This document shows, in pieces, positions 1 to 47,468 of a stretch of 47,468 nucleotides of DNA. Each line of letters opens with the position of its first letter. Position 1 is the first letter of the stretch. Made by a program: the position numbers and the translations under genes. The notes below the pieces were generated by a model. That model was not told where the DNA came from, did no database searches, and saw nothing but the letters and a program-made list of their open reading frames with translations. This DNA comes from an uncultured Nitrosomonadales bacterium (GTDB lineage Bacteria; Pseudomonadota; Gammaproteobacteria; Burkholderiales; Gallionellaceae). The stretch covers positions 1-47,468 of the forward strand of contig CAIOKY010000028.1 in assembly GCA_903858965.1 (NCBI GenBank). The letters are read 5' to 3'.

Positions 1-762
1 CCGAACAACGCGACGCTGGTCATTGCCGGTGATGTGAAAGCCGATGATGTGTTCGCACTGGCGCAACGCTATTACGGCACTATCCCGAAAAAAACGTTGC
101 CGGTGCGCAGGCAATTTACCGAGCCCAAGCAGATCGGTATTAAACGCCTGGTCGTGAAAGCGCCCGCCGAATTACCGCAACTGGTGATGGCGTATCACGC
201 GCCTGCGCTCCAGAATCCGGAACAGGATTGGCAGCCTTATGCACTGCAGATGCTGGCGGGCGTGCTGGATGGCAATGAATCGGCGCGGCTCAACAAGCAT
301 CTGGTGCGCGAGCAGCAGGTCGCCAGTGCAGCGGGGGCAGACTATGATCCGGCGTCGCGCGGCCCGAGCGTGTTTTCTCTTGAGGCCACGCCGAGCACGG
401 GAAAAACCGTACAGGATGTCGAGACAGCGCTGCGCACGGAGATCGCGCAACTGGTGAAAGACGGTGTGAGCGAGGACGAGTTGAAGCGCGTCAAGGCGCA
501 GGTCATGGCGGGCGAAGTGTACAAGCTCGACTCGGTGTTTTATCAGGCGATGCAGATCGGACAGATGGAGAGTATAGGTCTCGGCTATAAAGCGATCCCG
601 GTGATGCTGGAAAAACTTAAGGCGGTGACCGCCGAGCAGGTACAACAAGTTGCCAGGGAATTCTTGCAGGACGACAATCTGACGGTTGCGGTGCTTGATC
701 CGCAACCGCTTTCAGGCAAGCCGAAACATCAGTCAGAAGGAGGGTCGTCCAATGTTCGCTAA
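1..762 (+). CDS. M16 family zinc peptidase, C-terminal part (5' end outside window)
   Basis: The reading frame is open from base 1 and gives the last 253 residues of an M16 (pitrilysin/processing-peptidase-like) protein. The visible part is the end of the N-terminal half and the whole C-terminal substrate-binding half. The HxxEH zinc motif would lie upstream of the window, so catalytic competence cannot be judged here. It overlaps the next M16 gene by 11 bases. In proteobacteria such pairs usually encode one catalytic and one non-catalytic subunit acting in the periplasm. A strong Shine-Dalgarno for the partner (AGAAGGAGG, 735-743) lies inside the 3' end of this gene, pointing to coupled translation. 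Confidence 0.85.
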   Translation, partial: PNNATLVIAGDVKADDVFALAQRYYGTIPKKTLPVRRQFTEPKQIGIKRLVVKAPAELPQLVMAYHAPALQNPEQDWQPYALQMLAGVLDGNESARLNKHLVREQQVASAAGADYDPASRGPSVFSLEATPSTGKTVQDVETALRTEIAQLVKDGVSEDELKRVKAQVMAGEVYKLDSVFYQAMQIGQMESIGLGYKAIPVMLEKLKAVTAEQVQQVAREFLQDDNLTVAVLDPQPLSGKPKHQSEGGSSNVR

Positions 763-2083
763 AACAAAAATAATCCAGGCGATTGCAGTTGCGGGTTTGT
801 GCTGCGTTACTTCTATTGCTTTTGCCACTCCCAACATCCAGCACTGGCAGAGCGCCAGCGGCGCGAAGGTGCTGTTCGTCGAAGATCACGACATCCCGAT
901 GCTGGATGTGGCGGTGACTGTCCCGGCGGGCAGCAGTTTTGACACGGCAGAAAAATCCGGTGTGGCATCCATGACCCATCAAATGCTGGATTCAGGTGTG
1001 GAAGGCCTGAATGAGGATGAGATATCGGGAAGCATGGCAGATATTGGCGCACAGTTGGGTGGCAGCCTGGACCCGGACCGTGCCAGCGTAACATTGCGCA
1101 CTTTGAGCAGCGCGATGGAGCGCGACAAGGCGCTGAACATCATGGCTCGCGTGCTGCAGCATCCGGTGTTTCCGGAAGCGATCCTGGCACGCGAAAAAGT
1201 GCGCTTGATCGCGGCGCTGAAAGAGGATGACACCAAGCCGGAAAGCATCGCCGAGCGGGCCTTCCAGAAGGCGGTGTTTGGTACACATCCTTACGCGATG
1301 CGCGGCTCAGGCGAAGTCGAAACGGTGGGAAAGATTACCGTGCAAGACCTGAAGGATTTTTATCGCATGCATTATCAGGCTGACCGTGCGGTGGTTGCCA
1401 TCATGGGCGATGTAACGCGTGCCCAGGCGGAAGCGATCGCGCAGCAACTCACCGAGAAACTGCCACGATCACCCGCGGCTTTTACCTTGCCGAAAGTTGC
1501 GATGCAGATCGCGGCGAGCGAACAGCGCATCCCGCATCCCGCGACCCAAAGCCATATCCTGATCGGCGCACCGGGGATGGCGCGCAACGACCCGGATTTC
1601 TTCCCGCTGTATGTCGGCAACTACACGCTGGGCGGCGGCGGTTTCGTGTCGCGCCTGATGAACGAGGTGCGCGAGAAGAAAGGCCTGGCCTATAGCGTCT
1701 ACAGCTATTTCATGCCGCTCAAACAGCCCGGTGCTTTCCAGATCGGCCTGCAAACCAAGAAGGAACAGGCCGATGAAGCGCTGCAACTGGCGCGCAAGAC
1801 GCTGGTGGACTTCGTCGCCCAAGGTCCGACTGAAAAAGAATTGCTGGCTGCCAAGCAGAATATCATCGGCGGATTCCCGATGCGCATCGACAGCAACCGC
1901 AAGATACTCGATTACCTGAGTGTCATCGGCTTTTACGATCTGCCGCTGACTTACCTGGCCGACTTTACGCACAACATCGACAAGGTCACTGTGGCGCAGA
2001 TCCGCGACGCATTCTCACGCCATGTCGACCCAGTAGCAATGGCGACGGTGATCGTGGGTGCACCTGAAGAGGCCGCGAAATAG
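752..2083 (+). CDS. M16 family peptidase-like protein, probably non-catalytic subunit
   Basis: A 443-residue M16B-family protein. The start at 752 is chosen because it follows AGAAGGAGG at 735-743 and opens a clear signal peptide (basic start, hydrophobic stretch, cleavage near AFA-TPN), so export to the periplasm is likely. Where active M16 enzymes carry HxxEH, this protein reads ASMTHQMLDSG, so the zinc-binding and catalytic residues are missing. The C-terminal R/Y region typical of the family (GLAYSVYSY) is kept. It overlaps the preceding M16 gene, and the inference is that the two form a heterodimer in which this one binds substrate. The substrate is unknown. Confidence 0.85.
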   Translation: MFAKTKIIQAIAVAGLCCVTSIAFATPNIQHWQSASGAKVLFVEDHDIPMLDVAVTVPAGSSFDTAEKSGVASMTHQMLDSGVEGLNEDEISGSMADIGAQLGGSLDPDRASVTLRTLSSAMERDKALNIMARVLQHPVFPEAILAREKVRLIAALKEDDTKPESIAERAFQKAVFGTHPYAMRGSGEVETVGKITVQDLKDFYRMHYQADRAVVAIMGDVTRAQAEAIAQQLTEKLPRSPAAFTLPKVAMQIAASEQRIPHPATQSHILIGAPGMARNDPDFFPLYVGNYTLGGGGFVSRLMNEVREKKGLAYSVYSYFMPLKQPGAFQIGLQTKKEQADEALQLARKTLVDFVAQGPTEKELLAAKQNIIGGFPMRIDSNRKILDYLSVIGFYDLPLTYLADFTHNIDKVTVAQIRDAFSRHVDPVAMATVIVGAPEEAAK

Positions 2084-2094
2084 CGGTTTGCAAG

Positions 2095-3128
<1,034 letters not shown>

Positions 3129-3133
3129 ATTGA

Positions 3134-3412
<279 letters not shown>

Positions 3413-3566
3413 ATCTGCCCTTGCAGTCGCTCACTGGAAACGCCGGGAAATTTGTAACAACACATCAGTAATATCAAGAGTGGGCGTTCGATAATTTTCA
3501 GATCATTCTCGACAGCCTGTTTTTGTTGTCATTCCACTACGGCCATTTAGATCTTGTTGACTGATT

Positions 3567-3716
3567 ATGACTAGGAATATTTTATTCATCGGGCTGCTGG
3601 TTTTCTTGTTGGGAGGATGCGCCAGGTTATCGGCTTTGAGTGGTGAAATTGATCAGAATAATGGCGCTGCCCCACCCGTTCAAAAGAAAGAGATCAGAAT
3701 TACGATCCCGATTTAG
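3567..3716 (+). CDS. Small putative lipoprotein (49 residues)
   Basis: A short open frame with a basic start (MTRN), a hydrophobic stretch, and a lipobox LLGGC ending at Cys18. This predicts signal peptidase II cleavage and lipid attachment. The mature part is only 32 residues and rich in Pro, Gln and Lys. There is no clear Shine-Dalgarno, which lowers confidence. It stands alone between the ferredoxin gene and the convergent pstB. The rest of the 464-base gap (3413-3566 and 3717-3876) shows nothing else convincing. No family is recognised. Confidence 0.5.
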   Translation: MTRNILFIGLLVFLLGGCARLSALSGEIDQNNGAAPPVQKKEIRITIPI

Positions 3717-3876
3717 TGTTGAACAGTGGCTTGGAACCGGGGCGCTAACCGCAAGACGGCGGGTTAAATGACGGCATTAGGATCAATTGCCGTAAGAGCC
3801 GAAGTTTCGTGTAATGTTGAAGGCGGAAGGTCGCGAAGTTCCGGTTGTAGGTTTATCGTTGGTAATGGAGGGGAAC

Positions 3877-4650
3877 TTAACCGAAGCGACCGGTGATATA
3901 GTCTTCCGTTTCCTTGCGCTTCGGGTTGGTGAATACCGCGCTGGTCTCGCCCAGTTCGATCAGGTCGCCGAGGTACATGTAGGCGGTGTAGTCGGAGATA
4001 CGAGCGGCCTGCTGCATGTTGTGCGTGACAATCACGATGGTGAAATCTTCTTTCAGTTCGTCGATCAATTTTTCGATGTGTGCGGTTGAGATAGGGTCGA
4101 GCGCCGAAGTCGGTTCGTCCAGTAGCAGGACTTGCGGTTTGACGGCAATCGCGCGGGCGATGCACAAGCGTTGCTGCTGGCCGCCGGAAAGTCCGGTGCC
4201 GCTTTGTTTGAGCTTGTCCTTTACCTCTGTCCACAGCGCAGCCTTGCGCAATGCCCATTCCACGCGCGCTTCCATGTCATGCTTGCTGAGGTTTTCGTAG
4301 AGCTTTACGCCAAACGCGATGTTGTCATAGATGGACATCGGGAACGGCGTGGGTTTCTGGAACACCATGCCGATCTTGGCGCGCAGCATGTTCAGGTCCT
4401 GTTTGCTGTCGAGGATGTTCGCACCATCGAGCATAATCTCCCCGGTGGCTTTCTGTTTCGGATAGAGCTGATACATGCGGTTGAAGGTGCGCAGCAGTGT
4501 GGACTTTCCGCAGCCGGATGGACCGATGAACGCGGTCACCATCTTTTCCGCGATGCTCAGGTTGATATCTTTGAGCGCGCGGTAATTCCCGTAATAAAAA
4601 TTCAGGTCTTTGATGATGATCTTCGGATTGGCGACAGATTCGATGTTCAT
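3877..4650 (-). CDS. pstB: Phosphate ABC transporter ATP-binding protein
   Basis: A 257-residue ATPase that powers high-affinity phosphate import. Walker A is GPSGCGKST (43-51), the signature LSGGQ is at 154-158, Walker B LLLDEP at 175-180 and the H-loop His at 210. Spacing and length are typical of PstB. It is last in the minus-strand order pstS, pstC, pstA, pstB, 24 bases after pstA. It works at the cytoplasmic face with PstA/PstC and, in known systems, also takes part in PhoU/PhoR signalling. Confidence 0.97.
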
Positions 4651-4674
4651 GAGATTGCCTTGTTAATGACCAAG

Positions 4675-5520
4675 TTAGTGTGTAGTGGCGCTTTGCCTGA
4701 ACAGCACGCGCGCCAGAATATTGAGTGTCAGCACGCTGACGGTGATCAGCAGCGCACCGGCCCAGGCAAGATTCTGCCAGTCTGAGTAAGGGCTCATTGC
4801 GAACTGGAAGATCACCACTGGCAGGTTGGCCATCGGCTGATCCATGTTGCTGCTCCAGAACTGGTTATTGAGTGCGGTGAACAGCAGCGGCGCGGTTTCG
4901 CCGCTGATGCGCGCCACGGCCAGTAATACACCGGTGATGATGCCGGCGCGCGCCGCGCGCAATGTGACGAAGTTGATCACTTTCCACTGCGGCGCGCCGA
5001 GTGCCGCAGCGGCCTCGCGCAACGTGCTGGGAACCAGGCGCAACATGTTCTCTGTGGTGCGGATCACGATGGGGATGACTAGTATGGATAATGCAAATGC
5101 ACCTGCCCAGCCGGAGAAGTGTTTGACATGAACGACATACACTTCATACACGAACAGGCCGATCACGATGGAAGGGGCGGACAACAGCACGTCGTTGATG
5201 AAGCGGGTGATCGGCGCCATCCAACCGCGCTGGCCGAATTCCGCCAGATAAGTACCGGCCAGTATTCCGATCGGGGTGCCGATCAGCGTGCCGACCACGG
5301 TCATCATCAGGCTGCCGGCAATAGCGTTGAGCAGTCCACCAGTACTGCCCGGTGGCGGAGTCATTTTATCGAACACCATCGGGGTGAGCGCTGGCAATCC
5401 GTGATTCAACAGTGTGATCAATATCCAGCACAGCCAGAACAGGCCGAACAACATCGCCAGTACTGAGACAGTGAGTCCTATTGCGTTGATGATACGGCGG
5501 CGTGTATATAAATTCAGCAT
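4675..5520 (-). CDS. pstA: Phosphate ABC transporter permease PstA
   Basis: A 281-residue inner-membrane permease with about six hydrophobic segments. The ABC-permease EAA-like loop is visible as [15 protein letters not shown] in the C-terminal half. Only five bases separate it from pstC upstream, so the two are co-transcribed. With PstC it forms the channel for phosphate delivered by PstS. Confidence 0.96.
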
Positions 5521-5525
5521 GGTAT

Positions 5526-6488
5526 TTATGCAGCTTGGCCCTCGCGTTGCCCCAGCTTGTAGAGCATGTAGCGCGCGATGGACAGGACGACGAAGGTAAT
5601 GAAAAACAGAATCAGCCCGAGTTCGATCAACGATGAAGTGTAGAGATCGCCGACTGCTTCGGTGAATTCATTGGCCAAGGCGGAAGAAATGCTGTTTCCC
5701 GGCATCAGTAGTGATTTGCTGAGTTCATGGGCATTCCCGATCACGAAGGTGACCGCCATCGTTTCCCCGAGCGCGCGGCCGAGTCCCAGCATGATGCCGC
5801 CTGCAACACCAACCTTGGTGTAAGGTAGAACAATATTCCACATGACTTCCCAGGTGGTTGCGCCCAAGCCGTAAGCGGATTCCTTGAGCAATGTGGGAAC
5901 CACATCGAACACATCTCGCATTACCGAAGCGATGAATGGGATGACCATGATGGAGAGGATAATCCCGGCGGTCATCATGCCGATACCCATCGGAGGTCCG
6001 GAGAAGAATGGGCCGATGTAGGATAGTGTGCCCAGATGTTTATTAATCCAAGGCTCGACATGATCGGCGAACAGCGGAGCAAACACGAACAATCCCCACA
6101 TACCATAGATGATGCTGGGGATGCCGGCGAGCAATTCAATCGCGATCCCGAGTGGGCGGCGTAAAATGCGCGGCGAGAGTTCGGTGAGGAACAATGCAAT
6201 GCCGAAACTGACGGGGATGCCGATAAGTAGTGCGATGCCTGAGGTGACCAGCGTGCCAATGATCGGGATCAGCGCGCCGAATTTATCATTGACCGGATCC
6301 CAATCGGAGCTGGTCAGAAAACCAAAGCCAAAGGCATGAATGGCAGGCATGCTGCCCACCACGAGTGAGACGATGATCGCCATCAATAATGCCAATACGC
6401 CAAAAGCGGACACGCGTGTCAGGCTGCGGAACAGCAAGTCGAACAGTGCTTGTCGTTTAAGGCGCGCTTCGTGTGAAAACATTGGCAT
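5526..6488 (-). CDS. pstC: Phosphate ABC transporter permease PstC
   Basis: A 320-residue inner-membrane permease with six or more hydrophobic segments and the EAA-type loop [14 protein letters not shown]. It is longer at the N-terminus than PstA, as is normal. It lies 90 bases downstream of pstS. That gap carries a strong terminator-like hairpin (6512-6538), so transcription of pstCAB is probably a read-through fraction of pstS transcription. Confidence 0.96.
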
Positions 6489-6506
6489 GGTGGTGTTCTT
6501 TTGGTT

Positions 6507-6538
6507 AAAAAAATCGCGGGGGCTCAGCCCCCGCGATT
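6507..6538 (-). terminator. Terminator-like attenuator between pstS and pstC
   Basis: On the minus strand a 12-bp stem (6512-6523 with 6527-6538, GC-rich core CGCGGGGGC) with a 3-base loop is followed directly by seven T (complement of 6507-6513). This is a textbook intrinsic terminator placed inside an operon. The inference is that it ends most pstS transcripts and sets a high ratio of binding protein to permease. Confidence 0.85.
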
Positions 6539-6578
6539 ATAGCTTAAGGAAATACTGTGTCAGTCACGCTCCGCTGGC

Positions 6579-7628
6579 TTATTTCCAGACAGACGCGCCT
6601 GTTGCGTCCTTGATTTGTGCTTTCCATGCAGCACGAATCAGTTTTACAACATCATCTGGCAATGGGACGTAGTCGAGATCAGATGCCAATTTATCGCCTT
6701 TAGCATAGGCCCAGTCGAAGAACTTCAACACTTCCTTGCCGGTTTCCGGTTTGTCCTGCACCTTGTACATCAGGATGAAGGTTGCGCCGCTGATCGGCCA
6801 GCTGTTCTTGCCAGCTTCATCGGTCAGGATTTCATAGAAACCGGGGGCCTTGTCCCATTTTGCTCCTGCAGCCGCAGCCTGGAATGCAGTGGCTTCAGGC
6901 TGAACAAATTGACCATCGTGGTTCTTCATTTGTACGTGGTTCATTTTGTTCTGCAGCGCATAAGCATATTCCACGTAGCCGATGGAATTCTTGATACGTT
7001 GTACGTAAGAAGCCACGCCTTCGTTGCCCTTGCCGCCGGTACCGGCTTTCCAGGAAACTGCGGTACCCTCACCAACACTGGACTTCCATTCGGCACTGGC
7101 CTTGGATAGATAGTTGGTGAAAATGAAGCTGGTGCCGGAACCATCAGAACGATGCACCACGGTGATATCTTCATTGGGCAGTTTGATATCTTTGTTCAAC
7201 GCGACAATCGCCGGATCATTCCATTTGGTGATCTTGCCAAGGTAGATGTCAGCCAAAGTAGCACCGTCCAATTTCAGTGTGCCGGCATCAACGCCGTTTA
7301 TGTTAATGACCGGAACTACGCCGCCGATCACAGTCGGGAACTGCATCAGGCCATTCTTTTCCAGATCTTCAGGCTTCATTGGCATATCCGATGCGCCAAA
7401 GTCCACAGTCTTGGCTTCGATTTGTTTGATGCCACCGCCAGAACCTATGGACTGGTAATTCAGGCCGATGCCGGTCTGAGTCTTGTAGGCATCAGCCCAT
7501 TTGGCATAAACCGGGTAAGGAAAAGTGGCGCCAGCACCGGTGATATCGGTTGCCAGGCTTGTGCTGGCATACGCTACCGCAGTGGCAGCGGTGATGCCGA
7601 TGATGAGTTGCTTGAGTTTGCTGTTCAT
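6579..7628 (-). CDS. pstS: Phosphate ABC transporter periplasmic binding protein
   Basis: A 349-residue PstS with an N-terminal signal peptide (MNSKLKQL..., hydrophobic core, cleavage near SLA-TDI). Phosphate-binding features include GAGATFPYPVYAKW near the mature start, the SIGSGGGIKQI loop, and HRSDGSGTSFIF. It delivers phosphate to PstC/PstA in the periplasm. It is first in its transcription unit and is preceded by a well-formed Pho box (7722-7739) and -10 (7706-7711). A terminator-like hairpin follows it. Confidence 0.97.
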   Translation of the reverse strand: MNSKLKQLIIGITAATAVAYASTSLATDITGAGATFPYPVYAKWADAYKTQTGIGLNYQSIGSGGGIKQIEAKTVDFGASDMPMKPEDLEKNGLMQFPTVIGGVVPVININGVDAGTLKLDGATLADIYLGKITKWNDPAIVALNKDIKLPNEDITVVHRSDGSGTSFIFTNYLSKASAEWKSSVGEGTAVSWKAGTGGKGNEGVASYVQRIKNSIGYVEYAYALQNKMNHVQMKNHDGQFVQPEATAFQAAAAGAKWDKAPGFYEILTDEAGKNSWPISGATFILMYKVQDKPETGKEVLKFFDWAYAKGDKLASDLDYVPLPDDVVKLIRAAWKAQIKDATGASVWK

Positions 7629-7705
7629 AATGTCTCCATTGGTATTGAGTATGCTATCTGCCGTTTTGATGATTGCCTAACCAACAACATCTTGTTGCGG
7701 GGTGC

Positions 7706-7739
7706 ATATTAGGGTGACTTTATTACAGGAATATTACAG
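7706..7739 (-). promoter_or_regulatory. Pho box and -10 element of pstS
   Basis: On the minus strand, two identical units CTGTAAT (complements of 7733-7739 and 7722-7728) are separated by 4 bp. That gives the 11-bp phasing of PhoB direct repeats (consensus unit CTGTCAT). Exactly 10 bp further on is TAATAT (7706-7711), a -10 element. No -35 is needed at PhoB-activated promoters. The predicted leader is about 70 bases. Confidence 0.85.
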
Positions 7740-7809
7740 TAATAGTCCTGGTTGTCGAGTACCGCATTGCCGTGATCTGAATCGGGGAAATTCACAGTAA
7801 CTCCTGAAA

Positions 7810-8517
7810 TCATCTCTGTACTTCTCGTTCTATTTCCTCGACAGAGATATGGCGCACATCGCGCCCCTTTACCATGTAAATCACATATTCGGACATGTTT
7901 TTGGCATGATCTCCTATACGTTCAATGGCCTTGGCGACAAACAGGATTTCCAGTACGCTGGAAATGGTTCGCGGATCTTCCATCATGAGGGTGACCAGAT
8001 AACGCATGACGGTGCGGAATTCCTCATCCACCAATTCATCCTGGCGCACGACCTGGGCTACAGCGGAAATATCCAGCTTGGCGAAGGCATCCAGCGATTG
8101 TCGCAGCATGCCCAGCGTCAGATTTGCCACATGTTTAATTTTATCGAATCGTGGCAAAGCGAGATTTTTTCTCTGCGCCAGATTCTTGGCTGTGAGGGCA
8201 ATCTTTTTTGCCTCATCGCCGATGCGTTCAAGATCGGTAATTGTTTTTACCACCATCATCACCATTCGCAAATCATTGGCGGTCGGCTGGCGGCGCGCGA
8301 TAATCTGGCTGCAACTTTCGTCTATGCCTACTTCGAGCGCATTGACGCGGTGGTCATCGGCGATGATACGATCAATTTGTTTTATATCACCTCTGCTCAG
8401 TGCATCAATTGCGAACCGCACTTGTTTTTCTACCAGCTCGCCCATCAACAAAACGCGTTCACGCACGGATTCCAGTTCTACATCATATTGCTTTGAAGTG
8501 TGTTCGTTATTAACCAT
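7810..8517 (-). CDS. phoU: Phosphate signalling protein PhoU
   Basis: A 235-residue all-helical protein made of two PhoU repeats. The metal-binding helix pattern is seen in TITDLERIGDEAKKIA and KAIERIGDHAKNMSEY. In known systems PhoU links the Pst transporter to the PhoR/PhoB two-component system and prevents excess phosphate uptake. Here it lies upstream of pstS rather than at the operon end after pstB. It has its own candidate Pho box (8570-8587), and 181 bases separate it from pstS. It is divergent from arsR. Confidence 0.96.
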   Translation of the reverse strand: MVNNEHTSKQYDVELESVRERVLLMGELVEKQVRFAIDALSRGDIKQIDRIIADDHRVNALEVGIDESCSQIIARRQPTANDLRMVMMVVKTITDLERIGDEAKKIALTAKNLAQRKNLALPRFDKIKHVANLTLGMLRQSLDAFAKLDISAVAQVVRQDELVDEEFRTVMRYLVTLMMEDPRTISSVLEILFVAKAIERIGDHAKNMSEYVIYMVKGRDVRHISVEEIEREVQR

Positions 8518-8553
8518 CTGGCAGCTCCTTCACCTGGCTAAGGTAAACAAACA

Positions 8554-8587
8554 ATATTACTCATAAATGATGAAGTTTTTGTTACAG
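8554..8587 (-). promoter_or_regulatory. Candidate Pho box and -10 of phoU
   Basis: On the minus strand, CTGTAAC (8581-8587) and the weaker ACTTCAT (8570-8576) are separated by AAAA, giving 11-bp phasing. TAATAT (8554-8559) begins exactly 10 bp later, the same geometry and same -10 hexamer as at pstS. The leader would be about 30 bases. The second unit is degenerate, so confidence is moderate. Confidence 0.6.
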
Positions 8588-8703
8588 ACTAATCATCGTC
8601 GATACTTCATTCTGTTGTCCCTTTGAACTCTTTAAGTTCCATCTCGCATATTTTCTGAATGGGCGCTATCATTTTAATATTTGTTTAATAATGGAAATAT
8701 AAT

Positions 8704-9027
8704 ATGATGAAACCAGCGCAGGTAGTAAGAGCATTGTCAGCCTTGGCACAACCCACGCGATTGGCGGTTTATCGTTTGCTGGTGGAGCGCGGACCGGAGG
8801 GCGTGCCAGCGGGTCATGTGGCGGAGAAGTTGCAAGTGTCTCCGGCGACATTGTCGTTCCATTTCAAAACGCTCAGCCACGCCGGATTGATTGAGAGCAG
8901 GCAGGAAGGGCGTTTCATTTATTATGCCGCGAATTTTTCGGTGATGAACGGCATGGTGGCATATCTGACGGAAAACTGCTGTGGCGGGAATCAGGCTGCT
9001 TGCGATGTTCCGCAAAAGAAGTGTTAA
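8704..9027 (+). CDS. arsR: ArsR/SmtB family arsenic-responsive repressor
   Basis: A 107-residue winged-helix repressor. The recognition region SPATLSFHFKTLSHAGLI (46-63) is typical. The classical CVCDL metal site in the recognition helix is absent. Instead the C-terminus carries C92, C93, C100 and C107, close to the C95/C96/C102 site known from Acidithiobacillus ferrooxidans ArsR. It is probably released from DNA by arsenite. It heads arsR-arsC-acr3. A weak promoter is possible (TTCTGA 8653-8658, TAATAT 8675-8680). The ATG at 8707 is an alternative start. Confidence 0.92.
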   Translation: MMKPAQVVRALSALAQPTRLAVYRLLVERGPEGVPAGHVAEKLQVSPATLSFHFKTLSHAGLIESRQEGRFIYYAANFSVMNGMVAYLTENCCGGNQAACDVPQKKC

Positions 9028-9049
9028 TAACGTTAACGAGGATGGCGAG

Positions 9050-9550
9050 ATGAGTGAGAAGCAATACCATGTGCTGGTGCTATGCACCGGCAATTCCGCA
9101 CGCAGCATTTTGGGTGAAGTGCTGTTCAACATGTTGGGCAAAGGAAGATTCATTGCGTACAGCGCGGGCAGCAAACCGGCCGGACGGGTCAACCCATTTG
9201 CGTTGGAGCTGCTGCAACAACAGGGATTCAGCACGGAAGGTTTGCGCAGCAAGAGCTGGGATGAGTTCACTGTGCCCGGCGCACCGGAGTTCGACTTCAT
9301 CTTCACTGTATGCGACAACGCAGCGGGTGAAACATGTCCGATCTGGCCGGGCAAGCCGGCCACCGCCCATTGGGGCATTCCCGACCCGGCGGCCGTGACA
9401 GGTGATGATGCAACCAAACGCGCGGCTTTTCGCAAGGCATCCGAGCAACTGGCGAAACGCATCCAGTTGTTCATGAGCTTGCCGATCGACAAGCTGGACA
9501 AGCTCACGCTAAAAGAAAAACTCGCAGAAATCGGTCGTACCGAGGATTGA
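9050..9550 (+). CDS. arsC: Arsenate reductase, low-molecular-weight phosphatase type
   Basis: A 166-residue cytoplasmic enzyme that reduces arsenate to arsenite. The P-loop is CTGNSAR (C12 to R18, the CX5R pattern of LMW tyrosine phosphatases). Further cysteines are C88 and C96, and the acid loop is HWGIPDPA. The start at 9050 is preferred because GAGG lies just upstream at 9038-9041 and because longer starts would run into arsR. Whether it uses thioredoxin or glutaredoxin cannot be told. It is followed four bases later by acr3. Confidence 0.93.
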   Translation: MSEKQYHVLVLCTGNSARSILGEVLFNMLGKGRFIAYSAGSKPAGRVNPFALELLQQQGFSTEGLRSKSWDEFTVPGAPEFDFIFTVCDNAAGETCPIWPGKPATAHWGIPDPAAVTGDDATKRAAFRKASEQLAKRIQLFMSLPIDKLDKLTLKEKLAEIGRTED

Positions 9551-9554
9551 CGAG

Positions 9555-10592
9555 ATGAACCTGTTTGAACGTTACCTGACCTTATGGGTGGGTCTGTGCA
9601 TCATGATCGGTGTTCTGCTCGGACAATTTATGCCAGGTGAATTCCATGCCATAGCCAGTCTGGAAATTGCCAAGGTCAATATCCCGGTCGGCATGCTGGT
9701 TTGGGTGATGATTATTCCGATGTTGCTGAAAGTCGACTTCGGCGCGCTATACCGGGTAAAGGCACATCTGCGCGGCATCGGCGTCACGCTGTTCATCAAC
9801 TGGGGCGTGAAACCTTTTTCGATGGCGTTCCTGGGCTGGTTGTTCATCCGCCATGTGTTTGCTGATTATTTGCCCGCGGCACAGCTCGACAGCTATGTTG
9901 CTGGATTGATTCTGCTGGCGGCCGCGCCGTGTACCGCAATGGTGTTCGTTTGGAGTAATCTGGTGAAAGGCGATCCGTATTTCACGCTGTCGCAAGTGGC
10001 GCTCAACGATACCATCATGATCTTTGCTTTCGCCCCGCTGGTGGGGTTGCTGCTCGGTATTGCGAGCATCGCCGTGCCGTGGGACACACTGTTGGTCTCA
10101 GTAGTCTTTTACATCGTAATCCCGGTCATTCTCGCGCAGTTGTTGCGTCGCCAATTATTGGCGCATGGCGAAGCTGCATTCAAACGGGCAATGGAAACAA
10201 TCGCACCGCTGTCTATGGGCGCGCTGCTGCTTACTTTGGTATTGTTGTTTGCGTTGCAGGGCAACGCCCTTGTTGCTCAACCGCTGGTAATCGCCATGCT
10301 GGCCGTGCCGATCCTGATCCAGGTATTGTTCAATGCAGGGTTGGCCTATAGTCTGAACCGGCGCCTGGGTGTGGCGCATTGTGTTGCTGCTCCATCGGCG
10401 CTAATAGGCGCGAGCAACTTTTTCGAACTGGCAGTGGCCACGGCCATCAGCCTGTACGGTTTTCAATCCGGAGCGGCGTTAGCTACTGTGGTCGGTGTGC
10501 TGGTCGAAGTGCCGGTGATGCTGCTGGTGGTGAGAATCGCCAACGCTACGCAACATTGGTACGGGCCTGCCAAATATAGCCGCCCTGATTAG
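9555..10592 (+). CDS. acr3: Arsenite efflux permease, ACR3 family
   Basis: A 345-residue inner-membrane protein with about ten hydrophobic segments. Two ACR3 hallmarks are visible: the cysteine in AAPCTAMVFVWS (fourth segment) and the glutamate in GASNFFELAVA (ninth segment), both important for arsenite transport in known family members. It exports the arsenite made by ArsC. It forms one operon with arsR and arsC, next to the pst/phoU genes whose transporter also admits arsenate. Confidence 0.95.
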   Translation: MNLFERYLTLWVGLCIMIGVLLGQFMPGEFHAIASLEIAKVNIPVGMLVWVMIIPMLLKVDFGALYRVKAHLRGIGVTLFINWGVKPFSMAFLGWLFIRHVFADYLPAAQLDSYVAGLILLAAAPCTAMVFVWSNLVKGDPYFTLSQVALNDTIMIFAFAPLVGLLLGIASIAVPWDTLLVSVVFYIVIPVILAQLLRRQLLAHGEAAFKRAMETIAPLSMGALLLTLVLLFALQGNALVAQPLVIAMLAVPILIQVLFNAGLAYSLNRRLGVAHCVAAPSALIGASNFFELAVATAISLYGFQSGAALATVVGVLVEVPVMLLVVRIANATQHWYGPAKYSRPD

Positions 10593-10622
10593 TCGTATAG
10601 TGCCAAGAATGGATGTGATCGT

Positions 10623-10823
10623 TTAATGGCGCAGCTCTTCGCGAACCTTTTTGCTGGCCAGTACGGTGAGGTAGTCCTGAATTCGAGCGCTTGATTCGAG
10701 GCGTGTGAGAGTTGAAACGTAGACGGTATTAACCTCTTCAACGGGGCAAGCAATTTCTTCGGCGAGCGCTTTGATTGTTTGAAGATGATTGGACTGTAAC
10801 TTGAAGTTATTTGATGCGGTCAT
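10623..10823 (-). CDS. DUF3562-like small protein
   Basis: A 66-residue protein resembling short betaproteobacterial DUF3562 proteins, with a helical core around ALAEEIACPVEEVNTVY. The start at 10823 is chosen because AAGGGGG lies just upstream on the minus strand; the frame could extend further but without a ribosome site. The function is unknown. It is convergent with acr3, only 30 bases away, with no clear terminator between them. Confidence 0.6.
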   Translation of the reverse strand: MTASNNFKLQSNHLQTIKALAEEIACPVEEVNTVYVSTLTRLESSARIQDYLTVLASKKVREELRH

Positions 10824-11015
10824 GAAATAATCCCCCTTTGGTTGAAGCAAAAAATAGCAATGAAGCTCAGTAATTATAGACAGAATTGTCTGGGGAATTA
10901 GCGATTTTGGCGCCGTATTTTCAAGCAATGGACATTGATCTTCAATTTCAATTTGCTAGGTGTGGTTGTTAATTTTAAATCTTGCGATACGTCATATTTG
11001 TTTAACCCAAGTTTC

Positions 11016-11174
11016 TTATACTAAAAAATTTGCTGAATTAATCAGCGTATGATTTGCAATCGCTGGACCAGCGTATGCAATCTCATCAGAAAAGGAAGAG
11101 CGCATTGCTGCGATGTCTTCATCGGTGATAGCTTCCCGGGAGAATACCGGGTGCAAACGAATATTCTTTTGTGG
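11016..11174 (-). pseudogene. Possible decayed gene fragment
   Basis: Within the 405-base gap 10824-11228, the minus strand holds a 52-codon open frame without a usable start or ribosome site. Its peptide looks protein-like (FSREAITDEDIAAMRSSF, then DEIAYAGPAIANHTLI). Upstream the frame is broken by a stop, and plausible coding continues only in another frame. This fits a remnant of a lost gene, but no family is recognised. The rest of the gap shows nothing. Confidence 0.25.
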
Positions 11175-11228
11175 CTAGAAGACCGCGGTATGTCGCGTTA
11201 GCCAGTCATGTACAAAAACGAAAGCCTG

Positions 11229-11588
11229 CTATTTGGCCGCCCCAACCTTGCTTTTTGATGTGGCTCTAGTTTTGGATGGAGCTTTTGTTTTTGAGGGGGC
11301 TTTGGCTTTTTCCGGTTCCTTGGCCTTTTTGGCGACTTTAGCCTTTTCAGCCTTTTCCTCTTTTTTAGCTTCTTCCTTTTTTTTCAGGCTATGCATCATT
11401 TTGCGCCATTCCTGGAGTTGTTCATCTTCCAACTCCAACTGTAAAGCTAATGCTTCTTCACGGCTCAACTTATTTTTTTCCAGTCGGCGATCCAGCTTGC
11501 CGCCCATTCTCGACAACAATCGTTCGGTTTCAGCCTTGTTCAACAGTTTAACTTTGGCTAAATATTCAGGTTTGCTGATTTTCGGCAT
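11229..11588 (-). CDS. Lysine/alanine-rich histone H1-like protein, hypothetical
   Basis: A 119-residue highly basic protein. Residues 1-70 form a charged helical region (KAETERLLSRMGGKLDRRLE...) with coiled-coil character. The tail from about residue 70 is almost only Lys, Ala, Glu, Pro, Ser and Thr, with near-repeats of KAPSKT. Such tails resemble bacterial H1-like/AlgP-type nucleic-acid-binding proteins, but the N-terminal part matches nothing I recognise. It stands alone. The 233 bases upstream hold only a 7-bp palindrome (11694-11710) without a T-run. Confidence 0.6.
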   Translation of the reverse strand: MPKISKPEYLAKVKLLNKAETERLLSRMGGKLDRRLEKNKLSREEALALQLELEDEQLQEWRKMMHSLKKKEEAKKEEKAEKAKVAKKAKEPEKAKAPSKTKAPSKTRATSKSKVGAAK

Positions 11589-11821
11589 TATTAATTTCCT
11601 TCGATATCTTTAGGCAACAATCCGGATCCTATTCGTTGCAAACTGGAGTTGACTGGTGATTATGACTTGATCTTGCTCCCTGCTGCAAAGATTAGCTTTT
11701 CCGAAAAGCTCGCGCAAGTGTAATGTGCATAGAGCATGCATCGTACGTTTGGATTCCTCATAATATAAAAGGGTAATGCCTACCCCACAGTAAGCGCTGA
11801 GGACAGTGTTCCGCTACAGGA

Positions 11822-12574
11822 TCATGAGTCTAACCACTCCTTGACTTGTTGAGTTACCCAGATGTCATCATCCAGAGGTAAATCGTGCCCTGCGGTTGGG
11901 TGCAAGCGCATAGCGCAGCACCAGTGTTGTGCCAGCGCCAGCGAGCATCTGACATTGACCAGTCGGTCTTGCTGCCCGGCCAGTAATAACACCGGTACGG
12001 GGGGCTTGGTTTGTGTGGCACGATAATAGAGCGCTGCCCGCAGTTGCCGCAGGATATTGGTGCGTGTGACGGGCCACTCCCGGGCGTAGGTCAGCCACTG
12101 TTGCAATATTGCCTGCCTGTGTTCCGAATGGTTTTTTAATGCACTGGTGAGATCCAGTATCAGCTTTTCACGCTGAACCGCCGAGCCGTAGAGCAGACGC
12201 AACAAGGCAAAATAGTTCGCCGGGCGCAGTCTGTGGTAGAAAGGGTTATAGGGTGACAGACTGGTATTGATCAATACCATTTTTTCGATTTCGTCCGGAT
12301 ACAGTTCGCTCCAGGATACCGCCACCATTGCCCCCAAGGATAAAGCCAGCACATGGTAAGGCGGGGAATAGCCGAGCTGTTTGAGTTGTGTGCGGCAATG
12401 GCCGGCCATTGCCGTCACGCTGGCGGCGCTGGTCTGCGCATGCAAGCTGCCATTGCCGGGGAAATCCAGAGTCACGACATGTTGCGCGCCCATGGTATTT
12501 TGAAACAGCATGGGAAACTCACCCCAGTGGCGGGATTCGCGCATCAGGCCACGCAACAGCACCCAGGTGGTCAT
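11822..12574 (-). CDS. Alpha/beta hydrolase
   Basis: A 250-residue alpha/beta-hydrolase. The nucleophile elbow is ALSLG (Ser79; the first Gly of GxSxG is replaced by Ala), followed by an acid in GQQDRLV and a histidine in TAGHDLPLDD, so the triad appears complete. The start at 12574 overlaps the stop of the upstream M14 peptidase gene in an ATGA junction, indicating coupling. Longer in-frame starts lie inside that gene and are not needed. Substrate unknown, possibly an ester or amide related to the peptidase product. Confidence 0.8.
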   Translation of the reverse strand: MTTWVLLRGLMRESRHWGEFPMLFQNTMGAQHVVTLDFPGNGSLHAQTSAASVTAMAGHCRTQLKQLGYSPPYHVLALSLGAMVAVSWSELYPDEIEKMVLINTSLSPYNPFYHRLRPANYFALLRLLYGSAVQREKLILDLTSALKNHSEHRQAILQQWLTYAREWPVTRTNILRQLRAALYYRATQTKPPVPVLLLAGQQDRLVNVRCSLALAQHWCCAMRLHPTAGHDLPLDDDIWVTQQVKEWLDS

Positions 12575-13581
12575 GTGCTGTACCAGCGCGCGATGGCTTG
12601 TTCCTGCAGGCGACTGCGGCTGGGGCCCTTGACCACCCAGTTGCCATGACTGCAAGCGGCGCGCATCAGGAAGTCCAGCCAGACAGTGTGCCCGCGCAAC
12701 ACCCGGTGCAAGCGATGTTCTACCGAGGGATTGAATATTCCCTGGCGGGAAAACAATTGGCGGGGATTCTTCTTCACCCACAACCAGGAGCCCATTTCCA
12801 GCGTCAGGGGCAAGAAGGTTTTGTTCTGGTTTTGTTGTGCCTGCAGATAAAGATAATCCCATATGTCGCCATGGGTGCGATATTGCACGCTTTGCGGTTC
12901 ATACAGGTATTTGTTGTTGGGATATATCTTCCGGAACAGTTCTTCCAGCGTGAGAATGTCAGCCAGGTGTTCGATCGGATTGACACTGTGGGCATAGGGA
13001 AACCATACCCGGTCACGCGAACCGAAACCGGAATGGCAATCCACGGCAATACTGAAAGGGCGCGCCAGTAATTCTTGCTGGACGACACGGCACAGCGCCA
13101 GATTCTCGTTCTCCATTGCGACTCCGGCCACTCCGCGATACCAAGGCAAAAGAGGGCTGATACGGTGCCCGCCCAGCAGGAAGGGAACTCTGCCTGCTGC
13201 CTCTATTGGCGCGTTGCGCATCAGGTCAACGCCTTGTGGATTGCAGCGCGTCGATTGCGACATGCCGCCGGGATTGATCAAAGGCATGAATACCAGCCGC
13301 ACATCCTGCAGCAAATGATTCAGGCTTTTGTCCCACTCCAGACGGGCGAGCAAGCCACGCAAAAAGTACAGCAATACTTGCGTGCCAATGCGCTCCAAGC
13401 CATGGATGCCGCCAAAGAACCCGATCGCAGGCAACATCGGATCGGGGTTCCCCATGGTCAGTTGATATACCGGAAAGCGCATGTTGCCTGCGCTGACTTC
13501 ACACGCGACATGTGCAACCAAGTGACCGCGGCCAAGCTCGAGTATACGTTCCAGTTCGTTTAATTCGGGCAGCGTGGACAT
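12571..13581 (-). CDS. M14-family zinc carboxypeptidase / deacylase-like protein
   Basis: A 336-residue M14 (succinylglutamate desuccinylase-like) metalloenzyme. Zinc ligands are H60 and E63 (GGIHGLER) and H183 (DCHSGFG). The catalytic Glu is E262 in LTLEMGSW. The start at 13581 gives MSTLPELNELER; a longer frame exists but would run into the upstream terminator. No signal peptide is seen, so a cytoplasmic role is likely. It is coupled to the following alpha/beta hydrolase by ATGA. The pair suggests two steps on one substrate, but the substrate is not known. Confidence 0.82.
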   Translation of the reverse strand: MSTLPELNELERILELGRGHLVAHVACEVSAGNMRFPVYQLTMGNPDPMLPAIGFFGGIHGLERIGTQVLLYFLRGLLARLEWDKSLNHLLQDVRLVFMPLINPGGMSQSTRCNPQGVDLMRNAPIEAAGRVPFLLGGHRISPLLPWYRGVAGVAMENENLALCRVVQQELLARPFSIAVDCHSGFGSRDRVWFPYAHSVNPIEHLADILTLEELFRKIYPNNKYLYEPQSVQYRTHGDIWDYLYLQAQQNQNKTFLPLTLEMGSWLWVKKNPRQLFSRQGIFNPSVEHRLHRVLRGHTVWLDFLMRAACSHGNWVVKGPSRSRLQEQAIARWYST

Positions 13582-13646
13582 GGCAATTATAAATATCGTC
13601 GATTCAAATTTGGAATGCAACTCCTGGATGATTTGCAGAATACCTG

Positions 13647-13674
13647 AAAAAACGGGTCTCCTTAGAGACCCGTT
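13647..13674 (-). terminator. Intrinsic terminator after olsB
   Basis: A 10-bp stem (13651-13660 with 13665-13674, AACGGGTCTC) with a 4-base loop is followed on the minus strand by six T (complement of 13647-13652). It ends olsB transcription and separates it from the M14 gene. Confidence 0.88.
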
Positions 13675-13712
13675 GAACATACATTGTGTGGCGGTGTTGC
13701 CTGGGGTGCAAT

Positions 13713-14465
13713 TTACGTTTTCAGGAAGTGCCTGGCATAACGGCTGCTCATGCGCGACATTGGCGGCAGGATGAACAGGTCGGCGGTGTTGAATTCAGGA
13801 TCCCATGCCGGTTCGCCGCAGATATAGGCACCCAGCCGCAAATAGCCCTTGAGCAAAGGAGGAATCGGTGCATCAAGGTGTTGATTCAGCGCCTGGAGCG
13901 GCAGCGGACAGCGCGGGAACACGCTGTATTCGGCAGGCGCGGAGTACAACTGTTGTAATTTTCGATAAATGCTTGCAGCCACATGTCCGCCATCCGCCAT
14001 GCTGATGCTGGCGCAGCCAATCAGGTATTCGTGGCGGTGTTGCAGCATGTATTGCGCCAGTCCGCTCCATAACTGGGTGATGGTTGCACCATCGCGATGA
14101 TCCCAATGCACGCAGGAGCGTCCGACTTCCACCATGCGGTCGCTGAGGTGCAGCAACCTGGTCATATCGAACTCAGTCTGGGAATAATAGCCGCCGATTT
14201 TTTCCGCCTGATCGGGTGAGAGGATGCGGTACGTTCCCACCACTTTATTTTCAATGCTCTCGCGTACCAACAAGTGCTCGCAATATTTGTCGAAAATGTC
14301 GCGGTCAATGCCTTCCTTTGCGCTGGGCAGATTGGCGCCCATCTCTTCGGCGAATACTTTATAACGCAGGCGTTGTGCCTCAAGTATTTCCGCATCGCTG
14401 TGTGCGATGGTGGTGATTAAACGCCGTTGGACGGCAGGTTGAGGTTGTCGATTGAGTTCCAGCAT
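13713..14465 (-). CDS. olsB: L-ornithine N(alpha)-acyltransferase (OlsB-like)
   Basis: A 250-residue GNAT-type acyltransferase of the OlsB/hemolysin-like family, which attaches a 3-hydroxy fatty acid to ornithine to make lyso-ornithine lipid. Typical stretches are RLRYKVFAEEMGA, FDKYCEHLLV, RMVEVGRSCVHWDHRDG and LKGYLRLGAYICG. The start at 14465 is chosen over 14471 because GGGAG sits 7 bases before it and would abut the earlier ATG. It follows olsA by 92 bases, a gap that holds Pho-box-like repeats. Ornithine lipids contain no phosphorus and replace phospholipids during phosphate limitation in several bacteria. Confidence 0.88.
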   Translation of the reverse strand: MLELNRQPQPAVQRRLITTIAHSDAEILEAQRLRYKVFAEEMGANLPSAKEGIDRDIFDKYCEHLLVRESIENKVVGTYRILSPDQAEKIGGYYSQTEFDMTRLLHLSDRMVEVGRSCVHWDHRDGATITQLWSGLAQYMLQHRHEYLIGCASISMADGGHVAASIYRKLQQLYSAPAEYSVFPRCPLPLQALNQHLDAPIPPLLKGYLRLGAYICGEPAWDPEFNTADLFILPPMSRMSSRYARHFLKT

Positions 14466-14499
14466 ACACATCTCCCGTGGATTGGTTGAAGATGCTCGC

Positions 14500-14544
14500 A
14501 GATTAGGGATGACGTGTTGCAGCGTGATGACGGGAGTATGAAGG
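14500..14544 (-). promoter_or_regulatory. Candidate Pho-box promoter of olsB
   Basis: On the minus strand three 7-bp units lie exactly 11 bp apart: CCTTCAT (14538-14544), CCGTCAT (14527-14533) and CTGCAAC (14516-14522). After exactly 10 bp comes TAATCT (14500-14505), a -10-like hexamer. The geometry equals that of the pstS promoter. The leader would be about 28 bases. The units are degenerate against CTGTCAT (5, 6 and 4 matches of 7). Confidence 0.5.
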
Positions 14545-14557
14545 AAGTGTGAATTTA

Positions 14558-15478
14558 CTATTTGGGCAGATGGTGCAGCAGCGGATCGACCAGCAGCGCA
14601 TAAGCCGATTGAGATGAAAGAATGGTTTGCGGCACGGCAGGGATTGCGGGTTGCGTGATTGTTTGCCGGGCTGAACAGATATTTTGCAGTTCCTGTGCAA
14701 TGGCTGCTTGTGCGGCACGTGCCAGCATGCGGCGATTTTCACTGGCAGCAGGCAGGGTCGGGGTGAATACTACCAGGGCATGGAGATTCGCGCAGCGCAG
14801 GATCTTCCAGATGGAGTGCACCAGCGTAGTGTCGCCGATGAACGCTGCGGCAGAGCTCGGCTTGCCTTCCCCGTCATGGTAGCGCAGTGCGATAGGGCAC
14901 AGCCGCACGGCTGCATCGATGGCCGGCTGGATGAGTGCCGAGTGAAAGTGACCGACCTGCTTTCCGTCCGTCGTAGTGCCTTCGGGAAAGAGTCCCACGC
15001 AAGCACCGTGTTTGAGCAAGTTGCCGACGTTCCGGTTGATCAGTGAAGCATTCTGGCGCATGGCGCGCTCAACGAAAATCGTTCCGCTGCGTCGGCTGAG
15101 CCAACCGATAACGGGCCAATTGCGCACTTCCGATTTGGCAATGAATTGCGCCGGATGGATCGCATTCAGCACAAAAATATCCAGCCATGAGACATGGTTC
15201 GAAACTATCAGGCAGCCGCCTTCGCCACGCGCGGGTTGCTGTCCTTCGATCTGGATGCCGATGTTGAAAATGCCCAGCAGCTGCCGGCTCCATGTTTTCA
15301 CGATGCGTTGTTGCCTGGTCTGGTTCAGATACGGGTAAACGATCGCCAGCACCATCCCGGAAAAAAGATGCAGTACGATGCGCAGGCCACGGAACATGGC
15401 GATCGGAATATTCGTGGATGCGGCACTATCTTCTGACGCATCGCTGTGCTTCAACGCTTGCGCAGAGTGTTTATCCAT
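14558..15478 (-). CDS. olsA: 1-acyl-sn-glycerol-3-phosphate / lyso-ornithine lipid acyltransferase (OlsA/PlsC family)
   Basis: A 306-residue membrane-associated acyltransferase with the HX4D catalytic motif NHVSWLD (H95, D100) and the substrate motif FPEGT (164-168), preceded by a hydrophobic segment near residues 33-50. PlsC-family enzymes acylate lysophosphatidate; next to olsB the likely job is O-acylation of lyso-ornithine lipid. The start at 15478 is an ATG preceded by GGAAG; an earlier GTG lacks a ribosome site. It overlaps the end of the EAL-GGDEF gene by 8 bases, so it is co-transcribed with it. Confidence 0.82.
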   Translation of the reverse strand: MDKHSAQALKHSDASEDSAASTNIPIAMFRGLRIVLHLFSGMVLAIVYPYLNQTRQQRIVKTWSRQLLGIFNIGIQIEGQQPARGEGGCLIVSNHVSWLDIFVLNAIHPAQFIAKSEVRNWPVIGWLSRRSGTIFVERAMRQNASLINRNVGNLLKHGACVGLFPEGTTTDGKQVGHFHSALIQPAIDAAVRLCPIALRYHDGEGKPSSAAAFIGDTTLVHSIWKILRCANLHALVVFTPTLPAASENRRMLARAAQAAIAQELQNICSARQTITQPAIPAVPQTILSSQSAYALLVDPLLHHLPK

Positions 15479-17264
15479 AATGAGCTTCCGCACCCTGATA
15501 TCGTTCTTCGGCCACTTCTTGCGGGCGCAGGTGGCGCCGCTCGATGAACAGGCTGTTGCCGGGTTTTTCCTTGGCCATTTTTTTTGCGGCAGTGGCGGCT
15601 TCCGCTACGGCATGGTGCGAGCCGAATAATTCCGGAATAACCCAAGTCACGCCGATCGAGAGCGTGGGCAGCGGGTGGTGGACGATGCGCCCCTGCCTGT
15701 CGCTGCTCAGGTAACCGCCGATCGAGCGATGATCTTTATCGAACAACGCTGCCGAGGTGTGCGCAAAGACGGAGAGAGCCTGATGGCAGCGTTGTTCCCA
15801 ATCCCGGCTTTGCATGACAAGGATAAAGTCGTCGCCGCCGATATGGCCGATAAAGTCATGCACCGGATCGCATACGGTGCCGAGCAGATTGGCGGTGAAC
15901 TGGATCAACTCGTCGCCTTTGCGGTAGCCGCATACATCGTTGAAGGGCTTGAAGTTGTCGAGGTCGCTATAACAGACGGCGAAGGATTTTCCTGAATGAA
16001 GCAGATGTTCGATATGCTCGTTGATGGGAACATTGCCGGGTAATAACGTCAGCGGGTTGGCGTAACGCGCAGTTTCTATCTGGGCCTGGGTGATTTCGCG
16101 CAGCAGGTCCTGTCCGGTGCCGATCCCGATGTAGCGGCCTTGTTCGGTGATGATGAAGCCGTCGGTAAAATGCCTGATTTCGGATTCGCTCAGAAAACCG
16201 CTCAATTCATGGATCGGAGTCGATTTCTCCACCAGCAACGGCTCCGCGTTCATCATGTCCGCACAGGGTTTCTTGCCGAGCAACTCGCGTCGGTATGGTT
16301 GTGCGAGGCTGTCCACGAATTCGTAGCGGTTTATCAATCCCACCGGGCGGCCATTTTTGACGACAGGTATCGCCCGCAAGTTTTTATTGGCGGAGAAATT
16401 GGCGAGTATTTTTTCGATCCCTGTTTCCGGCTGCATAGGTTCGACATAGCGCAAGATGGTTTCCACCGTGACACTGCGTGGACTTCTGTAGGGTTGTTCA
16501 GACGGATGGTTGGAGTTGATCAAACAGCCGACATCTGCCGGCGGATGCAGAGGCGGAACCTGGCTGGGACGGGCGATGAAATAGCCCTGCCCGCACGCGA
16601 TCCCGATATCGCGTGTGGTCCTGAATTCTGCGGCGGTCTCGATTCCTTCGGCGATCACCTGTGTGCCGGAACTGAGTGCGATGCTTTGGATCGATCTTAG
16701 AAATTGTTGCTTGAGTGGGTCGGCATTGACGCCCTGCACGAAGTGCATGTCCACCTTCACGAACTCGGGGCGCAATTCTGACCACAGGCGCAGGCTTGAA
16801 AATCCCTCGCCCAGATCGTCGATCGCGATCTGGAAACCCATGCTGCGGTAGTGCAGCAGCGCGTTGCGCATTTCCTCAAAATCGAAGGTGGGCTGATTTT
16901 CGGTGATTTCGATGATGACCCGTTTCGGGTCGATGCCGATGTTTTCCATGAAGGCCAGCGTTTGTCCGTTCTTGAAGCTGGGATGCGCCAGTGCTTCCGG
17001 GCTGACATTCAGGAATAATTGGCCGGGCAGATGCTTGACGGCAAATGACTCCAGCACAGTTTGTCTGCACAGCATTTCAATTTCCAGTGAAAGTCCCTGT
17101 TGCCTGGCGGCCGCGAATAGGTTGGCAGGCGAATGCAACGGGCTGTCGGCAGGGCCGCGGATCAGTCCCTCAAAGCCGAAAATCTTGCCGCTGGAGAGAT
17201 CCATGATCGGCTGGAAAAGTGCCGAGAGGTCGCGCTGGTCGAGAATGTCCTGTAGCGATTTCAT
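15471..17264 (-). CDS. EAL - CBS pair - GGDEF cyclic-di-GMP signalling protein
   Basis: A 597-residue cytoplasmic protein without membrane segments. The EAL phosphodiesterase domain comes first (about 5-245) with its key acidic residues kept: E32GL, FLNVSP, IEITE, IDDLGEG, VKVDM and AEGIET. CBS-like repeats follow (about 280-405, RAIPVVKNGRPVGLI and a second copy), then a C-terminal GGDEF domain whose signature reads GGDDF (476-480). Cyclic-di-GMP breakdown is therefore likely and synthesis uncertain. The start at 17264 removes a leader lacking homology. It overlaps olsA and is preceded by Pho-box-like repeats. Confidence 0.9.
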   Translation of the reverse strand: MKSLQDILDQRDLSALFQPIMDLSSGKIFGFEGLIRGPADSPLHSPANLFAAARQQGLSLEIEMLCRQTVLESFAVKHLPGQLFLNVSPEALAHPSFKNGQTLAFMENIGIDPKRVIIEITENQPTFDFEEMRNALLHYRSMGFQIAIDDLGEGFSSLRLWSELRPEFVKVDMHFVQGVNADPLKQQFLRSIQSIALSSGTQVIAEGIETAAEFRTTRDIGIACGQGYFIARPSQVPPLHPPADVGCLINSNHPSEQPYRSPRSVTVETILRYVEPMQPETGIEKILANFSANKNLRAIPVVKNGRPVGLINRYEFVDSLAQPYRRELLGKKPCADMMNAEPLLVEKSTPIHELSGFLSESEIRHFTDGFIITEQGRYIGIGTGQDLLREITQAQIETARYANPLTLLPGNVPINEHIEHLLHSGKSFAVCYSDLDNFKPFNDVCGYRKGDELIQFTANLLGTVCDPVHDFIGHIGGDDFILVMQSRDWEQRCHQALSVFAHTSAALFDKDHRSIGGYLSSDRQGRIVHHPLPTLSIGVTWVIPELFGSHHAVAEAATAAKKMAKEKPGNSLFIERRHLRPQEVAEERYQGAEAHYG

Positions 17265-17295
17265 CGTAAATATCCCGTATGTGGCGAGTGCCAGC

Positions 17296-17351
17296 AGGAT
17301 AATCCGCAATTGTTTCAGTTGAATTAAGGCGGCATTGCAGATTGATTGCGC
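17296..17351 (-). promoter_or_regulatory. Candidate Pho-box promoter of the EAL-GGDEF gene
   Basis: On the minus strand four units lie at strict 11-bp phase: GCGCAAT (17345-17351), CTGCAAT (17334-17340), CCTTAAT (17323-17329) and CTGAAAC (17312-17318). Exactly 10 bp later is TATCCT (17296-17301), a -10-like hexamer. The leader would be about 25 bases. The match to CTGTNAT is partial, but the phasing and -10 position repeat those at pstS and phoU. Confidence 0.45.
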
Positions 17352-17494
17352 AGCAGGCAATAAGGAATCATTTTTGCCCCATCACCTTTACTTTTTCTAT
17401 CCCGGATATCAGCTGCATTCACCGGTTCAGATTTAACCATCCTGCAACACAATCTTCACGGAATCTTCGCATTCGACGAGTAGTGTGCGCGGGC

Positions 17495-18304
17495 ATGAAC
17501 AAGTTCCGGCATCTCAAATTCGGGCATTTGGCGTGGCTCGTTCCGTTGTTGCTCTACAGCAGCGATGCGCTGGCATGGGGTTTGTACACGCATGTCTATT
17601 TTGCCCAGCAACTGGTGTGGGCGGTGCCGCTTGCCGATTCCCGCTTTCGCCGTGCCGTCAGTATGTTTCCAGCCTGGGTGATGGCCGGTGCGTGCATGCC
17701 GGATCTGTCGCTGACCGGGCAACACGCCGGCACGCATGATTTCACGCAGACCCATCAATGGGATACCGCGCGCAAGTTGCTCGAACAGGCTAGTTGCGAT
17801 GAAGAGCGCGCCATTGCGTTGGGGTTTGCCAGCCACCTGCTGGTGGACATCGTCGCGCACAATCACTTTGTGCCGGCGCACGAGAAATTGTGGGGGAACG
17901 TGCCGATCGTGACCCATGCGTCCAGCGAGTGGGCGATGGATGCGCATATCAAGAACCATGTGTTCAACTCGCCCGCCGAACTGCTCAAACAGAATCAGGA
18001 TGTGCTGGCGCATTTTTCCGCGCTGCACTTCAAATGCGATCCGCTGAAAGCACGGCGCGCGATCATGTTGCTGGCACACGGTGATGCGCTGCTGCGCGGC
18101 AGCCGTCTGGCCGAGGGGATATACCATACGGGCAAGATACTGGATCGCAATTTGAAACGCCGCTTCAATTATTATCTGCGCGAAACTTCGCGCCGTCTGG
18201 TGCAGATCAACCAGCTGATCGAGGGGCATAGCCCGGTCTGGCATCCGGAACCGCCGTTGCCGCATCTGGCGCATGACCGTGTGCGGGCGTACTCGCTGCG
18301 GTAG
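17495..18304 (+). CDS. Zinc-dependent phospholipase C-like protein
   Basis: A 269-residue exported protein of the zinc-dependent phospholipase C / S1-P1 nuclease fold. The start at 17495 opens a signal peptide whose predicted cut after DALA leaves Trp28 as the first mature residue; in this family the N-terminal Trp is itself a zinc ligand. Further candidate ligands are H33 (YTH), the Asp of CMPDL, the His of FTQTHQWDTA, and the cluster SHLLVDIVAHNHF. It may release head groups from phospholipids in the periplasm. It is divergent from the EAL-GGDEF gene and convergent with the PAP2 gene. Confidence 0.78.
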   Translation: MNKFRHLKFGHLAWLVPLLLYSSDALAWGLYTHVYFAQQLVWAVPLADSRFRRAVSMFPAWVMAGACMPDLSLTGQHAGTHDFTQTHQWDTARKLLEQASCDEERAIALGFASHLLVDIVAHNHFVPAHEKLWGNVPIVTHASSEWAMDAHIKNHVFNSPAELLKQNQDVLAHFSALHFKCDPLKARRAIMLLAHGDALLRGSRLAEGIYHTGKILDRNLKRRFNYYLRETSRRLVQINQLIEGHSPVWHPEPPLPHLAHDRVRAYSLR

Positions 18305-18355
18305 ATCAACTACCACTTGCCGATACCGCTGGATCTGTTTCTGGAAACTGAACTG

Positions 18356-18886
18356 CTAAAGGCCTAAGGATAAACCCGATACCACCGCACCTATCACTAT
18401 TCCCGCCAATACATCGCTCGGGTAATGCAGCCCGAGCACCAGGCGCGAAACGGCCACCAGTGCGGTGAACGGCAGCAGCAGCCAGGCGAGCGCCGGGTAG
18501 TAGGCCAGCGCTATGACACTGAACGCCACGGCATGCAACGTGTGACCGGAAGGGAAGCTGAACTGATCCAGCGGCGCGATGCCGCAGCTGATGCCCTGAT
18601 TTTTGTTGTACGGACGCGGGCGATGCGTCTTGTGTTTCAGCCATTTGTACAGCACGGTGCAAACCAGTCCGGCGGCTGCCATGTGGAATACCGGCAACAG
18701 CGCGGCAGCGCGGAACTCAACCAGCAGCCATACCATCAGGCAATACCAGAAGATGCCGTCGCCCAGCCGGCTGATCAGGCGGAAAGCCCGGCGTATCAGG
18801 GGATTGATGCTTGCGCGGTTGAAGCGCAAGCACCAGGCTTCATCCCAGGTTTGGATCCGTTGCAGGTTGTAGATTCGGTGTGACAT
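18356..18886 (-). CDS. PAP2-superfamily membrane phosphatase
   Basis: A 176-residue membrane phosphatase. All three PAP2 motifs are present: KHKTHRPRP (84-92), PSGH (112-115) and SRLVLGLHYPSD (147-158), with four to five hydrophobic segments. Such enzymes dephosphorylate lipid phosphates such as phosphatidate or undecaprenyl diphosphate. The ATG at 18886 lies inside the 3' end of the glycosyltransferase gene (47-base overlap) and has a strong GGAGGT site, so the two are co-expressed. Beside a glycosyltransferase and dgkA, production of diacylglycerol is a sensible role, though not proven. Confidence 0.88.
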   Translation of the reverse strand: MSHRIYNLQRIQTWDEAWCLRFNRASINPLIRRAFRLISRLGDGIFWYCLMVWLLVEFRAAALLPVFHMAAAGLVCTVLYKWLKHKTHRPRPYNKNQGISCGIAPLDQFSFPSGHTLHAVAFSVIALAYYPALAWLLLPFTALVAVSRLVLGLHYPSDVLAGIVIGAVVSGLSLGL

Positions 18887-20042
18887 GGCGCACCTCCGGT
18901 TTGACGGCTAGTTGCACAAGGGCTTGCTCGAATTCATCCACGATGTTTTGCCAGTCGAGTTTCAGCATGGTCTGGTGCGACTGTGCACGCAATGTTGCGA
19001 CGCTCGCCATATCGTTGGCCAATCCGCATGCCCGATCGATGAATTGATCTTCATCGCCGAATTCGGCATGCAAACCGTTCTCCTGGTGTTTGATATGTTG
19101 GGCGGCTGCCGCGTAACGATAGGCCACCACGGCAAGCCCGCTGGCCATCGCTTCCACGGTCACGTTGCCGTAGGTTTCCGTCATGCTGGGGAACAGGAAG
19201 ATGTCGCCCGACGCATAATGTGCGGCAAGGTCTTCGCCGGTGCGCATCCCGGCGAAGATATATTCCGGATTTTTCTGTTGCAGCTCTTTGCGTACCGGGC
19301 CATCGCCGACCAGGACCAGCTTCAGTTTAGGATTGAGCGCCTGCATCGCCTTGAAGGTGCGCAGCACCAGCGGCATGTTCTTTTCCGCGGAGATGCGGCC
19401 CACGTAGATGACCGCCAATTCATCATCGCCAACCACGCCCCATTGCAGGCGCAGTTTTTCACTGCGCTTGCCTGGATGGAACAATGCCGTATCAACGCCG
19501 CGCGCGACCACTTGCAGGTTCTGGTAACCCTCTTGTGTCAGTGTGTCCCTTAATTCATTGGTAGGCACCAGCGTGACATCGGTGCGGTTGTGCAAGTTGC
19601 GCAAGTACGCGGCAACGGTCTTTTGCAGCCAGCCGAAGCCGTAATGCTGGCTGTAACTGTGGAAATTGGTATGGAAATCGCTGCTGACCGGGATGCCGAG
19701 TTTGCGCGCGGCCGATAAAGCTGATGAGCCCAGTGGGCCTTCGGTGACCAGATGCACCACGTCGGGACGCTGTGCGGTCCAGAGTTTGATCAACTGCCGT
19801 TTGGCAGGCAGGCCCAGTTTCAAACCTTCATAACGGGGCAGGGGAAAACCGCGCACCAATACTTCCTGCAAGGTGAGTTCCTGTTTCGCGCTGTCCTGCG
19901 CATTCTGGCGCGGCCGTATCAGCTCGACCACGTGGCGCTGGCGCAATCCTTCCACCATGCGGCTGATGGTCATTGCCACGCCGTTGATCTCCGGCGGGTA
20001 AGTCTCGGTCACGATAGCGATACGCAGCATGCGGTTTGCCAT
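18840..20042 (-). CDS. Family 4 glycosyltransferase (probably lipid-directed)
   Basis: A 400-residue GT-B glycosyltransferase. The N-terminal acceptor domain begins RIAIVTETYPPEINGVAMT. The C-terminal donor domain shows YVGRISAEKN, LVLVGDGPVRKEL and the E-x7-E motif in SMTETYGNVTVEAMASG. This subtype resembles enzymes that place hexoses on diacylglycerol or other lipids (MgtA/SqdX-like), but donor and acceptor are not certain. The start at 20042 is set by AGGAGAAAAC. The 3' end overlaps the PAP2 gene. Between it and dgkA lie three Pho-box-like units. Confidence 0.85.
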   Translation of the reverse strand: MANRMLRIAIVTETYPPEINGVAMTISRMVEGLRQRHVVELIRPRQNAQDSAKQELTLQEVLVRGFPLPRYEGLKLGLPAKRQLIKLWTAQRPDVVHLVTEGPLGSSALSAARKLGIPVSSDFHTNFHSYSQHYGFGWLQKTVAAYLRNLHNRTDVTLVPTNELRDTLTQEGYQNLQVVARGVDTALFHPGKRSEKLRLQWGVVGDDELAVIYVGRISAEKNMPLVLRTFKAMQALNPKLKLVLVGDGPVRKELQQKNPEYIFAGMRTGEDLAAHYASGDIFLFPSMTETYGNVTVEAMASGLAVVAYRYAAAAQHIKHQENGLHAEFGDEDQFIDRACGLANDMASVATLRAQSHQTMLKLDWQNIVDEFEQALVQLAVKPEVRHVTPNLQPATDPNLG

Positions 20043-20103
20043 GTTTTCTCCTTGGTTATGGATATTCATGGCGCGCACTCTCTCACCGGAATGAGAAAGT
20101 TTG

Positions 20104-20132
20104 ATGAAGCTTTTATGAGGGTTTTGTGACGG
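20104..20132 (-). promoter_or_regulatory. Candidate Pho box before the glycosyltransferase gene
   Basis: On the minus strand the units CCGTCAC (20126-20132), CCCTCAT (20115-20121) and GCTTCAT (20104-20110) are separated by AAAA both times, giving 11-bp phase and the A-rich spacer of the Pho consensus. The hexamer 10 bp downstream (CATTCC, 20088-20093) is a poor -10. That is the main weakness. It begins four bases beyond the dgkA stop. Confidence 0.5.
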
Positions 20133-20135
20133 CTT

Positions 20136-20504
20136 TCAGCCCAGCAGGATCAGCAGCCAGACCGAAACGACATTCAGCAGGCTGAGCAATACCGCCGCAC
20201 TGCCGATATCCTTGGCGCGTTTGGCGAGCTGGTGATGGTCCAGCGAGGTGTGGTCCACGGCGGCCTCCACGGCGGAATTGAGCAATTCGACGATCAGCAC
20301 CAGCAACACGCTGGCGATCATCAATGCCTTGCCGATCGCGCTGACAGGCATGAATAGCGCGGTCGGCACGAGGATGCATGCCAGCAGCACTTCCTGGCGG
20401 AAGGCATCCTCATGGAGGATCGCGGCGCGCAACCCGGCCAGCGAGTAGAACAATGCGCTCCAGACGCGCTTCAGTCCGGTCTTGCCTTTGTATGGGCTTT
20501 CCAT
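20136..20504 (-). CDS. dgkA: Diacylglycerol kinase
   Basis: A 122-residue integral membrane kinase with three hydrophobic segments and the DgkA signatures ELLNSAVEAAVD and AKDIGSAAV. It phosphorylates diacylglycerol to phosphatidate, returning it to phospholipid synthesis. It is upstream of and in the same direction as the glycosyltransferase-PAP2 pair, 93 bases away. A plausible -10 (TATACT) lies upstream but no Pho-like repeats were found there. Its substrate is what a phospholipase C or a PAP2 enzyme would produce. Confidence 0.95.
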   Translation of the reverse strand: MESPYKGKTGLKRVWSALFYSLAGLRAAILHEDAFRQEVLLACILVPTALFMPVSAIGKALMIASVLLVLIVELLNSAVEAAVDHTSLDHHQLAKRAKDIGSAAVLLSLLNVVSVWLLILLG

Positions 20505-20632
20505 GTTTTCCCCTGAGAATTGATCGTGGATGGCATTAGTATAGGCAAGTGCGGCAGGGTAGTGGCTCTTTGTTGCAGATTTGTTAAGAAATGGCTTGCC
20601 GCGGCATATTTAGCCGCCCCGGAAAATTCAGG

Positions 20633-20661
20633 TTGAACATTCCGGCTTACTTCGGTAGAAT
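20633..20661 (+). promoter_or_regulatory. Promoter of rpmB-rpmG
   Basis: TTGAAC (20633-20638) and TAGAAT (20656-20661) are separated by 17 bp, a good sigma-70 promoter 33 bases before rpmB. Confidence 0.7.
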
Positions 20662-20694
20662 CCGCGCTCTTTTGAAATCGGTTGGAGTAGAACC

Positions 20695-20931
20695 ATGGCA
20701 CGTGTCTGTCAAGTAACGGGGAAAGCCCCGATGACCGGGAACAATATTTCCCACGCAAACAACAAAACCAAGCGCCGCTTTTTGCCGAACCTGCAACGCC
20801 GCCGCTTCTGGGTCGAAAGCGAAAACCGCTGGGTCAGCCTGCGCCTGACCAATGCAGCGCTGCGCACCATCGACAAGAACGGCATCGATGCCGTGCTGAC
20901 TGATATGCGCGCCCGCGGCGACAAAATCTAA
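20695..20931 (+). CDS. rpmB: 50S ribosomal protein L28
   Basis: A 78-residue basic ribosomal protein. It begins [23 protein letters not shown] and continues [15 protein letters not shown], which is diagnostic for L28. It is followed 11 bases later by rpmG, the usual order in proteobacteria. A sigma-70 promoter lies just upstream. Confidence 0.98.
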
Positions 20932-20942
20932 GGAACACGACC

Positions 20943-21098
20943 ATGCGCGAAAAAATCAAACTCGAATCCAGTGCCGGTACCGGTCATTTTTACACCACGA
21001 CCAAGAACAAGCGCACCACGCCGGAAAAGATCGAAATGAAGAAATACGATCCCAAGGCACGCAAACACGTCATGTACAAGGAAACCAAGCTGAAGTAA
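20943..21098 (+). CDS. rpmG: 50S ribosomal protein L33
   Basis: A 51-residue L33 ([20 protein letters not shown] start, [15 protein letters not shown] near the end). The zinc-binding cysteine pairs of the C+ form are absent, so this is the zinc-free form. It is co-transcribed with rpmB and followed by a terminator at 21126-21148. Confidence 0.98.
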
Positions 21099-21125
21099 TT
21101 CAGGCTGGTTCTGTAGTGCAAAGAA

Positions 21126-21148
21126 AAACCCGCGAGAGCGGGTTTTTT
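21126..21148 (+). terminator. Intrinsic terminator after rpmG
   Basis: An 8-bp stem AAACCCGC/GCGGGTTT (21126-21133 with 21138-21145) with a GAGA loop is followed by a run of T to 21148. Confidence 0.92.
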
Positions 21149-21163
21149 ATTTTGTTCGGATAT

Positions 21164-21244
21164 GTAGGATGGGTGGAGCGCAGCGATACCCATCTTTTTC
21201 GTTATTTAATTTGTTGGGTATCGCTACGCTCAACCCAACCTACG
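21164..21244. repeat. Imperfect inverted repeat of a dispersed intergenic family
   Basis: Arms at 21164-21194 and 21214-21244 are near reverse complements of about 31 bases, each with GTAGG at the outer end and a GCGATACCCA-type inner part. Similar elements are scattered in intergenic DNA of many betaproteobacteria. It sits just outside the 3' end of the hypothetical gene at 21250. Confidence 0.7.
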
Positions 21245-21249
21245 CGGGC

Positions 21250-21777
21250 TCATTCCGGTCTTAGCGTAACATGCCAAGCAAAACAGCTTGCCAGTTGAGC
21301 TGGAATTCCAGGAGCGTTTTCTTTCACCCATTGCTCCATTTCGCTGGTTTCGAAAATCGTCGCAGCACCACTCCACGCTGTTACTGGGTGACCGCCCTTT
21401 TCTGGGTCTTCAGAATAGAACAAATACGGTTCATCTCCCACACTCGCATCAGTAAATAAGATGAACCATCCTTCGCTCTCGAAGGAGTCAAAGACTCTAA
21501 CCGTTTTCAGTTTCTGTTCTTTGGCAATAGCAACTTGTAATTGGTCCTTTCTACGAGCAGTTAATCGACGATCAACGCCATCACAAGGATATGAATTAAC
21601 CCAAGCTATAGATTGCTCATATTGTTTCTGAGTAATTCTTTTGTCGCGCAAAGTCTCACCGAGAGCCTGAATTAGAGATATTCTGTTTTTATCGGTCAAC
21701 CGTGGTTCTGTCGCGGGATATTCAGCGCGAGCACAAAATGTAGTTGCCAATAAAGCAATGGCTAATAACCACCTCAT
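21250..21777 (-). CDS. Hypothetical secreted protein
   Basis: A 175-residue protein with a signal peptide (MRWLLAIALLATTFCARA). The start at 21777 is chosen for that peptide over a longer frame. No family is recognised. The mature part has three Cys residues and a region WFILFTDASVGDEPYLFY that looks like beta structure. The DNA is more AT-rich than the neighbours, and the gene sits beside a dispersed inverted repeat, so it may have been acquired. The 181 bases upstream contain only a small palindrome (TGTAT/ATACA near 21893). Confidence 0.5.
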   Translation of the reverse strand: MRWLLAIALLATTFCARAEYPATEPRLTDKNRISLIQALGETLRDKRITQKQYEQSIAWVNSYPCDGVDRRLTARRKDQLQVAIAKEQKLKTVRVFDSFESEGWFILFTDASVGDEPYLFYSEDPEKGGHPVTAWSGAATIFETSEMEQWVKENAPGIPAQLASCFAWHVTLRPE

Positions 21778-21958
21778 TTTTTGTAAGCCCACGGAGTTAG
21801 GGTATTCATACTGCGCACTAAGTCCTCTGCGCAACGTAAGGAGCGCAGGTCAGACAAGGAGACAGGCAGCGAGAAACCGGAATGTATAGATTGATACATG
21901 AGGATTTTGAGCTGTTTTTCGACGCAGTATCACCAAGCGCAGTAGTTGCCCAGAGGGC

Positions 21959-22306
21959 TTAACTCTGAACCCAAGCTTTCGCTTCTGCGTAATCCGTAAA
22001 CACACGTATATCCGCATCCACAAAGGTGCGCGAAATCCATGCTGTCCAGGTGAGCCACTGATTGTCGGTAACCACGGCGATCTTGCTGAAGTCGTGGTTG
22101 TGTTCGCGGCGGAAGAATTTTATTTCTTCCCACGCCACGTCGATGGTGTAGCTGACCATCGCGCGCAGGTCGAACAGCAGGTTCACCGCGCCGGGCGATT
22201 TCAGTTTGTATAAGGATTGTTCTTCGAAGGTCTTGAAGTCGGCGATGGTGAATTCGCCGAGGACGGCGACGTTGACGAGGTTTTCGGTTTGTTCGACGGT
22301 GATCAT
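21959..22306 (-). CDS. SpoIIAA/STAS-like domain protein
   Basis: A 115-residue single-domain protein resembling the SpoIIAA-like (STAS) family, with alternating beta and helix: LVNVAVLGEFTIADFKTFEE, AVNLLFDLRAMV, KIAVVTDNQWLTWTAW, IRVFTDYAEAKAWV. Such proteins bind partners or lipids in the cytoplasm; no partner is visible here. There is no signal peptide. It is separated from the EamA transporter gene by 32 bases in the same direction. Confidence 0.65.
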   Translation of the reverse strand: MITVEQTENLVNVAVLGEFTIADFKTFEEQSLYKLKSPGAVNLLFDLRAMVSYTIDVAWEEIKFFRREHNHDFSKIAVVTDNQWLTWTAWISRTFVDADIRVFTDYAEAKAWVQS

Positions 22307-22338
22307 TTTATTTTCCTCTTTTTTATTTTTATAGATTC

Positions 22339-23190
22339 TTAATGTTTCGGACTCAAGTATAAGCTTAGCACACCGCTGGCGATGATGAGCGCCATGCCCA
22401 GCCAGCTGCTCAGCGGCAACACTTCATCCCACAGCAGGATACCGAACAGGCTGGCGAACACGATGGTGCTGTATGCCAGGCTGCTGACCACCAGCGTGTG
22501 GCCGACGCGGTGGGCATGCGTCATCGCGATCTGTGCGAGCGTGGCAGTGCTGCCCAGTCCGAGCAGGATGAGGAAGTTCTGTGCAGTGATCGCATGCACG
22601 TTGTCGAACAACATCCATACGCCGCTGCAGACCGACGCAGTCAGGCTGAAGTAGAACACGGTGCGCGGCGCCGGTTCGCCGAGGATGCCGAGCTGCTTGA
22701 CGTTGAGGTAGGCGATGCCGGCCAGGAAGCCGGAGATCAGTCCGAGCAGGCCGGGCAGCCATTGGTCGCGCGCCAGCACAGGGTGCAACAACAGCACCAC
22801 GCCGCAGAAACCCAGCGTGATCGCGATGGTCATCGGCAGGTGGAATTTGTCCTTGTACACGACCATCGTGAACACCGTGAGGAACAGCGGCGCGGTGTAA
22901 TTGAGCGTGACCGCGGTGGCGAGCGGCAGCGCGGTGATGCAGTAGAAGAACAGCGCGAGCGCGACCGTGCCCGAGATGCCGCGCCACAGGTGCGCGCGCC
23001 AATGCTGCGTGGACACGCTGATGCGCTGCTGGCGCATGATGAGATAGACGATCAACAGCCCGACGGAGGAACGGTAGAACACCAGCTCGATGTGCGAGAA
23101 ATAGGATGCGCCTAGCTTGACGAACACACCCATGATGCCGAACAGCAGGCCGGCGACGAGCATCCACAACGAACCGGTATTTTTAGTCAT
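22339..23190 (-). CDS. EamA/DMT-family transporter
   Basis: A 283-residue inner-membrane protein with about ten hydrophobic segments in two EamA repeats of the drug/metabolite transporter superfamily. Typical features are the small-residue-rich first segment (LLFGIMGVFVKLGA) and the second repeat near LISGFLAGIAYLNVKQLG. Substrate cannot be predicted. It lies 23 bases after the Rieske gene in the same direction. Confidence 0.85.
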   Translation of the reverse strand: MTKNTGSLWMLVAGLLFGIMGVFVKLGASYFSHIELVFYRSSVGLLIVYLIMRQQRISVSTQHWRAHLWRGISGTVALALFFYCITALPLATAVTLNYTAPLFLTVFTMVVYKDKFHLPMTIAITLGFCGVVLLLHPVLARDQWLPGLLGLISGFLAGIAYLNVKQLGILGEPAPRTVFYFSLTASVCSGVWMLFDNVHAITAQNFLILLGLGSTATLAQIAMTHAHRVGHTLVVSSLAYSTIVFASLFGILLWDEVLPLSSWLGMALIIASGVLSLYLSPKH

Positions 23191-23213
23191 TCCCGCTTAC
23201 GCCGGAATGACGA

Positions 23214-24308
23214 TCAAAGATGCGATGCAAGATTGCGGCGCAGATACTCGTGGAAATGCAGCATGCCGTCTTCGGTGGGCGACTGGTATGGGCCCTGTTC
23301 TTCGATGCCGCGCTGGTACAGCGACTTGCGTCCCTGGTGCATACGCAAGCAGATGATGTCGTCTTCGACTGCTGTTTCGTTATAGGCTTTCTGTTCGGCT
23401 TCGACATACTCGCGTTCGAACAGCGCGATGTCTTCGAGATAATAAAACTCGACGATGTTGGTGCAGGCCTCCGCGCCGCGCGGCACCAGCGTGCTGACCA
23501 CCAGCGTGCCGGGATACCACTCGACCATGATGTTCGGGTAGTAGGTCAGCCAGATCGCGCCGTACTTCGGCAATGTGCCGTGATAGCGCAGCACCTGTTC
23601 ATGCCACTTGCCGTATACATCGCTGCCGGTCTTGCGCAGGCCATTGCGGATGCCGACGGTCTGCACGCTGTACTGTTCGCCGAATTCCCACTTGAGATTT
23701 TCGCAGTCCACGAAATTGCCCAGACCGGGATGGAACGGCACGACGTGGTAATCCTCGAGGTACACCTCGATGAAGGTCTTCCAGTTGAACGCGTATTCGT
23801 CCACTTGCACGCGGTCCAGCATGTAGCCGGAAAAATCGATCTCCTGCATCACGCCCACCTTGGCCAAATCTTTGGCGACATCGCGCTTGCCGGAAAACAG
23901 TAAGCCGTTCCAGTTCTGCAGCGGCGATTTGTTCAGGTTCAAACAGGGATTCTCCGGGAAGTGCGGCGCGCCGAGCAATTCACCATCGGTCTTGTAGGTC
24001 CAGCGATGCAGCGGGCAGACGATGTGTTGCGCGTTGCCGCACCCTTGCAGCATGATAGCCTGCCGGTGGCGGCAGATGTTGCTGAGCAGCTCCACGCCAT
24101 GTTGGTTGCGCACCAGCATTTGTGCCCCGCCTTCCACCACATGGTAGTCACCGGGATTGGGAACCATCAGCTCATGACCGACGTAATTCGGTCCTTGCGC
24201 GAACAGCAGGCGTTGTTCGATCTCCAGTATCCTGGGATCAAAGTACCAGCCTAGCGGCGGTTGAACCTGCGCCGGGGTGAGCTGGATTATGCTGGCGATA
24301 TTGGACAT
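23214..24308 (-). CDS. Rieske non-heme iron oxygenase, alpha-subunit type
   Basis: A 364-residue protein with a Rieske [2Fe-2S] site (C79, H81, C98, H101 in CRH and CPLH) and a mononuclear iron site region ending EDYHVVPFH (D186, H188, H193). This is the plan of ring-hydroxylating oxygenases and of choline-monooxygenase-like enzymes. The start at 24308 (MSNIASIIQL) is favoured over an upstream ATG. No beta subunit, ferredoxin or reductase is adjacent, so it must borrow electrons elsewhere. Substrate unknown. Confidence 0.85.
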   Translation of the reverse strand: MSNIASIIQLTPAQVQPPLGWYFDPRILEIEQRLLFAQGPNYVGHELMVPNPGDYHVVEGGAQMLVRNQHGVELLSNICRHRQAIMLQGCGNAQHIVCPLHRWTYKTDGELLGAPHFPENPCLNLNKSPLQNWNGLLFSGKRDVAKDLAKVGVMQEIDFSGYMLDRVQVDEYAFNWKTFIEVYLEDYHVVPFHPGLGNFVDCENLKWEFGEQYSVQTVGIRNGLRKTGSDVYGKWHEQVLRYHGTLPKYGAIWLTYYPNIMVEWYPGTLVVSTLVPRGAEACTNIVEFYYLEDIALFEREYVEAEQKAYNETAVEDDIICLRMHQGRKSLYQRGIEEQGPYQSPTEDGMLHFHEYLRRNLASHL

Positions 24309-24426
24309 GCCCTGATTGTGTACGTGATGCACGGGGGATAGCGATTGTCCCCGAAATTAATTGGGGGGGCAACAAAAATTGCCGTAATTAAAGTGGCCTG
24401 GTGAACAGGCTTACATCATTTTATCG

Positions 24427-26082
24427 TCAGGGCAGGTTGCGCCGCCATGCGATGCCCAGCGCGGCCAGGCGCGTGTGCAGGCTCTTCTGGTCATCGGCGA
24501 GCACGTCCATCACATCGGAAAGCTGTTTCGATTTGAGGATGGCCAGCAACATGAACAATGCCGTGATCAGCGTGGTGACCACGAAATACATCACGCGTGT
24601 GGAAATCGGCGCATCCGCTTCGGCGATCAGATTCATGCCGAGCAAGCCGGTGGCTACCGTGCCGACCATGCTGAACACGGTCACCACGGTGAGGCGCACG
24701 ATGGTGGTGGATTGCTGGCGCTGCGCATTGCTGTCGAGATACTGGCTCATGTCGCGCAGCTCTTCCTTGACCTCCTGATACAACGCTTCGTTGCCCAGAT
24801 GCTGGCTGCATAGACGATACAGTGCCTGGACATGCGAACGCTCGGAGATCTCGTGGAACCAATAGCGGTGGGTAAAGCGCAGGAAGGCCTCGAAGCTGGC
24901 GTATATTCTGCGCCTGAAGCGGCTGATGGATTGCGGCACGCGGATGTCCATGTCATGCACCGCATCCACCATGCGGTCGGAAAACACCAGCAGCGAGGCG
25001 CGGTGAAAATGCACGATCATGAACAGCAACACGTATTGATGACGGAACTGCGCCAGGATGCCGCGCGTCTGGTCATGGAAATAACCGGCTTTCGCATCAC
25101 CGACCACGATGAAAGCACGTCCGGTACAGAGGAAGCGCGTATTGGGACCTGCTTCGGTATCGGTCCAGAAGCGGTCGTAGCAGTAACGCGATTCGAATTC
25201 GACCACGTCCAGGTCATGCGTGGGCAAGGCCTCATCGGGATGCAAGGTGGCGACCAGTCCGAGACGTAGCCAGTTCTCCCGGCTCATGCCGCGCGGATCA
25301 TCCACCGCCAGGAACGCCATCAACGGCATACGGTGATATTCGATCTGGCGGTAACGCAGTTTGCCGATTTCCTCGGAAGGATCCAGCACCAGGGGGCGCA
25401 ACAGAAAATCCCAGTGCGCGGAAATGCCGGGCGAACGGTGCTCGCGGGTGTAGGAGAGGAATTTTTCCTGGTTGTCAGAATCGGACACGGCCAGCACCGT
25501 GCCGTCTGCGGACAACCATTCGGCCTGGTAGATATTGTGCTTGCCGTGTCCATCCCTGTCCCACCCTGTCGGATAGGCGCGGCCAAAGCGGTACAGCAGG
25601 TCGCATACTGTGGCGAACGGCAGGTCGCTGCCGGACAAAGCGACCTTAAGAAAGGCGACATTGATATCGTCGAAGAACCACAGCTCGATGTGTTCCACGG
25701 CCAGCGTGATGGGCGTCTGGCCTTCGTGCAATACCATCCGCAAATTGGCAACCCCGTTGCGCCGGAATATCTTGAGTGCCGAGCCGCCGGGCGGGTCGAC
25801 GGCATCATGCGACATGCGGCTGTGGCTCTCGCCGTAGACGAAACGCTGGATATAAGGCAGGAAAGCGACGAATTCCTTGTAGTGCCGTTCCTCAAAATCA
25901 CATTCATCCGCCTGAAACCGGTCTTTCAGTTTGCACCATGGATTACCCGCGCCATCTTGCGTCAGCAGTTCCCAATGGTGTTGTGTGCTTCCGCTATCCC
26001 CGAGCGGCATCAGTTGTACCGGCCAGCAAAGCACTTCGCGGAAATGTCGGACGATATGGTTTTGCGAGCTAGCGGTCATCAT
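24427..26082 (-). CDS. Large CorA-like membrane protein
   Basis: A 551-residue protein with a long cytoplasmic N-terminal part and two hydrophobic segments at the end. The first closes with GMN (482-484, TGLLGMNLIAEAD), the selectivity motif of CorA Mg2+ channels, and the second follows after a short acidic loop. The predicted helix before the first segment also fits the CorA stalk. The N-terminal 300 or so residues do not look like ordinary CorA and the protein is nearly twice the usual length. Divalent cation transport is an inference. Confidence 0.65.
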   Translation of the reverse strand: MMTASSQNHIVRHFREVLCWPVQLMPLGDSGSTQHHWELLTQDGAGNPWCKLKDRFQADECDFEERHYKEFVAFLPYIQRFVYGESHSRMSHDAVDPPGGSALKIFRRNGVANLRMVLHEGQTPITLAVEHIELWFFDDINVAFLKVALSGSDLPFATVCDLLYRFGRAYPTGWDRDGHGKHNIYQAEWLSADGTVLAVSDSDNQEKFLSYTREHRSPGISAHWDFLLRPLVLDPSEEIGKLRYRQIEYHRMPLMAFLAVDDPRGMSRENWLRLGLVATLHPDEALPTHDLDVVEFESRYCYDRFWTDTEAGPNTRFLCTGRAFIVVGDAKAGYFHDQTRGILAQFRHQYVLLFMIVHFHRASLLVFSDRMVDAVHDMDIRVPQSISRFRRRIYASFEAFLRFTHRYWFHEISERSHVQALYRLCSQHLGNEALYQEVKEELRDMSQYLDSNAQRQQSTTIVRLTVVTVFSMVGTVATGLLGMNLIAEADAPISTRVMYFVVTTLITALFMLLAILKSKQLSDVMDVLADDQKSLHTRLAALGIAWRRNLP

Positions 26083-26221
26083 GGGTTCCAGTGCATTGAT
26101 CCGTGGTTGGCATGCAAGATAGCGTCATCGTAAATTGCGACAGATGAAATCCAAGTTTACCGCAAGTTACGCAATTAAATTCTAGTGTGTGACGTCGAAT
26201 GTTACGCCGTGATGCAAGCAA

Positions 26222-26250
26222 TTGTCCTGCGCATGGCCTTTGGGTAGAAT
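26222..26250 (+). promoter_or_regulatory. Promoter of xseB-ispA-dxs
   Basis: TTGTCC (26222-26227) and TAGAAT (26245-26250) are separated by 17 bp and lie 24 bases before xseB. Confidence 0.6.
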
Positions 26251-26274
26251 GCGCCTCTTTGCACGCGGAAACAG

Positions 26275-26562
26275 ATGATGCCCGGCACCTCCCATAAAAC
26301 CCCAGCGAAAACCCAGAAAGCGCCGGGCCTTGAGCAGAAAACACAGGGTTTCGAAACGGCCATGGCCGAGCTTGAACAAATCGTCGCCGACATGGAAGCG
26401 GGCAAGTTGTCGCTGGAGGATTCGCTGGCTGCCTATAAGCGCGGCGCCGAGTTGCTGTCGTTCTGCCGCTCCAAACTGGAAGACGCACAGCAGCAGGTAC
26501 GCGTGCTGGAGGACGGTGTATTGAAAGATTTTTCCGGTACGGGTGAGTCCGGCCTATCCTGA
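26275..26562 (+). CDS. xseB: Exodeoxyribonuclease VII small subunit
   Basis: A 95-residue helical protein with the XseB core FETAMAELEQIVADMEAGKL and SLEDSLAAYKRGAELL. It associates with XseA to degrade single-stranded DNA to short oligonucleotides. The N-terminal 20 residues are an extension rich in Lys, Thr and Pro. Two adjacent ATGs (26275 and 26278) are both possible. The stop overlaps the ispA start (TGATG). The xseB-ispA-dxs order is common in proteobacteria. Confidence 0.93.
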   Translation: MMPGTSHKTPAKTQKAPGLEQKTQGFETAMAELEQIVADMEAGKLSLEDSLAAYKRGAELLSFCRSKLEDAQQQVRVLEDGVLKDFSGTGESGLS

Positions 26563-27452
26563 TGCGTGCTGATTTCCAGAGCTGGGTTTCGGCCCGGCAA
26601 TCCCATTTCGAGGAAGTGCTGCGCAGTGTGTTGCCGCGTGCGGAAGCCATGCCGCAACGCTTGCATGAGGCGATGCGCTATGCGGTGCTGGACGGCGGCA
26701 AGCGCGTGCGTCCATTGCTGGCGTTTGCAACAGGCGAGCTGGCCGGCGCGGATGAGGCACGCTTGAATATCGCGGCGGCATCGGTCGAATTGATCCATGC
26801 CTATTCGCTGGTGCATGATGACCTGCCGTGCATGGACGATGACGTGTTGCGTCGCGGCAAGCCGACCTGTCATGTGCAGTATGACGAGGCGACCGCGTTG
26901 CTGGTCGGTGACAGCTTGCAGACGCTGGCGTTTCAACTGCTTGCGGAACAGCGTTTGAGCGATGATGCGCGGCGCCAACTGGAAATGATCAAGCTGCTGG
27001 CAGTGGCGTCCGGCTCGCGCGGTATGGCGGGCGGGCAGGCGATCGACCTTGCCAGCGTGGGCAAGTCGCTCACGCTGCCCGAACTGGAATTCATGCACAT
27101 CCACAAGACCGGCGCGCTGATCCGCGCGGCGGTGTTGCTGGGTGCGCACTGTGGTTCGGTATCTCAAGCTCAACTGGACAAGCTGGATCGTTTTGGCAAG
27201 CTGATCGGCCTGGCATTTCAGGTGGTGGACGACGTGCTGGATTGCGAAGCGGATACCGCGACATTGGGCAAGACAGCGGGCAAGGATGCCGATAACGACA
27301 AGCCGACCTACGTCAGCCTGCTCGGCATACATGACGCGCGCGCGATGGCGCAGCGCCTGCATCGCGAGGCGCTGGAAACGCTGGCGGATTTTGGCGATTC
27401 CGCACTACGCCTGCGTGAACTGGCAAACTTCATCGTGTTGCGAAAGTTCTGA
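26562..27452 (+). CDS. ispA: Farnesyl diphosphate synthase / geranyltranstransferase
   Basis: A 296-residue trans-prenyltransferase that condenses isopentenyl diphosphate with allylic diphosphates. The first aspartate-rich motif DDLPCMDDD is at 86-94 and the second DDVLD near residue 226. The GGKRVRP binding motif lies at 45-51. It overlaps xseB and dxs through TGATG junctions, so the three are translated together. Its substrates derive from the pathway opened by Dxs. Confidence 0.95.
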
Positions 27453-29296
27453 TGTTTACCTTACTCAATGACATCAACACTCCTGATGACTTGCGCCGCA
27501 TGGATCGCGCGCAGCTGCCGCAATTGGCCAGCGAGTTGCGCGAATTCCTGGTCGAGTCGGTCAGCAAGACTGGTGGGCATCTGTCTTCCAACCTTGGTAC
27601 GGTCGAGCTGACCATCGCGCTGCACTATATCTACGATACGCCGGAAGACAAGTTGGTCTGGGATGTAGGGCATCAGACTTACACGCACAAGATACTGACC
27701 GGACGGCGCGAGGCGATGAATAAATTGCGCATGGCGGGCGGCATTGCCGGTTTTCCCAAGCGCGAAGAAAGTCCGTATGACACTTTCGGTACCGGGCATT
27801 CCAGCACCTCGATCTCGGCAGCACTCGGCATGGCAGTTGCCGCGCAACTGCAGGGTTCGGAGCGCCGCGCCGTGGCGATCATCGGCGATGGTGCGATGAG
27901 CGGCGGCATGGCTTTCGAGGCGCTGAACAATGCCGGCGCGATGGATGCGAACTTGCTGGTGATCCTCAACGACAACGATATGTCCATCTCGCATCCGGTC
28001 GGCGCGCTGAACAATTATCTGGCCAGGCTGATGTCGGGACGTTTTTATGCGGCGATGCGGCGCGGCAGTGAGAAAGTGCTGAAGGGCATGCCACCGGTGC
28101 TGGAATTCGCCAAGCGCGCGGAAGAACACGTCAAGGGCATGGAGACGCCGAGCACCTTGTTCGAGGACTTCGGTTTCAATTATATCGGCCCGATCGACGG
28201 GCATGACCTGGATGTGTTGCTGGATACCCTCAGCAACATTCGCAAGCTGAGCGGCCCGCAGTTCCTGCACATCGTCACGCAAAAAGGCAAGGGTTATGCG
28301 CTGGCCGAAGAAGATTGCCTGTTGTATCACGGCGTGGGCAAATTCGACCGTACCAATGGTATCGTTCCCAAGACTACCTCTGCCCAGCCCACTTACACGC
28401 AGGTGTTCGGGCAATGGCTGTGCGATATGGCGACACAGGACGAGCGTGTGGTCGGCATCACACCGGCAATGTGCGAAGGCTCCGGGCTGGCGGAATTCGC
28501 GCAGCGTTTCCCGGAGCGCTATTTCGATGTGGGTATCGCCGAACAGCATGCGCTGACGTTCGCGGCAGGGTTGGCTTGCGACGGATACAAGCCGGTGGTG
28601 GCGATCTACTCGACTTTTTTGCAGCGCGCCTACGACCAACTCATCCACGACATCGCGATACAGAACCTGCCGGTGGTGTTCGCGATCGACCGCGGCGGGC
28701 TGGTCGGTGCCGACGGCGCAACGCATGCGGGCAGTTTCGATCTTTCTTATTTGCGCTGCATCCCGAATATGACGGTGATGGCGCCCGCCGACGAAAACGA
28801 ATGCCGCCAGATGTTGTACACCGCGATGCAATTGAGTACGCCGAGCGCGGTGCGCTATCCGCGCGGCACTGGGCCGGGTGTGGCGATCAATAAGGAGATG
28901 CATGCACTGCCGATAGGCAAGAGCGAGTTGCGCCGCAGCGGCAAGCGGGTGGCTATCCTGGCATTTGGCAGCATGCTCGCGCCTGCGCTGACGGTGGCTG
29001 AGCAGCTCGATGCGACAGTGGCGAACATGCGCTTCGTCAAGCCGCTGGATGCCGGTATGGTATTGCGCCTGGCGCGCGAACATGAGTTATTGGTGACAGT
29101 GGAAGAGAACACCATACAAGGGGGCGCGGGCAGCGCGGTGGCGGAATGCCTGCAAATACATGGCATCGTCATTCCGTTGTTGCAACTCGGCCTGCCGGAT
29201 CGCTTCATCGAGCAGGGCGAGCACGCGCAGATGCTGGCCGATTGCGGCTTGGACGCCAATGGCTTGTTGAGACGTATCAAGAATAAATTGACCTAG
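27452..29296 (+). CDS. dxs: 1-deoxy-D-xylulose-5-phosphate synthase
   Basis: A 614-residue thiamine-diphosphate enzyme that joins pyruvate and glyceraldehyde 3-phosphate, the first step of the MEP isoprenoid pathway. Visible are the TPP motif [15 protein letters not shown]...NDND, the substrate-binding GTGHSSTS region, and the transketolase C-terminal half ([14 protein letters not shown]). Length is normal. It overlaps ispA by one base and is the last gene of that operon. Confidence 0.97.
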
Positions 29297-29355
29297 TAAA
29301 TTTGTCGGGATTGGTTATAATCCCTCGTCCATGCAACCTGATTAGGAAATCAGTC

Positions 29356-30159
29356 ATGAATACTCCCGTGCCAGATTTTATTCCCGATGTACAAAGCTCC
29401 GCTGATACGCGCCATCTGGCGATAGATCGCGTCGGCATCAAGGGCATACGCCATCCGGTCAAGGTCAAGGATAAAAGTGTCGGCGTGCAGCACACCATCG
29501 CCACGTTCAACATGTATGTGCATCTGCCGCACAATTTCAAGGGCACGCACATGTCGCGCTTCGTCGAGATACTCAACCACCATGAGCGCGAGATATCGGT
29601 CGAGTCTTTTGAAAGCATCCTCAGCGAAATGGTGACACGCCTGGAAGCGAAGTCCGGCTATATCGAGATGAGTTTTCCGTATTTCGTCAACAAGACTGCG
29701 CCGGTGTCCGGGGTGCAGAGCCTGCTCGATTATGAAGTCACCCTGATCGGCGAAACGATCAACGGCAAGCCGCGCATCACGATGAAAGTGCTGGTGCCGG
29801 TCACCAGCCTGTGTCCCTGCTCGAAGAAGATATCCGAGCGCGGCGCGCATAACCAGCGTTCGCATGTCACGCTCACATTGCGCACCAACAGTTTCGTCTG
29901 GATCGAGGATGCGGTGCGCATTGCCGAGGAACAGGCATCCTGCGAACTGTATGGTCTGCTGAAACGGCCCGATGAAAAATACGTCACCGAGCGCGCTTAC
30001 GACAATCCGAAATTCGTCGAGGACATGGTGCGCGATGTCGCGGCGGTGCTGGACAAGGATGACCGTATCGATGCCTATATCGTGGAATCGGAAAATTTTG
30101 AATCCATCCACAACCATTCGGCCTATGCACTTATCGAGCGGGATAAGACAAGGGATTGA
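29356..30159 (+). CDS. folE2: GTP cyclohydrolase IB (FolE2)
   Basis: A 267-residue type IB GTP cyclohydrolase making dihydroneopterin triphosphate for folate. The motif [21 protein letters not shown] region carries the essential cysteine and histidine. FolE2 can work with metals other than zinc and is often kept for zinc-poor conditions, though here no Zur-type site was found. The start at 29356 is preferred over an earlier in-frame ATG because the family begins in this way. A TATAAT hexamer at 29316-29321 gives a possible -10 with a weak -35. Confidence 0.95.
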
Positions 30160-30223
30160 GACGAACCATTGCTCCGTTGTTGCTTAATCCCGATTTCCTG
30201 CGTTCCTTAATGATCCTGTTTCG

Positions 30224-30931
30224 ATGAAACCTGTCGCCATTTTTCGCCATACTGCAACTGAAGGTCCCGGCTATATTGCCAGTTTCCTCGATGAACGACA
30301 CATTCCCTGGCAGTTGATTCGTATCGATGCCGGCGAAGCCGTGCCGCCTGGCGCGTCGGAGTATTCCGGGCTGGTGTTCATGGGCGGGCCGATGAGCGTC
30401 AACGACGATCTGCCGTGGATCCCACCGGTGCTGGCATTGATCCGGGATGCGGCAGCCAAAGATATTCCGCTGCTGGGACACTGTCTCGGCGGACAACTGA
30501 TCTCCAAGGCACTGGGCGGCGTGGTGACGCGCAATCCGGTCAAGGAGATCGGCTGGGGCGAGGCGCGGGTGTCGGACAACGACGTTGCGCGCAGCTGGTT
30601 CGGTGACATCAAAAATTTTGCGGCATTCCACTGGCACGGCGAAACCTTCAGCCTGCCGCAGGGTGCAACGCACCTGTTGTCCAGTGCATATTGTGCCAAT
30701 CAGGCGTATGCCATCGGCAAGCATCTTGCGATGCAATGCCATGTCGAAATGACTGCGGAAATGATTGCGGCCTGGTGCACGGTGGGTGCGGATGAAGTGG
30801 CTGCCAGCAAAGCCAGCCCGGCAGTTCAGCCGGTGAATGAGATGCAACAGCAAATTCATGACAAGTTGCCGCGCTTGAACAGCGTGGCGGCGCATCTGTA
30901 TGGCCACTGGATAAATAATCTGCCGGCCTGA
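30224..30931 (+). CDS. Class I glutamine amidotransferase-like protein
   Basis: A 235-residue protein with the class I GATase triad: C87 in GHCLGGQ, H173 and E175 in CHVEMTAE. It resembles stand-alone GuaA-like amidotransferase proteins. The synthase partner that would use the ammonia is not adjacent, so the reaction is unknown. It follows folE2 by 64 bases in the same direction. Confidence 0.85.
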   Translation: MKPVAIFRHTATEGPGYIASFLDERHIPWQLIRIDAGEAVPPGASEYSGLVFMGGPMSVNDDLPWIPPVLALIRDAAAKDIPLLGHCLGGQLISKALGGVVTRNPVKEIGWGEARVSDNDVARSWFGDIKNFAAFHWHGETFSLPQGATHLLSSAYCANQAYAIGKHLAMQCHVEMTAEMIAAWCTVGADEVAASKASPAVQPVNEMQQQIHDKLPRLNSVAAHLYGHWINNLPA

Positions 30932-31039
30932 GGGGCTGGCCGGTAAATGTTGCTGGTGGAATTTTTCGGGTTGGCTATAATGCGCGCGCTTCCGCTGTAT
31001 GCGGAACGATAATCAATAATTTATACCTAGGAGAATTCC

Positions 31040-31387
31040 ATGAAAAAACTGATCGCATTGGCTTGTTTGGGTTTTGCATTCGCTGTTTCTGCTCCGGCTT
31101 TTGCCGGTTCGCAGCAGGATAAAATGAAGGGCTGCAACGCAGAAGCAAAAGGCATGAAAGGTGACGAACGCAAGGCATTCATGAGCAAGTGCCTGAAAAA
31201 GGATTATGTGCTGAAGTCTGATGCGGCTTCAGCCAAGCCCGAAACCAAGCCGGCCGCCAGCGCCGCTGCACCTGCCGCAAAGCCTACACAGCAAGACAAG
31301 ATGAAATCTTGCAATGCTGATGCAAAAACCAAGGCACTCAAGGGCGACGAGCGCAAGAAGTTCATGAGCTCCTGCCTCAAGGGCTGA
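31040..31387 (+). CDS. PsiF-repeat periplasmic protein
   Basis: A 115-residue exported protein with a signal peptide (MKKLIALACLGFAFAVSAPAFA) and two PsiF-type repeats, each with a DKMK-C-N-A-x-A-K start and a GDERKxFM-x-x-CLK end (near 27-54 and 85-114). The repeats are joined by an Ala/Pro/Lys-rich linker. The E. coli namesake is induced by phosphate starvation, but no Pho box is seen here; only a TATAAT at 30976-30981 with a weak -35. AGGAG sits 6 bases before the ATG. Function unknown. Confidence 0.85.
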   Translation: MKKLIALACLGFAFAVSAPAFAGSQQDKMKGCNAEAKGMKGDERKAFMSKCLKKDYVLKSDAASAKPETKPAASAAAPAAKPTQQDKMKSCNADAKTKALKGDERKKFMSSCLKG

Positions 31388-31406
31388 GCATCACTCGCTG
31401 TACCGG

Positions 31407-31430
31407 AAACGCGCCGCAAGGCGCGTTTTT
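31407..31430 (+). terminator. Intrinsic terminator after the psiF-like gene
   Basis: A 9-bp stem AAACGCGCC/GGCGCGTTT (31407-31415 with 31420-31428), a GCAA tetraloop, and T-run to 31430. Confidence 0.9.
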
Positions 31431-31509
31431 CATTGGGGCTGTATAATTCACGCTCTTTGCGCGACCGTTCCCTGATTGATATGGTCGCGCTTCATATTTT
31501 GAAGGTTGC

Positions 31510-32889
31510 ATGATTAAAAAATTTCTCAAGCGGGTGTTCCGCAAGCCTGCCAGGACCAGAACGGCAGGCAATGCGCAGGTGATCCCGTTCAGTTTGCATG
31601 GCGTGGCGCGCGAACAGATCAGTTATGGTGCACTGAAAGTCACCGATGGGTTGCAGGCCGCAGGCTATCAGGCTTTTGTCGTGGGCGGTGCGGTACGCGA
31701 CCTGTTGCTGGAGCGCACGCCCAAGGATTTCGATATCGCGACCGATGCCACGCCGGAGGAGGTGCGCCGCGTGTTTCGTCGTTCGCGCATCATCGGGCGG
31801 CGCTTTCAGCTGGTGCACGTGATGTTCGGCGAGGAAGTGGTCGAAGTGTCCACCTTCCGCCGCATGATCGAAGCCGAGGATGCACAGACCGACGAGCATG
31901 GTCGCCTGCTGCGCGACAATGAATTCGGCGATCAGGAACAGGATGCTGCGCGCCGTGATTTCACCGCCAATGCGTTGTTCTATGACCCGTCCACGCAGGA
32001 GATATACGATTTTCACGGCGGTTATGCCGATACGCGGGATCATTTATTGCGCATGATCGGCGATCCCGAAACGCGTTACCGCGAAGATCCGGTGCGCATG
32101 CTGCGTGCGGTACGCTTGTCCGCCAAACTGGGGATCAAGCTGGATACGGCGACTGCTGCACCGATCGCGAAGATGAAAAGCCTGCTCGACAATGTGCCGC
32201 AGGCGCGCTTGCTCGATGAGGTGCTGAAAATGCTGCTGTCCGGCCATTCGGTGGAGTGCATCCAGTATCTGCGCAAGATGAATCTGCACCATGGTTTGCT
32301 GCCCTTGCTGGACGTGATCCTGGAGCAGCCGATGGGCGAAAAATTCATCATGCTGGCGTTACGCAACACCGACGAGCGGCTCAGCCAGGACAAGACGGTT
32401 TCACCGGCCTTCCTGTTTGCAGCGCTGCTGTGGCACGAAGTGCTCGGAGCGTGGAATCTGCGCGTGCAGCAGGGCGGGCGCCCGGTGGGCGCGATGCACG
32501 AGGCGATGGATGAAGTGCTGGCCAAACAGAAAGCGCAGCTTGCCATCCCCCATCGTCAGGATGCGGTGATGAAAGAGATCTGGCTGATGCAGCAGCGCTT
32601 CGAGCAACGTGCCGGACAACGTCCATATCGCTTATTGGAGCAACCGCGCTTCCGCGCCGGATTCGATTTCCTGTTGTTGCGCTGTGCCAGCGGCGAAGTG
32701 GATAACGAGCTCGGTTTGTGGTGGGACGAGTTTCAGGACGCCGGCGACGTGCGCCGCGCCGAAATGTTGCAGCCCGAAAAAGCCGGTGACAAGAAACGCC
32801 GCCGCAAGCCACGCAAGAAAAAAGCAGCCCACGGAGAAGAGGGTGGAGCGACAGTGGTTGGAACGGCTGCGAACGAGTCATCTGACTGA
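31510..32889 (+). CDS. pcnB: Poly(A) polymerase I
   Basis: A 459-residue nucleotidyltransferase that adds 3' poly(A) tails to RNA and so promotes decay. The core GGAVRDLLLERTPKDFDIATDA holds the GG and DxD catalytic motifs. The RRDFTANALFYD element is typical of the tRNA nucleotidyltransferase/poly(A) polymerase superfamily. The C-terminus is very basic (KKRRRKPRKKKAAHG), as in PcnB rather than CCA-adding enzymes. It overlaps folK by one base (TGATG). Confidence 0.95.
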   Translation: MIKKFLKRVFRKPARTRTAGNAQVIPFSLHGVAREQISYGALKVTDGLQAAGYQAFVVGGAVRDLLLERTPKDFDIATDATPEEVRRVFRRSRIIGRRFQLVHVMFGEEVVEVSTFRRMIEAEDAQTDEHGRLLRDNEFGDQEQDAARRDFTANALFYDPSTQEIYDFHGGYADTRDHLLRMIGDPETRYREDPVRMLRAVRLSAKLGIKLDTATAAPIAKMKSLLDNVPQARLLDEVLKMLLSGHSVECIQYLRKMNLHHGLLPLLDVILEQPMGEKFIMLALRNTDERLSQDKTVSPAFLFAALLWHEVLGAWNLRVQQGGRPVGAMHEAMDEVLAKQKAQLAIPHRQDAVMKEIWLMQQRFEQRAGQRPYRLLEQPRFRAGFDFLLLRCASGEVDNELGLWWDEFQDAGDVRRAEMLQPEKAGDKKRRRKPRKKKAAHGEEGGATVVGTAANESSD

Positions 32890-33401
32890 TGTCCGGGCAT
32901 ATCGCTTTTATCGGATTGGGCAGCAATCTGGAAGATCCGCTTAACCAGTTGCGCGGCGCTTTCGCCGAGCTTGATAAATTACCGGGCACGCGTCTGGTTG
33001 CGCGGTCTTCGCTGTATCGCAGTGCGCCGATCGGTTGGCCGGATCAATCCGATCTGTCAAGCCAGCCGGATTTTGTGAACGCGGTGGCGAAACTTGCGAC
33101 CGATCTCACGCCGCAAGTGTTGCTGCAAGCGTTGTTGTATATTGAATATCAGCACGGGCGCGAACGAACTTTCCGCAACGCGCCGCGTACACTGGATCTG
33201 GATGTGCTGTTGTATGACGATGTGCAACTGCACGAGACTGGCCTGACCATCCCGCATCCGCAGATGCACAAACGTGCGTTCGTGTTGCGACCCCTGCTGG
33301 AGGTCGCAGCGGACGTCACCATACCTGGTATCGGGTCGGCACAGCAGTCATTGCAGGCTTGTCAGAATCAGATTCTGGAAAGGATAGCTGATGCTGTTTG
33401 A
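32889..33401 (+). CDS. folK: 2-amino-4-hydroxy-6-hydroxymethyldihydropteridine diphosphokinase
   Basis: A 170-residue folate pathway enzyme that transfers diphosphate from ATP to hydroxymethyldihydropterin. FolK marks are FIGLGSNLEDP near the start, the GRER loop, and RTLDLDVLLYDD with the metal-binding DxD. The pcnB-folK-dNK-panB order is typical in betaproteobacteria. It overlaps pcnB by one base and the next gene by 11 bases. Confidence 0.96.
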   Translation: MSGHIAFIGLGSNLEDPLNQLRGAFAELDKLPGTRLVARSSLYRSAPIGWPDQSDLSSQPDFVNAVAKLATDLTPQVLLQALLYIEYQHGRERTFRNAPRTLDLDVLLYDDVQLHETGLTIPHPQMHKRAFVLRPLLEVAADVTIPGIGSAQQSLQACQNQILERIADAV

Positions 33402-34029
33402 CAAATATCGCTATGTCGTCGTGGAAGGGCCGATAGGCGTGGGCAAGACCAGCCTGGCGCATCGGCTCGCGCAACACGTGGGTGCCACTACGCTGCTGGA
33501 AAAGCCCGATGAGAATCCTTTTCTGGCCCAGTTCTACCAGGATCAGCCACGCTATGCGCTGGCGACGCAATTATTTTTCCTGTTCCAGCGCGGCAACGAA
33601 GTGCGCGACCTGGCGCAGATGGACTTGTTCCGCAGCAGCACGGTGTCCGATTACCTGTTCGAAAAAGACCCGCTGTTCGCGCGCCTGAACCTGAACGACG
33701 AGGAATTTGCACTTTACCAGCAGATATTCCGGACCTTGCAGTTGCAGGCGCCGGTGCCCGACCTGGTGATCTATCTGCAGGCCGCGCCGGAAACGCTGGT
33801 GGAGCGTGTGCGCCGCCGCGCGCAGCCATACGAGAACGGCATCAGCGAAAATTATCTGTTGCGCCTCGCGCAAAGCTACAGCGATTTCTTCTATCATTAC
33901 GATGCGGCGCCGGTGTTGATGGTGAACAGCGAACATTTGAATTTCGCCGACAACGATGAGGACTTCAACCTGCTGTTGAAGCGCATCGAGGGAATGCGCG
34001 GGCCGCGCGAATTTTTCAGTAGAGGATAG
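33391..34029 (+). CDS. Deoxynucleoside kinase family protein
   Basis: A 212-residue P-loop kinase of the deoxyadenosine/deoxyguanosine kinase family. The nucleotide loop is EGPIGVGKTS (12-21). LVIYLQA and the lid-like RVRRRAQPYEN are also visible. It phosphorylates deoxynucleosides for salvage, but the exact substrate is not assignable. It overlaps folK by 11 bases, and panB follows 9 bases later, so it lies within a folate/pantothenate operon. Confidence 0.88.
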   Translation: MLFDKYRYVVVEGPIGVGKTSLAHRLAQHVGATTLLEKPDENPFLAQFYQDQPRYALATQLFFLFQRGNEVRDLAQMDLFRSSTVSDYLFEKDPLFARLNLNDEEFALYQQIFRTLQLQAPVPDLVIYLQAAPETLVERVRRRAQPYENGISENYLLRLAQSYSDFFYHYDAAPVLMVNSEHLNFADNDEDFNLLLKRIEGMRGPREFFSRG

Positions 34030-34038
34030 ATCATTCTG

Positions 34039-34830
34039 ATGCGAACCACGCTAACTAAATTACAAACGATGCGCAGCAAGGGCGAGAAGATCGCCGTGCT
34101 GACCTGCTATGACGCGAGCTTCGCCACGCTGCTGGAAGCGCAGGGCGTGGACGTGTTGCTGGTCGGCGATTCGCTGGGCATGGTGTTGCAGGGCCACGAA
34201 ACCACGCTGCCGGTCACGCTGGACGACATGGTATACCACACCGCTTGTGTGGCGCGTGGTTCGAAGCAGGCATTCATCATCGCCGACATGCCGTTCGGCA
34301 CGTTTCAGGTCAGCCCGGAGGAAGCCTTCACCCATACCGCGAAATTGATGGTGGCGGGCGCGCATATGGTCAAGCTGGAAGGCGGTGCGGCGATGATCGA
34401 AACGGTGCAGTTCCTGACAGAGCGCGGCATCCCGGTGTGCGGCCATATCGGGCTGACCCCACAATCGGTGAACCAGCTGGGCGGCTACCGCGTGCAAGGC
34501 AAGGATTCCGCTGCCGCGCAAAAATTGTTGGCAGATGCAACGGCGCTCGAGCAGGCAGGTGCTGGCATGATCGTGCTTGAGGCGATACCAGCGTTGCTGG
34601 CTGCTGAGATCACCGTTGCTCTTTCCATTCCCACGATCGGCATTGGTGCGGGTGCTTCGTGTTCCGGCCAGGTGCTGGTGCTGCACGATATGCTGGATAT
34701 CTATCCGGGCAGGAAGGCGCGGTTCGTGAGGAATTATATGCAGGGGGCTGGGAGTATTGCGGAGGCGGTGGCTAGCTATGTGCGCGAGGTGAAGGATGGT
34801 TCTTTCCCGGCGCAGGAGCATAGCTTTTAG
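34039..34830 (+). CDS. panB: 3-methyl-2-oxobutanoate hydroxymethyltransferase
   Basis: A 263-residue enzyme that makes ketopantoate, the first committed step of pantothenate synthesis. Family motifs are [17 protein letters not shown], and the substrate-binding regions ADMPFGTF and GHIGLTPQ. Length is normal. In relatives panC normally follows directly. Here panB and panC are split by 1.2 kb of repeats and an AT-rich gene. Confidence 0.97.
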
Positions 34831-34831
34831 C

Positions 34832-34871
34832 TCTCCTCTCACGTTTACGGGAGAGGGGCTGGGGGAGAGGG
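34832..34871. repeat. Short GA/CT-rich hairpin repeat
   Basis: CTCTCC (34832-34836 region) pairs with GGAGAG (34850-34855), followed by GGGGAGAGGG. This matches a small palindromic intergenic repeat seen in many proteobacteria. It directly follows the panB stop. Confidence 0.5.
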
Positions 34872-34885
34872 AGCGTGTTGTTTAG

Positions 34886-34937
34886 GCCGTTCGTCCTGAG
34901 TGCCGCGCATAGCGCGGTGTATCGAAGGATGAATGAC
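34886..34937. repeat. Dispersed GTTCGTCCTGAG...CGAAGGATGAA-type repeat
   Basis: An imperfect inverted repeat with outer arms CGTTCGTCCT and AGGATGAATG and an inner GCCGCGC/GCGCGGT hairpin. This sequence style is a common dispersed intergenic repeat. Confidence 0.55.
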
Positions 34938-34951
34938 AAAAGCAAATCAAC

Positions 34952-35190
34952 TTCGCCGAGGGTAGCCCGGCAGCTAGTCACTTTTTCTTGCTTCGCCAAA
35001 GAAAATGTAACCAAAAAGAAGGCGACCCCGGTTTCCCGCCGCTACGCGGTACCCTCGATCAGCCGCAAGCAAGCGGGGCTGCGCAACTCGACCTGGCGGG
35101 GCGCACACCCCGCGCCCCACTGCGGGACTCGAACAGTGCTCGCCTAAACCTCCGCTTACTTGCGACTGATCGAGGCGGCGCACAGGGGAT
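34952..35190. repeat. Longer dispersed repeat element without coding capacity
   Basis: About 240 bases with the recognisable core AGTCACTTTTTCTTGCTTCG, followed by AAGAAGGCGACC and GGGGCTGCGCAACTCG. Elements of this form occur in many copies in beta- and gammaproteobacterial genomes. The core contains an inverted TTTTTCTT/AAGAAAA pair. No convincing reading frame is present. Confidence 0.5.
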
Positions 35191-35217
35191 GAAAAGCAGA
35201 ACAAATCCTTAAAATCG

Positions 35218-35239
35218 GGTGGGCAACAAGTTGCCCACC
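35218..35239. repeat. Perfect 10-bp palindrome
   Basis: GGTGGGCAAC (35218-35227) and GTTGCCCACC (35230-35239) form a perfect inverted repeat with a 2-base centre. No T-run follows. It closes the repeat cluster, 70 bases before the hypothetical gene at 35309. Confidence 0.65.
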
Positions 35240-35308
35240 ATACAAAAGTAGATAGGCAAAACAATTCGACCCCGGTACATTAGATTCATGCACAATCTCT
35301 AAATAATT

Positions 35309-36013
35309 ATGTCCAATCCCATAACTGTATTTTTCATAATTACTGCATTATGTGTTGTGATGCTTATCTTGGTATTGGTTGGTGGGCATCAGCAACGTGT
35401 AAAGCAACAAAAGTTTGCGACCGAAAGAGCGTTAAATCCTTTATTGCCATTTGTGCCACCTCGATATACAGCTAAGCAAGCTCGTAACTATCGTTTAGGC
35501 TATTTGGCGATCTTCCTTAGTTATGTATTTATTTCACTTGTTCCGAGCCTATACGAACGGTTCGCCGAAATTCCACCCTTTGAAAACTTGCACGAAACTG
35601 TTGGTGAATTCACTTATGAGGTAACAGGAAAGCACGGGGAGGATAGGCTTACAGGAATCAAAACAAGTGCTGGCACTTTATATTTTTCATGTGGGCCAGG
35701 ATCGATCAGCCATCCTGATTGCGTTTCTCCATCTTCGGAATATGACAGGCTTTCAGGAAAAACTGCTCAAGTATGGTGGTATGAACAGCCGACTTACCTT
35801 TTTACTACTCAAAATAGAGTGGTAAAACTAGTAGTAGATGGTAAGGAAAAGCGAAGCTACAACGATACTGTGGAAATAACAAAAAGCGTTGCCAATTCGG
35901 CTCCGTGGCTAAACTTAATTTTTCTTAGTGTTTATATTCTATTCATCATTGCACTGGAGCAGCATTTACGCAAAGGACTTAAACCGCAAATTAAAGGGCT
36001 TGGTTCAAAATAA
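35309..36013 (+). CDS. Hypothetical membrane protein, AT-rich, inserted between panB and panC
   Basis: A 234-residue protein with hydrophobic segments near residues 7-25, 66-84 and 200-218. Between the last two is a soluble region of about 110 residues containing C128 and C137 and a DUF3592-like pattern of beta strands (GEFTYEVTGKHG, TLYFSCGPGS). The family is not certain. The DNA is visibly more AT-rich than the flanking pan genes and lies beside several repeats, which suggests acquisition. No clear ribosome site is seen. Confidence 0.55.
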   Translation: MSNPITVFFIITALCVVMLILVLVGGHQQRVKQQKFATERALNPLLPFVPPRYTAKQARNYRLGYLAIFLSYVFISLVPSLYERFAEIPPFENLHETVGEFTYEVTGKHGEDRLTGIKTSAGTLYFSCGPGSISHPDCVSPSSEYDRLSGKTAQVWWYEQPTYLFTTQNRVVKLVVDGKEKRSYNDTVEITKSVANSAPWLNLIFLSVYILFIIALEQHLRKGLKPQIKGLGSK

Positions 36014-36033
36014 GTTATGCCTGAATTTCTTCC

Positions 36034-36876
36034 ATGCAAATAATTTCCACCATCGCCGAGCTGCGCGCACGACTAACTAACGAGCGCGCCATCGCCTTCG
36101 TGCCGACGATGGGAAATCTGCACGAGGGACATTTGAGTCTGATGCGGCTTGCGTGCGAGCACGGCGAATGCGTCGTGGCGAGCATCTTCGTCAATCCGCT
36201 GCAATTCGGGCCGAGCGAGGATTTCGACAAATATCCGCGCACGCTGGAAGCGGATTGCGCCAAGCTGCAAGGTTTGGCGGATGTGGTATTCGCGCCCTCG
36301 GTCAACGAGATGTACCCGGCCCAACAAACGATGTTCGTCGAACTGCCACCTATTGCAGACGAACTGGAAGGTGCTGTGCGTCCCGGACATTTGCGCGGTA
36401 TGGCGACGGTAGTGTTGAAGCTGCTGAACATCGTGCAGCCGCAGGTCGCCGTGTTCGGCAAGAAGGATTACCAGCAGCTACTCATTGTCCACCAGCTGGC
36501 CGTGCAACTGAATTTGCCGATCAGTATTGTAGGAGGCGAGACGGTGCGCACAGCGGACGGCCTTGCACTGAGTTCGCGCAACCAGTATTTGAGCGATGCT
36601 GAGCGAGTCGAGGCGAAATTCCTTTACCAGACGCTACAGGGGATGAAACAGGCCATGCTGCAAGGCGAGCGCGACATGGAACGCTTGCAGAAACAGGCGG
36701 TCGAAGCCTTGGCTGCAAGAGGCTGGCAGGTGGATTATGTGGCGGTGCGCAACCAGTCCGATCTATTGCCGCGAAGCCGATTGAAGGGTGAGCTGGCCAA
36801 ACATGATCTAGTAGTGCTGGCAGCGGTCAGGCTGGGCAATACCCGCTTACTGGACAATGTTGAAGTGAGTGTTTGA
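36034..36876 (+). CDS. panC: Pantothenate synthetase
   Basis: A 280-residue ligase that joins pantoate and beta-alanine using ATP. Signatures are [15 protein letters not shown] (HIGH-type HEGH), [14 protein letters not shown], and FGKKDYQQL. Length is normal. It is followed 66 bases later by panD, which supplies beta-alanine. It is separated from panB by an inserted segment, so it may need its own promoter or read-through. Confidence 0.97.
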
Positions 36877-36942
36877 GGCTCGCTGGTTACACGGGCGATG
36901 GCGTGTTATATAATCCGCGCCCACTGATTGAGAGGTGTCCCA

Positions 36943-37323
36943 ATGCAAAGAATCATGCTTAAAGCCAAGTTGCACCGGGTGCATGTCACGCACTCCGAGC
37001 TGCATTACGAAGGCTCGTGCGCGATCGATGACGATTTGCTGGATGCCGCCGACATCAGGGAATACCAGCAGATCGATATTTACAATGTCACCAATGGCGA
37101 GCGCTTTACCACTTACGCGATCCGTGCCCAACGCGGTTCGGGAGTGATTTCCATCAATGGGGCGGCGGCGCACAAGGCCAGCCCGGGCGACATCATCATC
37201 ATCGCCAGCTATGCGATGTACAACGAGATCGAACTGCAGAAATTCCATCCTCAACTGGTGTACGTGGACGAGCACAACCGCATTGTCGCGCAACGCGACC
37301 AGATTCCGGTGCAGGCTGCATAA
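36943..37323 (+). CDS. panD: Aspartate 1-decarboxylase proenzyme
   Basis: A 126-residue pyruvoyl enzyme that makes beta-alanine from aspartate. The self-cleavage site is Gly24-Ser25 in [10 protein letters not shown], with Ser25 becoming the pyruvoyl group. The start at 36943 is set by GAGAGG just upstream. TATAAT at 36909-36914 gives a possible -10 of its own. With panB and panC it completes the pantothenate branch that leads to CoA, whose later step coaD is at 2630. Confidence 0.97.
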
Positions 37324-37374
37324 CTGACAGAGCTGCTTTAGTTCGGAGCACTGTTATTCGCGTGGTACGCAATA

Positions 37375-38010
37375 TCAGAACAACTCAATGTCACCATCCA
37401 CAGGTTTGCTTTCCACCGTGCTGATGTAACGGATTTCTTCTGCGGCGATGGTGTTGTTATGCAGGGAACGCAGCCGCCTGACCCGCACGACTCCAGTCGC
37501 GGGAAAATAGACCACCATGCGCGGGAACGTCTCTCCCATGTCCTCCGCTGTTACCTTGAGCCCTTCGGTCTGGATGTATTCGCGCGCAAAGGTGATGTTG
37601 CGCATTCCGACATCGAGCATATTTTTCAGGATACGCCCGCCACCGAATAGTTTGACTTCGAGATTCTGGCGTTGACCGCCGTTCTTCAGGATGCTGTTGA
37701 TCAGGTGCTCCATCGCGAAATTGCCGTAGCGGTTGCCGGCACTCAGCTGGACCCATGTAGAACGCCGGTCGTCGGTGGAAGTGGGCAGCATGAAATGATT
37801 CATGCCGCCGACTCCGGAAACCCGGTCACGTATGCAGGCGGAAATGCAGGAGCCCAGCGTGGTAAAGACACACTCATCGTTAGTCGTGACGTAGTACTCA
37901 CCGGGAAAGAGTCTGGCGGCATAAGTTCCATAAGTATTGCTCCATGTCCTCCGGATGGACTCGAATCCCGGCAAGGCAAGCGGCATATGATGGACGGGAG
38001 TTATAGTCAT
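37375..38010 (-). CDS. cheD: Chemoreceptor glutamine deamidase CheD
   Basis: A 211-residue CheD that deamidates glutamines on chemoreceptors to tune signalling. The catalytic Cys is C55 in TTLGSCISACI and the catalytic His is H72 in GMNHFMLP. The start at 38010 is chosen because the longer frame upstream lies antisense-like in the HDOD gene. No other chemotaxis gene is in the window, so it is an orphan here. It lies 41 bases after the HDOD gene in the same direction. Confidence 0.9.
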   Translation of the reverse strand: MTITPVHHMPLALPGFESIRRTWSNTYGTYAARLFPGEYYVTTNDECVFTTLGSCISACIRDRVSGVGGMNHFMLPTSTDDRRSTWVQLSAGNRYGNFAMEHLINSILKNGGQRQNLEVKLFGGGRILKNMLDVGMRNITFAREYIQTEGLKVTAEDMGETFPRMVVYFPATGVVRVRRLRSLHNNTIAAEEIRYISTVESKPVDGDIELF

Positions 38011-38051
38011 GTTGGCGGTTCGATATGAAATGCGGAGCAGTTCGTTCCCGG

Positions 38052-38912
38052 TCAATTTCCCAGAAACAACTTTTCGGCCTCGGCGATTTCTTCCTGTATC
38101 TGGCGCACCACCGGTTCGATGATGTCTTGGCCCAGGCCGGTGATTTCCCAGGTAAGCGGGTCGATGGGCGGGACATCGCCGGGTTCCAGTGTGTCTATTT
38201 CGGCCATCTGCGCAAGGATATTGGCAAGATGCACCAGCGCTGCTTCTCTCGGATAACGCTGTGCTTCGGCAATGGCGTGATGGCAGGCGATGCATTCCAC
38301 CAATAGCGGCGGCAGGTTCCAATGGCGCGCCAGCTCGCCGCCCACCTGTGCGTGGTCGAAGCTGATGATCTGGCGTTCGGCCTGGTAGACCGGCAAGACA
38401 TCCATGTGATCCAGCACCAGCAGCAATGATTCTTTGGCCTGTTCAGGCAGACGGTTAAAAATGATTAGCTCGCCGATGTCGTGCAGCAATCCTGCGGTGA
38501 ACACCGCTTCAGGTTCGCACTTGCTTGCCTGCCTGGCCAACGCCCGTGCGGCTAATGCGCAATACAAGCTGTGATGCCAGAAATTGTCCATCGATACCAG
38601 ATTGTTGGGCAAGCCGGCAAAAGTGTGTGCGACGGACATCGATAATGCGAGATTGCGTATCTGGCTGGTACCGATCACCGAAACAGCCTTGGCTGCCGTG
38701 TCGATCGTGGAAGGGAACCCATAGAACGGGCTATTGGCGACCTGCAACAGGCGTACGGTGAATGAAGGATCGCGGCGGACCGCTTGGACGATGTCGTCGG
38801 TGTTGCTGTCCGGATCATCGATGACCTGATTGATGCGGATGAACACATCCGGCAGCGTGACCAGCCCGCTCACGCCCTGCACCAGCCCGGTGATTTTGTC
38901 ATTGGTTTCCAT
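38052..38912 (-). CDS. HDOD domain protein
   Basis: A 286-residue protein with an HDOD domain, a non-canonical HD-like signalling domain. The start region LVTLPDVFIRINQVIDDPDS and the motif FTAGLLHDIGELIIF are typical. HDOD proteins act in regulatory circuits, often with cyclic-di-GMP or chemotaxis systems, and usually lack catalysis. The start at 38912 is an ATG with only a weak ribosome site; an upstream GTG is possible. It neighbours cheD. Confidence 0.88.
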   Translation of the reverse strand: METNDKITGLVQGVSGLVTLPDVFIRINQVIDDPDSNTDDIVQAVRRDPSFTVRLLQVANSPFYGFPSTIDTAAKAVSVIGTSQIRNLALSMSVAHTFAGLPNNLVSMDNFWHHSLYCALAARALARQASKCEPEAVFTAGLLHDIGELIIFNRLPEQAKESLLLVLDHMDVLPVYQAERQIISFDHAQVGGELARHWNLPPLLVECIACHHAIAEAQRYPREAALVHLANILAQMAEIDTLEPGDVPPIDPLTWEITGLGQDIIEPVVRQIQEEIAEAEKLFLGN

Positions 38913-38984
38913 GTTGCCGGAACTTCGCACGGCGTAGCGGGTTAGTCAAGGAGAACTGCAGCGGATGCATCACCGCCGTAGGGG

Positions 38985-39437
38985 TCATTTGCGCTGGACG
39001 ATGGGGATGGATTTGAATACGGGTACTGTTTTTCTGGATGCCTTCGCGATGTCGGCCAACGTGTATTTGTCGAGCATGGCCAGGAAGCTGGCTTGTGCAT
39101 TGAACAAAACGCCCTTCAGGCTACAGGAGCGGGAGATCACGCATTTATCCGTGACCGGATTGAAACATTCGAGCAGATCGAAATCGGGTTCGGTCGAACG
39201 CACCACTGCGCCGACCGGGATTTCTTTCGCGGGACGGGAGAGTTTGATGCCGCCATTCCTTCCCCTGGTTGTCAGGATATAGCCGTTGAGCCCCAGATTG
39301 TGGACGACCTTGACCAGGTGGTTGCGCGAGATGTTGTAGAAGTCGGCCAGCTCCGTGATCGTCACGGACTCGTCTTCCCGCCCGGCAAGATACAGCAGGA
39401 CGCGCAGCGAATAGTCGGTATACAGGGTTAAACGCAT
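38985..39437 (-). CDS. nsrR: Rrf2-family iron-sulfur repressor, NsrR type
   Basis: A 150-residue winged-helix regulator. The N-terminus MRLTLYTDYSLRVLLYLAG is diagnostic for NsrR-like Rrf2 proteins. Three cluster cysteines are C91, C99 and C105. In known NsrR proteins the cluster reacts with nitric oxide and the protein leaves DNA. It is divergent from the globin-reductase genes, and a matching palindrome lies on their promoter (39628-39650). GGAAAGGA precedes its ATG. Confidence 0.88.
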   Translation of the reverse strand: MRLTLYTDYSLRVLLYLAGREDESVTITELADFYNISRNHLVKVVHNLGLNGYILTTRGRNGGIKLSRPAKEIPVGAVVRSTEPDFDLLECFNPVTDKCVISRSCSLKGVLFNAQASFLAMLDKYTLADIAKASRKTVPVFKSIPIVQRK

Positions 39438-39603
39438 TTTGTTCCTTTCCGTAATAACGGCGTATTGTAAATTGGCGACGGAGAAGGTTGCTGCATTGGC
39501 ATGATCTCCAATGGACTATCAAGTAAATGATACACATTCTCCCTGGCTTCCAAATTACCTGATTATTTTCCTCCGCCTTTCTGCTTCTGGTAAAACATTT
39601 TTC

Positions 39604-39632
39604 TTGACAAGGCTGCCGACGACAAATAAGAT
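39604..39632 (+). promoter_or_regulatory. Strong promoter of the globin-reductase operon
   Basis: A perfect -35 TTGACA (39604-39609), 17-bp spacer and TAAGAT (39627-39632). It would be strong if unrepressed, and an operator overlaps its -10. The rest of the 314-base gap 39438-39751 shows nothing else clear. Confidence 0.85.
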
Positions 39633-39650
39633 GTATTTAAGATATATGTT
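39628..39650 (+). promoter_or_regulatory. NsrR-type operator overlapping the -10
   Basis: Two 11-bp half sites with a 1-bp centre: AAGATGTATTT (39628-39638) and AGATATATGTT (39640-39650). The first half equals the known NsrR half-site consensus AAGATGYATTT, and the second is its reverse complement at 8 of 11 positions. It covers most of the -10 element, so binding should block transcription. Confidence 0.82.
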
Positions 39651-39751
39651 AAAGCTGTGCGTGTCTATAGCGGTTTGAATATATATCCCGATGCGGCACT
39701 TAAATTCGTCGGAACATTCCGGCGGCAATCAAAATAATGTGGAGAATGATC

Positions 39752-40114
39752 ATGAGTCTGTATAGCGAAATTGGTGGTGAAGGTGCTGTTAACGCCGCAG
39801 TGGATATTTTTTATCGCAAGGTTTTGAAGGATGACCGTATCAAGCGTTTTTTCGCCGGCGTCGATATGAACAAGCAGGCGGCCAAGCAAAAGGCATTTTT
39901 GACGATGGCTTTCGGCGGTCCGCACAACTACTCCGGCGCGGATATGCGTAAAGGTCATGCGCATCTCGTGGCACAAGGTCTGAATGATTCCCATTTCGAT
40001 GCTGTGATGGAAAATCTTGGCGCGACGCTGACAGAGCTGAAAGTGCCGGCGAATTTGATTGCACAAGCCGCTGCAATTGCCGAAAGCACACGCAAAGACG
40101 TGCTCGGAAAATAA
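39752..40114 (+). CDS. Truncated hemoglobin, group I type
   Basis: A 120-residue 2-on-2 globin. The B10 tyrosine is Y21 in FYRKVL, the proximal heme histidine is most likely H69 in MRKGHAHL, and the following GLNDSHFDAVMENL is typical of group I. Such globins oxidise nitric oxide to nitrate using oxygen when given electrons. The start at 39752 follows GGAG at 39741-39744. It is probably co-transcribed with the reductase 27 bases downstream and controlled by the NsrR-type operator. Confidence 0.9.
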   Translation: MSLYSEIGGEGAVNAAVDIFYRKVLKDDRIKRFFAGVDMNKQAAKQKAFLTMAFGGPHNYSGADMRKGHAHLVAQGLNDSHFDAVMENLGATLTELKVPANLIAQAAAIAESTRKDVLGK

Positions 40115-40141
40115 TCCGGACAAGTGAAAGGCGAAACACCG

Positions 40142-41095
40142 ATGTCAAAAGTTACTTATGACGGGCAGTCATACGAGTGCGGAACGGATTCGGTTCTTGA
40201 CTGCTTGACTGCCCACGGTGTTGCGGTGCCTTCTTCGTGCCGCTCCGGTATTTGCCAGACCTGCATGATGCGTGCAGTCGAGGGCGAAGTACCCGACAAG
40301 GCCAAGGCAGGTTTGAAGCCGACTTTGGCTGCACAGAATTATTTTCTGGCTTGCTCCTGCTATCCGGAGCAGGACATCGAGGTCGTCCTGCCGGCAGCGG
40401 GAATCAACAAGCTGGAGGCCAGAGTCAGCAGTGTCGAATATCTCAATGCCGACATCCTCGGCATCAGGCTCCGACCTTCCCGGCCATTCGAATACAGGGC
40501 GGGGCAGTTCCTCAACCTGTTCAAGGACGAAACGACTTCACGCAGCTATTCGCTGGCGAGCGTGCCCGCGCTCGGCGAGGAGCTTTTCCTGAATGTGCGC
40601 AAGGTGCCGTCCGGCCTAGTGAGCAACTGGGTGTTTGCGAATCTCAAGGCGGGCGACGCGATCACGATCTCGGAAGCGACCGGCGATTGTTTTTATGTGC
40701 CGGGCAATCCCGAGCAGAACATCCTGCTGATCGCGACCGGCTCCGGTCTCGCGCCCTTGTACGGCATCATCCGCGACGCATTGTTGAATGGGCATCGCGG
40801 CAAGCTCAGCCTTTACCATGGCAGCTATAATGCGAATGGGTTTTACCTGGTCGAGGAATTGAGGCGGCTGGCGCAGATCCATGCGAATTTCAGATATGTA
40901 CCGTGCGTGTCCGAAGGTGATGCGTTGGCGGGTTATGCATCGGGGATGGTTCTCGATGTGGCGCTGGCTGATAATCCCGATCTTTCCGGCTGGCGCGTGT
41001 TTCTGTGCGGCAACCCGGATATGGTCAATGCCGCGAAACAGCAGACCTTCTTTGCTGGCGCGTCGATGCAGGATATCTTCGCCGATCCGTTCTAG
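40142..41095 (+). CDS. Ferredoxin-NAD(P)H reductase-type flavoprotein
   Basis: A 317-residue three-domain electron-transfer protein. The N-terminal plant-type [2Fe-2S] domain has C33, C38, C41 and a late Cys (C71 or C73). The FAD domain shows RSYSLAS and the NAD(P)H domain IATGSGLAPLYGI. It is like reductase parts of ring-hydroxylating and toluene monooxygenases. Next to a truncated globin and under an NsrR operator, it most likely re-reduces the globin during nitric-oxide removal. It could also serve the unpartnered Rieske oxygenase at 23214, which is speculation. Confidence 0.88.
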   Translation: MSKVTYDGQSYECGTDSVLDCLTAHGVAVPSSCRSGICQTCMMRAVEGEVPDKAKAGLKPTLAAQNYFLACSCYPEQDIEVVLPAAGINKLEARVSSVEYLNADILGIRLRPSRPFEYRAGQFLNLFKDETTSRSYSLASVPALGEELFLNVRKVPSGLVSNWVFANLKAGDAITISEATGDCFYVPGNPEQNILLIATGSGLAPLYGIIRDALLNGHRGKLSLYHGSYNANGFYLVEELRRLAQIHANFRYVPCVSEGDALAGYASGMVLDVALADNPDLSGWRVFLCGNPDMVNAAKQQTFFAGASMQDIFADPF

Positions 41096-41212
41096 CTGTC
41101 TTCCCGCCAACCAAAATCCCCATGGTGTGGATGACGGTAGCCCCGATCGGGTAATCATGCATCCCAGCCCAACGTCAAGGTGCCTCCCGCTTAATTTGTC
41201 TAGCTTGTTTCA

Positions 41213-41241
41213 TTGACCACCCGAGTGTTCGCAGGTAGCAT
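41213..41241 (+). promoter_or_regulatory. Promoter of tpiA-secG
   Basis: TTGACC (41213-41218), a 17-bp spacer and TAGCAT (41236-41241), 34 bases before tpiA. It may also drive the downstream tRNA and nuo genes. Confidence 0.65.
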
Positions 41242-41275
41242 TGCGCGTTTTGTTGCTTAGCGGAATCGATTACTT

Positions 41276-42031
41276 ATGCGTCGCAAACTGATAGCCGGAA
41301 ACTGGAAGATGAACGGCACGCTGGCCCAGAACGCGGCGCTGCTGGAAGCGGTGCGTAGCGGGGTGGCTACGATGTCGGGCGTCGATTGCGCGGTGTGCGT
41401 ACCGTTCCCTTATCTGGCACAGGCGCAGCAGAAATTGTCCGGCAGCAATGTGCAGTGGGGCGCGCAGGATGTGCATCAGCTGGACAAGGGCGCGTATACC
41501 GGCGAGGTGTCTGCTGCGATGCTACGCGATTTCGCTTGCAGCTATGTGATCGTCGGGCATTCGGAGCGGCGCGCCATTTATGGCGAGAGCAGCCAACTGG
41601 TGGCGGAGAAATTTCTGGCCGCGCAGCAGGCGGGTTTAATCCCTATTTTATGTGTGGGCGAGTCGCTGCAACAACGCGAAAGCGGCGTGACCGAGACTGT
41701 GGTTGCCGAACAACTGGATGCACTGATCACGCTGGGCAGCGTGCAGGCGTTGGGCAATGCGGTGGTGGCTTATGAGCCGGTGTGGGCGATCGGGACCGGA
41801 AAAACCGCGACTTCCGCGCAAGCGCAGGCGGTACATGCCTTTATCCGCCAACGGGTTGCATCTCATGATGGTCAAATCGCCTCGGGGTTGTGTATACTCT
41901 ATGGCGGCAGTGTGAAGGCGAATAACGCGGCAGAACTGTTTGCAATGCCGGATATCGATGGCGGTTTGATTGGTGGCGCTTCTTTGGTGGCAGATGAGTT
42001 TTTGGCGATATGCCGCGCTGGCCAGGTTTAG
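41276..42031 (+). CDS. tpiA: Triosephosphate isomerase
   Basis: A 251-residue TIM-barrel enzyme converting dihydroxyacetone phosphate and glyceraldehyde 3-phosphate. Catalytic residues are visible: N9 and K11 in AGNWKMNG, His in VIVGHSERR, Glu in [11 protein letters not shown]. The phosphate loop GGSVKANN is present. The tpiA-secG-tRNA-Leu-nuo order is conserved in betaproteobacteria. Confidence 0.98.
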
Positions 42032-42072
42032 TTCCGTATAGCGGGTTTGATTTGTTATTTTTGGGGTAGTGT

Positions 42073-42432
42073 GTGGAAACATTAGTTTGGGTGGTACACG
42101 TTTTGACGGCGATCGTGCTGGTGGGTCTGGTGCTGATGCAACACGGCAAGGGTGCTGACATGGGCGCGGCATTTGGCACGGGTTCGGCGGGCAGTCTGTT
42201 CGGTTCCAGCGGCTCGGCAAATTTTCTCAGCCGTACGACGGCTGTGGCAGCAACGCTGTTTTTTATCACCAGCTTGTCGCTGACTTATATATATTCCCAT
42301 CCCGCTGAGAAGCTCGGGGTGATGGATAAAGTGAACCCGGCGGCCACTCAGGCAGCTCCAGCTGCGCCTGCAGGCAATCCGGCAGGTGTTGGCCCGGCAG
42401 ACGATTCCAAGGCCAAGGACATCCCGAAATAA
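42073..42432 (+). CDS. secG: Preprotein translocase subunit SecG
   Basis: A 119-residue inner-membrane protein with two hydrophobic segments (about 5-20 and 53-72) and the SecG loop GKGADMGAAFGTGSAGSLFGS. It assists SecYE in protein export. It starts with GTG at 42073. The C-terminal Ala/Pro-rich tail is common in this group. Confidence 0.95.
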   Translation: METLVWVVHVLTAIVLVGLVLMQHGKGADMGAAFGTGSAGSLFGSSGSANFLSRTTAVAATLFFITSLSLTYIYSHPAEKLGVMDKVNPAATQAAPAAPAGNPAGVGPADDSKAKDIPK

Positions 42433-42447
42433 ATTTACAGCAATATT

Positions 42448-42534
<87 letters not shown>

Positions 42535-42629
42535 GAAATAAACTGGCACTCGATCGTGTCAGCAGATTAAGACCAAATAATAATAATTCTGAGTAAACTC
42601 AAGAATCATTCGCAGAGGAGAGAAGTCCG

Positions 42630-42986
42630 ATGTTGGAAAATTATTTTCCGGTGCTGCTGTTCATCTGTGTCGGCGTCGCGATGGGCGTGGCTCCCGTCAT
42701 ACTGGGCAAGCTGGTTGCGCCCAATCGGCCTGACAGTAAAAAATTGTCTCCGTACGAATGCGGTTTCGAGGCGTTCGAAGATGCGCGCATGAAATTCGAT
42801 GTGCGCTATTACCTGGTGGCGATCCTGTTTATCCTGTTCGATCTCGAGATCGCCTTTCTCTTTCCGTGGGCGATCGTGCTCAAGGAGATCGGTACCTTCG
42901 GTTTTGTTTCGATGATGATCTTCCTGGCCATCCTCGTGGTTGGCTTTATCTATGAGTGGATGAAGGGGGCCTTGGAATGGGAGTAG
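42630..42986 (+). CDS. nuoA: NADH-quinone oxidoreductase subunit A
   Basis: A 118-residue membrane subunit of complex I with three hydrophobic segments. The loop [21 protein letters not shown] is diagnostic, including the conserved Cys. It is the first gene of the nuo operon, with GGAG just upstream. A structured spacer separates it from nuoB. Confidence 0.97.
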
Positions 42987-43048
42987 GCAATATGCACAGT
43001 GAGCAGGGGCCCCGCATAGCGGGGATGCGATCGCCCGTGCATGTTGCC
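42986..43048 (+). other. Nested stem-loop in the nuoA-nuoB spacer
   Basis: An outer 12-bp stem (42986-42997, GGCAATATGCAC, with 43037-43048, one G-U pair) encloses an inner 6-bp stem CCCCGC/GCGGGG (43010-43015 with 43019-43024) with an ATA loop. There is no T-run, so it is not a standard terminator. The other nuo junctions here have gaps of 21 bases or less or overlaps, so this 123-base spacer stands out. Confidence 0.55.
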
Positions 43049-43109
43049 CGTGTTCGGTTGCTGCTTGGCGATATAAATTCGCTGGACCAAAGCTTGCAGG
43101 AGGCCAGTA

Positions 43110-43586
43110 ATGGGCATTGAAGGAATTCTTGAAAAAAGCGTCGTCACCACATCTATCGATACGATCATCAATTACACGCGTACCGGTTCGCTGTGGCCGA
43201 TGACGTTCGGTTTGGCATGTTGTGCGGTGGAAATGATGCACGCTGGTGCGGCGCGCTACGACCTGGACCGTTTCGGTGTGGTGTTCCGTCCCAGCCCGCG
43301 CCAATCGGATGTGATGATCGTGGCCGGAACGCTATGCAACAAGATGGCCCCGGCCTTGCGCAAGGTATACGACCAGATGGCCGAGCCGCGCTGGGTGATC
43401 TCGATGGGTTCCTGCGCGAATGGCGGCGGCTATTATCACTATTCCTATTCGGTGGTGCGCGGTTGCGACCGTATCGTGCCGGTGGATGTATATGTGCCGG
43501 GTTGTCCGCCGACGGCCGAAGCGCTGCTGTTCGGCGTCATCCAGTTACAGAACAAGATCAAACGTACCAACACTATTGCACGCTAG
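43110..43586 (+). CDS. nuoB: NADH-quinone oxidoreductase subunit B
   Basis: A 158-residue peripheral-arm subunit that carries the terminal [4Fe-4S] cluster N2 near the quinone site. Cluster cysteines are C37 and C38 in [10 protein letters not shown]102 in GSCANGGG and C132 in PGCPP. A strong GCAGGAGG site precedes the ATG. Length is normal for betaproteobacteria. Confidence 0.98.
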
Positions 43587-43597
43587 GACGATGATAT

Positions 43598-44245
43598 ATG
43601 GCTGCTGATTTGGGTACCTTGCGTGCCAACTTGACAGGTTTGTTTGGCGATAAGCTGATCAGCATGGAAGAAGGATTGGGAGAGCTGACTGTTGTGGTTA
43701 AGGCTGCCGACCTGCTGGACGTGCTGAAGCGTCTGCGCGATGCAAAAGAGCTGCGCTTCGAGCAGATGATAGACCTGTGCGGCGTGGATTACTCCACCTA
43801 CGGCAGCGACATCTGCGAGGGCGGCGTCTACCTCAAGTCCGATGAAGCCTCGGTCACATTCCCCCTGCGTTTTGCCGTGGTATACCACCTGTTATCGGTG
43901 ACGCACAACGCACGCCTGCGGGTGCGTGTGTTTGCCACGGAGGATGATTTTCCGGTGCTGCCTTCTGCGGCAGAAATTTGGCCTTGTGCCAACTGGTACG
44001 AGCGCGAGGCTTTCGATCTGTTCGGCTTTGTGTTTACCGGTCATCCTGACCTGCGCCGCATCCTGACCGATTATGGTTTCGTCGGCAATCCGTTCCGCAA
44101 GGATTTTCCGTTGTCCGGAAATGTGGAAATGCGTTACGACCCGGCACAGCAGCGCGTGATCTATCAACCGGTCTCGATAGAGCCGCGCGAAGTGACGCCG
44201 CGCATCGTGCGCGAAGCGCATTACGCCAGCAAAGCGGGAGCATAG
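43598..44245 (+). CDS. nuoC: NADH-quinone oxidoreductase subunit C
   Basis: A 215-residue 30-kDa subunit. The family signature is seen as [29 protein letters not shown] region near residues 131-160. It lines the quinone pocket together with NuoD. It is separate from nuoD, unlike the fused NuoCD of enterobacteria. AGGACG overlaps the nuoB stop upstream. Confidence 0.97.
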
Positions 44246-44247
44246 AT

Positions 44248-45501
44248 ATGGCGGAAATCAAGAACTACACGATGAATTTTGGCCCGCAGCATCCGTCCGC
44301 GCAGGGTGTGTTGCGTCTGGTGCTGGAGCTGGACGGCGAAGTCATCGAGCGCGCCGATCCGCACATCGGCCTGCTGCATCGTGCCACCGAAAAACTCGCC
44401 GAGCACAAGACCTTCCTGCAAGCCTTGCCCTACATGGATCGCCTTGATTACGTCTCGATGATGAGCAACGAACATGCTTATGTGCTGGCGGTCGAGAAGC
44501 TGGCCGGTATCGATGTGCCGTTGCGTGCCCAATACATACGCGTGATGTTCGACGAGATCACCCGCATCATGAATCATCTGTTGTGGCTGGGCGCGCACGG
44601 GCTGGACATCGGCGCGATGACCGTGTTCCTGTATTGCTTCCGCGAACGTGAAGACCTGATGGATATCTACGAAGCCGCGTCCGGCGCGCGTTTGCATGCT
44701 TCGTATTACCGTCCCGGCGGCGTGTACCGCGATCTGCCGGATAGCATGCCGCAATACCAGGCTTCGAAGATCCACAATGCTGCAGCGGTAAAAAAACTGA
44801 ACGAGAATCGTCAGGGTTCGCTGCTCGACTTCCTCGAAGACTTCACCAAGCGTTTTCCCCAATGCGTGGACGAATACGAAACTCTGTTGACCGATAACCG
44901 TATCTGGAAACAGCGTACTGTAGGCATCGGCGTGGTCACGCCGGAGCGTGCGCTGGCATTGGGTTTCAGCGGGCCGATGCTGCGCGGTTCGGGAGTGGAA
45001 TGGGACCTGCGCAAGAAGCAGCCCTACGAGGTCTATGACCGTCTGGACTTTGATATTCCTGTCGGCAAGACCGGCGATTCGTATGACCGCTATCTGGTGC
45101 GTGTCGAAGAAATGCGCCAGGCCAATCGCATCATTCAACAGTGCGTTACCTGGTTGCGTGCGAATCCCGGGTCGGTGATGATAGACAATCACAAGTTCGC
45201 TCCGCCCAAGCGCGAATCGATGAAGGAAAATATGGAAGAGCTGATCCATCACTTCAAGCTGTTCACTGAAGGCATGCATATACCTGCCGGCGAGGCTTAT
45301 GCGGCGGTAGAACATCCCAAGGGAGAGTTCGGTATTTATCTGGTATCCGATGGTGCGAACAAGCCCTACCGCATGAAGATACGCGCGCCGGGTTTCGCGC
45401 ACATGGCCGCGCTGGACGAAATGTCACGCGGCCACATGATCGCGGATGTGGTGACCATCATCGGAACCCAGGATATCGTTTTTGGTGAGGTGGATCGCTG
45501 A
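44248..45501 (+). CDS. nuoD: NADH-quinone oxidoreductase subunit D
   Basis: A 417-residue 49-kDa subunit related to hydrogenase large subunits and forming most of the quinone site. Features include [14 protein letters not shown] at the start (the conserved His of the quinone site), [14 protein letters not shown], and the C-terminal DIVFGEVDR. It starts two bases after nuoC and overlaps nuoE by one base (TGATG). Confidence 0.98.
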
Positions 45502-45980
45502 TGTTATCTGAACAAATACAAGCCCAGATCGACCGCGAGCTGAAGAAGTATCCGGCGGATCAGAAGCAGTCCGCTGTGATGTCCGCGTTGCGTTTCGTGC
45601 AGGACGAAAAAGGCTGGATCGCCACCGATGATATGGCGGACATCGCATCCTATCTGGGCATGGCGCAAATGGCTGTGTATGAAGTGGCGACCTTTTACCA
45701 TATGTACAATCTCAAGCCGATGGGCAGGCACCTCATCACGGTGTGCACCAATCTTTCCTGCGAACTCGGTGGCGCTGGCGATACCGTGACTTATCTGCAG
45801 GAAAAGCTGGGCATCGGTTTTGATGAAGTCTCCGCGGATGGCAAGTATGGTTTGCGCGAAGGCGAGTGCATGGGTGCATGCGGGCATGCGCCGCTGTTCA
45901 CGCTGAACAACAAGAAGTTATGCGGTCGCTTGACCAGGGAAAAAATCGATAAAATTCTGGCGGAGCTGGACCAATTATGA
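45501..45980 (+). CDS. nuoE: NADH-quinone oxidoreductase subunit E
   Basis: A 159-residue 24-kDa subunit with a thioredoxin-like [2Fe-2S] cluster N1a. Ligands are C82, C87, C123 and C127 (CTNLSC and CMGAC). It works beside NuoF in the NADH-oxidising tip. It overlaps nuoF in an ATGA junction. Confidence 0.97.
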
Positions 45981-47275
45981 ATAACGCTGGCATGAGAGGC
46001 GCGGGGATTATGAGAGGCCCGGTTACCCAGACCACGATGGATTTTGACCAGCCATGGACACTGGAGAATTATCTCAAGGTCGGCGGCTATCAGGCATTGC
46101 GCAAGGTGCTGACTACCAAGATGGCGCCCGATGCGATCATCGCGGAGGTCAAGTTGTCTGCGCTGCGCGGTCGTGGCGGTGCGGGTTTCCCGACCGGGCT
46201 GAAGTGGAGTTTCATGCCGAAAAATTTCGCCGGCGACAAATACATCGTGTGCAATTCCGACGAGGGCGAGCCGGGTACCTTCAAGGACTGGGATATCCTG
46301 CTTTACAACCCGCATCTGCTCATTGAGGGCATGGCTATCGCCGCCTATACGATGGGTGTTAAGGTCGGTTACAACTACGTTCACGGTGAGATATTCGAGG
46401 CGTACGAGCGCATGGAAGAAGCTTGCGAGCTGGCGCGTGAGGCCGGGTATCTGGGTGACAACATTCTGGGCAGCGATTTCAGTTTCGATCTGCACAACCA
46501 TCTGGGTTACGGCGCTTATATTTGCGGCGAAGAAACTGCCCTGCTGGAATCGCTGGAAGGCAAGAAAGGCCAGCCGCGCTTCAAGCCGCCGTTCCCGGCC
46601 AGCTTCGGCCTGTATGGCAAGCCGACCACCATCAACAATACCGAAACGTTTGCCAGCATCCCATATATCATCAATCACGGTGGACAGAAATTCCTCGAGC
46701 TGGGCAAGCCCAACAATGGCGGCACCAAATTATTTTCCGTGTCCGGTCATGTGAATAATCCCGGCAATTTTGAAATACCCCTGGGTACACCGTTCAGCAA
46801 GCTGCTGGAAATGGCCGGCGGTGTGCGTCACGGACACACGCTCAAGGCGGTGATTCCGGGAGGTTCGTCGATGCCGGTGTTGCCCGCCAATATCATGATG
46901 GATCTGACCATGGATTACGACACGATCTCCAAGGCGGGTTCCGGCCTGGGCAGCGGTGCGGTGATCGTGATGGATGAGACGACCTGCATGGTGCGTGCAC
47001 TGGAACGGCTGTCCTATTTTTATTATGAAGAATCCTGCGGGCAGTGCACGCCGTGCCGCGAAGGCACCGGCTGGCTGTACCGTATCGTGCATCGTATCGA
47101 ACACGGCGAGGGCCGCAAGGAAGACCTGGATCTGTTGTTGAGCGTGGGCGAGAACATTGCCGGGCGCACGATATGCGCGCTGGGTGAAGCGGCGGTGTGG
47201 CCGGTACAGGGTATGCTCAGGCATTTTCGCGATGAATTTGAGTATCACATCGAACACAAGCGTTGCTTGGTGTGA
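45977..47275 (+). CDS. nuoF: NADH-quinone oxidoreductase subunit F
   Basis: A 432-residue 51-kDa subunit that binds NADH and FMN and carries cluster N3. The NADH loop is [13 protein letters not shown], an FMN-region motif is [12 protein letters not shown], and cluster cysteines are in [11 protein letters not shown] plus a later Cys in GRTICALG. The first 20 residues ([10 protein letters not shown]...) look like a loose extension, so an internal start at the ATG before RGPVTQ or DFDQ is possible. Confidence 0.97.
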
Positions 47276-47296
47276 AGTTGAAGAATTGGGTGAGCG

Positions 47297-47468
47297 ATGA
47301 TCAACATTGAAATTGATGGCAAGCCGGTAGAGACCGAGCGCGGTTCCACGGTGATGGACGCGGCGAACAAGCTCGGCGTCTATATCCCGCATTTCTGCTA
47401 CCACAAGAAACTTTCGATCGCGGCCAATTGCCGCATGTGCCTGGTGGAAGTGGAAAAGGCGCCCAAGC
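47297..47468 (+). CDS. nuoG: NADH-quinone oxidoreductase subunit G (5' part, cut by window end)
   Basis: The first 57 residues of the 75-kDa subunit. The N-terminal [2Fe-2S] ferredoxin domain is recognisable, with C34 in HFCYH and C45/C48 in NCRMC. It starts 21 bases after nuoF. The remainder lies beyond the window. Confidence 0.93.
   Translation, partial: MINIEIDGKPVETERGSTVMDAANKLGVYIPHFCYHKKLSIAANCRMCLVEVEKAPK

Follow-up and report, generated by a model that had tools for sequence, protein, structure and literature searches.

The locus at positions 13,713–20,504 of the window, i.e. the whole analysed stretch of 47,468 nucleotides from an uncultured bacterium of the family Gallionellaceae, probably represents a PhoB-controlled island for remodelling the membrane at low phosphate, the enzymes and their induction being predicted. 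The gene families, their recurrent order, the arrays of 11-bp-phased repeats with their recurrence in relatives, and the spacing of the -10 hexamer at the pstS, EAL and olsB promoters were all obtained by computation, as was the presence of a PhoB gene in the same genome (TIGR02154, 353.6 bits vs a cut-off of 296.2).

Gene content and its recurrence

The best-matching Pfam and NCBIfam families agree with the gene identities, from olsB through dgkA, put forward in an earlier sequence-only reading of this DNA (Table 1), and the overlap it described between olsA and the EAL-CBS-GGDEF gene (EAL) is real, covering up to 23 nt at the end of the latter. Both OlsB and OlsA remain under the NCBIfam equivalog cut-offs (176.1 bits vs 320 and 142.2 bits vs 300, respectively), though these are their best-scoring families. 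PAP2 begins inside the 3' end of the glycosyltransferase gene (GT4), for which GTG 20078, ATG 20069 and ATG 20042 are alternative start codons. Scans for sigma-70 promoters and terminators revealed no excess over shuffles. The same window also contains, 5–6 kb from the lipid genes, a pstSCAB-phoU cluster that is missing from the earlier finding.

Table 1 Genes and Pho-like sites in the window
Feature	Position	Strand	Basis
olsB, ornithine N-acyltransferase type (GNAT, Acetyltransf_5)	13713..14471	-	Pfam PF13444, 8.4e-37; top NCBIfam models OlsB
olsA, lyso-ornithine-lipid O-acyltransferase type (PlsC family)	14558..15493	-	PF01553; top NCBIfam models OlsA
EAL-CBS-GGDEF gene, RapA/PA3258 type	15471..17264	-	Pfam; 41% identity over 577 residues to P. 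aeruginosa homologue
Zn_dep_PLPC, zinc-dependent phospholipase C family (PLC)	17495..18304	+	PF00882, 6e-20
PAP2 lipid phosphatase	18356..18886	-	PF01569, 5.8e-23
GT4, family 4 glycosyltransferase	18840..20069	-	PF13439, PF13692
dgkA, prokaryotic diacylglycerol kinase	20136..20504	-	PF01219, 9e-34
pstB, pstA, pstC, pstS, phoU (context)	3877..8517	-	each NCBIfam match above curated cut-off
Four-unit 11-bp Pho array, olsB promoter	14516..14555	-	rank 1 of 94,858 positions
Four-unit Pho array, EAL promoter	17312..17351	-	rank 5 of 94,858 positions
Four-unit Pho array, PLC promoter	17431..17470	+	rank 3 of 94,858 positions; two-unit p=0.005
Four-unit Pho array, GT4-PAP2 promoter	20093..20132	-	rank 2 of 94,858 positions
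Two-unit Pho-like site, dgkA promoter	20572..20589	-	rank 16 of 94,902 (two units), 1059 of 94,858 (four units)
pstS Pho box, reference site	7722..7739	-	generic matrix rank 1 of 94,902
phoU Pho box	8570..8587	-	rank 3 of 94,902

Across 120 Gallionellaceae genomes, which are not independent of one another, the recurrent order is EAL>olsA>olsB>dgkA>GT4>PAP2>PLC<, with matches accepted at E-value limits of 1e-100 (EAL), 1e-60 (GT4), 1e-30 (olsA), 1e-20 (PAP2), 1e-15 (dgkA) and 1e-10 (PLC). EAL and olsA lie at most 2 kb apart in 58 of the 70 genomes with both, and all 62 pairs up to 10 kb apart share a strand; the 2-kb distance also holds for olsA and olsB in 69/83 genomes and for GT4 and PAP2 in 50/50. 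These order counts use 87 of the 105 listed OlsB rows, 18 weak or partial ones having been omitted, and those for dgkA cover 71 of 107 genomes. A GT4 match is present in every one of the 41 family genomes with a PLC match, the two being at most 10 kb apart in 31 of 41. The modules are separated in some genomes, an olsA match is missing from five of the 75 genomes with the EAL gene, and pstS stands beside PLC, olsB or EAL in several relatives.

Pho-like arrays and their promoters

Two or more CTGTCAT-like units in 11-bp phase were found upstream of olsB, EAL, PLC and GT4, and weakly upstream of dgkA; the repeats noticed in the sequence-only reading are thus present, but there are four arrays and a weaker dgkA site instead of the three genes it had counted. 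The matrices, built from relatives' promoters (window sequences excluded) and from a generic consensus, were judged against shuffled sequences, the background and control genes located within operons. By the pstS-trained matrix, the pstS site is the best of the window even with its own sequence held out. The EAL array is conspicuous only as a multi-unit one, its site being weak as two units (p=0.05 and 0.10 in two runs), and the array test was added after the repeats had been seen. No Pho site of its own was found for olsA in the window (p=0.10 and 0.21).

In relatives, the promoter tests covered 60 loci, chosen non-randomly for clustered genes or a nearby pstS and again from non-independent genomes. 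Within 200 nt upstream, a matrix trained with the tested gene held out detected sites at p≤0.05 for EAL in 37/47, olsB in 44/47, PLC in 22/25 and GT4 in 35/39 promoters, the in-operon controls, partly lying within coding DNA, giving 1/20 (olsA) and 1/36 (PAP2). With 150 nt the values were 20/22 for pstS, 45/47 for olsB, 24/25 for PLC and 36/39 for GT4, the controls falling to 0/20 and 0/36; it should be noted that the held-out training was seeded with a pstS-derived matrix, the pstS test included. EAL dropped to 14/47 at this length because in many relatives the site is located at -155 to -173 from the assigned start. Less adapted matrices recovered fewer sites at the 95th percentile: the plain pstS-trained one 8/39 for GT4 and 8/38 for dgkA, the generic one 11/25 for PLC and 22/39 for GT4. 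Outside the family, a Pho-like site reaching at least the 95th percentile of background precedes EAL orthologues at 22 of 40 loci from the order and 22 of 29 from the class, and PLC at 21 of the 25 listed of 42 loci (6/25 at the 99th percentile).

Two of the checks proposed in the sequence-only reading, matrix scores above background at the sites and recurrence of both gene order and repeats in relatives, thus came out in its favour. Its joint phosphate-starvation locus keeps the sites and the order but loses dgkA as a consistent target, since a significant dgkA site appeared in no more than 10 of 38 promoters from relatives; PhoB control of dgkA as a general claim has been dropped.

Concerning the core promoter, the spacing rule for Pho promoters places a -10 hexamer TAnnnT 10 nt past the last unit. 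In the window, TAATCT (14500-14505) and TATCCT (17296-17301) occupy exactly this position downstream of the olsB and EAL arrays; the PLC promoter has TAGTGT at 17481-17486, and that of GT4 has GAGAGT at 20077-20082 with an ATG 7 nt further on. Among relatives, TAnnnT lies exactly 10 or 21 nt past the site in 20/20 pstS, 32/38 EAL and 32/43 olsB cases, every remaining offset between 0 and 24 having one occurrence at most. It is not a feature of GT4 (0/16 sites) or PLC (1/11 sites), which instead carry at the -10 spacing CAnnAT (GT4, 31/39) and GAnACT (PLC, 13/25; a looser pattern, 19/25); both patterns were picked post hoc from the sequences, and the GT4 and PLC promoters of the window itself do not match them.

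The cyclic-di-GMP protein and the lipid enzymes

The EAL-CBS-GGDEF protein resembles RapA/PA3258, a cyclic-di-GMP phosphodiesterase type, in domain order and full-length similarity, the sequence compared being the P. aeruginosa homologue, whose gene has a three-unit Pho array upstream. We take this homologue to be PA3258, its neighbouring carboxy-terminal-processing peptidase presumably being PA3257. Of 45 family sequences, 42–43 share E32, N86, E119, D149, D150, K170, E206 and Q226, the catalytic set, the remainder being gaps except for one K at 206. These residues are intact in the window protein, the GGDEF motif of which reads GGDDF. The difference from RapA/PA3258 consists in the position of the Gallionellaceae gene, usually immediately before olsA-olsB. 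The literature describes P. fluorescens RapA as a PhoB-induced phosphodiesterase acting on LapA adhesion at low phosphate (PMC3032545), and aminolipids of Acinetobacter baumannii at phosphate limitation as PhoR-regulated and requiring olsB and olsA (PMC11828411). The latter system shares the phosphate-regulated ornithine-lipid genes with the present locus, but in the part of that article seen neither a RapA gene nor a PLC-GT4 module was met.

The sequence-only reading had tied the lipid switch to cyclic-di-GMP through the overlap; a shared promoter and a likely operon stand, while the mechanistic tie goes beyond what is shown. Opinion is in fact evenly balanced on whether all the genes simply belong to the phosphate regulon, with cyclic-di-GMP and lipids as independent outputs, RapA serving adhesion only, as its action on LapA would suggest, and the ols promoter being shared for convenience. 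The EAL family reaches further than its association with ols, 108/300 order and 30/321 class genomes (own genome and family included) having a match at E≤1e-60, and a copy stands by pstS apart from ols in genomes G025 and G059. In 40 extra-family loci, hand-picked from the 99 non-family genomes with a match and covered up to ~9 kb per side, nothing exceeded 45 bits for olsA, olsB, GT4, PAP2 or PLC; the proteins used there, without those whose aligned stretch contained a stop, numbered 45 for EAL, 25 for PLC and 17 for GT4. The close, same-strand EAL-olsA pairing in the family nevertheless exceeds what convenience needs, and beyond the family the gene does occur near lipid genes at L163 (PLC fragment), L228 (GT4, PAP2) and L270, the last being the only one of the 25 listed of 42 PLC loci with an EAL-domain match.

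The phospholipase matches PF00882 with 72.3 bits vs a cut-off of 26.8. Its nine candidate zinc ligands, W28, H33, D70, H87, H114, D118, H124, H141 and E145, are identical in 25/25 sequences; the HxxxD(x5)H and HxxxE spacings agree with those known for B. cereus PLC, the first W-H spacing being shorter. PlcP is a metallophosphoesterase, and identity with it was rejected, PF00882 alone matching at E≤0.001 and PlcP being set apart by its known family. The phospholipase could alternatively scavenge outside phospholipids or have another substrate, supplying no diacylglycerol to GT4. By inspection its N-terminus is signal-peptide-like, with the mature end predicted at Trp28, and the family includes secreted members; a search of solved structures at E≤1 returned one chance-level match only, and an AlphaFold2 model from just six sequences was poor (mean pLDDT 44). 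This alternative appears unlikely, however, given the constant company of GT4 in the family and, at the 25 listed of 42 extra-family loci, GT4 within 1.5 kb in 21 and PAP2 in 18; the zinc-PLC/GT4 pairing recurs across the order.

GT4 itself is a probable diacylglycerol/glycolipid glycosyltransferase. Its best NCBIfam match is N-acetylglucosaminyl phosphatidylglycerol synthase (151.6 bits vs a cut-off of 480), followed by alpha-monoglucosyldiacylglycerol synthase (113.1 bits vs 400). The former match would suit a phosphorus-containing GT4-PAP2 product, e.g. N-acetylglucosaminyl-phosphatidylglycerol, or an envelope polysaccharide precursor in place of a glycosyl-diacylglycerol, but the frequent GT4 Pho sites and the phospholipase pairing better fit a phosphorus-sparing lipid, and we consider such a product quite improbable. 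The PlcP-Agt pair (P. aeruginosa PA3219-PA3218; marine bacteria) makes glycolipids at low phosphate and likewise couples a phospholipase C with a glycosyltransferase, with Pho boxes (PMC8528852, PMC4796936); the present module differs in its zinc-dependent PF00882 phospholipase, the overlap of PAP2 with GT4, and the convergence of PLC towards GT4-PAP2.

A chance origin of repeats and neighbourhood can be practically dismissed and was rejected: short AT-rich repeats are common, and the promoter of an arsR-like gene, used as a control, comes out at ranks 10 (of 94,902), 21 and 32 for two, three and four units, but in the held-out tests the in-operon controls stay near background, and the sites and the exact -10 spacing at three promoters both recur across genera.

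The proposed low-phosphate programme

In the preferred reading of a PhoB-controlled island, a drop in phosphate would lead PhoB to bind the 11-bp-phased arrays and induce three putative operons. The first, EAL-olsA-olsB, would make phosphorus-free ornithine lipid, its RapA-type protein lowering cyclic-di-GMP, which by analogy with RapA may free cells from surfaces. From the second, an exported zinc phospholipase C would split membrane phospholipid into diacylglycerol and a phosphorylated head group. The third, GT4-PAP2, would convert diacylglycerol to glycolipid, PAP2 possibly adding to the diacylglycerol supply through dephosphorylation of phosphatidic acid-type lipids. The freed phosphate would be taken in by the nearby PstSCAB, and DgkA, not a consistent PhoB target, could return diacylglycerol to phospholipid. 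The most specific version, a single PhoB-driven transcript that both exchanges phospholipid for ornithine lipid and lowers cyclic-di-GMP, beside a PlcP-independent glycolipid route through secreted zinc-PLC, GT4 and PAP2, is offered tentatively, somewhat short of an even chance.

The ornithine-lipid, RapA and glycolipid outputs are each already known separately; what seems new is the linkage of RapA with the ornithine-lipid genes, as well as the zinc-PLC/GT4/PAP2 module. A limited literature search found no prior account of ornithine lipid and phosphate in Gallionella, nor one tying EAL, CBS domain and GGDEF to PhoB, and the term 'zinc-dependent phospholipase C' was absent from the best 15 of 110 literature matches.

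Iron-oxidising bacteria live amid iron oxides, which bind phosphate, and therefore a conserved membrane response to low phosphate would make it easier to understand how they cope. If the proposal is true, membrane remodelling in iron-oxidisers would be coupled to release from phosphate-binding iron-oxide surfaces, and the recurrent EAL-olsA-olsB order makes this coupling of lipid exchange to surface departure testable. The Pho-like sites by EAL-CBS-GGDEF genes of the order and class suggest RapA-type control beyond Pseudomonas. The zinc-PLC/GT4/PAP2 module, in turn, predicts glycolipid remodelling in lineages missed by a PlcP-only search, and would represent a second, widespread type of lipid renovation across the bacterial order.

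Gene content and gene order of the putative lipid-remodelling locus

The features of the window are collected in the table below. PhoB, scoring above its cut-off, is encoded on another contig of the same genome, the close named relatives of which are Gallionella, Ferrigenium, Sideroxydans and MAGs assigned to Gallionellaceae and Nitrosomonadales.

Features located in the window, with remarks
Feature	Position	Remark
pstB, pstA, pstC, pstS, phoU	3877-8517	each above curated cut-off
AT-rich Pho-like site	8672-8690(+)	second-best in the window by the pstS-trained matrix
arsR-family helix-turn-helix regulator, arsC-type low-molecular-weight phosphatase, ACR3 arsenite efflux gene	8704-10592	beside phoU
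alpha/beta hydrolase gene	11822-12541	two genes past olsB; weak NCBIfam match (33.2 bits against a cut-off of 385) to the ornithine-lipid acyltransferase OlsI
zinc carboxypeptidase (M14) gene	12571-13680	next after olsB
olsB, olsA, EAL-CBS-GGDEF (EAL), zinc-dependent phospholipase C family (PLC), PAP2, family 4 glycosyltransferase (GT4), dgkA	13713-20504
EAL-CBS-GGDEF gene	15471-17264	GGDEF half GGDDF; PVHD in place of the inhibitory-site motif (which we take to be RxxD), without its usual arginine
PLC promoter, hexamer to ATG	17481-17497	hexamer 8 nt before ATG
GT4 promoter, hexamer to ATG	20067-20082	hexamer 7 nt before ATG

Searches with seven genes in the same 120 Gallionellaceae genomes revealed the recurrent order EAL>olsA>olsB>dgkA>GT4>PAP2>PLC<, with PLC convergent on the GT4-PAP2 pair. 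Among the genomes possessing both genes, a distance of at most 2 kb was found for EAL-olsA in 58/70, olsA-olsB in 69/83, GT4-PAP2 in 50/50 and olsB-dgkA in 43/65 (the dgkA rows being tallied in part), and GT4 and PLC lay within 10 kb in 31/41; these are low estimates, because draft genomes break contigs. The two halves are swapped in the window and in four named relatives (loci L031, L032, L035 and L036), the order there being dgkA>GT4>PAP2>PLC<EAL>olsA. As read off the match tables, PLC is divergent from pstS in six family genomes (G046, G072, G091, G101, G105 and G107), and pstS is neighboured by olsB in G040 and G044 and by EAL in G004 and G025.

A relative of the M14 gene also follows olsB in locus L037. 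In genome G004 a short OlsB-like stretch (G004:C81:22479-22622; 48 residues at 48% identity, in an open frame of 85 aa) is located after the EAL gene, and similar short matches to OlsB residues 1-68 are present in further genomes. Concerning the genes beside phoU, arsenate is a phosphate analogue, and shared control of arsenic and phosphate genes would therefore make sense.

Pho boxes and promoter architecture

A Pho matrix was trained on pstS promoters from 29 relatives, of which 27 were used and gave 18 unique sites, and the best site it found in the window was the window's own pstS box, which had been held out. The promoter set consisted of 60 relatives' loci and the window. In the held-out tests the matrix was retrained without the tested gene and compared with dinucleotide shuffles (p<=0.05).

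Promoters with a Pho site, by test; olsA and PAP2 are in-operon control genes
Gene	pstS-trained, >=95th background percentile, 200 bases upstream	Held-out, 150 bases upstream	Held-out, 200 bases upstream	Fixed generic matrix, 95th percentile
pstS	20/22	20/22		20/22
EAL	39/47	14/47	37/47	38/47
olsB	27/47	45/47	44/47	42/47
PLC	22/25	24/25	22/25	11/25
GT4	8/39	36/39	35/39	22/39
dgkA	8/38	10/38	10/38	9/38
olsA	0/20	0/20	1/20	1/20
PAP2	0/36	0/36	1/36	1/36

The low EAL count with 150 bases is due to the upstream cut. When the Pho unit was extended to four phased copies, a choice made after the repeats had been seen, the ranks in the window (of 94,858) were 1 for olsB, 2 for GT4, 3 for PLC and 5 for EAL, followed by 10 for pstS, 22 for phoU and 1059 for dgkA; control promoters ranked 202-689, except for the arsR-like one at 32.

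The position of TAnnnT provides a check independent of the site score. It follows the pstS site by exactly 10 nt in 19/20 (the remaining one at 21) and the EAL site by exactly 10 nt in 24/38, with 8 more at 21; after the olsB site it stands at 21 nt, i.e. one unit further, in 32/43, the average at other offsets in these three sets being 0.05-0.2. EAL orthologues outside the family have it at +10 in 16/23 cases in the order (Burkholderiales) and 7/22 in the class (Gammaproteobacteria). At these spacings TAnnnT was seen in 0/16 GT4 and 1/11 PLC promoters, which carry instead, at the -10 spacing, CAnnAT (GT4, 31/39) and GAnACT (PLC, 13/25, or 19/25 loosely), both patterns picked by eye; the window's own GT4 and PLC promoters have other hexamers. 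In the relatives the assigned ATG follows the end of the recurring hexamer by 7 nt in 26/39 GT4 and, by the loose pattern, 18/25 PLC promoters, suggesting that both transcripts may be leaderless.

The EAL-CBS-GGDEF protein and the phospholipase module

At the catalytic residues of the EAL domain 42-43/45 family sequences agree, the remainder being gaps and one substitution, and the GGDEF motif reads GGDDF in 41/45. Matches to the protein (E<=1e-60) occur in 108/300 genomes of the order and 30/321 of the class, own and family genomes counted, a few of them spanning the EAL part only; of the non-family EAL loci examined, 22/40 in the order and 22/29 in the class have an upstream Pho-like site that reaches the 95th percentile. 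A Pseudomonas aeruginosa homologue, which we take to be PA3258 from its neighbour gene, matches along 577 residues at 41% identity, has the same set of domains and is preceded by a Pho array of three units. Locus L272 (NZ_CP137508.1), filed as a P. aeruginosa plasmid, has a chromosomal-looking gene run with a prc-type peptidase and a PA3258-type gene. In the accessible text of the sources, PA3258 is an EAL-CBS-GGDEF homologue of RapA with effects that fit phosphodiesterase activity (PMC12900916, PMC9394441), and RapA is a phosphodiesterase induced by PhoB, through the action of which the LapA adhesin is lost when phosphate is low (PMC3032545). A PhoB-controlled phosphodiesterase is therefore already known; in the literature searched we found no description of such a gene placed before ornithine-lipid genes.

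The start of the PLC protein resembles a signal peptide, and nine candidate zinc ligands are identical in 25/25 sequences, most of them at what we take to be the spacings of Bacillus cereus PLC. The gene is present in 47/300 genomes of the order, five of these 47 within the family. Of the 25 PLC loci from non-family genomes, 21 have GT4 and 18 have PAP2 no more than 1.5 kb away; upstream of PLC, a Pho-like site reaches the 95th percentile in 21/25 and the 99th in 6/25. The PLC-GT4-PAP2 module resembles PlcP-Agt in logic, as far as the accessible text of PMC8528852 and PMC4796936 goes, but its phospholipase belongs to a family other than that of PlcP.

A predicted PhoB-type lipid-remodelling island

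The sequence-only reading had tied the lipid switch to cyclic-di-GMP through the overlap of olsA with the EAL gene. The tie holds as a shared promoter and a likely operon; what it would control we infer. The position of dgkA places it in the locus, but its regulation does not do so consistently (a Pho site in 10/38 promoters in the held-out tests). The observation of lipid-remodelling genes with Pho repeats agrees with the gene families, and both the gene order and the Pho sites, the latter above the controls, recur in the family genomes. Its main interpretation stands: from gene order, Pho boxes, the pst genes and the PhoB gene, the locus is predicted to be a PhoB-type lipid-remodelling island.
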